Notes under the pieces: generated by a model
The model's input: the letters and a program-made list of their open reading frames with translations, nothing else
The model's database searches: none
Told to the model about the DNA's origin: nothing
From: Pseudorhodoferax soli
Lineage (GTDB): Bacteria > Pseudomonadota > Gammaproteobacteria > Burkholderiales > Burkholderiaceae_C
NCBI RefSeq assembly: GCF_003337555.1
Contig: NZ_QPJK01000004.1
Span: 595,320-659,319, forward strand
Direction of reading: 5' to 3'
Length of the DNA stretch: 64,000 nucleotides
Translations under genes and position numbers: made by a program
In this document: positions 1 through 64,000 of the stretch, one piece after another
How the letters are laid out: the number at the start of each line of letters is the position of its first letter
Numbering within the stretch: the first letter of the stretch is position 1

Positions 1-129
1 GGCCAGGTGATCGCGCAGGGCACGCCGCAGCAGGTGCAGGCCGATCCGGAGGTGGTGCGCGCCTACCTCGGCGCGGGCGACGTGGGCGCGTTGCGCGCCA
101 AGCTGCGCGGCACGGCGGTCCCCGCATGA
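1..129 (+). CDS. livG: ABC transporter ATP-binding protein, C-terminal end (LivG-like, partial)
   Basis: Only the last 42 codons are inside the window. They read GQVIAQGTPQQVQADPEVV followed by RAYLG, which is the usual C-terminal tail of LivG-type ATPases of branched-chain amino acid importers, where the strand after the Walker region gives 'G..ia.Gtp..v..dp.V..aYLG'. The stop codon overlaps the start of the next gene as ATGA (126-129), so the two are translationally coupled. Nothing can be said about the catalytic motifs because they lie upstream of the window. Confidence 0.85.
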   Translation, partial: GQVIAQGTPQQVQADPEVVRAYLGAGDVGALRAKLRGTAVPA

Positions 130-1007
130 TGGACTGGGCCTACCTGTTCGAGATCGCGCTGACCGGCGTCGCCGGCGGCGGGCTCTACGCGCTCGCGGCG
201 CTGGCCTTCGTGCTGGTCTACAAGGCCACGCGCGTGGTCAACATCGCCATCGGCGAGATGCTGATGGTGGGCGCCTATTTGTTCTTCGCCTTCGCCACCA
301 CCATGGCGCTGCCGATCTGGCTGGCGGTGCTGGGCGCGGTGCTGGGCACGGGCCTGTTGGGCGCGGTGGTCGAGCGCACCATGATCCGGCCGCTGCTGGG
401 CGAGCCGCCGATCTCGGTGTTCATGGTCACGGTGGGGCTGGCGTCCATCCTCGTGGGGCTGGTGGAGATCATCTGGACCGCAGACCAACGCCGGCTGCCC
501 GAGTTCTTCCCGACCGCGCCCGTGATGGTCGGCGAGGCCTTCCTCGCACCCAAGGTGGCCTACGGCGCGCTGGCCGCGCTGGTGCTGATCGCGCTCGTGC
601 TGCTGCTGTTCCGCTTCTGGCGCGGCGGTGTGGCGCTGCGCGCCACCGCGTCGGACCAGGGCGCCGCCACCATGATGGGCATCAATGTGCCGCGCGTGTT
701 CTCGCTGGCCTGGGTGGCCTCGGCCATGATCGCGGCCGTGGCCGGCATCGTGGTCGGCGCCATCGGCGGCATCTCCTCGTCGATGGGTGTGTTCGGCCTG
801 TCGGTGCTGGTGGTGGTGATCGTGGGCGGGCTCGACAGCGTGCTCGGCGCGCTGGTCGGCGGGCTGCTGATCGGCTTGATCGAGGCGCTGGCCGGGGCCT
901 TCCTGGGCGGCGAGTACAAGCTGTTGGCCACCTTCATCGTGCTGGTGTTCGTGCTCATGATCCGGCCCTACGGCCTGTTCGGCACGCACGAGATCGAAAG
1001 ACTGTAG
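126..1007 (+). CDS. livH: Branched-chain amino acid-type ABC transporter permease LivH
   Basis: A 293-residue integral membrane protein made almost wholly of hydrophobic helices (about eight), matching the length of LivH permeases. The N-terminal part LTGVAGGGLYALAALAFVLV and the GIN/EAA-like loop near residues 175-190 (ATMMGINVPRVFSLAWVAS) are family hallmarks. It would form half of the inner-membrane channel with LivM. Its start overlaps the livG stop by four bases. It ends 3 bases before livM, so the genes form one operon. The true substrate is not shown by the sequence: these systems also import aromatic acids, amides and urea. Confidence 0.93.
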   Translation: MMDWAYLFEIALTGVAGGGLYALAALAFVLVYKATRVVNIAIGEMLMVGAYLFFAFATTMALPIWLAVLGAVLGTGLLGAVVERTMIRPLLGEPPISVFMVTVGLASILVGLVEIIWTADQRRLPEFFPTAPVMVGEAFLAPKVAYGALAALVLIALVLLLFRFWRGGVALRATASDQGAATMMGINVPRVFSLAWVASAMIAAVAGIVVGAIGGISSSMGVFGLSVLVVVIVGGLDSVLGALVGGLLIGLIEALAGAFLGGEYKLLATFIVLVFVLMIRPYGLFGTHEIERL

Positions 1008-1010
1008 GCC

Positions 1011-2048
1011 ATGCGCATCGGCACCCTTAAGCAGACCTACACCGCCGATGCGGCGCTGTTCGACTCGCGCACGCAGAAGGTGTGGCTCGCCATCGCTGCC
1101 GCGCTGCTCATCCTGTTCCCCTTCATCGCAAGCGACTACTGGCTCTACCTGGCCTGCCTGGTGGCCATCAACGTGGCCAGCGCCACGGGCCTCAACATCC
1201 TGACCGGCTACACCGGCCTCGTGAGCCTGGGCCAGGCGGCGTTCATGGGCCTGGGCGCCTACACGGTGGCGATCCTGCAGGCGCGCTGGGGCACGCCGTT
1301 CGGCCTGAATATTCTGGCCGGCGGCCTGGTGGCCATGGTCGGCGGCCTCGTGGTGGGCATCCCCTCGCTGCGTGTGAAGGGCCTGTACCTGGCGATCGCC
1401 ACCATCGCGGCCTCGTTCATCGCGCACTTCCTGTTCGCCAACCTCAAGTTCACGGGCGGCACCACCGGCCTGTCGCTGAAGCCGGCCACGGTGTTCGGCC
1501 TGCCGCTGGACACCTCGTTCCGCATCTACTGGCTGATCGTGCCGGTGATGCTGCTCATGGTGCTGGGCGCGGCCAACCTGTTCCGCACACGCGTGGGCCG
1601 GGCCTTCATCGCCGTGCGCGACCGCGACATCTCGGCCGAGGTGCTGGGCATCCCGCTGCTGCGCACCAAGCTGCTGTCGTTCGGGCTGTCCTCGTTCTAC
1701 GCGGGCGTGGCGGGCGGGCTGTGGGCCTACTTCTTCCGCGTGGTCACGCCCGAGAGCTTTCCGCTCCTGATGTCGATCTTCTTCCTCGCCGCCATCATCG
1801 TCGGCGGCATGGGCTCCATCCTGGGCGGCATCCTGGGGGCGGTGTTCATGACGCTGGTGCCCGAGGTGCTGAAACTGGTCTTCGACCTGCTGCCCGGCGG
1901 CACCGAGATGACGGTGTTTCTCTCTCCCGTGCGCACGGTCGTGTTCGGCCTCTTGATCGTGGGCTTCCTGGTGTTCGAGCCGCACGGGCTCGCCGAAGTC
2001 TGGCGGCGCATCCGCCGCTTCTTCCATCTCTGGCCTTTTAGAAACTGA
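1011..2048 (+). CDS. livM: Branched-chain amino acid-type ABC transporter permease LivM
   Basis: A 345-residue polytopic membrane protein, the second permease of the importer. The segment LNILTGYTGLVSLGQAAFMG (about residues 61-80) is the characteristic LivM motif, and the cytoplasmic coupling loop is GRAFIAVRDRDISAEVLGI (about residues 196-214). Nine or so hydrophobic helices are visible. It follows livH by 3 bases and precedes the solute-binding protein gene by 12 bases, which carries a good Shine-Dalgarno sequence (GAAGGAGA). Function as a channel half is secure; substrate is not. Confidence 0.93.
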   Translation: MRIGTLKQTYTADAALFDSRTQKVWLAIAAALLILFPFIASDYWLYLACLVAINVASATGLNILTGYTGLVSLGQAAFMGLGAYTVAILQARWGTPFGLNILAGGLVAMVGGLVVGIPSLRVKGLYLAIATIAASFIAHFLFANLKFTGGTTGLSLKPATVFGLPLDTSFRIYWLIVPVMLLMVLGAANLFRTRVGRAFIAVRDRDISAEVLGIPLLRTKLLSFGLSSFYAGVAGGLWAYFFRVVTPESFPLLMSIFFLAAIIVGGMGSILGGILGAVFMTLVPEVLKLVFDLLPGGTEMTVFLSPVRTVVFGLLIVGFLVFEPHGLAEVWRRIRRFFHLWPFRN

Positions 2049-2060
2049 AGGAGACCTGCC

Positions 2061-3248
2061 ATGCGTGCTGCACAAGCCATTGCTTCCACCCGCCGCCGCG
2101 CCCTGGTGCTGACCGGGGGCGCCGCCCTCGTCGCCGGGGCCATGCCGCGCCTGGCGCGCGCCCAGGGCGAGGACATCGTCATCGGCGGCTCCATCCCCAT
2201 GACGGGGGTGTTCGCGTTCGCCGGCATCGGCATCAACGCGGGCATCGCCGACTACGTGAAGATGGTCAACGACGCGGGCGGCATCAAGGGCCGCAAGCTG
2301 CGCTACGTGCCGGAAGACACGGGCTACAAGGTCGATGTCTCGGTGGCGGCCTTCAAGAAGATCACGAGCCAGAACAAGGTGAACCTGTACTACGGCGACT
2401 CCACCGGCTTTGCCAAGACCATCAACCCCGAGCTGGACCGCAGCGGCCAGATGCTGATGGCCGGCGCATCGTTCGCCAGCGAACTGAACAACCCGGCCAA
2501 GTACCCGAACCAGTTTCTCGTGGGGCCGGACTACACCGAGATGTTCGGCATCCTGCTGAACCACATCGCCAAGGAGAAGCCGGGCGCCAAGGTGGCCTTC
2601 GTCTACAGCGACTCGGAATTCGGCCGCGATCCGATCGAGACCAGCGAGGCCACGGCCAAGAAGCTGGGCCTGTCTGTGCCCGTCAAGATCATGACGCCGG
2701 CCGGCAGCGTGGACGTGTCGACCGAGGTCATCAAGCTGCGCCGTGCCGCGCCCGACTACACGATCTTCCACGGCTACATCCTCGCGCCCATCCCCGAGTT
2801 CATCCAGCAGGGCAAGCAGCAGGGCATGACCAGCAAGTGGATGGGCACCTTCTGGACCATGGACAGCTCCACCGTGATGAAGATGGGCGAGGCCGGCGAC
2901 GGCTTCATGGGCGTGATGCCCTTCCGCTACTACTACGACACCGAGAAGGCGCCGATGCTGGAGAAGATCCGCGCGCTGCGGCCGGAGTACCAGAGCACGG
3001 CCTACATCCAGGGCTTCCTCACGGCCATGCTGTTCGCCGAAGCGGCCAAGCGCACGCTGGACGCGGGCAAGCCGCTGGACGGCAAGAACCTCAAGGCCGC
3101 GCTGAACACCATCAAGGACTTCGACACGGGCGGTTTGATCGGCACGCCGATCACGATCTCGGGCAACTCGATCCCGGTGGGCCGCGTGTACCGGGCGGAC
3201 ATGAAGGCGCAGAAGATGGTCGCGGCCTCCGACTGGATCAAGCTCTAG
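2061..3248 (+). CDS. ABC transporter substrate-binding protein (LivK/type I periplasmic-binding family)
   Basis: A 395-residue periplasmic protein. The N-terminus has a twin-arginine-like signal (STRRRALVLTGGAALVAGAM, then an ARA cleavage-like site near residue 35). The mature part begins IVIGGSIPMTGVFAFAG, the usual opening of Peripla_BP_6 (Leu/Ile/Val-binding-like) proteins, and later GAKVAFVYSDSEFGRD also fits the fold. It captures the ligand and delivers it to LivHM. It sits between livM and livF in the same operon, followed by an 87-base gap filled by a repeat-like element. The coupled acyl-CoA ligase suggests the ligand may be a carboxylic acid rather than an amino acid; that is inference. 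Confidence 0.9.
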   Translation: MRAAQAIASTRRRALVLTGGAALVAGAMPRLARAQGEDIVIGGSIPMTGVFAFAGIGINAGIADYVKMVNDAGGIKGRKLRYVPEDTGYKVDVSVAAFKKITSQNKVNLYYGDSTGFAKTINPELDRSGQMLMAGASFASELNNPAKYPNQFLVGPDYTEMFGILLNHIAKEKPGAKVAFVYSDSEFGRDPIETSEATAKKLGLSVPVKIMTPAGSVDVSTEVIKLRRAAPDYTIFHGYILAPIPEFIQQGKQQGMTSKWMGTFWTMDSSTVMKMGEAGDGFMGVMPFRYYYDTEKAPMLEKIRALRPEYQSTAYIQGFLTAMLFAEAAKRTLDAGKPLDGKNLKAALNTIKDFDTGGLIGTPITISGNSIPVGRVYRADMKAQKMVAASDWIKL

Positions 3249-3251
3249 AAA

Positions 3252-3332
3252 TGAAGCCCCCACGCTCATCGCTTCGCGTATCGCTGCCCCCCAAGGGGGC
3301 GCTCAGTGGCTTCGGGCGGCCGGGCGCTCACT
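3252..3332. repeat. Comamonadaceae-type intergenic repeat element inside the liv operon
   Basis: The gap between the solute-binding gene and livF carries AAGCCCCCACGCTC at its left, a GC hairpin (CCCCCCAAGGGGG) in the middle, and CTTCGGGCGGCCGGGCGCTCA at its right (shortened here to its key blocks: CTTCGGGCGG and CCGGGCGCTCA). I recall elements of this layout, with a gene-proximal CGGGCCGCCCCAAGC block, as frequent in Comamonadaceae genomes. A related block occurs at 45428-45489. It would form a stem-loop in the mRNA between the third and fourth genes of the operon. Confidence 0.6.
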
Positions 3333-3335
3333 GAC

Positions 3336-4147
<812 letters not shown>

Positions 4148-4151
<4 letters not shown>

Positions 4152-5977
4152 CCGCGCCTGATCTCCCGCACAAGACCCTGCCCCAGATGCTGCGCGAACA
4201 GGCGCAGCGCCAGGGCGCGCGCGTGGCCATCCGGCAAAAGGACTTCGGCATCTGGCAACCCATCACCTGGGCCGACTACCTGCGCCGCGCCGGCCACGTG
4301 GGCCTGGGCCTGGCGTCGCTGGGCCTGCCCACGGGCGGCCACCTGGGCGTGATCTCCGAGAACCGCGTGGAATGGGTGCTGGCGCAGATGGGCGCGGGCC
4401 TGGTCGGCGCGGTGACGGTGGGCGTGTACCCCACCAGCCCCAGCAACGAGGTGGCCTACGTGGTGGGCCATGCCGACGTGGAAGTGGTGGTCTGCGAAGA
4501 CCAGGAGCAGCTGGACAAGATCCTCGACGCGCAGGCGCTGCTGCCGCGCCTGCAGCGCATCGTGGTGGTGGAGACCAAGGGCCTGGCCAGCTACCCGCCC
4601 GATGTGCGCGCGCGCATCGTCTCGTTCGCTGAGCTGGAACGCCTGGGCGCAGAGCTGCAGGCGCGTGAAGGCCTGGCCCGCATCGACGCCGCGCTGGCCG
4701 CGCAGACGCTGGACGACATCGGCCTGATGATCTACACATCCGGCTCCACCGGCGCGCCCAAGGGCGCCATGCTGTCGTGGCGCAACATCCGCGGCGTGGT
4801 GCCCGGCATCGTCGACCGGCTGGGCCTCAGCGGCGCCACCACGCACCTGTCGTACCTGCCGCTGTGCCACGTGGCCGAGCAGATGCTGAGCTGCTTTGTG
4901 CCGCTGTACCTGGGCTCGCAGGTGCACTTCGGCGAATCCATCCGCACCGTTCAGGAAGACCTGCGCGAGGTGGCGCCCAGCATGTTCCTGGGCGTGCCGC
5001 GCATCTGGGAGAAGCTGCACGCGGCGATCAGCATCAAGGTGCAGGAAGCCGGCCCACTACAGCGCGCGCTGGTTGCGCGCGCCCTGGCCGCCGGCGCGCC
5101 GCTGGCCGAGAAGCCGCGCAGCCAGTGGACGCTCGCCGAGCGACTGCGCTTTGCGATGGCCTACTGGACGGTGCTGCGCGCGCTGCAGAACTTCATCGGC
5201 CTGCGCGCCGCCAAGGTGGCGCTGACGGGCGCGGCGCCCATCCCGCCCGACGTGGTGCGCTTCTTCCGCACGCTGGGCGTGCCGCTGGTGGAGGTCTACG
5301 GCCTCACCGAATCCAGCGGCATGGTGACGGGCCAGGCCGTGGACCAGCTGCGCAGCGGCACCGTGGGCCCGCCCACGCGGGGCGTCGAGGCGCGCATCGG
5401 CGAACAGGGCGAGCTGCAGATCCGCGGCGACATGGTGTTCGCGGGCTACTACAAGAGCCCCGAGGCCACTGCCGCCGCGGTGCAGGACGGCTGGCTGCAC
5501 ACGGGCGACGTGGTGCAGCAGGACGCCGATGGCCACCTGCGCATCGTCGACCGGCTCAAGGACATCATGATCACGGCCGGCGGCAAGAACCTCACGCCGT
5601 CGGAGATCGAGAACCAGATGAAGGGCAGCCCCTTCATCAAGGAATGCATCGTGGTGGCCGACGGCCGCAAGTTCGTGGCCGCGCTGGTGCAGATCGACTA
5701 CGAGACCGTGGGCAAGTGGGCCGAAGCCCAGCGGCTGGCCTTCACGCACTTTCGGTCGCTGGTGGAGTTGCCGAAGGTCAGAGACCTGGTGCAGGCCGAG
5801 ATCGACCGTGGGAATGCTCGGCTGGCGCAGGTGGCGCACATTCGACGCTTCCACCTGCTGACCAAGGAGCTGGACCACGACGATGGGGAGGTGACGGCGA
5901 CGATGAAGGTGCGCAGGGCGAGTGTTTACAAGGCGTATGCGGGGGAGATTGAGGGGATGTTTGGTGGTCGTCACTAG
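4148..5977 (+). CDS. AMP-dependent acyl-CoA synthetase (long-chain fatty acid/aromatic acid-CoA ligase family)
   Basis: A 609-residue ANL-superfamily enzyme: carboxylate + ATP + CoA gives acyl-CoA + AMP + PPi. The P-loop-like A3 motif is YTSGSTGAPKG (residues 196-206), YGLTESS follows at about 384, then GWLHTGDVV, and the hinge/C-terminal motif DRLKDIMITAGGKNLTPSEI near residue 470. Its length and the long internal insertion resemble FadD15-type long-chain ligases. The start ATG overlaps the livF stop (ATGA), so production is coupled to the importer. The likely logic is import of a carboxylic acid by the Liv-type transporter and its immediate CoA activation. The acid is not identified. Downstream the base composition drops sharply, so this gene marks the right end of the operon. 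Confidence 0.88.
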
Positions 5978-6163
5978 GGAGCCGTTGAAGGACCACGGAC
6001 CCACACGCGTATTGCATAAGGCGGATTGGATCTGCTACGCCGCGCTGCGTTGTAGAAATTAGGCGATGGAGACATTTCGTGTCTTTGTATGATGGCCCGG
6101 CGTTCGCCCTCAGGAGGGCCACAGCGGCCTAGTAAACGAGCCGCGAACAACCTATAAATTAAT

Positions 6164-7619
6164 ATGGCCAAAGCCAAAATTGTCGAAAGAAGTTCTCAAC
6201 TTGAACTAAGTGCTGTAGATGAGCTTTTGGTGCTGTGCGAAGAGGTGACACGAGCCACTCCTGAGGGCGCAAAGAGATTCATTGAGCCCGCCCCCAGCGT
6301 GTTGTCACGTGCAAAATCAAAGCAACATCACATGATTTTCGGCAGGCGTGGTTCTGGAAAGTCAAGTCTGTTAAGAAAATCGGTTGCTGATTTTACGGTT
6401 GACCGGCGGCCAATTGCTTTCGTCGACATGGAAACATTCAAGGGGCATACCTACCCCGACGTACTCATCAGCGTCTTGATAAAAAGCTTACAAGAGTTTA
6501 ATAAATGGCTAGTTGAAGCAGCAACTGCCCCAGCCAGCAAAAAATCTTTCTGGCTCAAGATCTTTCAGGCTAAGCCAGCACGAGCCCCATTCAACAAAAA
6601 TAAGACAGCAGAACTATCGGACGCCCTAAAGCGGCTAATAAAAGATCTCGAGGACCAGCTCCGAGAACCCGAATCGAGTGAAAAGCAGAAAACAAAGAAA
6701 AAGTCGGGCGACCAGACATCCGAGCTGAATGCTGAAGCAGATGGTGGAATTCCTGGCGCAAGCATAAAGGCGAAAGCCAATATTGCCGTCAAGGACTCTG
6801 AAGAGACGGAAGAACAGGCAAAGTATGTTTCACACAAGGTGGAGTATTTACATCAAAACATCCTTCGCTTCAAGGAGTTTTTTCTCCAATTATCAGTGCT
6901 TTCGGATGGTGCTGCATTTCTAATTCTCGACGATCTCTACCATATTCGAAGATCAGATCAAGCTAAAGATAAACTTAGATATTTCTTTGGAGAAGTACGG
7001 AACCCTTCGGGACTTTCTAAGGAAAATACTTACAAATCTCCTCGATGAGACGCCCCCACTCACCATATCCGGGTTGCTCAACCCTACGGCCATTGATCGA
7101 TTAATAATTGCCTCGGGTGGAGTCACGCGTGACTTCATCGGAATTTTTGCAAACTCAATTAATCAAGCCAGAAATCGTGACAAAAGCCATCATCGCGGAC
7201 CGAAAATTGGGGCGGAGGATGTGAATCTTGCTACTGGCGACTACTCACCCCTGAAGCAGGAAGAGTTTAAACTGGACACAGACTCTGAGCGAAAAATACT
7301 CGAGGACGAGTTCAAATCGCTGGTTGATTTTTGCACCGAAACATCAAAATGCAATGTCTTCCTGGTTTCTCAGAAACTCGTCGGACCGGTTCGCGAATCA
7401 ATCGATCAACTGATTGACTTGCGATTGGTGCATCCGGTTAAATCAAGAGTAACCTTGAAAAAAGGAGCGTCAGGCGAGCTTTTCGAAGCCTACATGCTTG
7501 ATCTAAGTCAATACACTGCAGCCAGAAAAGTTCACGAATTCAAAATGATTGACCTTGGAAGCGCCGATAAAGATGAAGATATACGCAAGGCTTCCCTCAT
7601 ATACTCTGGTTCGCAGTAA
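6164..7619 (+). pseudogene. P-loop ATPase gene with internal deletion and frameshift
   Basis: The first open frame (6164-7048, 294 codons) starts MAKAKIVERSSQLELSAVDE and contains Walker A GRRGSGKSS (residues 60-68), a lysine/glutamate-rich middle and a Walker B-like AAFLILDDLYHIRR. After about 6960 this frame turns to a short unrelated tail and stops. The +1 frame is open across the same point and reads INLDISLEKYGTLRDFLRKI onward to 7619, ending with ASGGVTRDFIGIF and a C-terminal domain. Together they look like one ATPase of about 520-540 residues that has lost a stretch (I estimate around 45-60 codons, not a multiple of three bases) at about 6958-6968. The AT-rich composition (many A/T third positions) differs sharply from all neighbours and points to horizontal acquisition. 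The biological role is unknown; a defence or DNA-management role is possible. Confidence 0.7.
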
Positions 7620-7871
7620 AATTACCTCATCCCTCGACGCCCGGGATGCCACAAATATCCAACCATGCCGGTTAACCCTTTGTCCCATCAGGGGCAATTG
7701 TGATGGAATTTTCTGATTGCTGCGAAATTGGCGGAATGTCCATAACCCGAAACTCATTGGCGCCTGCGGCACTGAGCAATCCCACTGAAGCGTGAAGCCT
7801 GCAGAGAGAAAGTCGACTTTGCATCTTCACATTTGCCGGCGCAACGCACACATTATGTGAGGTCCGCTGGC

Positions 7872-8273
7872 ATGACCACACTCGTCCCCTCCCTAGGCTC
7901 CTGCGAACTCCGCATGACCAACGGCGAGCGTTGCCTCGCCGAACGCCTGGAGCAGCAACTCGATGAGGATTACCTGCTCTGGTACGACGTGCCCGTCGGC
8001 CTGAAGCAAACGGACCCGGATTTCGTCGTCCTAAACCCGCGGCGTAGCCTGCTGATCCCGGAGACCAAGGACTGCCGGCTGGACACGATTCAGAGCGGCA
8101 CGCCCCCGCTTCGGCGGCGCGCGATGCCGACAAAAGCTGCAGCGCGCAGCTGCCCCAGCCTGCACCAACGCATCGACACAAGAACACTTGACCTGCATCC
8201 CACGGCGCGCGGCCCCGTATCGACGCATCGGGTCCGCGCGTGTCTGGCAGCAGGACGGAGCTTGACGGCATGA
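7872..8273 (+). pseudogene. Truncated copy of the NERD-domain helicase 5' end
   Basis: From the ATG at 7872 the reading frame gives MTTLVPSLGSCELRMTNGER and continues for about 75 residues through the NERD nuclease-like motif (DPDFVVL, then LLIPETKD). This is nearly the same sequence as the start of the gene at 9421: about 220 bases match at roughly 90% by eye. After about 8095 the similarity ends and the frame runs on as unrelated arginine/proline-rich sequence to the stop at 8271-8273, which overlaps the next gene's start. It therefore lacks the whole helicase part and is a remnant. The conserved tryptophan of ETKDW is cysteine here, consistent with decay. Confidence 0.75.
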
Positions 8274-9319
8274 CCGAGATCACTCGCCACACCGACTACC
8301 GCCAGGCGCTGGCCGCCATCAAGCAGCGCATCCAGACATCGCAGACCCGGGCCGTGCTGGCCGTGAACGCCGAGCTACTGAGTCTGTACTGGGATATTGG
8401 CCGACAGCTGGACGTCCTGCAACGCGAGCGCGCCTGGGGTTCAGCAGTGGTTGAGCAGATGGCGCTGGACTTGCAGGCCACGTACCCCGGCATGAAAGGC
8501 TTCTCGCGCACCAGCCTGTTCGCGATGCGGCAGTTTTATGCCTTCTTCAGTCCGCAGTTCGAAATCGTCCCACAGCCTGTGGGACAAATCCCCTGGGGCC
8601 ATGTGCGCACGCTGCTGTCCAAGGTGAAGTCGGTGGACCAGGTGTTGCTGTACGCACAAGCCTGCACCGAGCACGGCTGGAGCCGCACGGTGCTGGAGTG
8701 GCAGATTGCGCAACGCTTCCACGAGCGCGCGGGGCAGGCCGTGGGCAACTTCGCCAAGACCTTGCCGGCACCCCAGTCGGAGCTGGTACAGCAAAGCCTG
8801 AAAGACCCGTATGTGTTCGACTTCCTCACGCTGGCCCCGCAGGCGGTGGAGCGGGACATCGAGAACCAGCTGGTGGCCCAGATCACACGCTTCCTGCTGG
8901 AGCTGGGCAAAGGGTTTGCATTTCTGGGTCGGCAGTATCCCTTGGTGGTGAATGACAGAGACTACTTTCTCGACCTGCTGTTCTACCACGCGCGCCTCAA
9001 GTGCTATGTGGTCATTGAACTGAAGGCAGGCGCATTCAAACCGGAGTACGTGGGCAAGCTGAACTTCTATCTGTCGGCGGTCGATGACCAACTGCGCGCA
9101 GCGGACGACCAACCGACCATCGGCCTGATTCTGTGCAAGGACAAGGACAAGCTGGACGTGGAGTACGCCTTGCGAGACATCCACAAACCCATGGGCGTGA
9201 GTTCATTCATCACCAAGGACATTCCTTTGTCGGTGCAGTCACAACTGCCGACCGTCGAAGAAATCGAAACGGAGTTGACTGCGCTGATCCAGGACGGCGA
9301 GAAAGCGCCGGATGCGTAG
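8270..9319 (+). CDS. DUF1016/YhcG-family PDDEXK nuclease domain protein
   Basis: A 349-residue protein. The ATG at 8270 (MTEITRHTDYRQALAAIKQR) is preferred over an in-frame alternative at 8240 because the family begins with this helix. The N-terminal DUF1016_N helical domain (about 1-180, with LLSLYWDIGRQL and FSRTSLFAMRQFY) is followed by a PD-(D/E)XK core: D235 in YFLDLLFYH, E250 and K252 in VVIELKAG, and GKLNFYLS near 263-270. All catalytic positions look intact. Homologues are often found in or near restriction and defence loci and are thought to be nucleases; activity has not been shown for most. It is the only undamaged coding member of the two helicase-nuclease pairs here. Confidence 0.88.
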   Translation: MTEITRHTDYRQALAAIKQRIQTSQTRAVLAVNAELLSLYWDIGRQLDVLQRERAWGSAVVEQMALDLQATYPGMKGFSRTSLFAMRQFYAFFSPQFEIVPQPVGQIPWGHVRTLLSKVKSVDQVLLYAQACTEHGWSRTVLEWQIAQRFHERAGQAVGNFAKTLPAPQSELVQQSLKDPYVFDFLTLAPQAVERDIENQLVAQITRFLLELGKGFAFLGRQYPLVVNDRDYFLDLLFYHARLKCYVVIELKAGAFKPEYVGKLNFYLSAVDDQLRAADDQPTIGLILCKDKDKLDVEYALRDIHKPMGVSSFITKDIPLSVQSQLPTVEEIETELTALIQDGEKAPDA

Positions 9320-9420
9320 CGGCAAGATCACCGCCGCACCCCGGCGCTTGAAAGCCACCGACAGGCACGTCGCTGCTGAAGCCAGCTTGGCGGGAAGCCG
9401 CACCGTTTAAGGCGCCCGCC

Positions 9421-11242
9421 ATGGCCACCCTCATCCCCTCCCTCGGCTCCTGCAAACCCCGCATGACCAGCGGCGAGCGCCGCCTCGCCGAACGCCTGGA
9501 GCAGCAACTCGATGAGGACTACCTACTCTGGTACGACGTGCCCATCGGCCCGAAGCAGACGCACCGGACTTCGTCGTCCTGCACCCGCGGCGTGGCCTGC
9601 TGATCCTGGAGACCAAGGACTGGCGGCTGGACACCATCGTGAACACCACGCCCCAGCGCTGGGACATCCTGGCCGACGGGCGGCCCAAGACCGTCATCAA
9701 CCCGCTGGCCCAGGCCCGGCATTGCGCCATCCAAGTGGTCAATGCCTTGGAGCGCGATGCCCAGCTCCTGCAGGCCAGCGGCCCGCACCAGGGCAAGCTC
9801 GCGTTTCCCTGGGGCCATGGTGTGGTGTTCACGCGCATCACGCGCCGGCAGTTCGAGTCATCCGGTCTGGGCGAAGCCATCGAGCCGCACCTCGTCATCT
9901 GCGCGGACGAGATGCACGAGGGCGAAGACGCCGAGCGATTCCAGCAGCGGCTGTGGGCAATGTTTCCCATGCCTTCGGGTCGCGCGTGCTCTCGCTGCCG
10001 CAGATCGACCGTGTGCGCTGGATCGTGTTTCCCGAGGTGCGCGTGCAGACCCAGGGCGCGCTATTCGACGACGAGGATGAGCAGGCGCAGTTGCCCAACA
10101 TCCTGCGCGTGTTGGACCTCCAGCAGGAGCAACTGGCGCGCTCGCTGGGCGATGGTCACCGCGTGATCCACGGCGTGGCGGGCTCGGGCAAGACCATGAT
10201 CCTGGGCTACCGGGCCGAATACCTGGCCAAAGCGGCCGGCCCGGGCAGCAAACCCGTGCTGGTGCTCTGCTACAACGAGCCGTTGGCCGTGAAGCTGGCG
10301 GCCATGATGCTGGCACGCGGCCTCGGCGATCTGGTGCATGCGCGCCACTTCCACAAGTGGTGCCGCCAGCAGCTGGTGGCCTTCGGCCAACCGCTGCCGG
10401 GCCAGGGGCCGGGCATGTTCGACGAGATGGTCGAGGGCGTCATCCGCGCGGTAGACCGGCGGCAGACTCCGTCGGGCCAGTACCGGGCCATCCTGATCGA
10501 CGAAGGCCACGACTTCGCGCCGCCCTGGCTGCGTCTGGTCACGCAGATGGTGGACCCGGAGACGAACAGCCTGCTGCTGCTCTACGACGATGCGCAGAGC
10601 ATCTACGAGCGCCAGCGCAACCGGCAGTTCAGCTTCAAGAGCGTGGGCATCCAGGCGCAAGGGCGCACCACCATCCTGAAGATCAACTACCGCAACACGC
10701 GCCAGATCCTGCAGACGGCCAGCCTGATCGCCGCCGAGTTGCTGAGCCCGGACGAGAAGGACGAGGACGGCATTCCGCTGGTGCAGCCCGTCTCGTGCGG
10801 GCGCGAAGGCGCAGAGCCGGTGTTCATCCGCCTGCCGACCTTGCAGCAGGAGGCGCACCGCATCGTCGACCTGCTCGGCAGCCTGCACGACGGCGAAGGG
10901 CACGCCTGGAGCGACATGGCCATCGTCTGCCGTGACTATGCGGCCATGGACACCTGCGCATCGGCATTGCGGCGGCGCGGCCTGCCGCTGCAGCTGCGCA
11001 AGCGCGCGGGCGACTACAACCCCGCCGCCGACGCCATCACGGTGATGACGGTGCGGGTGAGCAAGGGGCTGGAGTTCCCAGTGGTCGCCATGCCTGGCAT
11101 GGGCCACATGCCCGCGCCGGACCAGGACGAGCAGGAGGAGGCACGCCTGTTCTACGTGGGTGCCACGCGCGCCACGCAGCGGCTGATCGTGGGCGTGAGT
11201 GGCGACGGGGCGTTCGGGCGCAGGCTGCACCCGGGCGATTGA
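9421..11242 (+). pseudogene. NERD-domain / UvrD-type helicase, broken by two single-base deletions
   Basis: Three consecutive frames add up to one protein of about 607 residues. Frame one (from 9421) gives MATLIPSLGSCKPRMTSGER to about 9560. The next frame gives VVLHPRRGLLILETKDWRLD through about 9965, and the third continues HAFGSRVLSLPQIDRVRWIV to the stop at 11242. The first shift is a one-base loss at about 9561, seen directly by comparison with the intact reading at 8007-8030. The second is a one-base loss in a C run at about 9967-9970. The NERD domain (residues 1 to about 130) is followed by a superfamily 1 helicase: GVAGSGKTMI (Walker A), ILIDEGHDF (Walker B), RVSKGLEFPVV and LFYVGATRAT. 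Either a recent pseudogene or a gene with sequencing errors; the motor motifs themselves are well preserved. Confidence 0.8.
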
Positions 11243-11271
11243 GTGGCGGCGCCATTCGGTGCCACGGCACC

Positions 11272-11336
11272 CAGCCCGTGCTGGGCATCGGCGCCGGCTC
11301 GGGCCGCGACGCTACCGCGCTGGCGCAGCGAGTCAC
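11272..11336 (+). other. Fragment duplicating the SAM-binding motif of the methyltransferase gene at 13215
   Basis: This stretch of about 65 bases (CCAGCCCGTGCTGGGCATCG, then GCGCCGGCTCGGGCCGCGAC) matches 13333-13397 with only a handful of differences. In the latter it encodes RVLDIGAGSGRDAAALAQ, motif I of the class I methyltransferase. No start or remainder of the gene is present here. It looks like a scar left by a duplication or recombination event between the accessory island and its right flank. Confidence 0.7.
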
Positions 11337-11364
11337 CCCAAGCCTTGCGCCAGCATGATCATCC

Positions 11365-12527
11365 ATGTCGGACACCAAGAAGACCAAGGCCCACCCCTCC
11401 GCCGATGGCCCTGTGGGTGATGCCCTGCCCAGCGCCGTCGGACGCATGCAGGACTACGACGGGATCCATCACGACATCGTTGCGTTGTTGGAGAGCGCCC
11501 GCCGCTCCGCTGCGCGTAGCGTCAATTCGCTCATTGCGGCGAGCTATTGGGCAGTCGGGCAGCGCATCGTGGAATTCGAGCAGGGTGGCAAGGACCGGGC
11601 GGCGTATGGGGACGCCTTGATCCAGCGCCTGTCCACCGACCTGTCGGCGCGCTTCGGGTGTGGCTTCATCAGGCAGAACCTTCAGCAGATGCGCATGTTT
11701 TACCAAGCGTGGCCCATGAACCAGATTCGCCAGACACTGTCTGCGATTTCTGGAGGCCAGGCGCCGCTGGCGCAGGCCTTCCCGCTGCCGTGGTCCGCCT
11801 ACGTGCGCCTACTCTCCCTCAAGAGCCCCGGCGCCCGCAACTTCTACGAGACCGAAGCCCTGCGTTGCGGCTGGAGCGTGCGCCAGCTGGACCGCCAGAT
11901 CAACAGCCAGTTCTATGAGCGCATCGCGCTGTCGCGCAACAAGGCGGCCATGCTGCGAAATGCGGAACACGCCGAGTCTGGCGATGCCATCACGCCCGAG
12001 CAGGCACTGAAGGATCCCTTCGTGCTGGAGTTTCTGAACCTCAAGGACGAGTACTCCGAATCCGACCTGGAAGAGACGCTGATCGAGCACCTGGCCGACT
12101 TCCTGCTGGAGTTGGGCGACGACTTGCCTTTGTCGGCCGCCAGCGCCGCCTGCGGCTGGACGACATCTGGTTCCGGGTCGACCTGCTGTTCTTTCATCGC
12201 CAGCTGAAGTGCTTGCTGGTCATCGACCTCAAGATCGGCAAGTTCAGCCATGCCGACGCGGGCCAGATGCATATGTACCTGAACTACGCCCGCGAGCACT
12301 GGATGAAGCCCGGCGAGAACCCACCCGTGGGCCTGATCCTGTGCGCCAGCAAAGGCAGCAACGAAGCGCACTACGCGCTGGAAGGACTGTCCAACAAGGT
12401 CTTGGCCGCCGAGTACCAGACCGTGCTGCCGGATGAGAAGCTGCTGGCCGCGGAACTGGACAGGACGCGGCGGGAGCTGGAAGCGAGGCGGACTGCGCGC
12501 AGTGGCGAGTCGGGGAACGGCGAATAA
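11365..12527 (+). pseudogene. DUF1016/YhcG-family nuclease, second copy, frameshifted
   Basis: The first frame (11365-12207) encodes the N-terminal helical domain and the linker up to FLLELGDD. One base is then missing near 12124. Restoring it gives GDDFAFVGRQRRLRLDDIW, then FRVDLLFFHRQLKC and VIDLKIGKFSHADAGQMHMY, that is, the PD-(D/E)XK core continuing to the stop at 12527 (total about 387 residues). In the core the metal-binding residues would be D in FRVDLL and D/K in VIDLKIG. The gene belongs to a different DUF1016 subgroup from the one at 8270: their sequences are clearly divergent. It follows the broken helicase, so both genes of this second pair are damaged by single-base losses. Confidence 0.8.
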
Positions 12528-12610
12528 GGGCGTCGCCCCCGGGCCGGCCAGCCGGTGCGCGCAGGCGGCAGCAGACGTGGCATGCGCCGACTGTGCCGCC
12601 AGGAACGACA

Positions 12611-12630
12611 AAACCGCCCGAAGGCGGTTT
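12611..12630 (-). terminator. Rho-independent terminator for the DUF4148 gene
   Basis: On the minus strand an 8-bp perfect stem AAACCGCC/GGCGGTTT with a four-base TTCG loop is followed by TTTTGTCGTT. It lies 24 bases past the DUF4148 stop codon at 12654. On the plus strand the flank is A-rich on one side only, so the element mainly serves the minus strand. Confidence 0.8.
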
Positions 12631-12653
12631 CGTCACGGAGCGTTCGAAGCCTC

Positions 12654-12965
12654 TCAGACTTCGCCGCCCACCAGTTGCCCATGCCGCACGGCGTAGACGG
12701 CTTCGGCGCGGACGGCATCGCGAGACAGCGTGCTCTTGGCTGTGGCCACGGCGCCCACGTCGGCACCTTCGCCCAGTTCGGGCAGCGCGTCGTTGCGCAG
12801 GGCTTGCAGGTAGTCTGCGCGCACGGCTTCGCGGGTCAGGGTGCTCTTGGCGCTGCTCACGGGGGGCACGTAGCCGACTTCACCGCTGATGTTGTCGCCA
12901 GCGAAGCTGGGAGCTGCTGCAAAACCGGCGGCGGCGATCAGGGCGGAGGCGATGAACTTGTTCAT
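12654..12965 (-). CDS. DUF4148 family small secreted protein
   Basis: A 103-residue protein with a Sec signal peptide (MNKFIASALIAAAGFAAAPS, cleavage likely after SFA). The mature part holds two copies of a short helix motif: AKSTLTREAVRADYLQA (about residues 39-55) and AKSTLSRDAVRAEA (about 75-88). This is the DUF4148 pattern common in Burkholderiales, usually in multiple small paralogues. Function is unknown; a periplasmic, stress-related role is only a guess. The gene is monocistronic, with its own terminator, and an 8-bp inverted repeat lies 70-100 bases upstream of its start. Confidence 0.85.
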   Translation of the reverse strand: MNKFIASALIAAAGFAAAPSFAGDNISGEVGYVPPVSSAKSTLTREAVRADYLQALRNDALPELGEGADVGAVATAKSTLSRDAVRAEAVYAVRHGQLVGGEV

Positions 12966-13034
12966 GATGGATTCCTTTGAAAGTGACGGTTGCGATTGCT
13001 CATGTCGGCGGGGCTGGACCTTCCTTCCCCGTCC

Positions 13035-13065
13035 TCGATGAGTCGGCTTGTGTGCGCCTCATCGA
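13035..13065. promoter_or_regulatory. Inverted repeat upstream of the DUF4148 gene
   Basis: TCGATGAG at 13035-13042 and CTCATCGA at 13058-13065 are perfect 8-bp inverted copies with a 15-base spacer, lying in the non-coding gap between the DUF4148 gene (minus) and the methyltransferase gene (plus). The arms and spacing suit a dimeric regulator or a cruciform; no regulator can be named from the sequence. Confidence 0.4.
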
Positions 13066-13214
13066 TGGGTTGAATTGTGGAAGCCGCACTCCGAAAGAAA
13101 AACCAGCCACTGGGCAAAGGATCGTTTCCACGCGCTGAACAATCGCCGCATGCGCGCGCGCCGAGCGGGAGCCAGCGGACGATCAGTCCCCCCACCATGC
13201 GACCATCCGCCACC

Positions 13215-13820
13215 ATGACCCAGATCCCCGGCACAGCCGGCTACGGCGCCCACGCAGCCGCCCTGGCCGACCAGTACGAAAGCCTGTCGTTCGCCGACCT
13301 GCACCGCGATGTGCTGCACCTGTTTCCCACCACGCCCAGCCGCGTGCTGGACATCGGCGCCGGCTCGGGGCGCGACGCCGCAGCGCTGGCGCAGTCGGGC
13401 CACCAGGTCACGGCCGTCGAGCCGACGGCAGAACTGCGCGCCGAAGGCCAGCGCCGCCACGCCGCGCTGGGCCTCGCCTGGGTGGACGACCACCTGCCGC
13501 ACCTGCACCGCGTGCGCGCCCTGGGCCAGCGCTTCGACCTGGTGCTGCTCACCGCCGTCTGGATGCACCTGGATGCGCCCGAGCGCGCAGCCGGCATGCC
13601 GGCCCTCGCGCAACTCGTGGCCGATGGCGGCCAGGTGGTGATGTCCCTGCGCCATGGGCCGGTGCCGGACGAGCGCCGCATGTTCGACGTGTCGGCCGAG
13701 GAGACCATGGCGCTGGCGGCGGAACACGGCTTCACCTGCCACCACCAGGGCACGCGCGGCGACGTGCTGGGGCGCGACGGTGTGTGGTGGAGCGTGGTGG
13801 CCTTGCGACGCAACGCATGA
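13215..13820 (+). CDS. Class I SAM-dependent methyltransferase
   Basis: A 201-residue protein starting MTQIPGTAGYGAHAAALADQ. Earlier in-frame starts (13077) would add a proline/arginine-rich leader without family likeness, so the ATG at 13215 is chosen. Motif I is RVLDIGAGSGRDAAALAQ (about residues 40-57), and the acidic residue ending the next strand is in VTAVEPTAELR. The later LVLLTAVWMHLD is the post-motif region of Methyltransf_11/23-type enzymes. Substrate is unknown. It stands alone, divergent from the DUF4148 gene and convergent with the LysR gene. A 65-base copy of its motif I region lies at 11272. Confidence 0.83.
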   Translation: MTQIPGTAGYGAHAAALADQYESLSFADLHRDVLHLFPTTPSRVLDIGAGSGRDAAALAQSGHQVTAVEPTAELRAEGQRRHAALGLAWVDDHLPHLHRVRALGQRFDLVLLTAVWMHLDAPERAAGMPALAQLVADGGQVVMSLRHGPVPDERRMFDVSAEETMALAAEHGFTCHHQGTRGDVLGRDGVWWSVVALRRNA

Positions 13821-13844
13821 CACGCCGCCCTTCCCCAGACCTAT

Positions 13845-14753
13845 CTAAGCCGCCACCGCACCCCCACCCCGCGCCTTCGCAAAATCGATGAAGGCCCGCA
13901 AGGCCGAAGGCACATAGCGCTGGCGCGGGTAGTACAGGAAAGGCCGGCCCAGCCCCGGTGACCAATCCTCCAGCAAACGCACCAGCGAACCGGCCTCCAG
14001 CTCGCGCACGGCGTACTGCTCGTGCACGTAGGCCACGCCCACGCCGGCCACGGCGGCGTTGACGGCGATCTGCGCGTCGTTCACGGTCAGCGGGCCGGCA
14101 GGGTCCACGCGCACGGTTTCGCCATGCTTGCGAAAGCTCCACACGAAGATGCTGCCGCCCTGGAAGCGGCGGCGGATGCAGGCGTGGTCGGCCAGGTCGG
14201 CCGGCCGCCGGGGCGGCGGCAGGTTCAGCAGGTACGACGGCGCCGCCACCACGGCGTAGCGCTGCGGCGGGCCGATCGGCACGGCCACCATGTCCTGGTC
14301 CAGGTCGCTCTCGAAGCGCACGCCGGCGTCGAAGCCGGCCTGCACGATGTCGATCTTGGCGGCGTCGGCGGTGAGCTCGATCTCCACATGCGGATGTGCG
14401 CGCAGGAAATCGGCCACCAGCGGCGCCAGCAGGAACTGGGCGACAGGCGCGGGCGCGTTGATGCGCAGCGTGCCCATGGGCGATGCGCGGTGCAGGTTCA
14501 CGCGGTCGACCGCGTCGCGGATCTGGTCGAGTGCGGGCGCCAGCTGCAGCAGCAGCTGCTCGCCCGCGGCAGTGGGCGCCACGCTGCGGGTGGTCCGGCG
14601 CAGCAGCACCATGCCCAGCTGCTCCTCTAGCCTGCGCAGGGTCTGGCTGATGAGAGCGGGCGACACACCACGTTCCAGCGCGGCACGGCGAAAGCTGCGG
14701 TGCCGCGCCACGGCGGCGAATGCGTCCAGGTCGCCCAGGGCCGGTTTCGCCAT
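13845..14753 (-). CDS. LysR-family transcriptional regulator
   Basis: A 302-residue LysR regulator. The N-terminal winged helix-turn-helix is LDAFAAVARHRSFRRAALER then VSPALISQTLRRLEEQLGM (residues 9-47), followed by a linker helix and a periplasmic-binding-like effector domain. Its subgroup resembles the GcvA/AaeR-like regulators that act on divergent neighbours. It is transcribed away from the Kelch gene at 14829, with only 75 bases between the two starts, so the Kelch gene and possibly the MFS gene after it are the likely targets. The effector is unknown. Confidence 0.9.
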   Translation of the reverse strand: MAKPALGDLDAFAAVARHRSFRRAALERGVSPALISQTLRRLEEQLGMVLLRRTTRSVAPTAAGEQLLLQLAPALDQIRDAVDRVNLHRASPMGTLRINAPAPVAQFLLAPLVADFLRAHPHVEIELTADAAKIDIVQAGFDAGVRFESDLDQDMVAVPIGPPQRYAVVAAPSYLLNLPPPRRPADLADHACIRRRFQGGSIFVWSFRKHGETVRVDPAGPLTVNDAQIAVNAAVAGVGVAYVHEQYAVRELEAGSLVRLLEDWSPGLGRPFLYYPRQRYVPSALRAFIDFAKARGGGAVAA

Positions 14754-14828
14754 TGTTCACACAGGCTAAAGAATCTGTGCAGCATTGTGCATCTAGTGTT
14801 TTGCGCATGGCTGCCTACGATGTAGGGC

Positions 14829-15878
14829 ATGCACGCACACCCACCCACCTTCGCCATGCACCGCCGCGATGTCCTGCGCCTGGCCACCGGTCTTGCCGCA
14901 GCGCCGCTGCTGCGCCCCGCCACCGCACAGGATGCCTCCCCGCGCTGGACCACGGCCGCACCCGCTTCGCTGGCGCGGCAGGAGCTGTACCCCGAGGTGC
15001 TGGACGGCAAGATCTACGTGGCGGGTGGGCTGCTGAGCCCGAACACGGGCTACTCCGCACACCTGGAGGCCTACGACCCCGCCACCGACCGCTGGACGCG
15101 GCTGGCCACGCTGCCCGAAGCGCGCCACCACATCGCGCTGGCTGCAGCCGGCGGCCTGCTCTACGGCGTGGGCGGTTTCAGCGGCGGCTTTCCGAACTGG
15201 CAGGCGCAGGCCTCGGTCCATGTGTACGACCCGGCCGCCGACCGCTGGCGCGACGGGGTGGCGCTGCCGGCGCCCGGTGCCGAGGGCGTGGCCGCCGCCG
15301 TGGCGGGCAAGATCTACCTGGTGGGCGGGCGGCTGCGTGGCACGGCCGATGCGCGGCACTTCAATGCGCATGTGAACACCGCGCGCGCCCTGGTGTTCGA
15401 CCCCGCCGCGGGCCGCTGGTCGGCCATTGCCGATGCGCCCACCGCACGCAACAGCGCGGCCTCGGCCGTCATCGACGGGCGGCTCTACGTGGTGGGCGGG
15501 CGCCAGGCCCTGCCGCAGCCGGACGGCACGCTGCGCCAGGTGAACGTGCCGCAGCTGGAGGTGTACGACCCCGCCAGCGACCGCTGGACCACGCGCGCGC
15601 CCATGCCCCAGGCCCAGGGCGGCCTGGCTGCGGCGGCCTGGGGTGGCCGGCTCTACGTGTTCGGCGGCGAGCAGTGGGTGCCCGAGCAGAAGGTGTTCGC
15701 CGACTGCTGGGTCTACACACCCCGCACCGACCAGTGGGCCGCGCTGCCGCCGCTGCCCACGCGGCGCCACGGCCTGGGCGCCGCCACGGTGGGCAACCGC
15801 ATCCACGTGTTCGGCGGTGGCACGCGCGTGGGCGGCGATGCGGCCACCGATGTGCACGAGGTGCTGGTGCTCGGGTAG
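14829..15878 (+). CDS. Kelch-repeat beta-propeller protein, exported
   Basis: A 349-residue protein with a twin-arginine-like signal (MHRRDVLRLATGLAAAPLLR, followed by ATAQ); a second in-frame ATG at 14856 begins exactly at this signal and may be the true start. The mature part has five to six Kelch units of about 50 residues, each with the GG doublet and Tyr/Trp spacing: GKIYVAGGLL, GLLYGVGGFSGG, GKIYLVGGRL, GRLYVVGGRQ, GRLYVFGGEQ and NRIHVFGGGT. The predicted fold is a periplasmic six-bladed propeller; the ligand is unknown. It is divergent from the LysR gene and precedes an MFS transporter gene in the same direction. Confidence 0.87.
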   Translation: MHAHPPTFAMHRRDVLRLATGLAAAPLLRPATAQDASPRWTTAAPASLARQELYPEVLDGKIYVAGGLLSPNTGYSAHLEAYDPATDRWTRLATLPEARHHIALAAAGGLLYGVGGFSGGFPNWQAQASVHVYDPAADRWRDGVALPAPGAEGVAAAVAGKIYLVGGRLRGTADARHFNAHVNTARALVFDPAAGRWSAIADAPTARNSAASAVIDGRLYVVGGRQALPQPDGTLRQVNVPQLEVYDPASDRWTTRAPMPQAQGGLAAAAWGGRLYVFGGEQWVPEQKVFADCWVYTPRTDQWAALPPLPTRRHGLGAATVGNRIHVFGGGTRVGGDAATDVHEVLVLG

Positions 15879-15899
15879 ACAGGGCTGGCGGGTGGCACG

Positions 15900-15921
15900 T
15901 GCGCCAGCCTGCGCTGGCGCA
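15900..15921 (+). other. Hairpin between the Kelch and MFS genes
   Basis: TGCGCCAGC and GCTGGCGCA form a perfect 9-bp stem with loop CTGC, 21 bases after the Kelch stop codon. There is no T-tract after it, so it is not a standard intrinsic terminator; it may protect the 3' end of the Kelch message or attenuate read-through into the transporter gene. Confidence 0.5.
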
Positions 15922-16015
15922 GCGGCACAGCGGCGCCGGTGCCTGCACGCGGCCGGACGGACCGGCGACATCGGCCGACAGACGACCCCGCCGGGCTGCG
16001 CTACACCTGCAGCCC

Positions 16016-17461
16016 ATGACCGCAGCCAGCACCATCCCCGCGCGCCTGGACAACCTGCCCTGGTCGCGCTGGCATTGGCGCGTGGTGCTGGCGCTGGGCA
16101 TCGCCTGGGTGCTCGACGGGCTGGAGGTGACCATCGTCGGCTCCTTCGGCAGCATGCTGGAGCGGCCCGACACACTGGCGCTGACGGCCACGCAGGTCGG
16201 CTGGGCCGGGTCGCTCTATGTGGGCGGCACGGTGGTCGGTGCGCTGGTGTTCGGCCGCATGGCCGATCGGCTCGGGCGCAAGAAGCTGTTCCTGATCACG
16301 CTGGCCGTGTACATGCTGGCCACCATGGCCACTGCGTTCTCGCCGGGGTTCGCCATGTTCGCGGTGTGCCGCTTCATGACGGGCGTGGGCATCGGCGGCG
16401 AGTACGCGGCCATCAACTCGGCCATCGACGAGCTGGTGCCGGCGCGCGTGCGCGGCCGTGTGAGCCTGGCCATCAACGGCAGCTTCTGGATCGGCGCCGG
16501 CCTGGGCGCGGCGCTGAGCCTGGTGCTGCTCGACACCCGCTGGCTGGCCGTGGACCTGGGGTGGCGGCTCGGGTTTCTGCTGGGGGCCGTGCTGTCGGTC
16601 GCGGTGCTGGTGGTGCGGCGCCACGTGCCCGAGAGCCCGCGCTGGCTGATGGCACACGGCCGCGCGCACGAGGCCGAAGCCATCGTCTCGGCCATCGAGG
16701 CCGAGGTGCGCAGTGATCGGCCCGGCTGGCAGCCCGCCGCATCGGCCGACACCGGCCCGCACTTCACCCGCGCAACGCTGCCGGGGTTCCGCCAGGTGGC
16801 CTGGGTGCTGCTGCACCACTACCGCCAGCGCAGCGCGGTGGTGCTGGCGCTGATGGTGTCGCAGGCCTTCTTCTACAACGCGATCTTCTTCACCTACGCG
16901 CTGGTGCTCACGCGCTTCTATGCGGTGGAGCCGGCCAGCGTGGGCCTGTACATCCTGCCGTTCGCTGCGGGCAACGTGCTGGGGCCGCTGCTGCTGGGGC
17001 CTCTGTTCGACCGCATCGGGCGGCGTTTCATGATCGCGCTCACGTACGGGCTGTCGGGCCTGGGGCTGCTGCTGACCGGGCTGGGCTTCCTGTACGGCGT
17101 GCTGGACGCGACCACGCAGACGCTGGCCTGGTCCGCCGTGTTCTTCCTGGCCTCGGCCGCAGCCAGCTCGGCCTACCTGACCGTCAGCGAGGTGTTCCCG
17201 CTGGAGATGCGCGCGATGGCCATCGCGATCTTCTTCGCGGTGGGCGCGGGCATCGGCGGCTTCGCGGCGCCGGCGCTGTTCGGCGCGCTGATCGAGACCG
17301 GCAGCCGGGCCAATGTGTTCGTGGGCTACGCGGTGGGCGCGGCGCTGGTGGTGGTGGCGGCCGGCATCGCCTGGCGTTGGGGCATCGACGCCGAGGGGCG
17401 TTCGCTGGAAGACATCGCGCCGCCCCTGGGCAGCGCGCCGCAGGGGCCGCACGCCCCTTGA
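16016..17461 (+). CDS. MFS transporter (sugar/organic-acid permease type)
   Basis: A 481-residue major facilitator with 12 predicted helices. The ATG at 16016 (MTAASTIPARLDNLPWSRWH) is chosen because it sits just before the first helix; the frame is open far upstream only by GC bias. Hallmarks: GRMADRLGRKKLF in the loop between helices 2 and 3, the sugar-porter-like GVGIGGEYAAINSAIDEL, PESPRWLM before the central loop, and LFDRIGRRFM in the second half. This architecture is found in metabolite:H+ symporters for aromatic or dicarboxylic acids. The substrate is not determined. It follows the Kelch gene by 137 bases. Confidence 0.9.
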   Translation: MTAASTIPARLDNLPWSRWHWRVVLALGIAWVLDGLEVTIVGSFGSMLERPDTLALTATQVGWAGSLYVGGTVVGALVFGRMADRLGRKKLFLITLAVYMLATMATAFSPGFAMFAVCRFMTGVGIGGEYAAINSAIDELVPARVRGRVSLAINGSFWIGAGLGAALSLVLLDTRWLAVDLGWRLGFLLGAVLSVAVLVVRRHVPESPRWLMAHGRAHEAEAIVSAIEAEVRSDRPGWQPAASADTGPHFTRATLPGFRQVAWVLLHHYRQRSAVVLALMVSQAFFYNAIFFTYALVLTRFYAVEPASVGLYILPFAAGNVLGPLLLGPLFDRIGRRFMIALTYGLSGLGLLLTGLGFLYGVLDATTQTLAWSAVFFLASAAASSAYLTVSEVFPLEMRAMAIAIFFAVGAGIGGFAAPALFGALIETGSRANVFVGYAVGAALVVVAAGIAWRWGIDAEGRSLEDIAPPLGSAPQGPHAP

Positions 17462-17567
17462 GCTGCCACCGGCAGCGCGCTGGGCCTACGCGCGAAGCGG
17501 CGCGGCCCTGACGCGGGCGCGGCAAGCGCGCCGCACACTGCGTCATTTGCACAGACGGGAGCGCACG

Positions 17568-17894
17568 ATGGAACCGATGAAGCCGATGGAACCCATGAAG
17601 CCGATGAAGCCGATGGCACCGATGCAGCCCATGCAGAGCGACGACAGCTGGTGGCCCCAGGGCCTGTCCAACCCTTCGTCCACCGGCGCCCAGAACGACC
17701 TGCAGTACGCGTTCTTTCCGCAGCAGCGGCGCCTGGCGATCCGCCGTGGCGGCTCGGTGCAGCAGTACGACACGGGCGAGCTGGCGATCTCGGGTGTCGG
17801 CCAAAGCCAGAGCGGCCAGGGGCCTGGCGCCGAACCGGTGTTCTCGACCGCGCAGGGCGAGATCGCGTTGTCCAGCCTGCGCAAGGTCGACTGA
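17568..17894 (+). CDS. Hypothetical protein with N-terminal Xaa-Pro-Met tripeptide repeats
   Basis: A 108-residue protein. The N-terminus MEPMKPMEPMKPMKPMAPMQ is seven or so tandem (E/K/A/Q)PM triplets, followed by a soluble domain that begins SDDSWWPQGLSNPSSTGAQ and ends AQGEIALSSLRKVD. The ATG at 17568 is preceded by GACGGGAG. No known enzyme motif is visible; the methionine-rich leader could bind a soft metal such as copper or could be a flexible tether. It is flanked by GC hairpins (one at 17911-17944). I do not recognise a functional family; the repeat is also the kind of simple sequence that varies by slippage. Confidence 0.7.
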   Translation: MEPMKPMEPMKPMKPMAPMQPMQSDDSWWPQGLSNPSSTGAQNDLQYAFFPQQRRLAIRRGGSVQQYDTGELAISGVGQSQSGQGPGAEPVFSTAQGEIALSSLRKVD

Positions 17895-17910
17895 GGCGCC
17901 TGGGCCCGGG

Positions 17911-17944
17911 CTGGCGCAGGCCGCAGCGGCTCGCGCTGCGCCAG
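17911..17944 (+). other. Hairpin after the XPM-repeat gene
   Basis: CTGGCGCAG (17911-17919) and CTGCGCCAG (17936-17944) are perfect 9-bp inverted copies with a GC-rich 16-base spacer that can itself pair (GCCGC/GCGGC). It lies 17 bases after the stop codon. No U-tract follows, so termination would need Rho; a 3'-end protecting structure is equally possible. Confidence 0.45.
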
Positions 17945-18047
17945 GGAGGGCGCGCACGGTGAACGCAAGGCCACCCGCGGGCGCCACTGCGCACTGCCGC
18001 CGCGCCGCACTGCCCTCACAATGGCGCATTCCGGGAGGGACGCCGCC

Positions 18048-18662
18048 ATGAGAGTTCCGTTCGCGCAACTGCATGCGCCGCTGTTCGCGGTGGTGGTGTT
18101 CGGCACGCTGGCCTTGTCGCGCCTGCTCTCGCTGGTGATCCCGACGGACTTCTACTTCACGTTCCAGTCGCTGTTCTCCGACCGCAGCCCGCAGAACCTG
18201 CTGTGGTCTGCGCTGGGCAAGACCGCCGCGCCGCTGGTGGCGGGCCTCGCCGCAGGGCTCTGGTGCACGCTGCGCTGGCGCCCGGGCAGCGGGCAGGCAC
18301 TGGGCCCGCGGCCCGGCTTCGTGCGGCGCGTGCGCGGGCAGTTCGGCCCCACGCTGTTCGCGGCCGGCTTCTTCGCGGCCTTGCTGTCGGCCTGGCCTGC
18401 CATGGTCTATTGGGACCTGATGGCCAACCCCGCCGTGGCCCACCTCAAACCCGTGTTCTTCGGGCTCTATGTGCTGTACATGCTGGGCTTCGGCTATGTG
18501 AGCCTGCTCGGCCTGCTGCTGGCCATCTACCTGCACGAGCACTGGCAGGGCGGGCCGCCCGGCACGGCCTCGGTGTCGATGAAGGAGCTCTCCCGGGTCG
18601 GCGCCCTGTGGCTGTTCAACTCAGGCCTGGCCGCGACCGCCATGAAGCTGCTGACAGGCTGA
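18048..18662 (+). CDS. Hypothetical integral membrane protein
   Basis: A 204-residue protein with about five hydrophobic segments (for example LFAVVVFGTLALSRLLSLVI at the N-terminus, TLFAAGFFAALLSAWPAMVY, FFGLYVLYMLGFGYVSLLGL and a final ALWLFNSGLAATAMKLL). The ATG at 18048 follows the Shine-Dalgarno GGGAGGG and is preferred to the in-frame ATG at 18021. It ends 4 bases before the next gene, so the two probably form a pair acting together at the membrane. No family is recognised. Confidence 0.75.
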   Translation: MRVPFAQLHAPLFAVVVFGTLALSRLLSLVIPTDFYFTFQSLFSDRSPQNLLWSALGKTAAPLVAGLAAGLWCTLRWRPGSGQALGPRPGFVRRVRGQFGPTLFAAGFFAALLSAWPAMVYWDLMANPAVAHLKPVFFGLYVLYMLGFGYVSLLGLLLAIYLHEHWQGGPPGTASVSMKELSRVGALWLFNSGLAATAMKLLTG

Positions 18663-18666
18663 ACCC

Positions 18667-19509
18667 ATGGCCCGCATTCCTGAACCTGCATCCCTGAGCG
18701 CCGACGGCCGGCGCGCCTTGCGCGTGCCGCTGGTGCTGGGCGCGCTGGTGCTGGCCGCCACGCTGTGTGTCCCGGCGACGCAGTACCTGGACCTCTCCAC
18801 CCCGGAGGACCAGGGGCAGCGGTCTTTGCCCGTCCTGGTGCAAAGCCTGGAGGCGCAGGGCCGCGTGGCCGACCAGCCCGATGCCGACCGCGTGGCCGAC
18901 ACCCGCAACCTGGTGGCGGCCAACATCCTGCTGCGCTCGGGCTACCTGACGCGCGCCAGCGTGCAGACCGACCCGGCCACCAGGCGGCCGCTCTATGCGC
19001 TGTCGCTCCAGCCCGAAGTGCGGGGCTGCGCCAGCGTGCCGCAGGACGCACCGGCCGGCGCGCAGGCCAAGCCGGCGCTGCCTCTGGACGAAGCCGGCGG
19101 CCTGGCCATCGCCGCCGTGGCGGTGGAGAAGTTCAACCGCCACGCGGTGCACCGCACGCTGGAATGGGCGCTCGCGCGGTCCGTGCTGGCCCTCACCGGG
19201 CGCCTGCCAGAGCTCTCGCTGGGGCCGGCGCAGATCCGGCCTGCCGCGGTGCGGCGCCTGGTTGCGGCCGGGGTCGGGGGCGCGGCATGGCGTCCGCTCG
19301 GCCAGGACGACCACGCCCTGGCGCTGGCCCTGGGCGACGAGTGCCGGGCACTGGGGCTTGCGACGGCCCTGCTGGCCATGCAGGCCTGCACGGACTGCAG
19401 CGACCCGGCCGCGCATGCGCTGCAGGCCTATGGTGGCCAGCGTCCGCGGACCGACGCGGTGATCGACTACGTGCCGATCGTCCAGACCATGGCCGCGATG
19501 GCGCAGTAG
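18667..19509 (+). CDS. Hypothetical membrane-anchored protein
   Basis: A 280-residue protein with one N-terminal hydrophobic segment (VPLVLGALVLAATLCVPATQ, about residues 20-39) and a long, alanine-rich, probably periplasmic domain. The soluble part has pairs of cysteines (RGCASV and QACTDCSD) that could form disulfides. It starts 4 bases after the preceding membrane protein gene, indicating an operon. No catalytic motif or named domain is recognised. Confidence 0.72.
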   Translation: MARIPEPASLSADGRRALRVPLVLGALVLAATLCVPATQYLDLSTPEDQGQRSLPVLVQSLEAQGRVADQPDADRVADTRNLVAANILLRSGYLTRASVQTDPATRRPLYALSLQPEVRGCASVPQDAPAGAQAKPALPLDEAGGLAIAAVAVEKFNRHAVHRTLEWALARSVLALTGRLPELSLGPAQIRPAAVRRLVAAGVGGAAWRPLGQDDHALALALGDECRALGLATALLAMQACTDCSDPAAHALQAYGGQRPRTDAVIDYVPIVQTMAAMAQ

Positions 19510-19515
19510 CGCGCC

Positions 19516-19839
19516 TCAGCAGGCCGCCGGCCGCACCGCGCCGCGCCGGCGCAGCAGCCAGCCCTGCAGCCGTGCCAGCGGCGTGCGCGAAGGCAGCTGC
19601 ACCAGCTGCGCCTCGCCCAGGGCGTGCACGCACAGCCAGCCGGCCTGCTCCACCACATAGGCCTGGCCCTCGCCCACCTGCCGGGCGACCGGCTGCATGC
19701 GCTCGGCCAGCCAGCGCGGCGCCTCTTCGATGCGCACGGCGCCGCGCGCGGCGAGCAGCGTGGTGCCGGCGTCCACGGCCAGGTACAGGCGCTGGCCAGC
19801 GGCGAGAGGGGTGGTCTGAAGAGGGGTGGTGGCATCCAT
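19516..19839 (-). CDS. Hypothetical small protein, cupin-like
   Basis: A 107-residue protein starting MDATTPLQTTPLAAGQRLYL. The alternation LAAGQRLYLAVDAGTTLLAA, RIEEAPRWL and VEQAGWLCVHAL suggests a small beta-sandwich, somewhat like DUF2917-type proteins of Burkholderiales that contain 'L..G..l.v..G..W'. That assignment is tentative. The ATG at 19839 is used because a further upstream start adds a non-conserved leader. It converges with the gene ending at 19509 and diverges from the MocR gene at 20038. Confidence 0.6.
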   Translation of the reverse strand: MDATTPLQTTPLAAGQRLYLAVDAGTTLLAARGAVRIEEAPRWLAERMQPVARQVGEGQAYVVEQAGWLCVHALGEAQLVQLPSRTPLARLQGWLLRRRGAVRPAAC

Positions 19840-20037
19840 GGCGGGCTCCGGTTCAAGGGGTCAGAACATGGGCACATCGTAGGCAGGGGCTTCTGTGCGG
19901 AACAGGCACAGCAGCCACCCATCTGCACCGGAACAGCGACACCGAAAAGTCATCTGTTATGGTCCTTCGGCCCGCCATCTGCATCTGTTCGGCCGCCAGC
20001 CTGCGGCGCAAGATCACGCCCACTTCCCCTCCGCCCC

Positions 20038-21501
20038 ATGCCTTCCACGCCCCGATACCGCCAGATCGCCGAGCACTACCTGCAGGCCATCCGGGCCGAT
20101 GCGCTGCAGCCGGGGGACCGCCTGCCCTCGCTGCGCGAACTCATGCAGCTGCACGGCGTGAGCCTGTCCACCGCGCTGCAGGTGTGCCGCACCCTGGAGA
20201 GCGAGGGCTGGGCCGAGGCGCGCGAGCGCTCGGGCTACTTCGTGACGCGGCCGCGGCGCCTGAAGATCGTGCCCATGGACGAGCCGGCCACCGACCGCGC
20301 GCCGGACCCGGCGCAGTTCGTCGGCATCCACGAGAAGGTGTCGGCCTTCGTGACGCAGCGGCGCGCGCACGCGGTGCACCTGAACCTGTCGACCGCACGC
20401 GGCGCGCCCGCGCTGTATCCGGCCGAGGCCATGCGCAACGCCGTCACGCGGGCGCTGCGCCAGCATCCCGAACTGCTGACCCAGGCCACGCCCTCGCGCG
20501 AGCGCACGCCGTTCCGCGAAGCCGTGGCCCAGCGCGCCGTGCGCGTGGGCATGGCCTTGTCGCCCGAGGAGGTGCTGCCCACGCACGGCTGCATCGAGGC
20601 GCTGAACCTGGCGCTGCGCGCCGTGGCCCAGCCCGGCGACACGGTGGCCGTGGAGTCGCCCACCTTCTACGGCCTGCTGCAGGTGCTGGAGACGCTGGGC
20701 ATGCGCGCGCTGGAGATCCCTACGAGCCCGCAGACCGGCCTGTCGATCGAGGCGCTGGAGCTGGCCATCGCGGCCTACCGCGACATCAAGGCGGTGGTGG
20801 TGGTGCCGCACCTGCAGAACCCGCTGGGCAGCGTGATGCCGGACGCGCACAAGGCCCGGCTCGCGGCGCTGTGCGAGCAGCACGGCATGGCACTGATCGA
20901 GGACGACACCTACAGCGAGCTGCTGGACGCGCCAGCCCCGGCCCGCGCACTCAAGTCCTTCGACCGCAGCGGCAACATCATCCACTGCGCTTCGCTGCAC
21001 AAGGTGCTGGCGCCGGGGTTGCGGCTGGGGTGGATCAACGCGGGCCGCTGGCAGGCGCGCGTGGAGATGCTCAAGTACGCCCAGTCGCGCAGCAACGAGG
21101 CGCTGGCGCAGTGGGCGGCCGGGGGCTTCATGGCCTCGGGCGGCTACGACAGGCACCTCAAGCAGCTGCGCGCCAGCCTGCGCACGCAGCGCGAGCGCAC
21201 GGCCGAGGCGATCACGCAGCACTTTCCGCCCGGCACGCGGCTGAACCTGCCACCGGGTGGGCTGCAGCTGTGGGTGGAGCTGCCGCGGCAGCTGTCGTCG
21301 GTGGCGGTGTTCGACGCGGCGCTGCGCGAGCACATCCTGGTGGCGCCGGGCACGCTGTTCTCCAACACCACGCGCTGCGACCACTATGTGCGCATCAACT
21401 GCGGCCTGCCGTGGACACCGGCGCTGGAGGCCGGCCTGCGGCGGCTGGGCGAGATCGTGTGCGCCCAGTACGCGGCCGGGGCGGTGCGCGCCGCCGCGTA
21501 G
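20038..21501 (+). CDS. MocR-type regulator: GntR domain fused to PLP aminotransferase fold
   Basis: A 487-residue two-domain protein. Residues 1-75 form a GntR winged helix (LQPGDRLPSLRELMQLHGVS then LSTALQVCRTLESEGW). From about 115 an aspartate-aminotransferase-fold domain follows, with HGCIEALNLALRAVAQPGDT, PHLQNPLGSVM (PLP-ring Asn), IEDDTYSELL and the PLP-binding lysine in SLHKVLAPGLRLGW. MocR proteins use PLP, often with an amino acid, to control a divergent or nearby gene. The start at 20038 is the first ATG before the GntR domain. No obvious target is adjacent; the upstream neighbour on the other strand is the small protein at 19516. Confidence 0.9.
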   Translation: MPSTPRYRQIAEHYLQAIRADALQPGDRLPSLRELMQLHGVSLSTALQVCRTLESEGWAEARERSGYFVTRPRRLKIVPMDEPATDRAPDPAQFVGIHEKVSAFVTQRRAHAVHLNLSTARGAPALYPAEAMRNAVTRALRQHPELLTQATPSRERTPFREAVAQRAVRVGMALSPEEVLPTHGCIEALNLALRAVAQPGDTVAVESPTFYGLLQVLETLGMRALEIPTSPQTGLSIEALELAIAAYRDIKAVVVVPHLQNPLGSVMPDAHKARLAALCEQHGMALIEDDTYSELLDAPAPARALKSFDRSGNIIHCASLHKVLAPGLRLGWINAGRWQARVEMLKYAQSRSNEALAQWAAGGFMASGGYDRHLKQLRASLRTQRERTAEAITQHFPPGTRLNLPPGGLQLWVELPRQLSSVAVFDAALREHILVAPGTLFSNTTRCDHYVRINCGLPWTPALEAGLRRLGEIVCAQYAAGAVRAAA

Positions 21502-21539
21502 GCGCTGCGCGGCGGGGCCGGCGCCCCAGCCGCAGGCGC

Positions 21540-22508
21540 CTATTCGATCTTCGCGCCCGAAGCCTCGACGATGCCCTTCCACTTCTGGTAGTCGCTCTTG
21601 ACCAGCGCGCCGAACTGATCGGCCGTCATGCGCTGGATCTCGGCGCCCTGGGCCTGCACCGCAGCCACCATGTCGGGCATGGCGAGGACTTTGTCGACCT
21701 CGTTGTGCACGGTGGCAACGATCTCCTTGGGCGTGGCCGCCGGCAGGAACAGGCCATACCAGGTGCTGACGTCGAAGTCCTTGTAGCCGAGTTCGGCCAC
21801 GGTCGGGATCTCGGGCGCGGTGGAGCTGCGCTTGGCCGAGGTCACGGCCAGTGCACGCAGCTTGCCCGACTTGAGCTGGCCGATGGCCGAGGGCAGCGAA
21901 GACACCATCAGGTCCACGTTGCCGGCCAGCACGTCCATCATGGCCGGGTTGGAGCCCTTGTACGGCACATGGCGGATGTTGATACCGGCAGCGGTCTTGA
22001 AGATCTCGCCGGCCAGGTGGATGGTGGTGCCATTGCCGGGCGAGCCGTAGGTGATCGTGTCCGGCGCGTTGCGCGCCGCGGCCACCACGTCGCCCAGCGT
22101 GCGAAAGCGCGAGGTGCTGGACGTGACGATGACCACCGGCGTGTAGGCGATGTGCGAGACCGCGACCAGGTCGCGCGTGGGGTCCCACGGCAGGTTCTTG
22201 TACAGCCAGGGCCCGACGACCAGGTTGTCCTTCTGGCCCATGACCATCTCGTAGCCCGTGGGCGCGGCACGCACGGCCTCGCCGATGCCCACGGTGCCGC
22301 CGGCACCGGCGCGGTTGTCGGCCACCACCGTCCACTTGACGTGCTCGGTCAGCTTGGTGGCCACCAGGCGCGACAGGATGTCGGTGCCGCCGCCGGGCGG
22401 GAACGGCACGATCAAACGGATCGGCTTGCTCGGATAGGCCTGGGCGAGCGACAGGCCCGGGGCCAGCGCGCCGGCGGCCAGCGCGCTGCAGAAGGTGCGG
22501 CGGAACAT
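21540..22508 (-). CDS. Bug-family tripartite tricarboxylate transporter substrate-binding protein
   Basis: A 322-residue periplasmic binding protein. From the ATG at 22508 (SD AAGGAGAC) it has a signal peptide MFRRTFCSALAAGALAPGLS ending in LAQA, then the Bug opening YPSKPIRLIVPFPPGGGTDI. Later NRAGAGGTVGIGEAVRAAPT, AGEIFKTAAGINIRHVPYKG and MRMTADQ-like blocks also fit. The longer open frame (to 22685) is only GC-driven. No TctA/TctB membrane subunits are encoded nearby, as usual for the expanded Bug family in Comamonadaceae and Bordetella. It lies 38 bases after the aldehyde dehydrogenase gene, so the ligand may be a semialdehyde precursor or dicarboxylate. Confidence 0.92.
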   Translation of the reverse strand: MFRRTFCSALAAGALAPGLSLAQAYPSKPIRLIVPFPPGGGTDILSRLVATKLTEHVKWTVVADNRAGAGGTVGIGEAVRAAPTGYEMVMGQKDNLVVGPWLYKNLPWDPTRDLVAVSHIAYTPVVIVTSSTSRFRTLGDVVAAARNAPDTITYGSPGNGTTIHLAGEIFKTAAGINIRHVPYKGSNPAMMDVLAGNVDLMVSSLPSAIGQLKSGKLRALAVTSAKRSSTAPEIPTVAELGYKDFDVSTWYGLFLPAATPKEIVATVHNEVDKVLAMPDMVAAVQAQGAEIQRMTADQFGALVKSDYQKWKGIVEASGAKIE

Positions 22509-22546
22509 CGAAGTCTCCTTGTTGGTATGGCTCACCGGGCGCACGC

Positions 22547-23986
22547 TCAGACGTTGGTGATCGACACCGAACGCGTGTTCAGGTAGGCCTCCATGGCCTC
22601 CGGGCCGCCTTCGGAGCCGTAGCCCGAATCCTTGATGCCGCCGAACGGCAGTTCGGCCGAGGGCGTGGCGGGCTGGTTGATCCACAGCATGCCGACTTCC
22701 ACGCGCTGCGACAGGATGTGCGCGTTCTTCAGCGAGCTGGTGAACGCGTAGCCGGCCAGGCCGAAGGACAGGCGGTTGGCTTCGCTGATGGCGTCCTCGA
22801 TCTTGTCGAACGGGCGGATCGCGGCCATGGGGCCGAAGGGCTCGTCGTTGAAGACCTTGGCCGACAGCGGCACGTCGTTCAGGATGGTGGGCTGCCAGAA
22901 GTTGCCGGAATCGCCGATGCGTTCGCCACCGGCCAGCAGCGTCGCGCCCTGCTTCACCGCGTCCTGCGTGAACTCGGCCATGGCGGTCAGGCGGCGCGGG
23001 TTGGCCAGCGGGCCCATGGTGGTGCCTTCGGTCAGGCCGTCACCGACCTTGAGGCCGCGTGCGTAGGTGGCCAGCGTCTCGGCGAATTCCTTCTGCACGC
23101 TGCCGTGCACCAGGAAGCGCGTGGGCGAGATGCAGACCTGGCCGGCGTTGCGGAACTTGGCGGCACCGGCGGCCTTGACGGCCAGCGCGATGTCGGCGTC
23201 GTCGCAGACGATCACGGGGGCGTGGCCGCCCAGTTCCATGGTCACGCGCTTCATGTGCTGGCCCGCCAGGCCGGCCAGCATCTTGCCCACCGGCGTGGAG
23301 CCCGTGAACGTGACCTTGCGGATGATCGGGTGCGGGATCAGGTAGTTGGAGATCTCGGCCGGGTTGCCGTAGACCAGGCCGACCACGCCGGCAGGCAGGC
23401 CGGCATCGGCGAACGCCTGGATCAGCGCGGCGGGCGAGGCCGGCGTCTCTTCGGGGGCCTTGATCAGCATGGAACAACCGCTGGCCAGGGCAGCCGACAG
23501 CTTGCGCACCACCTGGTTGATCGGGAAGTTCCAAGGCGTGAAGGCGGCGACCGGGCCGATCGGGTCCTTCACGACCAGCTGGCGCACGGCCAGGCTGCCG
23601 CGCGAGGGCACGATGCGGCCGTACACGCGTTGGCCTTCGTCGGCGAACCACTCGATGATGTCCGCGGCGGCCATGGCTTCGCCCTTGGCCTCGGCCAGCG
23701 GCTTGCCGTTTTCCTGGGTCAGCACGGCGCCGATCTCGGCGGCGCGTTCGCGCATCAGCGCGGCGGCGCGGCGCATGGTGCGGGCGCGCTCGATGGCCGG
23801 GATGTCGCGCCAGACTTCGAAGCCCTTCTGCGCAGCGGCCAGGGCGCGGTCCAGGTCCTTGACGCCGGCATGCGCCACGCGGCCGATTTCCTTGCCCGTG
23901 GACGGGTTGAACACGGCCAGCGTGCGGCCGTCGGCGGCGTCCTGCCATTCACCGGCGATGAAGAGTTGGGTGCTGGGGTAGGTCAT
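22547..23986 (-). CDS. NAD(P)-dependent aldehyde dehydrogenase (succinate-semialdehyde dehydrogenase type)
   Basis: A 479-residue ALDH. The start [20 protein letters not shown] at 23986 follows a CAGGAGC Shine-Dalgarno; the upstream open frame is not conserved-looking. Catalytic residues are E251 in [11 protein letters not shown] and C285 in [12 protein letters not shown]; the cofactor loop is [10 protein letters not shown] (149-158) and [10 protein letters not shown] lies at about 225-234. The ISPTRF stretch and overall pattern resemble GabD/SauS-like succinate or sulfo-semialdehyde dehydrogenases. The enzyme oxidises an aldehyde to an acid in the cytoplasm. It leads a two-gene operon with the Bug protein at 21540. 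Confidence 0.9.
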
Positions 23987-24119
23987 GACAAGCTCCTGGA
24001 GAGGTGTTGGACAAGGCGTCGGAAGACGGAAAGCCGGCGATTGTCCATGGTTTCGCTGGCGGCCACGGACGTGGCCAGCCACAGCCCCGCAGCGGCTACG
24101 GGACTGGCTGAGACGGGAT

Positions 24120-24311
24120 TCAGGCGCGCAGGAAGGAGCGGCTGCCGTGCCCGCGCACACGCGCCAGCCGGCGCATGAGCCGGTCGATGGCGACCGGGTC
24201 GGGATCGGCGTCGCACTGCAGCTCGAACAGCGTCGCGCGCAGGCGCCCGATCAGCCGGGCCTGGCGCAGGCTGGGCGTGGGGCGGGGTGCGGGCTGGCGG
24301 TGGTCGGGCAT
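24120..24311 (-). CDS. Hypothetical small protein (63 aa)
   Basis: From the ATG at 24311 the frame gives [20 protein letters not shown], then a helix-rich stretch ending [20 protein letters not shown]. It is basic (many arginines) and has no recognised domain. Its reality rests on its position between two well-supported genes and a plausible length; the start could also be further upstream. Modest confidence. Confidence 0.4.
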
Positions 24312-24475
24312 GGAGGGGCTCCCGGAGGGATGGGGCGGACGACAGGGCCGCACGCGCCCATTGTGGGAACGGCGCTGCCGGCGCGGCGTCGGTCCGCGGC
24401 CAGCGGCCATGTAGGCTGCGGGACGACAGCGCGCCACAGCGACAATGCCCGGCTTTCACCGCCGGAGACCGCCCC

Positions 24476-24883
24476 ATGCCCCATCTCGTCGTGCTCTACA
24501 GCCCCAACGTGGAACCGGCCACCGACATGGGCGCGCTGTGCCGCCAGCTGTCAGACACCATGCTGGCGCAGCGCGACGACGCCGGCAAACAGGTCTTCCC
24601 GACCGGCGGCACGCGCGTGCTGGCCTTCGCGGCGGCGCACTACGCCGTGGCCGACCACCAGGGCGACTACGCCTTCATCTACCTGAACCTGCGCATGGCC
24701 AAGGGCCGGCCCGCGGCGCTGCAGCAGCGCATCGGCGAGGCGCTGATCGCCGCTGTGCGCGAGCAGCTGGCGCCGGTTTTCGGCAGCCGCCCCATCGGCG
24801 TGACGCTGCAGATCGACGAAGGCCATGAGGTCTTCGACGCCAAGCACAGCAACCTGCACCCGCTGTTCGGCCCGCCGGTCTGA
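24476..24883 (+). CDS. 5-carboxymethyl-2-hydroxymuconate delta-isomerase-like protein (tautomerase superfamily)
   Basis: A 135-residue protein opening MPHLVVLYSPNVEP with the catalytic N-terminal proline (Pro1 after Met removal) of the CHMI/HpaF family. Length and the later YAFIYLNLRMAKGRPAALQQ and IGVTLQIDEGHEV segments also fit. The family isomerises 5-carboxymethyl-2-hydroxymuconate in homoprotocatechuate degradation, but orphan copies such as this one, with no other hpa gene nearby, are common and may act on other enols. The start at 24476 is fixed by the need for Pro2. It is monocistronic. Confidence 0.82.
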   Translation: MPHLVVLYSPNVEPATDMGALCRQLSDTMLAQRDDAGKQVFPTGGTRVLAFAAAHYAVADHQGDYAFIYLNLRMAKGRPAALQQRIGEALIAAVREQLAPVFGSRPIGVTLQIDEGHEVFDAKHSNLHPLFGPPV

Positions 24884-25016
24884 ACCCCGGGCGCCAGACC
24901 ATGGCGCACCGCAACATACTAGAAAACACGGGTATCGGCGGCACTGGCGCGCACCCACAATGGCGCGCCCAGCGGCACCAATGCCGCGCACCACTTGTCC
25001 ACCCGAGGAGTACAAA

Positions 25017-26006
25017 ATGTCCATGAACCGCCGCCAACTGCTGCAGTCCGCCAGCGCCGGCGCCCTGCTGTCGGCCATCGGCCAGCAGGCCCTGGCCCAG
25101 GCCCACCCGGAGCTGCTGCGCATCATCACCGGCTTCGCGGCCGGCGGCACCTCGGACACCATCTGCCGGCGTGTCGCCACGCAGCTGGCGCCCAGCTACG
25201 CCAAGACCGCTGTGGTGGAGAACCGCACCGGCGCGGGCGGCCAGATCGCCATCCAGTTCGTCAAGTCGGCCGCGCCGGACGGCGCCACGCTGCTGCAGAC
25301 GCCCACGTCCATGCTGACGATCTACCCACACATCTACAAGAAGCTGGCATACGACCCCAAGGCCGACCTGGCGCCCGTCTCGCTGGGCTGCGTGTTCGAT
25401 TTCGGCCTGGCCGTGGGCCCGGCCGTGCCGGCCAGCGTCAAGAGCGTGCCCGAGTTCCTGGCCTGGGCCAAGGCGAACCCGGCCGGCGCCAACTTCGGTT
25501 CGCCTGCGGCCGGCTCCACGCCGCACTTCATCGGTGCGCTGCTGGGCAAGAGCGCGGGCGTGGACCTGAAGCACGCGGCCTACCGCGGCACCCAGCCCGC
25601 CATGCTGGACCTGCTGGGCGGCAACGTCTCGGCGGTGTCGGGCCCGGTCGGCGACCTCACGCAGCACCTGCCCAGCGGCAAGGTGCGCATCCTCGGCACC
25701 TCGGGCAGCAAGCGCAACCGCTTCGCGCCCGACGTGCCGACCTACGATGAGCAAGGCATCAAGGAGGGCACGCACAGCGAGTGGTTCGCCTTCTTCCTGC
25801 CCGCCAAGACCCCGGCCGACACCGTCAGCCACCTGAATGCCGCGATGAAGACCGCACTGGCCAACAAGGACGTGGTCGACGGCCTGGCCGGCTTCGGCCT
25901 GGAAGCCATGTCGTCCTCGCCGGCCGAACTGGCCGAGCTGGTGGCGCGCGACACGGCCAAGTGGGGACCGATCGTGAAGGCCGTGGGCTTCACGGCCGAA
26001 GGCTGA
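25017..26006 (+). CDS. Bug-family tripartite tricarboxylate transporter substrate-binding protein
   Basis: A 329-residue periplasmic binding protein. The ATG at 25017 (SD CGAGGAG) starts a signal with a twin-arginine-like MNRRQLLQSASAGALLSAIG ending ALAQA, then LRIITGFAAGGTSDTICRRV, NRTGAGGQIAIQFVKSAAPD and KHAAYRGTQPAMLDLLGG, the Bug layout. The first strand has GFAAGG instead of the commoner PFPPGG, which is one of the recognised variants. Its stop overlaps the start of the ketopantoate-reductase-like gene by one base (TGATG), so the two are co-translated. Confidence 0.9.
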   Translation: MSMNRRQLLQSASAGALLSAIGQQALAQAHPELLRIITGFAAGGTSDTICRRVATQLAPSYAKTAVVENRTGAGGQIAIQFVKSAAPDGATLLQTPTSMLTIYPHIYKKLAYDPKADLAPVSLGCVFDFGLAVGPAVPASVKSVPEFLAWAKANPAGANFGSPAAGSTPHFIGALLGKSAGVDLKHAAYRGTQPAMLDLLGGNVSAVSGPVGDLTQHLPSGKVRILGTSGSKRNRFAPDVPTYDEQGIKEGTHSEWFAFFLPAKTPADTVSHLNAAMKTALANKDVVDGLAGFGLEAMSSSPAELAELVARDTAKWGPIVKAVGFTAEG

Positions 26007-26995
26007 TGCCGGCGCGCTTCCAACGCGTCTGCGTGTTCGGCGCAGGCGCCATCGGCGGCTGGATCGGCGCCCGGCTGGCCCTGGCCGGCTGCGACCTGAG
26101 CGCCGTGGCGCGCGGCGAGACGCTGGCCGCCCTGCAGGCCCATGGCCTGCGGCTGGACCAGGGCGGCGAGACGCTGACCGCCCCCGTCCGCGCCAGCGCC
26201 GACCCGGCCACGCTCGGCGTGCAGGACCTCGTGCTGGTGGCCGTGAAGGCCCCCGCGATGGCCCAGGTGGCCGAGCGCATCGCGCCGCTGCTGGGGCCGC
26301 AGACCGTGGTGCTGACGGCCATGAACGGCGTGCCGTGGTGGTTCTTCCAGGGCTTCGGCGGCACCTACGCCGGCCGCAGCCTGGAAAGCGTGGACCCGGG
26401 CGGGCGCATCGCCGCTGCGATCCCGGCCGGAAACGTGCTCGGCTGCATCGTGCACGCCAGCTGCGCGCTGCACGGCTCGGGCTTCGTCAAGCACCACTTC
26501 GGCAACCAGTTGATCCTGGGCGAGCCGGCCGGCGGCGCAAGCGAACGCGTGCTGGCCCTGGCCGCGCTGCTGGCCAAGGCCGGCATCGACACCCAGGTGT
26601 CCGAGCAGATCCAGAAGGACTGCTGGTACAAGCTCTGGGGCAACATGACCGTGAACCCGATCAGCGCGATCACCGGCGTGACCACCGACCAGATCATGGA
26701 CGACGAGCTGGTACGCGGCCTGGTCACCCAGGTGATGCTGGAGGCCAAGGAGATCGGCGCGCGCATCGGCATCCCGATCGCGCAGCGGCCCGAAGACCGC
26801 CACGCCGTGACGCGCAAGCTCGGCGCGTTCAAGACCTCGATGCTGCAGGACGTGGAAGCCGGCCGGCCCGTGGAACTCGACGCCCTGGTCGGCGCCGTGC
26901 GCGAGCTGGGCCAGATCACGCAGACGCCGACACCGTTCACCGACGCCTTGTTCGGCCTGGCCCGGTTGCACGCCCGCGGACGCGGGCTGTACTGA
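26006..26995 (+). CDS. 2-dehydropantoate 2-reductase family protein (ApbA/PanE)
   Basis: A 329-residue oxidoreductase. The NADP-binding Rossmann motif is VCVFGAGAIGGWIGARLALA (residues 8-27). The C-terminal helical domain contains the catalytic-lysine region KDCWYKLWGNMTVNPISAIT, and then GIPIAQRPEDRH. PanE reduces ketopantoate to pantoate in coenzyme A synthesis, but copies coupled to a Bug transporter gene, as here, are more likely catabolic 2-oxo-acid reductases; that is inference. It is translationally coupled to the Bug gene (TGATG) and ends 1 base from the convergent Bug gene at 26997. Confidence 0.87.
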   Translation: MPARFQRVCVFGAGAIGGWIGARLALAGCDLSAVARGETLAALQAHGLRLDQGGETLTAPVRASADPATLGVQDLVLVAVKAPAMAQVAERIAPLLGPQTVVLTAMNGVPWWFFQGFGGTYAGRSLESVDPGGRIAAAIPAGNVLGCIVHASCALHGSGFVKHHFGNQLILGEPAGGASERVLALAALLAKAGIDTQVSEQIQKDCWYKLWGNMTVNPISAITGVTTDQIMDDELVRGLVTQVMLEAKEIGARIGIPIAQRPEDRHAVTRKLGAFKTSMLQDVEAGRPVELDALVGAVRELGQITQTPTPFTDALFGLARLHARGRGLY

Positions 26996-26996
26996 C

Positions 26997-27971
26997 TCAG
27001 CTGGCGGTGATGCCGGCGTTGCGCACCACCTCGCCGAGGCGGCGCGTCTCGTCCGCGATGAAGGCGCCGAATGCCGCGCCGGCCAGCGGCCGCGGGATGC
27101 AGCCGCTGTCGGCGATGCGCGCCGCGACGGCCGGGTCGCGCACGGCCGCCAGCACCTGCGCCTCCAGCAGCGCCTTGCGCGCCGGCGGCACGTTGGCCGG
27201 CAGCAGCAGGCCGAACCAGCCCACCGAGACGAGGTCGGTGCCGGCCTCGCGCAGCGTCGGCACGTTGGCGAAGGCCGCAACACGCACGTCGCTGGTCACG
27301 GCCAGCGCCTTGACCTTGCCGCCACGCGCCAGCCCGGCCGCGGCCGAGATGGTCTGGAACATCACGTCCACGCGGCCCGCCATGAGGTCGGTGTTGGCCG
27401 TGCCGGTTTCCTTGTAGGGCACGTGCACCATGTCGAGCTTGGCCGTGCTGCTGAACTGCGCGCCGGCCAGGTGCAGCGAGGTGCCGTTGCCGATCGACGC
27501 GAAGGTCGCGCCGCCCGGCTTCCTGCGCGCGTAGGCGATGAACTCCTCGACCGTGTTGGCGGGCGAATCGGCCGGCACGATCATGAGGTTGGGCACCGTG
27601 GCGATCATCGCGACGGGCTCGAAATCGCGCTCGGGATCGAACGGCAGCGTGCGGAACAGGAAGCGGTTGACGGCCAGCGGCACGCCGGTCAGCAGCAGCG
27701 TGTAGCCCTCGCGGTCGCCCTGCGCCGCCGCCTGCGTGCCGATGTTGCCGCCGGCGCCGGCCCGGTTGTCGACCAGCACCTGCTGGCCCAGCGACTGCGC
27801 CAGCTTCTCGCCCACGGTGCGGCCCAGGAAGTCGGCCGCGCCGGCGGGCGGGAACGGCACCACCATGCGGATCGCGCGCGCCGGATAGGCGTCCTGCGCG
27901 TGGAGACCCGTGGTGGAGGTGGCCAGCGCGGCGGCGCCTGCGGCGAGGATGGTGCGGCGGGAGACGGACAT
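26997..27971 (-). CDS. Bug-family tripartite tricarboxylate transporter substrate-binding protein
   Basis: A 324-residue periplasmic binding protein. From the ATG at 27971: signal MSVSRRTILAAGAAALATST (Tat-like SRRTIL) ending LHAQ, then YPARAIRMVVPFPPAGAADF, NRAGAGGNIGTQAAAQGDRE and LDMVHVPYKETGTANTDLMA. The open frame further upstream overlaps the promoter region and is ignored. No membrane partners are adjacent. It lies 71 bases after the stop of the isochorismatase gene on the same strand, so it could be read through from the pyrimidine-linked operon, but the gap makes this uncertain. Confidence 0.9.
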   Translation of the reverse strand: MSVSRRTILAAGAAALATSTTGLHAQDAYPARAIRMVVPFPPAGAADFLGRTVGEKLAQSLGQQVLVDNRAGAGGNIGTQAAAQGDREGYTLLLTGVPLAVNRFLFRTLPFDPERDFEPVAMIATVPNLMIVPADSPANTVEEFIAYARRKPGGATFASIGNGTSLHLAGAQFSSTAKLDMVHVPYKETGTANTDLMAGRVDVMFQTISAAAGLARGGKVKALAVTSDVRVAAFANVPTLREAGTDLVSVGWFGLLLPANVPPARKALLEAQVLAAVRDPAVAARIADSGCIPRPLAGAAFGAFIADETRRLGEVVRNAGITAS

Positions 27972-28042
27972 CGGCAGAGCCCTTGCAGTGAGGTCAACGG
28001 TGCCAGGTCCGGCGCAAGAAGCGCGCCATACCACGCAATCCG

Positions 28043-28723
28043 TCAGCGGCCGGCGCGCCACTGCGCCAGCAGCGCCGCCGAATCCATCACCAGCCCCAGG
28101 TGCAGCGAGACCATGCTCAGCGCCGCGGCCTCGAGGTGGTCGTCCGTGCCACGCACCAGGTCGCGCAGCACGACCACGCGGTAGTTGTGGTTGTTGGCGT
28201 CGAAGGCCGTGTTCAGCACGCAGCAGTCGGTGAAGCCGCCGTCCAGCACCACGGTGGTGATGCCCTGGTTGCGCAGCAGGAAGTCCAGGTCGGTCGGGTA
28301 GAAGGCCGACAGCCGGCGCTTGTTCTCCACGCGCAGATCCTGCGGAAGCACCTCGGTGACCCACTCGGTCCAGCGGCTGCCCTCGATGGCGTGCGCGTCG
28401 GCGTTCGGGATCGGGCCGACGTGCAGCGGGAAGGTGCGGCGCCAGGCCGCGGGAATGCCGGCCAGGTCGTCCGCGCCGCCCGGGCGCAGCACCGACTTCA
28501 CATGCACGATGGGCACGGCCAGCGCGCGCGCCGCACGGTGGAAGGCGTCGATGGGAGCCACCACGTCGCGGGCGCGCGGGGCCGGGCAGGGGCAGTCGGG
28601 GCTGTCCTCCAGGTGGCCGCGGTGCATGTCGATGGAGATGACCGCGGTGGTCGCCGGATCGAGGTAGTCGGCGAAGTCCGCGGGGGCGACCTCGCGGGTT
28701 TGTTCATAGACATGGATCTGCAT
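28043..28723 (-). CDS. Isochorismatase-family cysteine hydrolase
   Basis: A 226-residue amidohydrolase-like protein. The triad is visible: Asp in TAVISIDMHRGHLE (about residue 32), a lysine in VENKRRLSAFYPT, and the nucleophile in LDGGFTDCCVLNTAFDA. The family includes RutB (ureidoacrylate amidohydrolase), nicotinamidases and N-carbamoyl hydrolases. The ATG at 28723 overlaps the stop of the permease gene by one base (TGATG), so it is the last gene of a seven-gene operon. Given the RutR box and the sigma-54 type promoter in front of that operon, cleavage of a ureido or carbamoyl intermediate derived from a pyrimidine or related compound is a reasonable inference. Confidence 0.88.
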   Translation of the reverse strand: MQIHVYEQTREVAPADFADYLDPATTAVISIDMHRGHLEDSPDCPCPAPRARDVVAPIDAFHRAARALAVPIVHVKSVLRPGGADDLAGIPAAWRRTFPLHVGPIPNADAHAIEGSRWTEWVTEVLPQDLRVENKRRLSAFYPTDLDFLLRNQGITTVVLDGGFTDCCVLNTAFDANNHNYRVVVLRDLVRGTDDHLEAAALSMVSLHLGLVMDSAALLAQWRAGR

Positions 28724-29658
28724 CACCGTTCCTCACGGACATAGGGTTCGCCCAAGGCGCCGGGCTGGCTGCCCACGCCACCGCTGCCGCCACGCTGGCC
28801 GACGGCCACCCAGACCATCACGCCCAGCGTGACCACATAGGGCGTCATGAGCACGAAGTACTGCGGCAACTGCACGCCGGCCGCGGCCAGTTGGGGGATC
28901 AGCGCCTCGATGCAGCCGAACAGCACGGCACCGGCCAGCGCCTTCCACGGCGACCAGCGCGCGAAGATCACCAGGCCCACGGCGATCCAGCCGCGCCCGC
29001 CGGTCATGCCGGCGATCCACAGCTTGGTCGACAGCAGCGAGATGTAGGCGCCGGCCAGGCCGACCAGCGCGGCGCCGGCCAGGATCGCCAGGAAGCGCAT
29101 GCCGCTGACCGGGATGCCGGCCGCGTCCGCCGCCTGCGGGTTCTCGCCCACCGCGCGCAGCTTCAGGCCCATGGCCGAGCGGTTCAGGAACAGCACCACC
29201 GCGAGGAAGATGAACGGCGTGAGGAAGGCCACCGGGTTCTGCCGGAACAGCCCGCCCACGACCGGCAGTCCGGACAGCGGCCACAGCGCCACCGCACCCT
29301 GCGCCGTGACGGGCTGGTTGGTCCAGCCCAGCAGCGTGCCGAGCAGGCTCGACAGCCCCTGGCAGAAGAACACCAGCGCCAGCCCGGCGATGACCTGGTG
29401 GATGCGCAGCCACACCACCATCACCGCGAACAGCGCCGAGACCGCGCTGGCCGCGGCCATGGCCAGCACCAGCGACACGCCGGTGGCGCCGAAGGCGAGT
29501 TGCGCGCCGATGGCGACCAGCGCGCCGACCAGCATCAGCCCCTCGGCGCCCAGCGCGAGCACCCCGGCGCGTTCGGTCAGGATCAGGCCCAGCGCGGCGA
29601 GCGCGTAGGGCACGGCGAAATCGGGGACGCTGCCCAGCCAGTGGCCAATCAATTCCAT
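28723..29658 (-). CDS. ABC transporter permease, nucleoside/BMP type (YufQ/NupQ-like)
   Basis: A 311-residue membrane protein with about eight to nine helices, of the BPD_transp_2 family. The motif RAVGENPQAADAAGIPVSGM (about residues 170-189) is the conserved cytoplasmic loop, and LTERAGVLALGAEGLMLVGA near the N-terminus is typical of the second permease of purine/pyrimidine nucleoside importers. It starts 4 bases after the first permease gene and couples to the isochorismatase gene. It acts in the inner membrane as half of the channel. Confidence 0.92.
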   Translation of the reverse strand: MELIGHWLGSVPDFAVPYALAALGLILTERAGVLALGAEGLMLVGALVAIGAQLAFGATGVSLVLAMAAASAVSALFAVMVVWLRIHQVIAGLALVFFCQGLSSLLGTLLGWTNQPVTAQGAVALWPLSGLPVVGGLFRQNPVAFLTPFIFLAVVLFLNRSAMGLKLRAVGENPQAADAAGIPVSGMRFLAILAGAALVGLAGAYISLLSTKLWIAGMTGGRGWIAVGLVIFARWSPWKALAGAVLFGCIEALIPQLAAAGVQLPQYFVLMTPYVVTLGVMVWVAVGQRGGSGGVGSQPGALGEPYVREER

Positions 29659-29662
29659 GGGA

Positions 29663-30772
29663 TCACGACGGGAGAATCCGGCGCAGGCGGTGCCGGATGA
29701 AGAAATCGGAAGACGCCACGCTGATGACGACGATGGCCTGGATCAGCTGCACCATCGCGAACGGGATCTGGTAGAAAACCTGCAGGCTGCGGCCGGCCAC
29801 GAACAGCAAGGCGATCAGCACGGCCACCACCGTGGCCGCCACCGGGTGGTTGCGCGCGAGGAAGGCGATCAGGATGCCCGAGAAGCCGTAGCCATGGTGG
29901 AAGGCCTGCGTGAGCCGCCCCTCCTGCCCGGCCGCCACGAGGAAGCCCGCGATGCCGGCCAGCGCGCCCGACACCAGCACCGCCGCCAGCACCATGCGCG
30001 CCACCGGCACGCCGGCCGCGCCGGCCATGGTCGGGTTGGCGTGCACGAAGCGCAGGTACAGACCCGCGCGGCTGGCGTTGACGAACCACCAGGCCAGCAC
30101 CATCGCCAGCAGCGCCAGCGCGACGGCCGCGCCCGAGGGGCCGAAGAACTCCGGCAGCCGCTCGAAGGCCTGGAACTGCGGCGAATGCGGGAACGAACTT
30201 TGTGGATCCTTCCAGGCGCCGTACAGCAGGTGCAGCAGGAAGTTGCCGGCCACGTAGTTCAGCATCAGCGTGGCGATGATCTCGTTCACCCCGAGCCGCA
30301 GCTTGAGCAGCGCCGGCCCCCAGGCCCACAGCAGGCCGCAGCCGGCCGCCACGGCCATCATGAGCGGCAGGCGCAGCGCGGGCGGGCCGACCTCGAAGAT
30401 CGACACCGCCGTGGCGCCGATGGCACCCCACACCATCTGCCCCTCCAGCCCCAGGTTCCAGAAGCGCGCGCGGAATGCGATGGACGCGGCCAGCCCGACC
30501 ATGATCATCGGCGCGGCCTGGAACAGCACGGCCTGCAGGCTTTGCGCATCGAACACCGTGGCGACGATGAACTCCTGGAACAGCTCGCCGGCCGGCACGC
30601 CGGCCGCGACCAGGATGGCGCCCGAGATGGCCAGGCCCACCAGCACGGCCAGGGCGAGGACCAGCGCCTGCTGCTGCCACGGCATCTGCTGGCGGATCTC
30701 CAGCGTGTAGCGCCGGCTGGCGAGGGGCTCGAAGCGGCGCGGGGCCGGCGCGGCAAGAACGGATTCAGTCAT
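29663..30772 (-). CDS. ABC transporter permease, nucleoside/BMP type (YufP/NupP-like)
   Basis: A 369-residue membrane permease, the larger partner. Family blocks include VFDAQSLQAVLFQAAPMIMV, FNLGLEGQ-like FWNLGLEGQMVWGAIGATAV, LGVNEIIATLMLNYVAGNFL and NPTMAGAAGVPVARM. Its first 8 bases overlap the end of the ATPase gene, so translation is coupled. With the protein at 28723 it forms the translocation path. Confidence 0.92.
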   Translation of the reverse strand: MTESVLAAPAPRRFEPLASRRYTLEIRQQMPWQQQALVLALAVLVGLAISGAILVAAGVPAGELFQEFIVATVFDAQSLQAVLFQAAPMIMVGLAASIAFRARFWNLGLEGQMVWGAIGATAVSIFEVGPPALRLPLMMAVAAGCGLLWAWGPALLKLRLGVNEIIATLMLNYVAGNFLLHLLYGAWKDPQSSFPHSPQFQAFERLPEFFGPSGAAVALALLAMVLAWWFVNASRAGLYLRFVHANPTMAGAAGVPVARMVLAAVLVSGALAGIAGFLVAAGQEGRLTQAFHHGYGFSGILIAFLARNHPVAATVVAVLIALLFVAGRSLQVFYQIPFAMVQLIQAIVVISVASSDFFIRHRLRRILPS

Positions 30773-32282
30773 GGTGGGTCATGGCCTGGCCAACGGCTTG
30801 GCGGTCGGCGGGTGCGTCGAACTCGGCCACGATGCGCCCGCGCGCCATCACCCCGATGCGGTCGGCCAGCGCCAGCACTTCGTCCAGGTCTTCGCTGATC
30901 AGCAGCACGGCGGCGCCACCGTCGCGTGCCGCGCGCAGCCGCGCATGCACCTGGGCGCTGGCGCGCACGTCCAGCCCGCGGCTGGGGCTGTGCGCCAGCA
31001 CCAGCCGCGGCGCGCGGCTGAACTCGCGCGCGATGACGAGCTTCTGCGCGTTGCCGCCGGAGAGCAGCGCGGCCTTCTGCGCCACCGAACGAACCCCCAG
31101 CACATCGAAGGCGGCGACGGCCTCGCGTGCATCGAGAGCCATGCGGCGCTGGCGCAGCCAGGCGAAGGGCCCGTAGCGGCCGGACTGCACCTGGCCGATG
31201 CCGAAGTTCTCGGCCACCGACAGCGTGCCGGCCAGTGCATGGCTGTAACGGTCGGCCGGGATCGCGGCGATGCGCAGCGCGTGGCGTGCCGAGGGCGGCA
31301 CGCGCGTGAGGTCCGCGCCGTCCAGGCGCAGCTCGCCGTTCAGATCGCGGGCCAGCCCCATGACCGCGCCGGCCAGTTCGCCCTGGCCGTTGCCGCCGAC
31401 ACCGGCGATGCCATAGATCTCGCCCGCGTGCACGGTGAGGTCCACGCCGTCGAGCGCGCGTTGGCCTCCACTGGCGGTCGTGGCCAGGCCACGCACCGAG
31501 AGCAGGGGCGCACCGCGCGTGCGCGCACCGGTCGGCCCAGCGGCTGCGGGCACGCCCTCGCCCACCGTCAGCCGCACGAGTTCGGCCACCGGCGTGGCGG
31601 CCGGGTCCACGGTGGCGACCGTGCGGCCGCCGCGCATCACGGTCACACGGTCGGCATAGGCCTTCACGTCGGCCATCTTGTGCGTGACCAGCACCACGGC
31701 CGCGCCCTGGCGCGACAGCGTGCGCACGGTGGTCAGCAAGTTCGCGGCCTCCTGGTCGGTCAGCACGGCGGTGGGCTCGTCCAGGATCAGGATGCGCGCA
31801 CCGGCCAGCAGCACCTTCAAGATCTCCACACGCTGCTGCTCGGCGATCGACAGGCTGTCCACGCGCGCCAGTGGATCGATGGCGAAGCCCAGCGCCTCGG
31901 CCTGTGTGCGGATGCGCTGCGCCACCTCGGCCAGGCGCTGCCGGTAGCCCTGCGGCGGATCGGGTTCGGCCAGGCCCAGCAGGATGTTCTCGGCCACGGT
32001 GAACGGCCGCACCAGCTTGAAGTGCTGGTGCACCATGCCGATCCGGTGGCGTGCGGCATCGCGCGGCCCCTGCAGGCGCACGGGGTTGTCGTCCACCAGC
32101 AACTCGCCGGCCTCGGGCTTGTACAGCCCGGCCGCGATGTTCATCAACGAAGACTTTCCGGCGCCGTTCTCGCCGAGCAGGGCGTGCACCTCGCCCCAGC
32201 GCACGGTGACGTGCGCTTCGTTCAGTGCGAGGAAACCGTCGAAGCTCTTGCGGATGCCGGTCAGCGCGAGAGCATTGGTCAT
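30765..32282 (-). CDS. ABC transporter ATP-binding protein with two nucleotide-binding domains (YufO/NupO-like)
   Basis: A 505-residue tandem ABC ATPase. The ATG at 32282 gives MTNALALTGIRKSFDGFLAL. Domain 1 has Walker A GENGAGKSS (about residues 35-43) and LSIAEQQRVEI as signature, then ILILDEPTAVLT. Domain 2 has the degenerate Walker A GVGGNGQGE and a signature LSGGNAQKLV followed by LVLAHSPSRGLDV, typical of the RbsA/YufO class, in which only one site hydrolyses ATP efficiently. Its start overlaps the stop of the solute-binding gene by four bases (ATGA). It energises the importer. Confidence 0.93.
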   Translation of the reverse strand: MTNALALTGIRKSFDGFLALNEAHVTVRWGEVHALLGENGAGKSSLMNIAAGLYKPEAGELLVDDNPVRLQGPRDAARHRIGMVHQHFKLVRPFTVAENILLGLAEPDPPQGYRQRLAEVAQRIRTQAEALGFAIDPLARVDSLSIAEQQRVEILKVLLAGARILILDEPTAVLTDQEAANLLTTVRTLSRQGAAVVLVTHKMADVKAYADRVTVMRGGRTVATVDPAATPVAELVRLTVGEGVPAAAGPTGARTRGAPLLSVRGLATTASGGQRALDGVDLTVHAGEIYGIAGVGGNGQGELAGAVMGLARDLNGELRLDGADLTRVPPSARHALRIAAIPADRYSHALAGTLSVAENFGIGQVQSGRYGPFAWLRQRRMALDAREAVAAFDVLGVRSVAQKAALLSGGNAQKLVIAREFSRAPRLVLAHSPSRGLDVRASAQVHARLRAARDGGAAVLLISEDLDEVLALADRIGVMARGRIVAEFDAPADRQAVGQAMTHHD

Positions 32283-33370
32283 TTCTGCGTGGTCACGCCC
32301 TTGACGAACCAGTCCATCTTCCACAGGTCGGCATCGGACAGCACGGCACCCGCGGCCACGCGCTCCTTGCCCTCGCGGTCGGCCAGCGGGCCGGCGTAGA
32401 TCTGCTTGCCCTTCAGCAGAGCATCGCGCTCGGCCTGGATCAGCTTGGCCTTGTCGGCCGGCACGGCAGCGCCGAAGCCGGCGATGTCGGTGCCGCCGGC
32501 ACTCATCGGGATGAAGGCGCCGTAAGGGGCCGGCTTCCAGCCGCCGGCGATGACCTTCTTGAGTTCGGTCACGAGGAACTTGTCCCAGACCCAGACCGAC
32601 GAGCACAGCGTGGCCTTGGGTGCGAACTGGCGCAGGTCGCGGTGGTGGCCGGTGCCGTAGACGCCGCGCTCCTGCGCGACGATCTGCGGCGTCGGGCTGT
32701 CGACGTGCTGGCCGATCACGTCGGCGCCCTGGTCGATCAGCGCCGACGCGGCTGCGCGCTCCTTGACCGGGTCGTTCCAGGTGCCGGTGTAGATCACGTT
32801 GACGGTGGCGGCGGGGTTCATCTTCTGCGCGCCCAGCGCGAAGGCGTTGACGGTCCAGTTGACGACGCCGAAGGGGTTGGCCGCGACGAAGCCCAGCTTG
32901 CCGCTCTTGGACGCCGCGCCGGCCGCCATGCCGCACAGGTACTGGCTTTCGTAGGTGCGGCCGTAGAACGACTCGAGGTTGGCGCCGTTGGTGGTGCCCG
33001 ATGCGTTCAGGAAGGCCACCGTGGGGTGCTTGGCCGCGAGGTCCTTGAAGGCATCGGAGTGGCCGAAGGCGGTACCGATCACGATGTTGGCGCCGCGCGA
33101 GATGAAGCGCTCGGCCGCCGGCTTGATGACGGAGGCGTCCTCGGTGATGTTCTCGACGAACTGGATCTTCTGGCCCAGCTCCTTCTCGATCTTCACGCGG
33201 GCCTCGTCGAAGGCCTGCGTCCAGCCGCCGTCGTTCTTGGGGCCGTAGTACAGCATCGCGATGACGGGCTTGCCCTTGAGCGTGAAGCCCTCCTGGGCGA
33301 AAGCGACGGTGGGCACGACGGCGATGGCCGCAAGGCTCAGCGCGGTGGTGGAGAACAGGGTGCGCAGCAT
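32279..33370 (-). CDS. BMP family ABC transporter substrate-binding protein (PnrA/NupN-like)
   Basis: A 363-residue periplasmic protein with signal peptide MLRTLFSTTALSLAAIAVVP ending VAFA. The mature protein carries the Bmp/PnrA blocks MLYYGPKNDGGWTQAFDEAR, ITEDASVIKPAAERFISRGA, GANIVIGTAFGHSDAF and FVAANPFGVVNWTVNAFALG. Known members bind purine or pyrimidine nucleosides (PnrA, YufN/NupN), and some bind urate, oxindole-like or other N-heterocycles. It starts 14 bases after the VOC gene. The context (RutR box, rut operon next door) favours a pyrimidine base, nucleoside or breakdown product as ligand. Confidence 0.91.
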   Translation of the reverse strand: MLRTLFSTTALSLAAIAVVPTVAFAQEGFTLKGKPVIAMLYYGPKNDGGWTQAFDEARVKIEKELGQKIQFVENITEDASVIKPAAERFISRGANIVIGTAFGHSDAFKDLAAKHPTVAFLNASGTTNGANLESFYGRTYESQYLCGMAAGAASKSGKLGFVAANPFGVVNWTVNAFALGAQKMNPAATVNVIYTGTWNDPVKERAAASALIDQGADVIGQHVDSPTPQIVAQERGVYGTGHHRDLRQFAPKATLCSSVWVWDKFLVTELKKVIAGGWKPAPYGAFIPMSAGGTDIAGFGAAVPADKAKLIQAERDALLKGKQIYAGPLADREGKERVAAGAVLSDADLWKMDWFVKGVTTQK

Positions 33371-33384
33371 GGCAGACAGGCCTT

Positions 33385-33777
33385 TCAGGACATCATGAAG
33401 TTGATACGGAACACGTTGCCCTCGGGGTCGAGCAGCACGGCCTGGTACCAGTGGTAGTAGGTCACGTAGGGCGGCTTGACCAACGTGGCGCCGGCCTCCA
33501 CCGCGACGGGCACCATGCGGTCGACCTCGGGCTGGCTGTCCACGTCGATGTTGAGCAGGAACTTGATGCCGCGCGTGTCCGAGAACTCGGACAGCTGCAG
33601 CAGCGCGTAGGCGTCGAGCGCGTTGAAGCCGAGGTGGGACTTGCCGGTGTCCAGGCCCCGGAAGATCGGCGAGCGGATCGCCTCGATCTCGGGGAAGCCG
33701 AACACGCGCTGGTAGAAGCCGCTCAACGCCACCACGTCCCGGGCGAAGACGTTCACATACGACAGCTGGGCCGCCAT
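33385..33777 (-). CDS. VOC (glyoxalase/bleomycin-resistance/dioxygenase) superfamily protein
   Basis: A 130-residue single-domain VOC protein: MAAQLSYVNVFARDVVALSG, FYQRVFGFPEIEAIRSPIF, and the C-terminal YHWYQAVLLDPEGNVFRINF with the usual metal-ligand glutamate replaced by asparagine/arginine (GNVFRI). One or more metal ligands may therefore be lost, so it could be a binding protein or a non-classical isomerase. It begins 1 base after the oxygenase stop and is the second gene of the seven-gene operon. Confidence 0.85.
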   Translation of the reverse strand: MAAQLSYVNVFARDVVALSGFYQRVFGFPEIEAIRSPIFRGLDTGKSHLGFNALDAYALLQLSEFSDTRGIKFLLNIDVDSQPEVDRMVPVAVEAGATLVKPPYVTYYHWYQAVLLDPEGNVFRINFMMS

Positions 33778-33778
33778 G

Positions 33779-34786
33779 TCAGGCCGCCGCCTTGGTGCCG
33801 CCGAAGGTCGTCTGCTTGACGAACTTGGCCGTGAGGTGGTCGCCCGAGGTGACGGGCGCGTACTTGGCCACGGCGCCTTCGGCCAGGCAACTCGGCAGGC
33901 ATTCGATCACCGCGTCGTAGTTGGGCTGGTGGAAGAACACCAGCGACTGGCGCCGCGTGTTCTTCATGCTGTCGTCGAACGGCGGATTCACCACGCGGTG
34001 CAGCGTGGAGACCCACTCGTCGTTGGTCCACTGCATCATGAGGTCGGCGATGTTCACGACCAGGCTGTCCGCCACCTGCGGCACATCGACCCACTGACCG
34101 GCCTTGTTGAAGACCTGCAGGCCGGGGCCGTCGGGCAGCACCACCGTCAGGCTGCCGTAGTCGCTGTGCGCACCGGCGCGCATCTGGCCCGGCAGCGGGG
34201 CCTCAGTCTGCGCCGGGTAGCTCAGCACACGGAACATGCTGATGTGCTTGTCGATCTTGTCGTCGAAGAAGGTTTCGGGCAGTTGCAGGCCGACCGCGAA
34301 CATGCACATGAGTTCGCGCGCGAGCCCGCTCATCGCCGCGAAATACTCTTCGTAGGCGGCCTGGAAACCGGCCACGCCCACGGGCCACTGGTTCGGCTCG
34401 AAATGCGCGCCGGCCGCGGGGCCGCGGTGGTAGTCGTCGTCGGGCACGCCGCTGGGGCCGATCGAGAACGACTCCTTGAGGTCGCCCGGCGCGGCTTCTT
34501 CGAGGCTGTACGACAGCCCCTCTTCGCCGACCGCGCTGTAGCCGCGCACGGCGTCGTCGCGCGGGCGGTCGACCTTGCGCTTGTCGGCCAGCGGCAATGC
34601 GAAGAACGCACGCGATGCGTCGGACACGCGGCGGATCAACGCCGCATCGATCTGGTGGTGGGTGATGACCAGAAAGCCGATGCTGCGGCAGGCATCGTCG
34701 ACGGCACGGGCCACGGCGGCCTTGCCCTCCGGCGTGCCGGAGAACCAGGGTTGCAGGTCGATCACAGGGACATTCAGCGCGGGCAT
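33779..34786 (-). CDS. 2-oxoglutarate/Fe(II)-dependent oxygenase (isopenicillin N synthase-like family)
   Basis: A 335-residue enzyme with the DIOX_N domain (residues 4-110, NVPVIDLQPWFSG) and a double-stranded beta-helix core. Iron ligands are His207 and Asp209 (AHSDYGS) and His263 (STLHRVVNPP); the 2-oxoglutarate-binding pair is Arg279-x-Ser281 (RRQSLVFF). The family includes thymine-7-hydroxylase and many small-molecule hydroxylases. The start at 34786 (MPALNVPVIDLQPWFSG) follows GGAG. It is the first gene of a seven-gene operon with an importer and an amidohydrolase, divergent from rutR, and its promoter region contains a sigma-54 element and a RutR-like box. Oxidation of a pyrimidine-type nitrogen compound is my inference; a substrate cannot be read from sequence. 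Confidence 0.9.
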   Translation of the reverse strand: MPALNVPVIDLQPWFSGTPEGKAAVARAVDDACRSIGFLVITHHQIDAALIRRVSDASRAFFALPLADKRKVDRPRDDAVRGYSAVGEEGLSYSLEEAAPGDLKESFSIGPSGVPDDDYHRGPAAGAHFEPNQWPVGVAGFQAAYEEYFAAMSGLARELMCMFAVGLQLPETFFDDKIDKHISMFRVLSYPAQTEAPLPGQMRAGAHSDYGSLTVVLPDGPGLQVFNKAGQWVDVPQVADSLVVNIADLMMQWTNDEWVSTLHRVVNPPFDDSMKNTRRQSLVFFHQPNYDAVIECLPSCLAEGAVAKYAPVTSGDHLTAKFVKQTTFGGTKAAA

Positions 34787-34822
34787 GGGAGGCTCCGGAG
34801 CAACGGGCGATCCGGTGCCGCT

Positions 34823-34839
34823 TGCAACGTCCATGCCAA
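34823..34839 (-). promoter_or_regulatory. Sigma-54 promoter of the oxygenase-importer operon
   Basis: On the minus strand TTGGCATGGACGTTGCA matches the sigma-54 consensus TTGGCAC-G-N4-TTGCW at all but one defined position, with the required 10 bases between GG and GC. It predicts a start of transcription near 34812, about 25 bases before the oxygenase ATG at 34786. Confidence 0.75.
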
Positions 34840-34840
34840 T

Positions 34841-34856
34841 TGGACCAGTTGGACAA
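34841..34856. promoter_or_regulatory. RutR-like operator between the oxygenase gene and rutR
   Basis: TGGACCA-GT-TGGACAA agrees with the RutR consensus TTGACCA-NN-TGGTCAA in 12 of 14 positions. It abuts the -24 element of the oxygenase operon promoter (about -29 to -44) and lies 128 bases upstream of the rutR start, so binding could both block the operon and autoregulate rutR. Confidence 0.7.
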
Positions 34857-34900
34857 ATCGCGTTGCGGGGCATGCCACGCGCCGTTCAGCACGCCGGGCC

Positions 34901-34936
34901 GCGCCGCCCTGGTGCGCGGGCGCGCCGCGCTGGTGC
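34901..34936. promoter_or_regulatory. Two NtrC-like enhancer sites upstream of the oxygenase operon
   Basis: GCGCCGCCCTGGTGC (34901-34915) and GCGCCGCGCTGGTGC (34922-34936) are near-identical and fit the NtrC pattern GCACC-N5-GGTGC with one mismatch each. They are 21 bases apart (two helical turns) and about 90-125 bases upstream of the predicted start, a normal enhancer position. GC-rich sequence raises the chance of false matches. Confidence 0.5.
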
Positions 34937-34983
34937 GGCCTGCGCGCATGGTTCATGCATCATCGGCAGCCAGAGAGACCGCC

Positions 34984-35724
34984 ATGCCCGCATCCCCCGC
35001 ACGCAAGCCCAGCAACCCGCCGCGCAAAAAGACCACCGCAAGCGGCACGCCCGCCGCCAGGAAGCGCGCGGCGCACGGCACACCGGTGCCGGCCACCAAG
35101 CGGCGCGGCCGCAAGATCGAGGACAAGCGCAGCGTGATCCTGGGTGCTGCGCTGAGCCTGTTCTCGCGCTTCGGCCTGCACGGCACCACGGTCGACCAAG
35201 TGGCCGCGCGGGCCGAGGTCTCCAAGAGCAACCTGCTCTACCACTTCCCCAACAAGGAAGAGCTCTACGTCTCGGTGCTGCGCGATCTGCTGCACATCTG
35301 GCTGGAGCCGCTGCGCGGCTTCAGCGCCGAGCAGGACCCGCGCGAGGCCATCGCCGGCTACATCCGCAACAAGCTCACCATCTCGCGCGACCTGCCCGAC
35401 GCCTCGCGCCTGTTCTGCCTGGAGATGGTGCAGGGTGCGCCGCTGCTGCGCGACGAGCTCGGGCGCGAGCTGCGCGACCTGATCGAGCGCAAGTCCGAAG
35501 TGATCCGCGCCTGGGTGGCCGATGGCCGGCTGGCACCGGTGGAGCCGCACCACCTGGTGTTCGCGCTGTGGGCCATGACCCAGCACTACGCCGACTTCGC
35601 GGTGCAGGTGGAGACGCTGACCGGCCGCACGCTGGCCGATGCCGGCTTCTTCGAGGAGACCGTGCGCAACGTGCAGGCCATCGTGCTCGACGGGATCGCG
35701 CGCACGCCGGGCGCGGCGGCCTGA
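34984..35724 (+). CDS. rutR: TetR-family regulator of pyrimidine utilisation RutR
   Basis: A 246-residue regulator. After a basic leader of about 45 residues (possible alternative start inside), the DNA-binding domain is KRSVILGAALSLFSRFGLHG then TTVDQVAARAEVSKSNLLYH. The rest matches RutR closely: DASRLFCLEMVQGAPLL, MTQHYADFAVQVETLTG and ETVRNVQAIVLDGI. RutR senses uracil or thymine and releases its operator when bound. The gene lies between the oxygenase operon (divergent) and the rut operon (convergent, 6 bases between stops). RutR-like boxes precede both operons. The arginine/lysine/proline-rich N-terminal extension is longer than in E. coli. Confidence 0.92.
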   Translation: MPASPARKPSNPPRKKTTASGTPAARKRAAHGTPVPATKRRGRKIEDKRSVILGAALSLFSRFGLHGTTVDQVAARAEVSKSNLLYHFPNKEELYVSVLRDLLHIWLEPLRGFSAEQDPREAIAGYIRNKLTISRDLPDASRLFCLEMVQGAPLLRDELGRELRDLIERKSEVIRAWVADGRLAPVEPHHLVFALWAMTQHYADFAVQVETLTGRTLADAGFFEETVRNVQAIVLDGIARTPGAAA

Positions 35725-35730
35725 ACCGGT

Positions 35731-36231
35731 TCAGGCGGCCAACAGGTCGTGGTAGCGCCGGTCGAAGTAGACCAGGCCGTGCGCCGTGTCGCCGCTGCGG
35801 ATGGCCACGGCCTCGCAGAAGAGCACGTCGTGCGTGCCCACGGCGGTGCTGCGCACCACGCGGCAGTCGAACGACACGGCCGCGCCGTCGAGCACCGGCG
35901 CGCCGGTGACCAGCGCACCCCAGCGGCAGGCGGCGAAGCGCTCGTCCATCGGCGTCTTGCCGCCGAACAGCGCCGACAAAGCCTGCTGGCCCGCCGCCAG
36001 CACGTTGACGCACAGCACGCCATTGGCCTGGAACGCGGGGTACACCGAGGCGTTGCGGTTCAGGCAGACCAGCAGCGTGGGCGGGTCGTCGGTCACGCTG
36101 CAGACGGCCGATGCCGTGAAGCCGGCGCGCCCGCCGGGCCCGTCGGTCGTGATGATGTTGACCGCCGCACCCAGGCGCGCCATGGCGTCGCGGTAGTCGT
36201 TGCGGGGCACGGCGATCGGGGTCTGCTGCAT
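35731..36231 (-). CDS. rutF: FMN reductase RutF (flavin reductase of the RutA monooxygenase)
   Basis: A 166-residue flavin reductase: [20 protein letters not shown], then [20 protein letters not shown] and [20 protein letters not shown], with FDRRYHDL at the end. It supplies reduced FMN to RutA. It is the last gene of the rut operon (rutA-B-C-D-E-F, minus strand), 10 bases after rutE. No rutG permease gene follows; the operon ends against rutR. Confidence 0.92.
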
Positions 36232-36241
36232 GGTGGGCTCC

Positions 36242-36832
36242 TCACGCGAAGCGGCAGGCTTCTTCGAATGCCAGCCTGGGCGAGCGGCCGAACAGGCGGC
36301 TGGCGTCGCCGTGCCCCAGGTTGATCAGGAAATTGGTGGTCCAGGTGCTGCCGGCGAAGAAGGCCGCGTCGACCTTGGGCTTGTCGAAGCCGGACATGGG
36401 GCCGGCATCCAGCCCGAGCGCGCGCGCGGCCAGGATCAGGTAGCCGGCCTGCAGCGAGGCGTTGCGGAACGCGGTCTCGTGCGCCATGGCCGGGCTGCCG
36501 GTGAACCAGCTCTTCGCATCGGCGTGCGGAAACAGGCGCGGCAGCTGCTCGTAGAAGGCCATGTCCCAGGCGGCGATGACGGTGACCGGCGCGGCCATGG
36601 TCTTGTCCAGGTTGCCCTTGGACAGTGCCGGCGCGAGCAGGGCCTTGCCCTCGGGCGTGCGCACGAAGACGAAGCGCGCGGGCGAGCAGTTGGCCGAGGT
36701 CGGGCCCATGCGCACGAGCGCGTAGAGCTGCTGCAGCGTGGCGTCTGAAACGGGCGCGTCGGTCCAGCCGTTGTGCGTGCGGGCATCGAGGAACAGCGCG
36801 GCCAGTGCGGCCGCATCCAGGGTTGGGTTCAT
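36242..36832 (-). CDS. rutE: Malonic semialdehyde reductase RutE
   Basis: A 196-residue nitroreductase-fold protein: [40 protein letters not shown], and [20 protein letters not shown]. RutE reduces toxic malonic semialdehyde to 3-hydroxypropionate, the end step of the Rut pathway, using flavin and NAD(P)H. It overlaps the stop of rutD by four bases (ATGA), so the genes are translationally coupled. Confidence 0.92.
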
Positions 36833-37632
36833 GGTGTCTTGTGCCGTGCCAGGAAGGCCAGCAGCGCGGTGTTGAAGGCCTCTGCCTGGGTCACGCTGTG
36901 CGCGTGGCCGCCGTGCGGCAGGCGGTGCAATTCGGCGCGCGGCAGGCCTTCGGCCAGGCGCTGCGAGCAGGTCCACGGCACGAGCACGTCGTCCTGCGCG
37001 GCGCTGATCCAGACCGGCGCAGAGATGCGCGCCAGCAGCGCGTCGACATCGAAGGCGCGCAACGCGGCGATGCGCGCACGCATGGTGTCGGCGCCGGGGA
37101 AATGGTCGACCGCGTGGTCGACCTCGGCCTGCACGCGCGCGGGATGCGCAGCGCACCAGTCGGCCGGGTACAGGAAGATCGGCTGGGCTTCGCAGTAGGC
37201 GCGCGCGCCGCCGGCCGCCAGCAGCGCCAGCCGCGCGTCGAAGCAGCGCGCCGAGTGCGGGTTGGGCCGGGACCAGGCGTTGACCAGCGCCAGGCTGGCC
37301 ACACGGCCGGGCGCATCCAGCGCGAGCTGCAGGCCCACCAGGCCGCCCAGCGCGTGCCCGACCAGGTGGCAGCGGTCGGTCTGCGTGGCGTCGAGCAGCT
37401 CGCGCACATCCTCGGCCATGTGGGCGATGCTGTAGGGCGTGGGCAGCGTGCCGCCGGTGCGCCCGGTGCCGCGCTGGTCGTAGGCGATCACACGCCAGCC
37501 GGCCGCGACCAGCCCCTCGACCTGCGGCTTCCAGAACGCGGCGGCGCCGCCCAGGCCGGAGCTGAGCAGCACGGTCGGCCGATCGGCCTGGCCATGCGCC
37601 GGGCCATGGACATCGTGCGCGACGACGGCCAT
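36829..37632 (-). CDS. rutD: RutD, alpha/beta-hydrolase-fold protein of pyrimidine degradation
   Basis: A 267-residue alpha/beta hydrolase: [58 protein letters not shown] and [10 protein letters not shown]. The nucleophile-elbow residue is alanine (A94 in GHALGG) in place of serine; as I recall, E. coli RutD has the same GHALG, so this is a family feature, not damage. RutD is thought to speed hydrolysis of aminoacrylate or carbamate. The ATG at 37632 is 5 bases after rutC; the end overlaps rutE. Confidence 0.92.
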
Positions 37633-37637
37633 CGCGC

Positions 37638-38030
37638 TCAGCCCTTCTTGCCGACGTGGGCCACGGTGGCGATCTCGACCAGTGCGTCGGGCTTGACGAG
37701 GCCGCACAGGATGCAAAAGCGCGCCGGCTTGCTGCCCGGGAAGAACTCGGCATAGACGGTGTTGACGGCGCCGTAGTGGGCCCAGTCGGTGATGAAGATG
37801 TGGTTCATCGTCACGTCGGCCATGGTGCCGCCGGCAGCCTCGACCACGCCCTGGATGGTGGTCAGCACATGGCGCGTCTGCGCGGCGGCATCGCCGACGT
37901 GGACCACGTTGTTGTCCTTGTCGAAGGGCAGCGTGCCGGAGACGTAGAGCACGCCATCGGCCAGCGTGCCGGGAACGTAGGGGGCCAGCGGCACACCGGT
38001 GCCGGGAGGAATGACTGCGGTCTGGGGCAT
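37638..38030 (-). CDS. rutC: RutC, YjgF/RidA-family 3-aminoacrylate deaminase
   Basis: A 130-residue RidA-fold protein: [40 protein letters not shown] and [20 protein letters not shown], with the RidA arginine-containing motif near the C-terminus ([20 protein letters not shown]). It converts 3-aminoacrylate to malonic semialdehyde plus ammonium. It lies 30 bases after rutB and 5 before rutD. Confidence 0.92.
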
Positions 38031-38060
38031 GGGAGAAGCTCCTGTGAAGAAAAAGGGAAA

Positions 38061-39919
<1,859 letters not shown>

Positions 39920-39993
39920 GGATTGCCTTGCTCGGTAGGAAGAGGAGCTCAGGCACCGCACCACCGCGCAGCGCCTGTTCGCCAGGAACACCT

Positions 39994-40009
39994 AGCAGGC
40001 GCTGTGCCA
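39994..40009 (-). promoter_or_regulatory. Sigma-54 promoter of the rut operon
   Basis: On the minus strand TGGCACAGCGCCTGCT fits TGGCAC-N5-TTGCW with one mismatch and has exactly 10 bases between GG and GC. The predicted start is near 39983, about 64 bases before the rutA ATG. In E. coli the rut operon is NtrC-controlled, so such a promoter is expected. Confidence 0.7.
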
Positions 40010-40061
40010 GTCATGAAAGTCTTTTCAAATCAATGGCGTACTTGCATTTCCCAAAAACAAT

Positions 40062-40077
40062 CTGACCAAATGGTCCA
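40062..40077. promoter_or_regulatory. RutR operator upstream of rutA
   Basis: CTGACCA-AA-TGGTCCA matches the RutR consensus TTGACCA-NN-TGGTCAA in 12 of 14 positions and sits in a wider near-palindrome (TCTGACCAAATGGTCCAGA, 40061-40079). It lies about 80-95 bases upstream of the predicted sigma-54 start, between the promoter and the enhancer-like sites. Confidence 0.8.
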
Positions 40078-40092
40078 GATTGGCGCAGGCCA

Positions 40093-40140
40093 GCACTGCC
40101 GCGGTGCCGGCATGGTGCATGGCCTGCGCGCAGGCGGTGC
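40093..40140. promoter_or_regulatory. Phased NtrC-like half-sites upstream of rutA
   Basis: GCACTGCCGCGGTGC (40093-40107) fits GCACC-N5-GGTGC with one mismatch. Two further GGTGC half-sites follow at 40114-40118 (within TGGTGCA) and 40136-40140. The three GGTGC cores are spaced 11 and 22 bases, that is, on one face of the helix, about 110-157 bases upstream of the predicted start. Confidence 0.5.
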
Positions 40141-40148
40141 GTGCGGTC

Positions 40149-42266
40149 TCAGGGCAACACGTTGGCGCTGGCGGCCTGCTGGATGCGCAGGTCTGCGTCG
40201 CGCTGCAACAGCAAGCGCTCGCCCACCAGCTGGCTGGCCGCCGCCGTGACCGCCGCCACATAGCCGGCCTGCGTGCCGTACAGGGATTCCAGCGACGGCC
40301 GCGTGTCGCCCGCGGCCATGCGCGCCGCTTCCGTCGTGTGGAACGGAATGAAGCTGCCCGTGAGGTTCGACAGGTCGACGATGCCCGGCGTGGCCACGTA
40401 GTTGAACTCGATGCTGGTGCCCAGCGGCGCACGCGCTTCCACGCTCTTGATGCCGGCGCGGGTCAGGCCCGTGGTGGGGTCCACCTGCGGCACCAGGATC
40501 GCGTAGTCGCGGCCCGTGTAGTAGGGCGGCAGCAGCGTGGCGATGCCCGACTCGTCCTGCGCGATGTACTGCGGGCCGAAGTCGAACAGCGGGAAGCCGT
40601 TGTAGCGCGCCAGGTAGTTGAAGTCCGGGATGACGGTGGCCACGTTGGACACCGGCCACGTCAGGCCCTTCATCGTGGGGAACACCAGCTGGTCCGGCCG
40701 CGCCAGCGTGCCATCCGCAAGACGGGGCACCTGGCTGGCCGGCGGCTCGGTGCCGCGCACCACCCAGTCCTCCAGCGCGACGAAGAGCGCGCGGAAGGTG
40801 TCGGTGAAGTGCACCACGGTGCCGGCCGGGTAGACGTTGCGCGTGGGCGCGTAGCCGATGCTGGCCGTGCCGCCGTTGCCGCCGTGCTGGGTGCTGGCGT
40901 AGTAGTAGATGCGCGCGTTGTCGGGCTGTGCCAGATCACGCAGGCCGAACGCGTCGGTCAGCACGGGCGAACCCTGCAGCTGCCAGAACTCCGTGCCCGA
41001 CAGGCCGAGGAAGAACTTGGGGCAGGTGGAGGTGGCAGCGCAGCGCTTCATCACGCCGCCCTGGCGCCCGCTCACGTCGTCCACGTAGTCGGCCGCCAGG
41101 CCGCGCGGCGCCGTCTGCCCGAAGGCCGTGTGGTCGGTGCGCAGGCCGCCACCGCCGCCCGGCACGGCGAAGCGCGTGTTGATGTTGGTCTGGCGCGCGG
41201 CCACGTGGGCGTACATGCCGTCGAAGACCTTGCCGCCGTCCAGCGCCTGGTTGAAGCCCAGGTGCAGGAAGGTCTTCATCGCGTTGCCCGACTGCGAGGT
41301 GCCCTGGCCGATCGCGTGCGTGATGCGGCCGGCCAGCGGGTTGGCCGTGCCGACGCTGTCGGCCGCGGCCTTGCGGAAGAAGCTCACCGTGTCGCGCAGC
41401 GCGGCCAGGCCCACGCCCATGACCTTGGGGTCCTTGGCGACATAGACCAGCTCGTACAGGTACTTGGGATCGAAGCCGCCCTTCAGGCAGACCTTGCTGC
41501 CGTCCGCCGTGCCGGGGAAGGCGTTGGCCGCGCTGCAGTCGGCGAACTTCCAGTCGCTGGCGGGAATCAGCTGGCGCGCATCGGTCTCGTTGGCGCGGCG
41601 CGTGAGCGAGTGGCCGGGCAGGGTGTTGTCCAGGCTGGCCGGGGCGTACGGGATCATGCTGCCGTTGAACACGCCGCCGGGCAGCGCCATGGCGGGCGTG
41701 GCGGCCGTGGGCACCAGCTCGGCACGGTAGGTGCCGGTGATGCTGCTGCCATCGGGGTTCTTGGCCACCGGCACCGTGGCCGTCAGTCGCGCCGCGTTGC
41801 TCTTGGGCACATCGCCCTGCCAGGCCGAGTACAGCAGCACGTAGCCGCGCTCCAGGTACACGGCGTCGCTGGGCGTGGCCGCGGGGTTCAGCATCGTGAG
41901 GATGTTGCCGCGGTTGGGCGCGTCGTAGCGCAGCACGCCGCCGGCCTTGGTCATGTCCTTGGGCTTGAGCAACACGAACTCGGCGCTGTAATCGACCATG
42001 CCGCGCGCATTCACGGGTGCCAGCGCAAGGTCCTGGATCACGGCGTTCTTCGGGTCCTTGGGGTCGACCTCGCCGCTGATGCTGCCGGTCAGCTTCTCGT
42101 AGGCGCCCACGCTGCCGTAGCTGCCGGGAAAGTCCTCGGTCGCGGTCACGCTGAGCTTGAGTTGCGGCGTGCTGGCCGGTGCGGGGGCGTCGTCGCCGTC
42201 GCTGCCGCCGCAAGCGGCGAGCAGCACGGTGGCCAGCAGGGCCGTGGTGGTGGTGATGGTCTTCAT
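40149..42266 (-). CDS. Alpha/beta-hydrolase domain lipoprotein (Abhydrolase_10-like), 705 aa
   Basis: A secreted lipoprotein: signal MKTITTTTALLATVLLAACGG with lipobox cysteine at residue 19. The large domain carries a nucleophile-like elbow GQGTSQSGNAMKTFLH (about residues 317-332) and later GRDYAILVPQVDPTTGLTRA. Proteins of this type ('alpha/beta hydrolase domain-containing protein', PF20091 as I recall) occur beside tannase-like genes in Comamonadaceae and are thought to hydrolyse esters. No substrate is known. It lies 24 bases after the tannase-family gene, so the two form an operon. Confidence 0.82.
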   Translation of the reverse strand: MKTITTTTALLATVLLAACGGSDGDDAPAPASTPQLKLSVTATEDFPGSYGSVGAYEKLTGSISGEVDPKDPKNAVIQDLALAPVNARGMVDYSAEFVLLKPKDMTKAGGVLRYDAPNRGNILTMLNPAATPSDAVYLERGYVLLYSAWQGDVPKSNAARLTATVPVAKNPDGSSITGTYRAELVPTAATPAMALPGGVFNGSMIPYAPASLDNTLPGHSLTRRANETDARQLIPASDWKFADCSAANAFPGTADGSKVCLKGGFDPKYLYELVYVAKDPKVMGVGLAALRDTVSFFRKAAADSVGTANPLAGRITHAIGQGTSQSGNAMKTFLHLGFNQALDGGKVFDGMYAHVAARQTNINTRFAVPGGGGGLRTDHTAFGQTAPRGLAADYVDDVSGRQGGVMKRCAATSTCPKFFLGLSGTEFWQLQGSPVLTDAFGLRDLAQPDNARIYYYASTQHGGNGGTASIGYAPTRNVYPAGTVVHFTDTFRALFVALEDWVVRGTEPPASQVPRLADGTLARPDQLVFPTMKGLTWPVSNVATVIPDFNYLARYNGFPLFDFGPQYIAQDESGIATLLPPYYTGRDYAILVPQVDPTTGLTRAGIKSVEARAPLGTSIEFNYVATPGIVDLSNLTGSFIPFHTTEAARMAAGDTRPSLESLYGTQAGYVAAVTAAASQLVGERLLLQRDADLRIQQAASANVLP

Positions 42267-42290
42267 GGGAGGTCTCCTGGTGTCAATGCT

Positions 42291-43901
42291 TCACTGGCAG
42301 CGGAAGCTGGCAGCGTCGTCGGTGCTGCCGCTGCCTTGGTAGACGGCGGTCTTGGGCCAGGCGCACAGCGGGCGCGTGCGCACCACGGCGCCGCTGGCCA
42401 AGCGTGAAGCCACGATGCTGTCGGGCGCGACGCCCTGCTCCACCCAGCGGTCCAGTGCCATCAGCAGGTCGTTGGACGCACTGGCGTTGGGCGCCTGGCC
42501 GCCGCTGTTGCCGAAGGTGGTGGCGCCGCTGCCGCCACCGCAGTGGCCCATGCCCGGCACCAGGAACAGGCGGTAGAAGCTGTCGAGCGCGGCCTGCGAG
42601 CCCTGGGCCGCCTTCACGCGCTCGGCATAGGCGATGGTGTCGACCGGGTTGACCACGGCGTCCTGCCAGCCCTGGAAGACGATGGCCTTGCCGCCGGACG
42701 CCTTGAAGGCCGCCAGGTTGGCGCTGGTCTGGTCCACCAGCGGGCCGACCTTGGCGTCGGCGTAGGCGATGTCGCGGTCGTAGTCGAAGGTCCACCAGTT
42801 CCACTGCGGGTTGTCGAAGACCCACAGCCGCCAGTAATCGGCGCGCACGGGCTCGGCGCCGCCCCAGTAGCCGGACCAGCCGGCTTCGCTGCCGACCGGC
42901 AGGCCGGGGTAGATCTGCTCGCCGGTGCGTGCGTTCTTCGGGCCGGCATAGATCTTCTGCGCCGCGGCCACCTGTTCGGCGGTCAGGCAGTCGGCGGCAT
43001 CGGCGCCCGTGCATTGCAGGCTGGCCACATCGAACCTGTCGGCCGTGCAGGCCAGCGGGTTCTCCATCACGCCGTCGGTGACGCCGTCCAGCGCATCGCA
43101 GGCGGCGACGGCGCGCTGCGTGATCAGGCTGGCCTTGGCCGCGGTGAGGATCACCGGGCCGCTGGTGCCGGTGGCCCGGTTGGACAGGTAGCGGTGCAGG
43201 AACTCCACGTTCAAGCGCGTGCGGTTGTTGCCGGGCGCACCGGCGATCACGCCGTCGAAATCGTCCGGGTAGCGCTGCATCTCGGCGTAGCCCTGGTGGC
43301 CGCCCGTGGAGCAGCCGTAGTAGTAGGCGCGGGTCGGCTCCTTGGCCGCCAGGCCCGCGATCAGCGCGCGGGACGGTGCGGTGATGGCGTGGATGGAGCG
43401 CGAGCCCCAGTCGGCGATCTTCTCGGGATGGCCGACGCCCCAGAACATCTCGTTCGGGTCGGTGGACTGGTGGCCGGTGTCGCCGCCCACCACCGCATAG
43501 CCCTGGCGCATGGCATAGGCCATGTCGTTGGTGCTGAGGGCGGGGCTGTAGCCGCCGTTGCCCGTGACCACCATCTTGCCGTTCCAGGCCGTGCCCGCGG
43601 GCACCCAGGCCTCGAAGTCGATGCGCGAATCGCCGGTCGGCATGGCCTGGCCGGTGATGCGGCAGAACGCCGGCAGGTCGGCGATGGCGGTGCGGCTGCC
43701 GGGCGGCGTGTAGCTGCCGGCCGCGACCGGCGTGGCACCCGTGACGGTGGCGCCGCTGAGCTGCACCGTGGCCAGGGCCGCGGCGTCGCAGCCCTTGGGC
43801 GTGGCGACCGGGGTGCCTGCGTCGTCGCCGGAGCCGCCGCAGGCGCTCAGGACGGCCAGGGTGGCGCAGCCGACCAGGCCGCGCGTGCATTGAATTCGCA
43901 T
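42291..43901 (-). CDS. Tannase/feruloyl esterase family lipoprotein
   Basis: A 536-residue secreted enzyme: signal MRIQCTRGLVGCATLAVLSA with lipobox C21, then a tannase fold. The nucleophile is S198 in YYYGCSTGGHQGYAEM, with C197 before it, and the acid/base end is FQGWQDAVVNPVDT and VPGMGHCGGG; the Cys before Ser and the Cys after His form the disulfide that joins the triad in this family. It would hydrolyse aromatic-acid esters (gallates, ferulates, or synthetic esters such as MHET) in the periplasm or on the outer membrane. It is co-transcribed with the hydrolase at 40149. Confidence 0.88.
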   Translation of the reverse strand: MRIQCTRGLVGCATLAVLSACGGSGDDAGTPVATPKGCDAAALATVQLSGATVTGATPVAAGSYTPPGSRTAIADLPAFCRITGQAMPTGDSRIDFEAWVPAGTAWNGKMVVTGNGGYSPALSTNDMAYAMRQGYAVVGGDTGHQSTDPNEMFWGVGHPEKIADWGSRSIHAITAPSRALIAGLAAKEPTRAYYYGCSTGGHQGYAEMQRYPDDFDGVIAGAPGNNRTRLNVEFLHRYLSNRATGTSGPVILTAAKASLITQRAVAACDALDGVTDGVMENPLACTADRFDVASLQCTGADAADCLTAEQVAAAQKIYAGPKNARTGEQIYPGLPVGSEAGWSGYWGGAEPVRADYWRLWVFDNPQWNWWTFDYDRDIAYADAKVGPLVDQTSANLAAFKASGGKAIVFQGWQDAVVNPVDTIAYAERVKAAQGSQAALDSFYRLFLVPGMGHCGGGSGATTFGNSGGQAPNASASNDLLMALDRWVEQGVAPDSIVASRLASGAVVRTRPLCAWPKTAVYQGSGSTDDAASFRCQ

Positions 43902-44034
43902 CGTTGTCTCCTCTGTGTGGTCCGGGCATGGCTGCGCCCTGCACTGCGCAGCCGTGCATTCGCTCTTGCTGACGGAAGCGGGACGGTGATGGTTCTTGTG
44001 TCCCGCAGCGGGCCGGTGCTGCCGGCCTCGTGGC

Positions 44035-45027
44035 TTACTCGGGCTCGATGCCCGCCGCCTTGATCACCTTGCCCCACTTGGCCGTCTCGGCCGCCTGGAA
44101 CCTGGCGAGTTCGTCTGGGCTGGTGCTCCAGGCCACCGAGCCGCTGCCTTCGAAGAAGCTCTTGGCCGCGGCGCTCTTGGTGGCGGCGGCCAGCAGTTCC
44201 TGCAGCTTGGCGACCACCGCGGGCGGCGTGCCGGCCGGCGCGTAGGCGGCGAACCAGTAGCCCATGTCGTAGCCCTTGACGCCGGCCTCGGCGATCGTGG
44301 GCACCTCGGGCAGCAGCGGGTTGCGCTCGACGGTGGAGATGCCCAGCGCCTTGAGCTTGCCGCCCTTGACCTGCGGCACGCCGGTGGAGGTGTCGGTGAT
44401 CATGAAGTCGATCTGCCCGCCCATGAGGTCGGTGATCGCGTTCGGGTTGCTCTTGTAGGGCACGTGCAGGATGTCGGTGCCCGAGAGCTGCTTGAACATC
44501 TCGCCGGCCATGCGGCTGGAGGAGCTGCCGCTGCCGAAGCTGAGCTTGCCGGGCGTCTTCTTGGCCGCGGCCACGAGGTCCATGACGTTCTTGTACGGCG
44601 CGTCGGGCCGCACCACCATCACCTGGCCGCCCTTGCCCAGGCCCGTGATGGGCGCGAAGTCCTTCACCGGGTCGTAGCTGAGCTTCTTGTAGAGGTGCTC
44701 GTTGGCCGCGTGCGTGGTGTTGGTGGTGATCAGAACGGTGTAGCCGTCGGCCGGCGCACGCGCCACCTGGCTGGCGGCGATCTGGCCGCTGGCGCCGCCC
44801 TTGTTGTCCACGACCACGGGCTGCTTGGTCTGGTCGGTGACGGACTGGCCCAGTGCGCGGGCGATCTGGTCGGTCGCGCTGCCCGCCGCGAACGGCACGA
44901 CGAAGGTGATCGGCTTGGCCGGGAAGGCCTGGGCAGCGGCCAGCTGCGGCAGCAGGCTGCCGGCGCTCAGCGCCAGAGCGGCGGCGAGCCAGGTGCGGCG
45001 GGGGCGGGGGCGGGATTGTTCTTGCAT
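44035..45027 (-). CDS. Bug-family tripartite tricarboxylate transporter substrate-binding protein
   Basis: A 330-residue periplasmic binding protein. The ATG at 45027 (preceded by GGAGA) is preferred to 45042. Signal MQEQSRPRPRRTWLAAALAL ends AAAQ, then FPAKPITFVVPFAAGSATDQ, NKGGASGQIAASQVARAPAD, AGEMFKQLSGTDILHVPYKS and IGEVPTIAEAG-like blocks (LPEVPTIAEAGVKGYDMGYW). It lies 28 bases after the AtuA-associated small gene and is the last gene of that operon; its ligand may be the substrate of the AtuA system. Confidence 0.92.
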   Translation of the reverse strand: MQEQSRPRPRRTWLAAALALSAGSLLPQLAAAQAFPAKPITFVVPFAAGSATDQIARALGQSVTDQTKQPVVVDNKGGASGQIAASQVARAPADGYTVLITTNTTHAANEHLYKKLSYDPVKDFAPITGLGKGGQVMVVRPDAPYKNVMDLVAAAKKTPGKLSFGSGSSSSRMAGEMFKQLSGTDILHVPYKSNPNAITDLMGGQIDFMITDTSTGVPQVKGGKLKALGISTVERNPLLPEVPTIAEAGVKGYDMGYWFAAYAPAGTPPAVVAKLQELLAAATKSAAAKSFFEGSGSVAWSTSPDELARFQAAETAKWGKVIKAAGIEPE

Positions 45028-45055
45028 CGGTGTTGTCTCCAAGGGGATGGGTGGG

Positions 45056-45427
45056 TCAGTCGGGTTGTTCGAGGGGCGGGCCGGCCAGCAGCGGCAGCAG
45101 CGCCGCCGGGACCTGGATGGGCAGCTCCAGCAGCAGGAAGGACAGCGCCTTGCCGTGGCTGTCCAGGTTCAGCGCGTCGTTGACGCCGCCGTCCAGCACC
45201 TCGTCGAGCACGAAGTTCATGGCCTGCAGGCGCGGCAGCACATGGCGCGTGACGCGGGTCGGTTGGCGGTGCGCGAACCGGGCGGCGACGGCCGCTTCGG
45301 TCACCTGCGCCAGCAGCAGCGGCCACAGCTCCGGGTGCCAGGCGATCACGCTGATGTTGGAACGGTTGCCCTTGTCGCCGGTGCGGCCGTGGGCGGCGCG
45401 GTAGAGGGGGACGGTGACGTCGTGCAA
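45056..45427 (-). CDS. AtuA-associated small protein (AtuA C-terminal ferredoxin-fold-like)
   Basis: A 123-residue protein: HDVTVPLYRAAHGRTGDKGN, SNISVIAWHPELWPLLLAQV, and MNFVLDEVLDGGVNDALNLD. The GRTGDKGN motif is the hallmark of the C-terminal domain of AtuA proteins, here encoded as a separate gene. The start is a TTG at 45427 with a strong Shine-Dalgarno GGAGG seven bases before it. Longer frames upstream read through the intergenic repeat (MSAAPGRPKQ) and are not credible protein. It pairs with the AtuA main domain gene. Confidence 0.8.
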   Translation of the reverse strand: MHDVTVPLYRAAHGRTGDKGNRSNISVIAWHPELWPLLLAQVTEAAVAARFAHRQPTRVTRHVLPRLQAMNFVLDEVLDGGVNDALNLDSHGKALSFLLLELPIQVPAALLPLLAGPPLEQPD

Positions 45428-45489
45428 TGAAGGACCTCCGGCCTGTCGGCCTACGGTGCGAGCTTGCTTGGGGCGGCCCGGCGCAGCGC
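45428..45489. repeat. Comamonadaceae-type intergenic repeat, second copy
   Basis: On the minus strand this gap reads ATGAGCGCTGCGCCGGGCCG, then CCCCAAGCAAGCTCGCACCG and a short Shine-Dalgarno segment. If translated it yields MSAAPGRPKQAR, a leader I recall appearing in front of many unrelated annotated genes of this family. The block CGCCGGGCCGCCCCAAGC corresponds, in reverse, to GCTTCGGGCGGCCGGGCG-like sequence in the element at 3252-3332. Confidence 0.6.
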
Positions 45490-46848
45490 TCATGCAGCGC
45501 TTTCGATGAAGCGGAACGAAGTGGGCGCCTGCGCGCGCGGCAGCACGCACGAGACCGTGCCCAGGCGCTGGCGCAGTCCGGTGCGCACGCCGCCGCCGCC
45601 AGCGGGGCCGCAGCAGTACAGCGCGGTGACCTCGCGCGCCAGGCGCTCGGCACTGGCGCGGTCGCGGTGGTTCATGGCCACGCGCAGGCGCACGTCCTGG
45701 GCGCCGCCGTCGGGCAACTGGCTCAGCCATTGGCCGCCGTCGTCGGCGAACACGCTGGCCACGCCGATCAGGTCGGCGCGCAGCGTGCCCAGGCCAGCCA
45801 GGCGTTCGCGCAGGACTTGCGCGGCGAGCCGGGCCCGGCCCTCGGCGCGTGCGCCGGCGTACGAGATCTCGCCCTCGGCCAGCCAGCCCGTGGCGTGGCA
45901 GACGTTGACCTTGAGCGTGGCCGGCCGGGCGTGGCCGCGCACGCCGGTGAGGCGCACGCGGTCGGGGCCCAGTTCGGCGACCTCGGCCTCGGTGATGTCG
46001 GCCACCACGTCGGGCGTGAGGTAGGCGGCCGGGTCGTGCACCTCGTAGAGCAGTTGCTCCTTGACGGTGTGCGCATCGATGCGCCCGCCGGTGCCGGCCG
46101 GCTTGGTGATGGTGCAGTGGCCGTCGGCGTCGATCTCGGCGATGGGGTAGCCCAGCGTGGCCATGCCGGGCACGTCCTTGTAGCCCGGGTCAGCGTAGTA
46201 GCCGCCCGAGACCTGGGTGCCGCATTCGAGCAGGTGGCCGGCCATGGTGGCGCGCGCCAGGCGCGTCCAGTCGTCGCGCGCCCAGCCGAAGTGGGCGAGC
46301 GCCGGGCCCACCGCCAGCGAGGGGTCGGCCACGCGGCCGCAGACCACGATCTCGGCGCCGGCCAGCAGTGCATCGGCAATGGCCTCGGCGCCCTGGTAGG
46401 CGTTGGCCGAGACCAGGTCCAGGCCGTCCAGCACCGGGCCCAGCGCGGCTTGCAGCAGCGGGCGGTGGGCGGCGCCCGAGACGTCGTCGCCCTCCACGAT
46501 GGCGATGCGCGGGGCCGGCAGGCCCAGTTCGCGCGCCAGCGCATGGATGCGGCGCGCGGCGCTTTCGGGGTTGGCCGCGCCGAAGTTGCTGACGATGCGC
46601 ACGCCGTGGGCGAGGCAATCCGCCAGCACGGGGCGCAGCAGGTCGGGCAGCAGCGGCTCGTAGCCGGCCTCGGGGTCGGCGCGGCGTGCCAGCTGGGCCA
46701 GCGCCAGCGTGCGCTCCGCCAGGGTCTCGAAGATCAGGAACGCGGGGCCGCCGGCCGCGATGAGGGCCTGCACCACGGGCGCAGCCGCGTCGGTGCGGTC
46801 GCCCGAGAAGCCGGCCGCGCAGCCGATGCGCAGGATGTTGTGGTCCAC
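45490..46848 (-). CDS. AtuA-family protein (acyclic terpene utilisation, DUF1446)
   Basis: A 452-residue protein: ILRIGCAAGFSGDRTDAAAP, FLIFETLAERTLALAQLARR, GVRIVSNFGAANPESAARRI and VVCGRVADPSLAVGPALAHF. This is the AtuA N-terminal domain. AtuA is part of citronellol/geraniol degradation clusters in Pseudomonas, but its reaction is not established, and Burkholderiales copies such as this one occur without the other atu genes. The start is a GTG at 46848 with SD AAGGAGAC; it faces the LysR gene. The operon is AtuA, small AtuA-like protein, Bug protein. Confidence 0.87.
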   Translation of the reverse strand: MDHNILRIGCAAGFSGDRTDAAAPVVQALIAAGGPAFLIFETLAERTLALAQLARRADPEAGYEPLLPDLLRPVLADCLAHGVRIVSNFGAANPESAARRIHALARELGLPAPRIAIVEGDDVSGAAHRPLLQAALGPVLDGLDLVSANAYQGAEAIADALLAGAEIVVCGRVADPSLAVGPALAHFGWARDDWTRLARATMAGHLLECGTQVSGGYYADPGYKDVPGMATLGYPIAEIDADGHCTITKPAGTGGRIDAHTVKEQLLYEVHDPAAYLTPDVVADITEAEVAELGPDRVRLTGVRGHARPATLKVNVCHATGWLAEGEISYAGARAEGRARLAAQVLRERLAGLGTLRADLIGVASVFADDGGQWLSQLPDGGAQDVRLRVAMNHRDRASAERLAREVTALYCCGPAGGGGVRTGLRQRLGTVSCVLPRAQAPTSFRFIESAA

Positions 46849-46891
46849 GTGTCTCCTTGTCTGTTCCCGGGCGCAATGTAGAGTCCGGCCC

Positions 46892-46932
46892 TTCATCTGT
46901 GAATTCGAAAGTTCGGATCAATTCATCTGCGA
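46892..46932. promoter_or_regulatory. Direct repeat in the AtuA-LysR divergent promoter
   Basis: TTCATCTGTGA (46892-46902) and TTCATCTGCGA (46922-46932) match in 10 of 11 bases and are exactly 30 bases apart (three helical turns), between the GTG start of the AtuA gene and the LysR ATG at 46938. Between them lies GAATTCGAAAGTTC, which has partial dyad symmetry. The arrangement fits a LysR tetramer site. Confidence 0.5.
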
Positions 46933-46937
46933 CTCAA

Positions 46938-47855
46938 ATGAATCAGCCGGCCCGATCCAACGTCTCCGTGCGCCAGCTGCAGGCCTTCGTGGCGCTGGCC
47001 GAGCAGCGCAGCTTCACGCGGGCGGCGGCGCAATGCCATCTGTCGCAGCCGGCCTTCAGCGCACTGATCGGCCAGCTCGAGGCGGCCGTGGGCTTGCGCC
47101 TGTTCGACCGTAGCACCCGCCACGTGGCGCCCACGCCCGAAGGGCTGGAGTTCGAGGCGTCGGCGCGGCGCGTGCTGGCCGAGTTCGACGCGGCGCTGGC
47201 GGGGGTGTCGGACCAGCTGGCGCTGCGGCGCGGGCGCGTATCGATCGCGCTGCTGCCCTCGTTGGCCGCAGGCTGGTTGCCGGGCATCCTGCGCGACTAC
47301 CGCGCCGCCCACCCGGGCGTGGAGATCACCGTGGCCGATGTGCTGTCCGAGCCCTGCGTGGAACTGGTGCGCCAGGGGCAGGCCGATTTCGCGCTGGCCG
47401 CCGTGCGCGCCGACACGCAGGAGCTGCGTGCCGAGCCCTTCTGCAGCGACGACTTCCACCTGGTGTGCCCGGCCGACCACCCCCTGGCGCGGCTGCGCGA
47501 CATCCGCCCGCGCGACGTGGCCGCCTACCCCTTCGTGCACATGGCGCGCAGCTCCAGCGTGCGTCAGTACCTGGACGCGGCGCTGCACCCGCTGCAGATG
47601 CAGACGCTCATGGAGGTGGACCAGCTCGCCACCGCGATGGGCATGGTGCGCGCCGGCCTGGGCGTGAGCATGATGCCGGCGCTGACGCTGTTCCACTTCG
47701 CGCAGCCGGGGCTGGTGACGCGGCCGCTGGCCTGGAGCGGGCTCAAGCGCCGCATCTACCTGGTGCGCCGGCGCGAGCGCAGCCTGTCGCTGGCCGCGCA
47801 GGATCTGTACGAACGCGTGAAAGCCAATCCGCCCAGCCTGGCGCTGGCGGCCTGA
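46938..47855 (+). CDS. LysR-family transcriptional regulator
   Basis: A 305-residue LysR regulator. The ATG at 46938 (MNQPARSNVSVRQLQAFVAL) is chosen over an upstream TTG at 46857 because the helix-turn-helix begins right after: FTRAAAQCHLSQPAFSALIG (about residues 27-46), then LFDRSTRHVAPTPEG. The effector domain has RGRVSIALLPSLAAGWLPGI and MEVDQLATAMGMVRAGLGVS. It is divergent from the AtuA operon and probably controls it and itself. Confidence 0.9.
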   Translation: MNQPARSNVSVRQLQAFVALAEQRSFTRAAAQCHLSQPAFSALIGQLEAAVGLRLFDRSTRHVAPTPEGLEFEASARRVLAEFDAALAGVSDQLALRRGRVSIALLPSLAAGWLPGILRDYRAAHPGVEITVADVLSEPCVELVRQGQADFALAAVRADTQELRAEPFCSDDFHLVCPADHPLARLRDIRPRDVAAYPFVHMARSSSVRQYLDAALHPLQMQTLMEVDQLATAMGMVRAGLGVSMMPALTLFHFAQPGLVTRPLAWSGLKRRIYLVRRRERSLSLAAQDLYERVKANPPSLALAA

Positions 47856-47862
47856 CGGGGGT

Positions 47863-48963
47863 TCAGTCGGTGGCGACGACCACCGGCACGCGCGGTGCCA
47901 GTGCGCACATGAGCTCGTAGCCCACGGTGCCGGCCGCGTGGGCGACCTCGTCGATCGGCAGCACGGTGCCGTTGCCGGCCTGGCCCCACAGCGTGACCGC
48001 GCTGCCCAGCGTGGCCTGCGGCACGGGCGTGAGGTCCACGGTCACCATGTCCATGCTGACGCGGCCGACCAGGCGCGTGCGCACACCGTCCACCAGCACC
48101 GGCGTGCCGGTGCCGCAGTGGCGCGGGTAGCCGTCGGCGTAGCCGCAGGCCACGACGCCGATGCGCATGGGTGTGTCGGCCACGAAGCTGGAGCCATAGC
48201 CCACGCTGTCGCCGGGCAGCAGGTCCTGCAGGCCGATGACCCTGGAGGCCAGCGTCATGGCGGGCTGCAGCTCCCAGTGCGCGGCGTTGAAGCCCGGGTG
48301 GTCGGGCGCGCCGCCGTAGACGGCGATGCCCGGGCGCACCCAGTCGCCACGCACACCGGGGCTCTCGGCATGGCGCAGGGTGGCCGCGCTGTTGGCCACG
48401 CTGCGCTCGCCGGGCAGGTCGCGCGTGGCCTCGTCGAAGGCGGCCATCTGCGCGGCGATGCCCTTGCTGCCATCGGCATCGCTGAAGTGCGTCATCAGCG
48501 AGATCTCTTCGACCTGGGGCAGCGAATCCAGCCGCATCCAGGCGGTGCGGAAGCTGGCCGGCGCAAAGCCCAGGCGGTTCATGCCCGAGTTGAGCTTGAG
48601 GAACACGCGGTGGCCCTGCTGGGTCTTGTGCGCGGCCAGCCAGTCGATCTGCGCCTCGCAGTGCACGGCATGCCACAGCGACAGGCGCGAGCACAGTTCC
48701 AGGTCGCGCGGCTCGAACACGCCTTCGAGCAGCAGGATGGGGCCGCGCCAGCCGAGCGCCCGCACGCGCTCGGCCTCGGCCAGGTCCAGCAGCGCGAAGC
48801 CATCGGCCCCGCGCAAGGCCTCGAACACACGCTCGATGCCGTGGCCATAGGCGTTGGCCTTGACCACGGCCCAGACCTTGGCGTCGCCGGCCGCGCGGCG
48901 CGCACGCTGCAGGTTATGGCGCAGTGCAGCATGGTGGATCGTGGCTTGGATGGGACGTGGCAT
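47863..48963 (-). CDS. alr: Alanine racemase
   Basis: A 366-residue PLP enzyme that interconverts L- and D-alanine for peptidoglycan. The PLP lysine is K35 in [13 protein letters not shown]. The second-half motif is [20 protein letters not shown], and [14 protein letters not shown] near the C-terminus is the usual signature. The ATG at 48963 is preferred to an upstream ATG at 48987. It is convergent with the LysR gene (7 bases between stops) and divergent from lplT. Confidence 0.93.
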
Positions 48964-49112
48964 GGCAGGAAGCGCTGCGGCGTGCAACCGCGCAACGGTG
49001 GCAAGGACTTGAAGAATTCTCGCATTGGCCCCGTGATATAACCGCCGGCCAATTGAACAGACAAGCTCTTATCACTTTGCATCAGCTCAACTGATCGCCC
49101 CCACGACATGCG

Positions 49113-50393
49113 ATGAAGCGCGGTTTTTTCACCATCATGTCGGCCCAGTTCTTTTCGTCGCTGGCCGACAACGCGATCTTCATTGCCGCGATCGAGTTGC
49201 TGCGCGCCGGCGGTGCGCCCGACTGGCAACGCGCCGCCCTGGTGCCGATGTTCGCGCTGTTCTATGTGATCCTGGCGCCGTTCGTGGGTGCGTTCGCCGA
49301 CGCCCTGCCCAAGGGCAAGGTGATGTTCGTGAGCAATGCGATCAAGGTGATCGGCTGCCTCATGATGCTGTTCGGCAGCCATCCGCTGATGGCCTACGCC
49401 ATCGTGGGCCTGGGCGCGGCGGCTTACTCGCCGGCCAAGTACGGCATCCTGACCGAACTGCTGCCGCCGTCCCAACTGGTCAAGGCCAATGGCTGGATCG
49501 AGGGGCTGACCATCGGCTCCATCATCCTCGGCGTGCTGCTGGGCGGCCAACTGGTCGGCCATGCCATTTCCGACCGCCTGCTGTCGATCGACCTGCCCTT
49601 CGTGGACACCGGCATCGACACGCCGGCCGAAGGCGCCATCGCGGTGTTGGTGGTCATCTACGCCATCGCGGCCTGGATCAACACGCGCATCCCCGACACC
49701 GGCGTGCCGATGCGGCCCATGCCCAAGAACACGCTGGCGCTGCTGCCCGATTTCTGGCGCTGCAACTCGCGCTTGTGGAACGACCGGCTCGGCCAGATCT
49801 CGCTGTCCACCACCACTTTGTTCTGGGGTGTCTCCGGGAACCTGCGCTACATCGTGCTGGCCTGGGCCGCGGCCGCGCTGGGCTACAGCACGACCCAGGC
49901 CTCCTCGCTCGTGGGCGTGGTGGCCATCGGCACGGCGGTCGGCGCGGTGATCGCCTCCCTGCGCATGAAGCTGGACATGGCCACGCGTGTGATGCCGCTG
50001 GGCATCGCCATGGGCCTGCTTGTGATCGGCATGAACTTCATCGACAGCGTGTGGGTGGCCGCGCCCTTCCTGATCCTGCTGGGCGGGCTGGGTGGCTTCC
50101 TCGTCGTGCCCATGAACGCACTACTGCAGCACCGCGGCCACAACCTCATGGGTGCCGGCCGCTCGATTGCGGTGCAGAACTTCAACGAGCAGGCCTGCAT
50201 CCTGGGCCTGGGCGCGTTCTACAGCCTGTCGACGGGTCTGGGCCTGTCGGCGTTCGCGGCCATCACGGCCTTCGGCGTGGTGGTGGCAGGCTTCATGTTC
50301 GTGATCCAGCGCTGGCACCAGCACAACTGCCGCGTACACACCGACGAAGTCGAGCACCTGCTCGAGATCGCCCGCAACGACCACACGCACTGA
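49113..50393 (+). CDS. lplT: Lysophospholipid transporter LplT
   Basis: A 426-residue MFS-type protein with 11-12 helices: MKRGFFTIMSAQFFSSLADN, MSNAIKVIGCLMMLFG-like VSNAIKVIGCLMMLFGSHPL, AAAYSPAKYGILTELLPPSQ, and NALLQHRGHNLMGAGRSIAV. LplT flips lysophospholipids across the inner membrane for re-acylation. In enterobacteria it is coupled to aas; here no aas gene is present, a usual situation in betaproteobacteria, where lplT neighbours alr. It ends 10 bases before the peroxidase gene, so the two are probably co-transcribed. Confidence 0.92.
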   Translation: MKRGFFTIMSAQFFSSLADNAIFIAAIELLRAGGAPDWQRAALVPMFALFYVILAPFVGAFADALPKGKVMFVSNAIKVIGCLMMLFGSHPLMAYAIVGLGAAAYSPAKYGILTELLPPSQLVKANGWIEGLTIGSIILGVLLGGQLVGHAISDRLLSIDLPFVDTGIDTPAEGAIAVLVVIYAIAAWINTRIPDTGVPMRPMPKNTLALLPDFWRCNSRLWNDRLGQISLSTTTLFWGVSGNLRYIVLAWAAAALGYSTTQASSLVGVVAIGTAVGAVIASLRMKLDMATRVMPLGIAMGLLVIGMNFIDSVWVAAPFLILLGGLGGFLVVPMNALLQHRGHNLMGAGRSIAVQNFNEQACILGLGAFYSLSTGLGLSAFAAITAFGVVVAGFMFVIQRWHQHNCRVHTDEVEHLLEIARNDHTH

Positions 50394-50403
50394 GGCACCA
50401 ACC

Positions 50404-50889
50404 ATGGCCACCGTCTACGACTTCGAAGCCCTGGACATCGCTGGCCGGCCCATCGCGCTGGCGCAGTTCAAGGGCCGGCCGCTGCTCATCGTCAACACCG
50501 CCAGCGCCTGCGGCTTCACGCCGCAGTTCGCGGGGCTCGAGCAGCTGCACAAGACCTACGGCGGCCAGGGCCTGGTGGTGCTGGGCTTTCCGTGCAACCA
50601 GTTCGGCCGGCAGGACCCGGGCAGCAACGACGAGATTGGCGCGTTCTGCCAGAAGAACTACGGCGTGAGCTTCCAGATGATGGGCAAGATCGACGTCAAC
50701 GGCGACGACGCGCATCCGCTGTACCAGTGGCTCACGCGCGAGGCGCCGGGCCTGCTGGGCACCAAGGCCATCAAGTGGAACTTCACCAAGTTCCTGGTCG
50801 GCAAGGACGGCGAGGTGCGCAAGCGCTACGCGCCGACCGACAAGCCCGAGAGCCTGGGCGAGGACATCGCGGCCGCGCTCGCGGCCTGA
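50404..50889 (+). CDS. Glutathione peroxidase family (thioredoxin-type) peroxidase
   Basis: A 161-residue peroxidase. The peroxidatic cysteine is C36 in NTASACGFTPQF. The conserved GFPCNQFG follows (Q66 is in the active site; C64 may be the resolving cysteine), and W125-N126 lie in KWNFTKFLV. It reduces hydroperoxides with glutathione or thioredoxin. The start at 50404 is 10 bases after lplT. It ends 3 bases before the convergent glcF stop. Confidence 0.93.
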   Translation: MATVYDFEALDIAGRPIALAQFKGRPLLIVNTASACGFTPQFAGLEQLHKTYGGQGLVVLGFPCNQFGRQDPGSNDEIGAFCQKNYGVSFQMMGKIDVNGDDAHPLYQWLTREAPGLLGTKAIKWNFTKFLVGKDGEVRKRYAPTDKPESLGEDIAAALAA

Positions 50890-50892
50890 TCC

Positions 50893-52134
50893 TCAGCCCG
50901 GCAGGGCTTCGTCGAGCACCTCGATCCAGTGCCGCACGGGCGTGCTGCAGCCGCCCTGCAGGTGCGTGATGCAGCCGATGTTGGCCGACACGATGGTCTC
51001 GGGCGCCAGCGCCTGCAGGTGGCCGAGCTTGCGGTCGCGCAGCTGCAGCGAGATCTCGGGCTGCAGCACGGAGTAGGTGCCGGCCGAGCCGCAGCACAGG
51101 TGCGATTCGTTGGCGGCGACCTGCACATCGAAGCCCAGTGCGCCCATGTGCCGCTCGACCAAGCCGCGCAGCTGTTGGCCGTGCTGCAGCGTGCAGGGCG
51201 GATGGAAGGCGACGACGCCCGACGGCTTCCTGCCCGCGAAGCGTTTGGCCAGCCCCTCGGAGATCTGCGGCAGCAGTTCGGTGAGGTCACGCGCGAGGCT
51301 GCTCACGCGGCGCGCCTTCTCGGCATAGGCCGGGTCGTCGCGCAGCACGTGGCCGTAGTCCTTGACCATCACGCTGCAGCCCGAGGCGTTGACGACGATG
51401 GCTTCGACCGCTGCATCGCCCGCGCCCTGCACATAGGGCCACCAGGCGTCGATGTTGGCGCGCATCTGCGCCTTGGCGGCGTCCTGGTCGTTGAGGTGGA
51501 ACTTGACGGCGCCGCAGCAGCCGCCCGCCGGCACGCGCACGGCTGTGATGCCGACGGCATCGAGCACGCGCGCCGTGGCGCGGTCGATGCCGGGCGCCAT
51601 CGACGGCTGCACGCAGCCCTCGGGCAGCAGCACCTTGCGCGTGTGGCGCCGCTGCGGCCAGGCGCCGGGATGGCGACGCTCGGGCACCTTGGCGCGCAGC
51701 TTGCCGGGCAGCAGGCCGCGCACGGCCTGGCCCACACGCATGGCCGGCCCGAAGCCGGCGGAAGGCAGGCCTTCCTTGAGCGCCCAGCGCACGGCGCGTT
51801 CGCCGGCCGGGCGCGGGACTTTGGCGTCGACCAGCTTGCGGCCGATGTCGACCAGGTGGCCGTAGTCCACGCCCGAGGGGCAGGTGCTCTCGCAGTTGCG
51901 GCAGGTCAGGCAGCGGTCCAGGTGCAGCTGCGTGGCGCGCGTGGGCTCGGCGCCTTCGAGCACCTGCTTCATGAGGTAGATGCGGCCGCGCGGGCCGTCC
52001 AGCTCGTCGCCCAGCAGCTGGTAGGTCGGGCAGGTGGCGGTGCAGAAGCCGCAGTGCACGCACTTGCGCAGGATGGCCTCGGCCGCGATGCCGTCGGGCG
52101 TGCCCTGGTATTCGGGGGAGAGATTGGTTTGCAT
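50893..52134 (-). CDS. glcF: Glycolate oxidase iron-sulfur subunit GlcF
   Basis: A 413-residue protein with two [4Fe-4S] ferredoxin motifs: CVHCGFCTATCP (C25, C28, C31, C35) and CLTCRNCESTCP (C75, C78, C81, C85), followed by two CCG-type domains (VPAGGCCGAVKFHLND and SHLCCGSAGTYS). GlcF passes electrons from glycolate oxidation towards the quinone pool. The ATG at 52134 overlaps the glcE stop by one base (TGATG). The much longer open frame upstream is a GC shadow of glcE. Confidence 0.93.
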   Translation of the reverse strand: MQTNLSPEYQGTPDGIAAEAILRKCVHCGFCTATCPTYQLLGDELDGPRGRIYLMKQVLEGAEPTRATQLHLDRCLTCRNCESTCPSGVDYGHLVDIGRKLVDAKVPRPAGERAVRWALKEGLPSAGFGPAMRVGQAVRGLLPGKLRAKVPERRHPGAWPQRRHTRKVLLPEGCVQPSMAPGIDRATARVLDAVGITAVRVPAGGCCGAVKFHLNDQDAAKAQMRANIDAWWPYVQGAGDAAVEAIVVNASGCSVMVKDYGHVLRDDPAYAEKARRVSSLARDLTELLPQISEGLAKRFAGRKPSGVVAFHPPCTLQHGQQLRGLVERHMGALGFDVQVAANESHLCCGSAGTYSVLQPEISLQLRDRKLGHLQALAPETIVSANIGCITHLQGGCSTPVRHWIEVLDEALPG

Positions 52135-53255
52135 CAGAAGTCCGGGTACAGGCGGCCGCGGTTGAAGATGCCGGCCGGATCGAACGAGGCCTTGAGCGCG
52201 GCATGGATGCGCGCGAGCGCTGGCGGCAGCGGATCGAAGAAGGCGGTGCGTGCGCCGCTGCGTTCGCCAGCCGCGGCCAGGAACAAGGTGGCGCTGCCAC
52301 CCACCGCGTGCGCGGTCTGGCGCACGGCCTGCGCCTGTGCCGGAGCTGCGGCCAGCCAGCGCTGACCCCCGTGCCATTCGACGAGGGTGTCGCCGACCAG
52401 GTCCAGCACCGGCGCCGTCTGCGGAACGGACAGGCGCCACAGGTCGCGCGCACGGCCCACATCGGACCAGGGCATGCGCAGGTCGCGCCGTGCCTGCCAG
52501 AAGCGCGCGGCTTCGTCGGGCGCCAGCGCCAAGCCGCCGAGGCGGCTGCAGGCGGCGTCGACCGCTGCCACGGCACCGCGCAGGCGCAGCGTGAGGCCCT
52601 CGCCCGCCTGCCAGCAGCTGGCGTTGAGCGGCAGCGGCTGGCCACCCCAGGCATGCAGCTGGCGCAGCGCATCGTGCTGCGCCAGGTCGAAGCGCAGCGT
52701 GGCCTCGGCCGGCGCCACGGGCAACACCTTGAGGCTCATCTCGGTGACCACGCCCAGCGTGCCCAGGGCGCCGGCCATCAGGCGCGAGACGTCGTAGCCG
52801 GCCACGTTCTTCATGACCTGGCCGCCGAAGCGCAGCAGTTCGCCGCGGCCGTTGAGCAGTTCCAGCCCCAGCACGAAGTCGCGCACGGCGCCGCTGCTGG
52901 CGCGCGCCGGCCCAGAAAGTCCCGCGGCCAGCATGCCGCCGCAGGTGGCGCGGCTGGGCTGGGCTGCGTCGCTGCCGGGCAGATGGTGCGGGGGCTCGAA
53001 GGGCAGGCACTGGCCGCGTTCGGCCAGCACGGCTTCGAGTTCCGCTAGCGCCGTGCCGGGGCGCACCGTCACGACCAGTTCGCTGGGCTCGTAACTCACG
53101 ATGCCAGCCAGGCCGCGCACCTCGAGGGGCTCGCCCACGAGCGACTGGCCGTAGCCGTCCTTGCTGCCGCCGCCGACGATGCGCAGCGGCTGGCCGTGCG
53201 CGGCAGCAGCGCGCACCCGCGCGACGGTCTCCTCCAGGGGGGGCGTTGTTGTCAT
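52134..53255 (-). CDS. glcE: Glycolate oxidase FAD-binding subunit GlcE
   Basis: A 373-residue FAD-binding oxidoreductase of the GlcD/GlcE family: RIVGGGSKDGYGQSLVGEPL, YEPSELVVTVRPGTALAELE, and DFVLGLELLNGRGELLRFGG with VMKNVAGYDVSRLMAGALGT. It forms the glycolate oxidase with GlcF and GlcD. GlcD would normally precede glcE but is not in the window: the upstream neighbour is the amtB terminator, so glcD must lie elsewhere. The start at 53255 is the ATG before MTTTPPLEETVARVRAAAAH. Confidence 0.92.
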   Translation of the reverse strand: MTTTPPLEETVARVRAAAAHGQPLRIVGGGSKDGYGQSLVGEPLEVRGLAGIVSYEPSELVVTVRPGTALAELEAVLAERGQCLPFEPPHHLPGSDAAQPSRATCGGMLAAGLSGPARASSGAVRDFVLGLELLNGRGELLRFGGQVMKNVAGYDVSRLMAGALGTLGVVTEMSLKVLPVAPAEATLRFDLAQHDALRQLHAWGGQPLPLNASCWQAGEGLTLRLRGAVAAVDAACSRLGGLALAPDEAARFWQARRDLRMPWSDVGRARDLWRLSVPQTAPVLDLVGDTLVEWHGGQRWLAAAPAQAQAVRQTAHAVGGSATLFLAAAGERSGARTAFFDPLPPALARIHAALKASFDPAGIFNRGRLYPDF

Positions 53256-53318
53256 GCGGGCGATGGTAAGGCGCGCATCCAACGGACGCCTTGAGCTTTT
53301 TTCAGCCCGCGCATGAGC

Positions 53319-53354
53319 AAAAAAAAGGCCCGCAGAGCGCTTGCTCCGCGGGCC
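53319..53354 (-). terminator. Rho-independent terminator of the porin-glnK-amtB operon
   Basis: On the minus strand a 12-bp stem (GGCCCGCGGAGC paired with GCTCTGCGGGCC, one mismatch) with a four-base loop is followed by eight T residues. It lies 63 bases after the amtB stop codon. A very strong intrinsic terminator that also isolates glcE from the operon. Confidence 0.92.
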
Positions 53355-53416
53355 CAACCTCTTCAGGAGACCTCGCTCGTGTCAGGCGCGCCGGGTGGTC
53401 CGCCGCGCCACTCCCC

Positions 53417-54832
53417 TCAGCGGTTGTAGGCCGTCTCGCCGTGCGACGAGATGTCCAGGCCTTCGCGCTCTTCCTCTTCCGTGACCCGCAGACCCACCGT
53501 CATGTCGGCGATCTTGTAGGCGATGAAGGAGACCACACCGGACCACACGATGGTGAACAGCACGCTCTTGATCTGGATCCAGACCTGGGCGCCCATGGCG
53601 AAGGTGTCGGGCGTCAGGCCGCCCGTGCCACCCAGGCTCTGGGCTGCGAAGACGCCGGTCAGGATGGCACCGACGATGCCGCCCACGCCGTGCACGCCGA
53701 ACACGTCGAACGAGTCGTCGGCACCCAGCATGCGCTTCAAGCCACCCACGCCCCACAGGCAGACCAGGCCGGCGATCAGGCCCAGCACGATGGAGCCCAT
53801 CGGACCGACGAAGCCGGCTGCCGGCGTCACCGCGACCAGGCCGGCGACGGCACCGGAGGCAGCACCCAGCATCGAGGCCTTGCCCTTGTGCAGGCTCTCA
53901 CCCAGGATCCAGGACAGCGTGGCGGCGGCGGTGGCCAGCACGGTGTTGACGAAGGCCAGGCCGGCGGCGCCGTTGGCCGCACCGGCGGAGCCGGCGTTGA
54001 AGCCGAACCAGCCCACCCACAGCAGCGAGGCACCGACCATGGTCAGCGTCAGCGAGTGCGGCGTGAAGGCTTCGCGGCCGTAGCCGATGCGCTTGCCCAG
54101 CACGTAGGCACCCACCAGGCCGGCGACACCGGCGTTGATGTGCACCACGGTGCCGCCGGCGAAGTCCAGCGCGCCGTCCTTGCCCAGCAGGCCGCCGCCC
54201 CACACGATGTGGGCCATCGGCACGTAGCTGAACGTGAACCACAGCACGGCGAACACCAGCACGCCAGCGAACTTGATGCGTTCGGCGAAGGAGCCGACGA
54301 TCAGCGCCACAGTGATGGCCGCGAACGTGCCCTGGAAGGCCACGAACACGTATTCGGGAATCGTGATCAGCGCGCCGAAGGTCTCGGTGGTGACGCTCTT
54401 CAGGAAGATCTTGTCGAACCCGCCGAAGAAGTTGCCGTCGCCCGAGAACGCCAGGCTGTAGCCGTAGACGGCCCACAGGATGCTGATCAGCGAGAAGATC
54501 ACGAAGACCTGCATCAGCACCGACAGCATGTTCTTGGAACGCGCCAGGCCGCCGTAGAACAGTGCCAGGCCGGGCAGCGTCATCAGGATGACCAGCAGCG
54601 TGGAGGTCAGCATCCAGGCGGTGTCGCCGGAATCGACCTTGGGCGTCGGTGCAGCGGCGGCCGGTGCAGCCTCGGCTGCGGCGGGTGCTGCAGCCGGTGC
54701 GGCTGCGGCAGGTGCCTCGGCCGCGGGTGCTGCGGCGGATGCCGGCTCAGCGGCCGGCGTCTGGGCCAGCGCCATGGATCCCCCGATCCACACGCCGACG
54801 CCGAGAAGGAAGGAAGCAAACAGTTTTTTCAT
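53417..54832 (-). CDS. amtB: Ammonium transporter AmtB
   Basis: A 471-residue protein with signal peptide MKKLFASFLLGVGVWIGGSM ending ALAQ, then an Ala/Pro/Glu-rich linker (about residues 25-65) not found in typical AmtB, then 11 helices. Family motifs are LTSTLLVILMTLPGLALFYG, FVAFQGTFAAITVALIVGSF, FAGGTVVHINAGVAGLVGAY and DSFDVFGVHGVGGIVGAILT (pore His pair region). The C-terminal tail ends EEEEREGLDISSHGETAYNR, the PII-binding tail. It imports ammonium/ammonia. The gene follows glnK by 32 bases. The low-complexity leader is the only unusual part. Confidence 0.94.
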   Translation of the reverse strand: MKKLFASFLLGVGVWIGGSMALAQTPAAEPASAAAPAAEAPAAAAPAAAPAAAEAAPAAAAPTPKVDSGDTAWMLTSTLLVILMTLPGLALFYGGLARSKNMLSVLMQVFVIFSLISILWAVYGYSLAFSGDGNFFGGFDKIFLKSVTTETFGALITIPEYVFVAFQGTFAAITVALIVGSFAERIKFAGVLVFAVLWFTFSYVPMAHIVWGGGLLGKDGALDFAGGTVVHINAGVAGLVGAYVLGKRIGYGREAFTPHSLTLTMVGASLLWVGWFGFNAGSAGAANGAAGLAFVNTVLATAAATLSWILGESLHKGKASMLGAASGAVAGLVAVTPAAGFVGPMGSIVLGLIAGLVCLWGVGGLKRMLGADDSFDVFGVHGVGGIVGAILTGVFAAQSLGGTGGLTPDTFAMGAQVWIQIKSVLFTIVWSGVVSFIAYKIADMTVGLRVTEEEEREGLDISSHGETAYNR

Positions 54833-54864
54833 TGCCGATGTTCTTTCTGAAGGGAGCACGCTGT

Positions 54865-55973
<1,109 letters not shown>

Positions 55974-56015
55974 GGGTCGTTCTCCGGGATGTAAAAAGGT
56001 GGCGCCTGTCCTCAA

Positions 56016-56032
56016 TGCACGGAGCGTGCCAA
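56016..56032 (-). promoter_or_regulatory. Sigma-54 promoter of the porin-glnK-amtB operon
   Basis: On the minus strand TTGGCACGCTCCGTGCA matches TTGGCAC-G-N4-TTGCW with one mismatch and has the required 10 bases between GG and GC. The predicted start is near 56005, 32 bases before the porin ATG. Confidence 0.85.
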
Positions 56033-56103
56033 TCGAAGCCGGGCTTTCCCGCCCGCTGCGCAAGGGTTTGGGGCGTTGTGCAGTACACGCAAGTTCTCGT
56101 GAA

Positions 56104-56120
56104 TGCACGGGTTTGGTGCA
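56104..56120. promoter_or_regulatory. NtrC-binding site upstream of the porin-glnK-amtB operon
   Basis: TGCACGGGTTTGGTGCA matches the classic NtrC site TGCAC-N5-TGGTGCA over its full 17 bases. It is about 100-115 bases upstream of the predicted sigma-54 start, the standard enhancer distance. Confidence 0.85.
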
Positions 56121-56180
56121 ATCTGTGGCCATGCGCGCCATCATGGTCAGCAGAGCACCGGAATGGGGAGGATTTCAGCG

Positions 56181-56378
56181 ATGAGCCTGTCTTTGGTGCA
56201 AAGCCGTGTGTTGATCGGCCTGCAAGCACCTGCGGTCACCGTCGAGGTGCATCTGGCCAATGGCCTGCCCAGCTTCACGCTGGTGGGTTTGGCGCACACC
56301 GAGGTCAAGGAAGCGCGCGAGCGGGTGCGCTCTGCCATTCAGAACGCAGGGCTGGCGTTTCCGCACAACAAGAGGATC
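56181..56378 (+). pseudogene. yifB: yifB 5' fragment (Mg-chelatase-like ATPase), truncated
   Basis: From the ATG at 56181 the frame gives MSLSLVQSRVLIGLQAPAVT, then GLPSFTLVGLAHTEVKEARE and AIQNAGLAFPHNKRI, the first 66 residues of the YifB/ComM family (about 500 residues), involved in branch migration during natural transformation. After AAGAGGATC (56378) the similarity stops; the frame runs through unrelated residues to 56465. No further yifB sequence is found downstream in the window. It appears cut by insertion or deletion at this point. Confidence 0.85.
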
Positions 56379-56549
56379 CTATGTAGTCAAGCGCTTTTTG
56401 CTTTTTTAAGCAAGGTAGCGGGCGGCGGCTTTGCCACGCTGCAGGAGACCCCAGGCTCCGGATGACGGCCCGGAATCACCAATAGGAGACTAGAAAGGCC
56501 CCTGCCAGGCCGCCGGAGGCGCCCCCCGGTTGGCCCACGTACTCGTGGC

Positions 56550-56828
56550 CTAACCAAGCCCAGCTGCCGCTGGAGAAGCAAGCTCGGTGTCCAGGTTGGC
56601 CTGTAACTCTTCGGCTAGCTCAACAAAGCCGACGCCGAGCGCGGCGCACCAGCGTCGCAACTCAACGATGTCTAGCCGTCGTTCGCCTCTCTCGCACTTG
56701 CTCACGAAGACCTGAGTGACCGAGAGCCTCTTTGCGAGCTCGACTTGTGTAAGCCCAAGACGCTCCCGCGTGCCACGTAGCACGCGAACAAAGACAGCGT
56801 ACTCACGGCTATGAAGCGACTTTGACAT
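56550..56828 (-). CDS. XRE-family helix-turn-helix repressor
   Basis: A 92-residue regulator: LRGTRERLGLTQVELAKRLS then VTQVFVSKCERGERRLDIVE, a Cro/CI-type helix-turn-helix, and a short tail (FVELAEELQANLDTEL). The ATG at 56828 (MSKSLHSREYAVFVRVLR) is taken because the upstream frame passes through the operator. A 32-bp palindrome (56875-56906) lies about 50 bases upstream of its start and between it and the divergent gene at 56998, so autoregulation is likely. Composition is lower in GC than the core genes. Confidence 0.87.
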   Translation of the reverse strand: MSKSLHSREYAVFVRVLRGTRERLGLTQVELAKRLSVTQVFVSKCERGERRLDIVELRRWCAALGVGFVELAEELQANLDTELASPAAAGLG

Positions 56829-56874
56829 TCCTGAGGTCGAGCAAAACCTCGTGAGAATGCATGCCGTTTTGGTA

Positions 56875-56906
56875 TAGTCCAAATTAGACTATTCTAATTT
56901 CGACTA
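56875..56906. promoter_or_regulatory. Large palindromic operator for the XRE repressor
   Basis: The plus strand has TAGTCCAAATTAGA (56875-56888), the four bases CTAT, then TCTAATTTCGACTA (56893-56906): two 14-base inverted arms with a single mismatch. It is AT-rich, overlaps a TATACC-like -10 box for the repressor gene on the minus strand, and is probably the repressor's own operator controlling both directions. Confidence 0.8.
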
Positions 56907-56997
56907 TCGCACCAGCACGTAGATGCAGGCACCAGATAGGTGCTGGCCCAGATAGGCCGTGCTTCAACGTTCATGCCTGCAGCGGATGGAGAAAGCT

Positions 56998-57441
56998 ATG
57001 CAGTTGGACTGCCCCGCCTTAAACGCCGGCTCCGAAAGTGATTTCGAGCCGCCCTTCAGCGGAAGGCTTCAGCGGCCGGAAGGGCCTCTTTTGATTCCGC
57101 CAGGATCGCAGCACGCCGGTTCTTCATCCGCTCGGTCCGCGTATGAATTTGCGGTGGCAGCTGGCTACGCGATGGTCGGGACGGAGAATGCCTTTGCTGT
57201 GCTACTGGACGATCTGGATGGGCGAAAGTGGATTGCAGTGTTTGGGGACCTGCGAGTCGCGCACAGCATCAAGTTCGAGGAGCAGGCGGCAAAGGACGCT
57301 CTGGACATGGCTCAGGCTCTGAATGCCAGCTTCAGTGTCGTCGATGGCGCGGTCCACTGCGAGATAAGCGGTCGAGCGACTGAAGGCTCTTCCTACGCCG
57401 AAGCCGCGCTCATGGCAGTGGTGAGGCACCAGAAGCCTTGA
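56998..57441 (+). CDS. Hypothetical protein
   Basis: A 147-residue protein starting MQLDCPALNAGSESDFEPPF (ATG at 56998 with SD GGAGA). The middle has RSAYEFAVAAGYAMVGTENA and FAVLLDDLDGRKWIAVFGDL, suggesting an alpha/beta fold. No family is recognised. It is divergent from the XRE gene and leads a run of four small plus-strand genes up to 58800, all possibly under the same operator. Confidence 0.7.
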   Translation: MQLDCPALNAGSESDFEPPFSGRLQRPEGPLLIPPGSQHAGSSSARSAYEFAVAAGYAMVGTENAFAVLLDDLDGRKWIAVFGDLRVAHSIKFEEQAAKDALDMAQALNASFSVVDGAVHCEISGRATEGSSYAEAALMAVVRHQKP

Positions 57442-57477
57442 CTGCTCGATGTTGCCCAAGTCGAAATACCGTCACCG

Positions 57478-58053
57478 ATGAACAAGTCATACAGGCCAAT
57501 TGCGGTGTACTGTGATTTGGACGGAGTCGTCCAGCACGAGAACGTGCGGTGGAGTCGGAAGAAAGGCATCTACATGGCCGAGCCGCATCGAACGCTGTTC
57601 GAGTGGGTGCCGCACCTTGAGCGGGCGTTGGCACCCTTCCCGCAGGTGGCGCTGGTCTTGAGTTCCAGTTGGTGTGTCTGGCCTGGCTACGGCAAAACCC
57701 TGCGGAAGCTTCCGCAAGGCTTGCAGGAACGGTTTGTTGGCGGCACTTACCACCAGCGAGAGCATGGGTCCGACCCGCGCGTCAAAGAAGCCTTTCGGAC
57801 AATGTCGCGCGGCGCTCAGGTTTGCGCAGACGTGCTGCGGAGAAAGCCAGTCCAGTGGCTTGCCATCGATGACGACACTGAAAACTGGCCGGAATGGGCG
57901 CGTCCACGGTTGATCGCGTGCGACGGCAACACCGGAGTGTCGAGCATCGAAGTGCAGCAAGAGCTTCAACACAAATTGCATTGGTGCGTCCATGAGATCG
58001 AGAAAGAAGCACGTTGGCGCAGCGAATTGGACGGCTGTTCCGACCGGAGCTGA
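57478..58053 (+). CDS. HAD-fold protein of the Swiss-Army-Knife RNA-repair type (HAD_SAK-like)
   Basis: A 191-residue HAD-superfamily protein. Motif I is VYCDLDGVVQ (D13 and D15 as nucleophile and acid), then LVLSSSWCVW (motif II Ser), and the acidic DDD in VQWLAIDDDTENWP is motif IV. In this subgroup, found with RNA-repair and toxin-like modules, HAD domains are thought to act as 5'- or 3'-phosphatases on RNA ends. It starts 36 bases after the gene at 56998. The role here is not known. Confidence 0.8.
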   Translation: MNKSYRPIAVYCDLDGVVQHENVRWSRKKGIYMAEPHRTLFEWVPHLERALAPFPQVALVLSSSWCVWPGYGKTLRKLPQGLQERFVGGTYHQREHGSDPRVKEAFRTMSRGAQVCADVLRRKPVQWLAIDDDTENWPEWARPRLIACDGNTGVSSIEVQQELQHKLHWCVHEIEKEARWRSELDGCSDRS

Positions 58054-58057
58054 CTCG

Positions 58058-58420
58058 ATGCGAACGTCGTTGAGGAAGGCATTGCGCAAGCTGCGCGAGT
58101 TCGTGACCATGAGACCGCGGCGGGAGACCCTCTCTGAGCTTGCGGTGGCGCATGCAGAGGGCGAGAGGCTGCTCGGTGTCCGAGGCTGGATGCTGCTGAC
58201 CTGCGAGGGCAAGCTGATCGGCGGTCCGTACTTTGGCAGCTATGTCAGTTCGCGTCCATCGGCCGAACAAGTGGCCTATGCGCACGCTCTGTTGGAGGGC
58301 GAGACACTGAGTATTCACTTGATGCATCGACATCTCGGCGGCAAACGACATGTCTCGTCATTGCGATGGCGAGCCGAGGGCCTTGTCATGGTGTATTCGG
58401 ATCGGCAGGAACTCGCATGA
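58058..58420 (+). CDS. Hypothetical protein
   Basis: A 120-residue protein starting MRTSLRKALRKLREFVTMRP (ATG at 58058, 4 bases after the HAD gene stop). The core ERLLGVRGWMLLTCEGKLIG and GGKRHVSSLRWRAEGLVMVY suggests a small beta-rich domain. No family is recognised. Its stop overlaps the next start by four bases (ATGA), so it is made together with the protein at 58417. Confidence 0.7.
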   Translation: MRTSLRKALRKLREFVTMRPRRETLSELAVAHAEGERLLGVRGWMLLTCEGKLIGGPYFGSYVSSRPSAEQVAYAHALLEGETLSIHLMHRHLGGKRHVSSLRWRAEGLVMVYSDRQELA

Positions 58421-58800
58421 AGTCCTTCGCGCAGCCGCCTCTCCTTGACACCATCGAGAACCTAATCCTTCAGGGGCATCTGGTTCCGTTGCGGGATTTT
58501 CAGGCGCTGATGGGCTGGACCTCATCGCGGTCGGTCGCGAGGGCGCTGGTCGCCCAGCGAATCTTCGCCATGGACGTCGAAGGGCAACCGTACTTTCCGG
58601 CTTTCTTCGCAGACGCCATCTACAGCCGCAGGCACCTCGCGGCGGTGACGAAGCAGCTTGGTGACTTGCCGGGTGGCGCGAAGCTGCAGTTTTTTGGATC
58701 GCGCAAAGGGTCATTGAACGGCCAGACGCCGCTCGAGGCGCTGGCCGCAGGGTGGCTGGAAACGATCTTGCGACTTGCGGCGGCCTATGCCGAGTCGTGA
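58417..58800 (+). CDS. Hypothetical protein, possibly antitoxin-like (MbcA/ParS-type tail)
   Basis: A 127-residue protein: LLDTIENLILQGHLVPLRDF with GWTSSRSVARALVAQRIFAM as a likely helix-turn-helix, and a C-terminal GSLNGQTPLEALAAGWLETI. The 'G.TPLEAL..G' tail is reminiscent of Xre/MbcA/ParS toxin-binding domains, but the match is only suggestive. It is coupled by ATGA to the gene at 58058, a layout usual in toxin-antitoxin pairs. Confidence 0.65.
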   Translation: MKSFAQPPLLDTIENLILQGHLVPLRDFQALMGWTSSRSVARALVAQRIFAMDVEGQPYFPAFFADAIYSRRHLAAVTKQLGDLPGGAKLQFFGSRKGSLNGQTPLEALAAGWLETILRLAAAYAES

Positions 58801-58823
58801 TGCAAACGGGACTTCACGCTGCG

Positions 58824-59396
58824 CTTGGCGGCCACTAGGTGGCTGCTGCCGTCCTGGTGCTGCAGTCCCTCGCCGCCCAGCGTGGTGCGGCCCGAGGTGG
58901 CGCCCAGCAGGAAGCCGCGCGCGCGCTGGTCGGCTGCGGCCCAGATCGCGTCGCCCACGCGCTGGAAGCCGAACATCGAGTAATAGATATAGAACGGCAG
59001 CATCGCCAGGCCGTGCACGCTGTAGCTGGTGGCTGCCGCCGTCCAGCTGGCGATGGCGCCGGCCTCGCTGATACCCTCTTCCAGGATCTGGCCGTCCAGC
59101 GCTTCGCGGTATGACAGGACCGAGCCTATGTCCTCGGGCGCGTAGCGCTGGCCCACGCTGCTGTAGATGCCGACCTGCTTGAACAGGTTGGCCATGCCGA
59201 AGGTGCGCGCCTCGTCGGCGACGATGGGCACGATGCGCGGGCCCAGGTCCTTGTCCTTAAGCAGCTGGCCCAGCATGCGCACGAAGGCCATGGTGGTGCT
59301 CATCTCCTTGCCGTCGGCGGCCAGCGCGAACTGGGCACAGCCGGCCAGCGGCGGCACGGGCGGGCTGTCGCAATCGGTGTCGCGCTTGGGCAGGCA
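58824..59396 (-). pseudogene. aceE: Internal fragment of aceE (pyruvate dehydrogenase E1)
   Basis: The minus-strand frame encodes about 190 residues from the middle of the homodimeric PDH E1: PPVPPLAGCAQFALAADGKE, STTMAFVRMLGQLLKDKDLG, VADEARTFGMANLFKQVGIY, FYIYYSMFGFQRVGDAIWAA and GEGLQHQDGSSHLVAAK. E1 is about 890 residues; neither end of the gene is present, and both edges break abruptly (about 58824 and 59396). It is a gene fragment, with its good codon pattern showing that it was recently part of a working gene. Confidence 0.85.
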
Positions 59397-59400
59397 TCTT

Positions 59401-59586
59401 CGGGATACCAAAGACGAGTGCGATGGCATCGGTCGTGCCGCGCTGGCATCGAGCTACGAGAACGCGTTCCGAAGCATGCTTCTGATGATGACTGGCATCA
59501 CCGTGGCGTCCGCGGCCATCGTCTTCCTGTTCCTGGCCAAGCCAAAGCAGAAGGCGGTTGCAATGTCGGCGACAGCCGCGGACTGA
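59401..59586 (+). pseudogene. C-terminal remnant of an MFS drug-efflux-type transporter
   Basis: The frame GRAALASSYENAFRSMLLMM, TGITVASAAIVFLFLAKPKQ and KAVAMSATAAD* reads as the last membrane helix and tail of a DHA2-type MFS protein, which typically end with a '..SY..AF......' helix. No start or body precedes it: the aceE fragment on the other strand abuts it. It looks like the right-hand scar of the mosaic, next to the SDR gene. Confidence 0.5.
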
Positions 59587-59769
59587 CGCTGCAAGGCAGG
59601 GCCCTGGCTTTCCGCTCTCTGTCCGCGTCCTCCACACCGGACACACCAGAGACGGAGCGCTGGACCAGGCCAGCAATGCCCCAAGGCAGCCAGGGCCTTC
59701 GAAAGGCGCTTCAATGGCGCCGGCGCACCCAAGCCGCCACATCACACCTTCGTTCAACCTGGCACACCT

Positions 59770-60504
59770 ATGACAACGACCCAGAAGATTGCTTTGGTGA
59801 CCGGTGCCACCCGCGGCATTGGCCTCGAGACCTGCCGCCAGCTCGCACAGGCTGGTGCTTTGGTACTCCTCGCTGGCCGCAGCGCGTCCAGCGCAGCCGA
59901 GGCTGCTGCGCGTCTGAAGGCGGACGGCCTCACCGTCGAGCCGGTGACGCTCGATGTGACGAACGCGGCGCATGCTGAAGCTTTGGCAGCCGACATCAAG
60001 AAGCGCTTCGGCCGCCTGGACATTCTGGTCAACAACGCCGGGGTCCTGCTCGACAACCTTTCTGTCAAACCTTCGGAACAGACGCTGAAGGTCTGGAAGG
60101 ACACGTTCGAGACCAACGTGTTCGCCGTGGTGGAGGTCACGCAGGCGTTCCTGCCCTTGCTCCGCTCGGCGCCGGCGGCGCGCATCGTCAACGTATCGAG
60201 CCAACTGGCCTCGTTCGGATGGCACACGGACCCCAGCTCGCCCATCTACAACTTCAAGATTCCCGCCTACAACGCCTCCAAGAGCGTGGTGAACTCGTGG
60301 ACGGTGCACCTTGCTTACGAGCTGCGCGACACCCCCATCAAGGTGAACGCCATCCACCCCGGCTACGTCCAGACCGACATGAACGGCGGTCACGGCGAGA
60401 TTTCGGTGCCGGAAGGGGCGAAGAGCAGCGTGGAGATGGCGCTTCTCGCGGAGGATGGTCCGTCGGGCACATTCACCCACCTCGGGAAGCCGTTGCCCTG
60501 GTAA
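59770..60504 (+). CDS. Short-chain dehydrogenase/reductase
   Basis: A 244-residue SDR. The NAD(P)-binding motif is VTGATRGIGLETCRQL (residues 10-25), then NNAGV (about 93-97), the catalytic YNASK (Y-x-x-x-K, about 176-180), and a Ser in VNVSSQLASFG. It reduces or oxidises a carbonyl/alcohol. The sequence resembles plant/bacterial carbonyl-reductase-like SDRs that use NADPH. It is followed by a cupin gene under possible AraC control. Confidence 0.92.
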   Translation: MTTTQKIALVTGATRGIGLETCRQLAQAGALVLLAGRSASSAAEAAARLKADGLTVEPVTLDVTNAAHAEALAADIKKRFGRLDILVNNAGVLLDNLSVKPSEQTLKVWKDTFETNVFAVVEVTQAFLPLLRSAPAARIVNVSSQLASFGWHTDPSSPIYNFKIPAYNASKSVVNSWTVHLAYELRDTPIKVNAIHPGYVQTDMNGGHGEISVPEGAKSSVEMALLAEDGPSGTFTHLGKPLPW

Positions 60505-60553
60505 GCCCGCCGTCGCAGCGCCCGCGCAGGCCTGCGATGTGATGAGACGCCAC

Positions 60554-60599
60554 GATAAGTTGCGAGCCCCTGCGATAAGGGGCGAGGGCCATTGATAAG
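60554..60599. repeat. Three GATAAG motifs at exact 20-base spacing upstream of the cupin gene
   Basis: GATAAG occurs at 60554-60559, 60574-60579 and 60594-60599: three copies, each exactly 20 bases from the next, in the 226-base gap between the SDR and cupin genes. The first two units share CGATAAG..GCGAG. Direct repeats two helical turns apart suit an AraC-family activator, and one (61191) lies just past the cupin gene. Confidence 0.6.
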
Positions 60600-60730
60600 C
60601 CCCGTTGCCGGTGTTGCTGGAGCATGGAGCCGGGCAGTCGATGGAGTTGCACCTCAGGGTTCTTCGCCACGACCCGCCTGCGAGCGGGCGCAGTCTGCGT
60701 CCGTTCGCCATTCCAGCTAGCAACCCGACA

Positions 60731-61108
60731 ATGAGCGAGACAACCATGGACAACGTCATTGAGACGCCCGCAGAAGCAGGCGTAGGCAGCAAGAAGCTCT
60801 TCGAGAACGACAAGGTCATCGTTTGGGACTTCGTACTTCCGGCCGGGCAGGAAACCCCCGTCCACATGCACAACCACTCGTACATGTGGTTTGCGGTTCA
60901 GGGTGCCCCGCTTCAAATCTATGACGAGCACGGCAACGACGTGGGACTGTTCCCCGTCCCCACCGACGGCGTCTTCGAACTCAAGGTCGAAGGCGACACC
61001 ATCGAGGTCATGTCGGACATCGGCAAGGGCGTGAAGGTCCCGTCCAGGCACAAAGCCAAGAACGTGGGCAACGAGACGTACCGCGAAATTCTGGTGGAGT
61101 GGAAGTAG
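60731..61108 (+). CDS. Cupin-domain protein
   Basis: A 125-residue single-domain cupin. Start MSETTMDNVIETPAEAGVGS at 60731; a GC-open frame upstream is ignored. The metal-site motif is VHMHNHSYMWFAVQG (two histidines plus the following core), and the second motif (FELKVEGDTIEVMS) lacks a clear histidine, so metal binding may be incomplete. Function unknown; cupins of this size may be dioxygenase-like or isomerase-like or ligand sensors. It sits between the GATAAG repeats and the convergent AraC gene. Confidence 0.82.
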   Translation: MSETTMDNVIETPAEAGVGSKKLFENDKVIVWDFVLPAGQETPVHMHNHSYMWFAVQGAPLQIYDEHGNDVGLFPVPTDGVFELKVEGDTIEVMSDIGKGVKVPSRHKAKNVGNETYREILVEWK

Positions 61109-61190
61109 CCAAGCCGCTGCTGGCGTAGGCTGTGGAGGCTGCCCGGCGAGGGCCGAGCGCCTCGTCAGCGGCAGTACACCGGAGCCCGGG

Positions 61191-62036
61191 CTACATCAAC
61201 TCGACAATTCTGCGGTACTTGCTGGGGGCGAAGCCCTGCATGCCGACGAAGAAGCGCGTGAAGTTTCCAGCGGTGTCGAAGCCAAGGTCGTATGCGATGT
61301 CCTGCAGCTTGATGTCGCGCTGAGCCACTTTGCGCAGCCCGCACTCCATCTTCAGCATGTTGATGAATAGTGCGGGCGGCATGCCTGTGGATTTTCTGAA
61401 GAGCCGGAAGAACTGCGCTCGCGACAGGCCGGATTCCACCGCCATGTCTTCCGGTGTCGCAGTGGGTTCCTCGCAGGACAGCATGCGCTCGACGATGCGC
61501 CTGATGCGCGCGTCGTAGTCCAGTTCGCCACGCTCGCCGGCAAAGTGCAGAAGGTCGCGAGGCGGTGCGAGCGTCAGAATCTCGGCGAAGATGGATGCGA
61601 TGAGGTTCTCCATGTCGCGGGGACTTGGCGGCTCTCGCTGAGCCAGCGCGTCCATCACATCGTCGCGACCGCGCTCGAGTAGCGGCGTCAGCACTTGGAC
61701 TGGTCTCGCGAAGAACTTTGGGTGCGCGCTGTACGCGAATCGCCGGTCCACCTGCTTCAACCAATGTGGGTTGAGGTAGAGCGCGAGGAGAACGGTCTTC
61801 TGCTCGGTCTCGCGAAAGTTGTAGAAGTGCGGCTCCCAGGCGTTAATCAACAGCGCGCTGTGAGCCGTGACGGGGTATTCCTTGCGGCCGATGCCGAAGT
61901 CGATGTCGATGTCGGCGCCGCCAATCTTGAAGACGATGTGGCATTCCCGGTGCGCGTGAAGCGCCATGGAATGGTCCAAGCGGACCAGCACGACTCTTCC
62001 AAACGTCCCGTGGATGATGCGAAGTGGGTCTGACAT
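61191..62036 (-). CDS. AraC-family transcriptional regulator
   Basis: A 281-residue regulator with an N-terminal cupin-type sensor (GRVVLVRLDHSMALHAHREC, FDFGIGRKEYPVTA-like) and two C-terminal helix-turn-helices: TPEDMAVESGLSRAQFFRLF and LQDIAYDLGFDTAGNFTRFF with GFAPSKYRR. The start at 62036 (MSDPLRIIHGTFGRVVLVRL) follows GAGGAG. It is convergent with the cupin gene. The direct GATAAG repeats at 60554-60599 are a candidate binding site. Confidence 0.9.
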   Translation of the reverse strand: MSDPLRIIHGTFGRVVLVRLDHSMALHAHRECHIVFKIGGADIDIDFGIGRKEYPVTAHSALLINAWEPHFYNFRETEQKTVLLALYLNPHWLKQVDRRFAYSAHPKFFARPVQVLTPLLERGRDDVMDALAQREPPSPRDMENLIASIFAEILTLAPPRDLLHFAGERGELDYDARIRRIVERMLSCEEPTATPEDMAVESGLSRAQFFRLFRKSTGMPPALFINMLKMECGLRKVAQRDIKLQDIAYDLGFDTAGNFTRFFVGMQGFAPSKYRRIVELM

Positions 62037-62062
62037 AGCTGCTCCTCTACGGGTCCAGTCGT

Positions 62063-62845
62063 TCACGCGGTGTTGGCCTCCAGGACTGCACCGCCCTGTG
62101 GGGTTGCGTCTGCCGCTCGCAGCGATGTCGACGCGTCGACCAAGAAAAATCGCGAGACCATCTCCTTGGCGATTTCAACGGCTCGCTTGAGGCTGACGTC
62201 AATGTGCTCAGTGAGAACTTGAAGCGCCTCCTCAGTCCTCCTGTGGGCGACCAAGTCGATGACGTTGATGTGAGCGTCGAAGGCCTTCAGATTCCATGCT
62301 GACAGCTGCTCGATATCGATGTGCCGTGCGACATGGATGCGGCGGGTCACCATCTCGGCGAAGGAGACCAGCTCCTTGTTCTTGGAAAGGGCCACAAGCC
62401 TTCGATGGAACTCCTCGTCCGCAAGGACGAGGTCGCCAGTTGACAGGTCCTGAGCCCGTTGCATGACGCCAACCCAGTAGGCCTTGACCGCAGCGATGTC
62501 CGCGTCCGAGGCACGCAAAACCGCCAGATGGACTGCTCGCCGCTCCAGTGCGATTCGGACCTGGTAGAGGTCAAACACCTCGTCCACGCTGATGGCCTTG
62601 CGGAAGAAACCCTTGTTCAGCACGAACTCGAAGAGGCCTTCCGACGAGAGTCGGTTCAGGGCTTCTCGCAGCGTGGCACGGGCGACGCCAAGCTCCTCGC
62701 TGAGGCCCTTCTCGTTGATGCGCGACCCCGGCTTGAAGTCGTACCGCATGGCGCGGTCACGCAGCTCGTAGTAGAGGCGCTCAACGCTGCTTTCGTCGCG
62801 AACGGTTGGCAGCTTCTTCGAGGCTCTAGGGCTGGCTATTCGCAT
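62063..62845 (-). CDS. GntR-family transcriptional regulator (FCD/FadR type)
   Basis: A 260-residue regulator: winged helix INEKGLSEELGVARATLREA then LNRLSSEGLFEFVLNKGFFR (residues 43-82), followed by an all-helical FCD domain with the metal/ligand residues in LADEEFHRRLVALSKNKEL and HINVIDLVAHRRTEEALQVL. It lies 26 bases upstream of the AraC gene (same strand, so co-transcribed with it) and 306 bases from the divergent oxidoreductase gene at 63152. The perfect palindrome at 62982 is a likely operator. Confidence 0.9.
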   Translation of the reverse strand: MRIASPRASKKLPTVRDESSVERLYYELRDRAMRYDFKPGSRINEKGLSEELGVARATLREALNRLSSEGLFEFVLNKGFFRKAISVDEVFDLYQVRIALERRAVHLAVLRASDADIAAVKAYWVGVMQRAQDLSTGDLVLADEEFHRRLVALSKNKELVSFAEMVTRRIHVARHIDIEQLSAWNLKAFDAHINVIDLVAHRRTEEALQVLTEHIDVSLKRAVEIAKEMVSRFFLVDASTSLRAADATPQGGAVLEANTA

Positions 62846-62981
62846 GGTCCCACGCCTGCCTATCCGCGGTCACCGGCGGGACCGCGCGCACGCTCGTGCG
62901 GTTCGGGTGTGACCAGTCCATTGGCGCGAGCAACCGAGGGATTTCCATGAGGTCCTTAGAACGTTGGTGAGCCGGAAAGAT

Positions 62982-62995
62982 AAGTGTCGACACTT
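62982..62995. promoter_or_regulatory. Perfect 14-bp palindrome, probable GntR operator
   Basis: AAGTGTCGACACTT is a perfect palindrome. FadR/FCD-type GntR regulators commonly bind -GTCGAC-centred or TTGTNNACAA-like dyads. It lies in the 306-base gap between the gntR gene (minus) and the oxidoreductase gene (plus), 157 bases before the latter's ATG, so it could control both. Otherwise I see nothing more in this gap. Confidence 0.7.
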
Positions 62996-63151
62996 CTGCC
63001 GGCATAGAGTTATAGAACCGCTCCGGCTGCGGTTCAAGTGCGTGGTTTCCCTGGGGTGGGGTCTCTGCCGCGAGTGGGAGTCAGGCCGGCACCGAGCGGC
63101 ATTGCCGCTCAGCCGATTCGGGCACTGCGCCCTGTTTTGTGGACTTTGCAA

Positions 63152-64000
63152 ATGAACCTTCGTACGGTGAGCCTTGACGACAAGTACACGCTGCGCAGCG
63201 GGCGTGTTTTCATCACGGGAACGCAGGCTCTGGTACGGCTGCCTTTGACGCAGCAGCTGCGCGACAGAGCTGCAGGTCTGAGCACCGCCGGATACATCAC
63301 GGGCTACCGCGGGTCGCCGCTTGGCACATTCGACGAGCAAATCACCAAGGCTTCCAGCCACCTCGGCGCGCACGACGTCGTGTTCGTGCCTGGGGTGAAC
63401 GAGGACCTTGCCGCGACGGCGGTGTGGGGCTCTCAGCAGGCCGAAGCCGCCGGGGAAGGCAAGTACGACGGTGTCTTTGCGATGTGGTACGGCAAGGGCC
63501 CTGGCGTCGACCGCACGGGCGATGCGTTCCGACATGGGAACTTGGCCGGCTCATCGAAGAATGGCGGCGTCCTCGTCCTGATGGGCGACGACCATACGTG
63601 CGAGTCGTCGACGACCTGCCACCAGAGCGAGTTCGCAATGGTCGACGCGATGATTCCGGTGCTCAGTCCTGCTGGCGTCCAGGAAATCCTCGACTTCGGC
63701 GTAGTGGGCTGGGCGATGTCGCGCTACAGCGGGTGCTGGGTTGGGATGAAGTGCGTCAAGGACACGGTGGAGGCGACCGCGTCGATTGAAGTCGATATCG
63801 ACCGTGTGCGCATCAACCTGCCTGAGGACCTTGAGATGCCTGCGGACGGCTTGAATCTCCGGCAGCCAGACACGCCGCATGCGCAGGAGGCGCGGCTTCA
63901 CCGGCACAAGCTGGAGGCTGTGAAGGCCTTCGCCAGGGTAAACGCCATCGACCGCACCGTCGTCGATGGGGAGGGCGCCAAGCTCGGCATCATCACGCAC
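63152..64000 (+). CDS. Indolepyruvate ferredoxin oxidoreductase-like protein (fused 2-oxoacid oxidoreductase), 5' part
   Basis: The first 283 codons of a gene cut by the window end, from the ATG at 63152 (MNLRTVSLDDKYTLRSGRVF). Then GTQALVRLPLTQQLRDRAAG, GYITGYRGSPLGTFDEQITK, FVPGVNEDLAATAVWGSQQA, MWYGKGPGVDRTGDAFRHGN and GDDHTCESSTTCHQSEFAMV follow, the opening of the fused IorA-like family (about 1,150-1,200 residues). Members decarboxylate arylpyruvates (indolepyruvate, phenylpyruvate) to arylacetyl-CoA with thiamine diphosphate and iron-sulfur centres; in aerobic betaproteobacteria they act in phenylalanine/tryptophan or phenylacetate catabolism. Control by the adjacent GntR regulator is likely. 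Confidence 0.9.
   Translation, partial: MNLRTVSLDDKYTLRSGRVFITGTQALVRLPLTQQLRDRAAGLSTAGYITGYRGSPLGTFDEQITKASSHLGAHDVVFVPGVNEDLAATAVWGSQQAEAAGEGKYDGVFAMWYGKGPGVDRTGDAFRHGNLAGSSKNGGVLVLMGDDHTCESSTTCHQSEFAMVDAMIPVLSPAGVQEILDFGVVGWAMSRYSGCWVGMKCVKDTVEATASIEVDIDRVRINLPEDLEMPADGLNLRQPDTPHAQEARLHRHKLEAVKAFARVNAIDRTVVDGEGAKLGIITH

Follow-up and report, generated by a model that had tools for sequence, protein, structure and literature searches.

Pyrimidine catabolism is regarded as largely solved, with Rut, reductive and oxidative routes described. The stretch of Pseudorhodoferax DNA analysed here (the window, 64,000 nucleotides) raises the question of what a compact set of oxygenase, importer and hydrolase genes is doing beside rutR and rutA-F. 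We propose with good confidence that it is a RutR- and sigma-54-controlled module serving the catabolism of pyrimidines or close N-heterocycles. Coordinates are positions in the window. Gene families were assigned with Pfam and with curated NCBIfam-type models and their cut-offs; gene calls from codon usage are approximate and were used solely to select which proteins to submit to the family searches.

The unit consists of seven minus-strand genes running from 34786 down to 28043, with checked starts and spacings of +1, +14, -4, -8, +4 and -4 bases, and both the tight packing and the gene families of the original prediction were recovered. First comes OXY (33779..34786), a 2OG-Fe(II) oxygenase recognised by its DIOX_N and 2OG-FeII_Oxy domains and its orthologues. 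It adjoins a VOC-family protein (33385..33777; Pfam Glyoxalase, supported by alignment), the nearest solved structure of which is 2rbb (E 3e-61). These are followed by a BMP-family substrate-binding protein (32279..33370; Pfam Bmp), a tandem ABC ATPase with two ABC_tran stretches (30765..32282, start checked; 397 bits against NF047930, cut-off 670), two permeases with BPD_transp_2 domains (29663..30772 and 28723..29658), and an isochorismatase-like hydrolase, IHL, with a GTG start (28043..28726; Pfam Isochorismatase). Profile matches agree that rutR diverges from the operon and that rutF to rutA adjoin. The regulator (34984..35724, plus strand) scores 283 bits with PRK15008 (above the cut-off of 230) and 298 bits with TIGR03613 (below the cut-off of 368). 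On the minus strand lie rutF (35731..36231; TIGR03615, 270 bits), rutE (36242..36832; PRK05365, the malonic semialdehyde reductase model), rutD (36829..37632; TIGR03611), rutC (37638..38030; TIGR03610), rutB (38061..38750, start approximate; TIGR03614) and rutA (38798..39919, ATG checked; TIGR03612, 703 bits), all above their cut-offs.

The operon promoter carries a sigma-54 -24/-12 element, TGGCATGGACGTTGCA (34823..34838, minus strand), which agrees with TGGCACGNNNNTTGCW at 11/12 positions (P 0.0015 in dinucleotide shuffles) and is conserved in orthologues, as befits the near-perfect element first described. One base from it lies a RutR-like palindrome, TTGGACCAGTTGGACAAA (34840..34857), with 12/14 matches (P 0.001) to TTGACCANNTGGTCAA, which we take to be the RutR consensus. 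It too is conserved in orthologue promoters, and the adjoining box of the original prediction stands as a putative RutR operator. This palindrome is the sole perfect copy of TTGGACCANNTGGWCAAA in the 8.16-Mb genome, the search pattern having been written after inspection of these promoters. A second RutR-like palindrome, found by sequence match, is located upstream of rutA (40061..40078; CTGGACCATTTGGTCAGA on the minus strand), together with a sigma-54-like element, TGGCACAGCGCCTGCT (39994..40009, minus strand), that matches TGGCAYGNNNNTTGCW at 10/12 positions. From the start of the palindrome to the sigma-54 element the distance is 17-19 bases in 62 of 77 OXY promoters and 66-69 bases in 59 of 61 rutA promoters, a clean example of a single repressor site type used at two fixed spacings relative to sigma-54 promoters. 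Eight Halopseudomonas-type OXY promoters lack the abutting box, three of them having only a weak box at 68, and neither palindrome nor sigma-54 element was found in the promoter of locus L198.

In E. coli, rutA-G is repressed by RutR (PMC10891134, excerpt) and rutA is among the RpoN targets (PMC8743547, excerpt); PMC5343134 gives about 11 RutR targets per genome. The residues with which RutR contacts uracil (W77, Y97, W167, Q171 and Q179; PMC10891134, excerpt) are all kept in an alignment of the RutR of this genome, which would be expected to bind the palindromes. The two NtrC-like sites that had also been claimed for the operon promoter are not convincing. The best has 9/12 matches (P 0.18) and a pair that good has P 0.011, and with a looser consensus the values are 0.74 and 0.40, respectively. 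Among 11 other promoters the best site reached P < 0.05 in one and the pair in two.

The distribution of the module was examined in 399 genomes of the same family, OXY being counted at no less than 60% identity. It is present in 18 of 20 RutA genomes versus none of the 379 without RutA (Fisher p 2.7e-29 by genome and 1.8e-14 by genus, values that overstate independence since the genomes are related). At class level OXY is absent from two of three RutA genomes, so Rut functions without it. The module recurs: when the VOC protein was used to fetch loci, 77 of the 80 obtained contain OXY as well as the BMP protein, and in 70 of the 80 the stretch includes rutR or rut genes, in varying relative orders. 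Eight loci have no match to rutR (50%) or rutB/C (60%), and two more are cut beside the VOC gene. L203 has OXY-VOC without BMP, L204 has VOC without OXY, and genome G097 contains the module without RutA. Genome G446 carries the module on one contig and rut/rutR on another, and the palindrome (12/14) and a sigma-54 element (10/12) are still there.

In Parvibaculum (L199) the module lies beside genes of the reductive pathway (dihydropyrimidine dehydrogenase) rather than rut. The order is a RutR-like regulator, a PreT-like protein, PreA (722 bits against a cut-off of 335), a hydrolase that passes the cut-off of a model for an allantoate amidohydrolase subfamily, another ABC system, and then OXY-VOC-BMP-ABC-IHL, with TGACC/GGTCA palindromes upstream of both units. 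The likeness to the reductive PreTA/Pyd pathway is the proximity to preA and a carbamoylase-family hydrolase; no genes of that pathway were seen in the annotated part of the Pseudorhodoferax window. From the co-occurrence, the adjacency to rutR and rut, and the conserved palindrome spacing we conclude that this is most probably a module of the RutR/sigma-54 type with a link to pyrimidine catabolism. With Parvibaculum added, these data uphold the tie to pyrimidine use in the original prediction.

By both sequence and fold, the nearest solved structures to the BMP protein are AtzT (6pi5), which holds guanine, and 3s99, which holds adenine (PMC6834077, excerpt). Foldseek with its model (pLDDT 82) returned AtzT, 3s99 and nucleoside binders in that order; for this and the OXY model the fold search agrees with the sequence result, with no ligand added. 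Of 71 rows aligned, 70 share W45, A97, F98, W194, H218 and D220, and the other is gapped. None of the 70 ungapped rows keeps E165, the residue with which AtzT reads guanine; V, Q or P stands there instead. The guanine-binder set of AtzT (E165, S97, N218 and N220) is absent, this protein having V, A, H and D. It shares the fold, W194 and F98 with the AtzT/PnrA-like importers, with W replacing Y45 of AtzT, and H218 and D220 with the adenine binder; it departs from the former in the loss of E165 and S97 and in a pocket that is nearly constant across the 70 orthologues.

These relatives bear upon the possibility, which we regard as unlikely, that the module acts on a purine-derived or oxidised-purine compound (for instance a purine that is methylated or oxidised, or its ureide) and that RutR merely co-ordinates nucleobase use. 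Besides the guanine and adenine binders, it is favoured by G062, where OXY-VOC relatives occur in a purine cluster (xanthine permease-OXY1-OXY2-VOC-xdhA-xdhB-xdhC-AtzE amidase-allantoate amidohydrolase), and by G444, where a ureidoglycolate-lyase-family gene lies between VOC and BMP (G594 has a gap of equal size there). In addition, E. coli RutR connects pyrimidine and purine metabolism (PMC10891134, excerpt). However, OXY is near-exclusive with RutA in the family sample, its neighbour in Parvibaculum is PreA, and replacement of the guanine-reading residue is general.

The closest solved structure to OXY is the fungal (Neurospora) thymine dioxygenase, thymine-7-hydroxylase or T7H (5c3p; E 6e-46; 160 bits vs 138 for the next enzyme), to which OXY is 32% identical across 334 aligned columns. 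The structure model of OXY is of modest quality (pLDDT 66); T7H chains occupy Foldseek ranks 1-11, but their TM-scores of 0.73-0.76, against 0.77 for 3oox, fail to single out T7H. Residues were compared in an alignment of six close orthologues and paralogues (rows d_L014, d_L016, d_L020, d_L033 and d_L038 left out), using the roles given in an excerpt of PMC4787775. The metal-binding H/D/H and the 2OG-binding R286, S288 and Y194 are kept, also in the paralogues aligned, as are R190, Y217 and F292 in OXY, while L223 is V or I. In all six close orthologues the base-contacting N87 and E122 are replaced by V and S, and N294 by Q. Since the residues matching T7H are mostly common to paralogues elsewhere and N87 and E122 are replaced, thymine 7-hydroxylation is not favoured, and assignment of OXY to the thymine hydroxylases by homology was rejected on N87, E122 and N294.

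A thymine arm, with OXY as a bacterial T7H converting thymine to 5-hydroxymethyl-, 5-formyl- and 5-carboxyuracil, is improbable, for all that T7H is the best solved match and most of its residues are kept. T7H also scores relatives from other contexts (44-57% identity) at 143-162 bits, compared with 164-173 bits for the six close orthologues, and Pfam found no decarboxylase family, as a partner, among the seven genes of the operon.

There is no rutG in the 64-kb window, as had been stated. The further argument that the importer fills the missing permease role fails because a RutG-like permease is encoded on another contig; RutG is its nearest NCBIfam model (601 bits vs a cut-off of 758 that none of 14 control genomes, E. 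coli included, passed). The locus resembles the E. coli-type rutABCDEFG-rutR system in its adjacent rutA-F and rutR and in the RutR-type palindrome and sigma-54 element before rutA; it differs in the extra oxygenase-VOC-ABC importer-hydrolase unit and in the unlinked permease. No convincing palindrome or sigma-54 element was seen in the 400 bases upstream of the latter, and the BMP importer is therefore the one with RutR-type control. This would suit a unit that is mainly a RutR-controlled importer of uracil or thymine, OXY, the VOC protein and IHL being secondary. We consider this doubtful, since OXY and VOC lead the unit and persist alongside the importer in loci that lack IHL, and the RutA genomes G325 and G675, without OXY and IHL, do have a RutG-like permease. 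Chance hitch-hiking of an unrelated catabolic operon at this locus is highly improbable: the enzyme functions rest on predicted families, but the operator spacing is conserved, the module is kept when physically separated (L067) and gene order differs across lineages.

IHL belongs to the Isochorismatase family and has the TDCCV motif, in common with RutB and the biuret and triuret hydrolases, and its nearest solved structure is biuret hydrolase 6xjm (E 2e-17). Its identity is only 27% with the RutB of the window and 29% with an authentic BiuH, and it falls far under the curated cut-offs (BiuH 67 bits, cut-off 370; RutB 46 bits, cut-off 378). IHL may plausibly cleave a ureide. IHL lies outside the fetched stretch in 21 of 78 OXY loci, some of these stretches being cut and G097 and G171 having it farther out, and six loci (L183, L190, L195, L197, L198 and L206) have a different gene downstream of permease 2. 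IHL is not a constant part of the module. Six plasmid records from Rhizobium, Pantoea and Klebsiella contain homologues with 58-59% identity; three of the records were examined, and carried no OXY, VOC or rut annotation.

Returning to the pyrimidine module, on balance we favour an accessory function in which the cell scavenges nitrogen from a ring compound of a modified pyrimidine type. Bound to the palindrome, RutR would block polymerase until a uracil-type base appears, whereupon a sigma-54 activator, probably nitrogen-responsive, would start transcription. The BMP-type importer may then take up a planar ring compound, which two tryptophans would clasp, OXY would hydroxylate or remove a substituent of the ring, and the VOC protein could handle the oxidised intermediate. 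Uracil or a similar ring would result and pass into RutA-F, or in Parvibaculum into the PreA route, and IHL, where present, might take off an amide or a carbamoyl group. The narrower idea that a substituted pyrimidine is trimmed oxidatively has a little under an even chance of being correct. More tentatively still, the module may represent a new pyrimidine branch in which OXY, the VOC protein and the importer strip an N- or C-substituent (N-alkyl or other decorations) under RutR operators set at either of two fixed sigma-54 distances. The bare ring would then go to the ring-opening route of the host, be it Rut or Pre/Pyd, or the Rieske set of G097.

No description of this gene set was found among the literature matches listed; RegPrecise RutR tables may include the importer. 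A module that tracks RutA in one family and lies beside reductive-pathway genes elsewhere suggests a pyrimidine-type nutrient still to be assigned, and its recurrence in many bacteria suggests that pyrimidine breakdown has a side-branch yet to be characterised. It offers testable ligands both for the BMP importer and for an oxygenase that is near to thymine hydroxylase. Such a branch, if true, would be widely distributed.

In line with the favoured reading, three more distant OXY-VOC loci lie next to a nucleobase permease or a BMP importer, namely the xanthine permease of G062, an NCS2 permease in Rhodococcus and a BMP protein in Tistrella. Ten reading frames in Tistrella yielded just two recognisable products, an AMP nucleosidase and a MocR-type regulator. 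A VOC match (34%) in Komagataeibacter sits among Rieske genes.

The best account we can offer of this module is RutR/sigma-54-controlled uptake and oxidation of a pyrimidine-type ring compound. Gene and family annotation of the window, which belongs to an 8.16 Mb genome, bore out a tight unit of seven packed minus-strand genes between 34786 and 28043, coding in order for a 2OG-Fe(II) oxygenase (OXY), a VOC protein, a BMP binding protein, a tandem ATPase, two permeases and an isochorismatase-like hydrolase (IHL). The rutR gene is divergent from this unit, and rutF-E-D-C-B-A come next. Three TctC-type binding proteins flank the rut locus (21540–22685, 24825–26006 and 44035–45042), and a paralogue of OXY (47%) is found in the same genome (G000:C2:879265-880224, locus L082) as well as in four further genomes of the genus. 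The importer had been expected to supply a missing RutG permease; genome-wide there is no such gap, since a RutG-like gene is present elsewhere, at which a RutR or sigma-54 site was looked for and none was seen.

The OXY promoter possesses a sigma-54 element (TGGCATGGACGTTGCA, 34823–34838) and, one base upstream, a RutR-like palindrome (TTGGACCAGTTGGACAAA, 34840–34857). Both predicted sites were better than dinucleotide shuffles (P 0.0015 and 0.001, respectively). The NtrC-like pair of the original prediction was unconvincing (P of 0.18 for the best site and 0.011 for the pair), the same scoring at 11 other promoters giving P <0.05 for the best site in one and for the pair in two. Upstream of the RutR box, at 34900–34937, a CGCACCAGNGCGGCGCG repeat occurs twice in near-identical form with a distance of 21 bases. 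The sole perfect TTGGACCANNTGGWCAAA of the genome is at the OXY promoter; allowing two mismatches yields ten matches in eight places (five with the pattern reversed). One of the eight is upstream of rutA, and the remaining six appeared, by eye, to be intragenic. Since these promoters served to derive the pattern, its rarity is informative and the match itself is not. The RutR of this genome retains 5/5 uracil contacts.

Among relatives, palindrome and sigma-54 element stand side by side in 61 of 76 OXY promoters (joint score at least 22 of 24). Their spacing, measured start to start with the symmetric core, is 17–19 in 62/77 OXY promoters and 66–69 in 59/61 rutA promoters. An initial batch of 17 rutA promoters gave palindrome scores of 9–11 of 12, and the shuffle P was 0.015 or less for 14 of them and 0.11–0.12 for the other three. 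Four OXY promoters (loci L193, L195, L200 and L206) have a weak box (7–8 of 10) with the spacing of rutA promoters (68), and at four others (L190, L191, L194 and L196) a search with the symmetric core revealed none that was convincing. In L183, L187 and L188, which have no rut genes nearby, the sigma-54 element is kept with no good RutR box, and the OXY promoter of L198, likewise away from rut genes, has neither. The sequence CTGACCANNTGGTCAG is present in Tistrella, Pararobbsia and Parvibaculum, in the last downstream of a sigma-54-like element; its outer base is the only difference from the E. coli consensus.

OXY at 60% identity or more was found in 18 of 399 same-family genomes, all of them within the 20 that have RutA, and in 0/379 without RutA (Fisher p 2.7e-29 by genome and 1.8e-14 by genus, a significance overstated by the kinship of the genomes). 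The RutA genomes lacking OXY are G325 and G675, and weaker OXY relatives occur without RutA in G407 (57%) and G425 (48%). Among 22 genomes examined, IHL orthologues were present in the 18 OXY genomes and G097, and absent from G325, G675 and G407. Sixteen loci with OXY at a minimum of 77% were fetched (L063–L078); rutR lies within the stretch in 15 of them, and in the sixteenth, from G446, rut and rutR are on a different contig. In G171 the ATPase-permease-IHL part is on a separate contig from OXY-VOC-BMP. At class level 3/369 genomes have RutA, and OXY, sought at E 1e-90 or better, was found in the own genome only; Rut can therefore do without the module.

A wider survey, by alignment of the VOC protein, took the best 80 of 179 matches, all of them loci of named genomes and some with stretches that end at contig ends; the closest named relatives by locus were two Pseudorhodoferax. 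Among these best 80, OXY (at least 50%) was present in 78, BMP (at least 60%) in 78, both in 77, OXY with BMP, ATPase and both permeases in 69, and IHL within the stretch in 58. Seventy stretches contain rutR or rut genes and ten have no rut match, L146 and L158 ending near the VOC gene. Gene order varies between lineages. In Comamonadaceae the OXY unit and rutR diverge; in Pseudomonas (L189, L205) the unit lies downstream of rutF, likewise in L192 and L202 with a second rutR in between; in Halopseudomonas it stands behind rutR on the same strand, and in Alkalilimnicola ahead of rutR-rutA.

The partner may also be another pyrimidine pathway. In Parvibaculum (L199) the genes ahead of the module code for a RutR-like regulator, a protein resembling PreT, PreA (722 bits against a cut-off of 335), a hydrolase of the carbamoylase family and a further ABC system; behind the module, and beside this reductive pyrimidine operon, comes a biuret hydrolase (15961–16644; 422 bits, cut-off 370). 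No rutA-F match lies within the fetched stretch. If a substituent were removed oxidatively, leaving a base that Rut or Pre/Pyd could open, this would explain why the module tracks the pyrimidine pathway and not a single ring-opening enzyme. In G097, which has no RutA, an alpha/beta hydrolase, an amidohydrolase, a Rid protein and a Rieske dioxygenase pair are inserted between BMP and ATPase (L083, 2404–6874), a set that reads like a stand-in for RutD, RutB, RutC and RutA.

The closest solved relative of OXY by sequence is the fungal thymine dioxygenase, also the closest by fold, although the model is modest and other 2OG oxygenases equal it in TM-score. Of 15 residues of the thymine enzyme named in PMC4787775, 11 are kept in OXY; L223 is V, and the base contacts N87, E122 and N294 are V, S and Q. 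Since most kept residues are common to paralogues, they are no argument for thymine. IHL shares 27% identity with the RutB encoded in the window and 29% with BiuH.

The main rival is that the substrates are purine-derived. The BMP protein matches 3s99 and AtzT, for which PMC6834077 gives a Kd of 0.11 uM for guanine and 1600 uM for uracil. With a numbering offset of five, inferred from residue matches, 6/9 mapped pocket positions do not vary among the 70 ungapped BMP rows, and none of these rows retains the guanine-reading E165. G062 has the order xanthine permease-OXY-OXY-VOC-xdhA-xdhB-xdhC, and possibly a non-classical purine step is encoded there; the same arrangement, with an NCS2 permease ahead of OXY-OXY-VOC, is found on a Rhodococcus plasmid (Actinomycetota; L210, 4179–8393). 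OXY and VOC are thus often paired beside nucleobase transport. The G062 cluster (L085, 1–13405) also holds an AtzE-type amidase, a gamma-glutamyltransferase-like protein and part of an allantoate amidohydrolase.

In G444 (L072, 3336–5365) flavin monooxygenase-like and ureidoglycolate-lyase-family genes lie between VOC and BMP, the lyase-family gene fitting a ureide or carbinolamine step. In L068, L071 and L076–L078 the module gains a second 2OG oxygenase (31–33% to OXY), followed in L071 by a solute-binding protein and an ABC ATPase.
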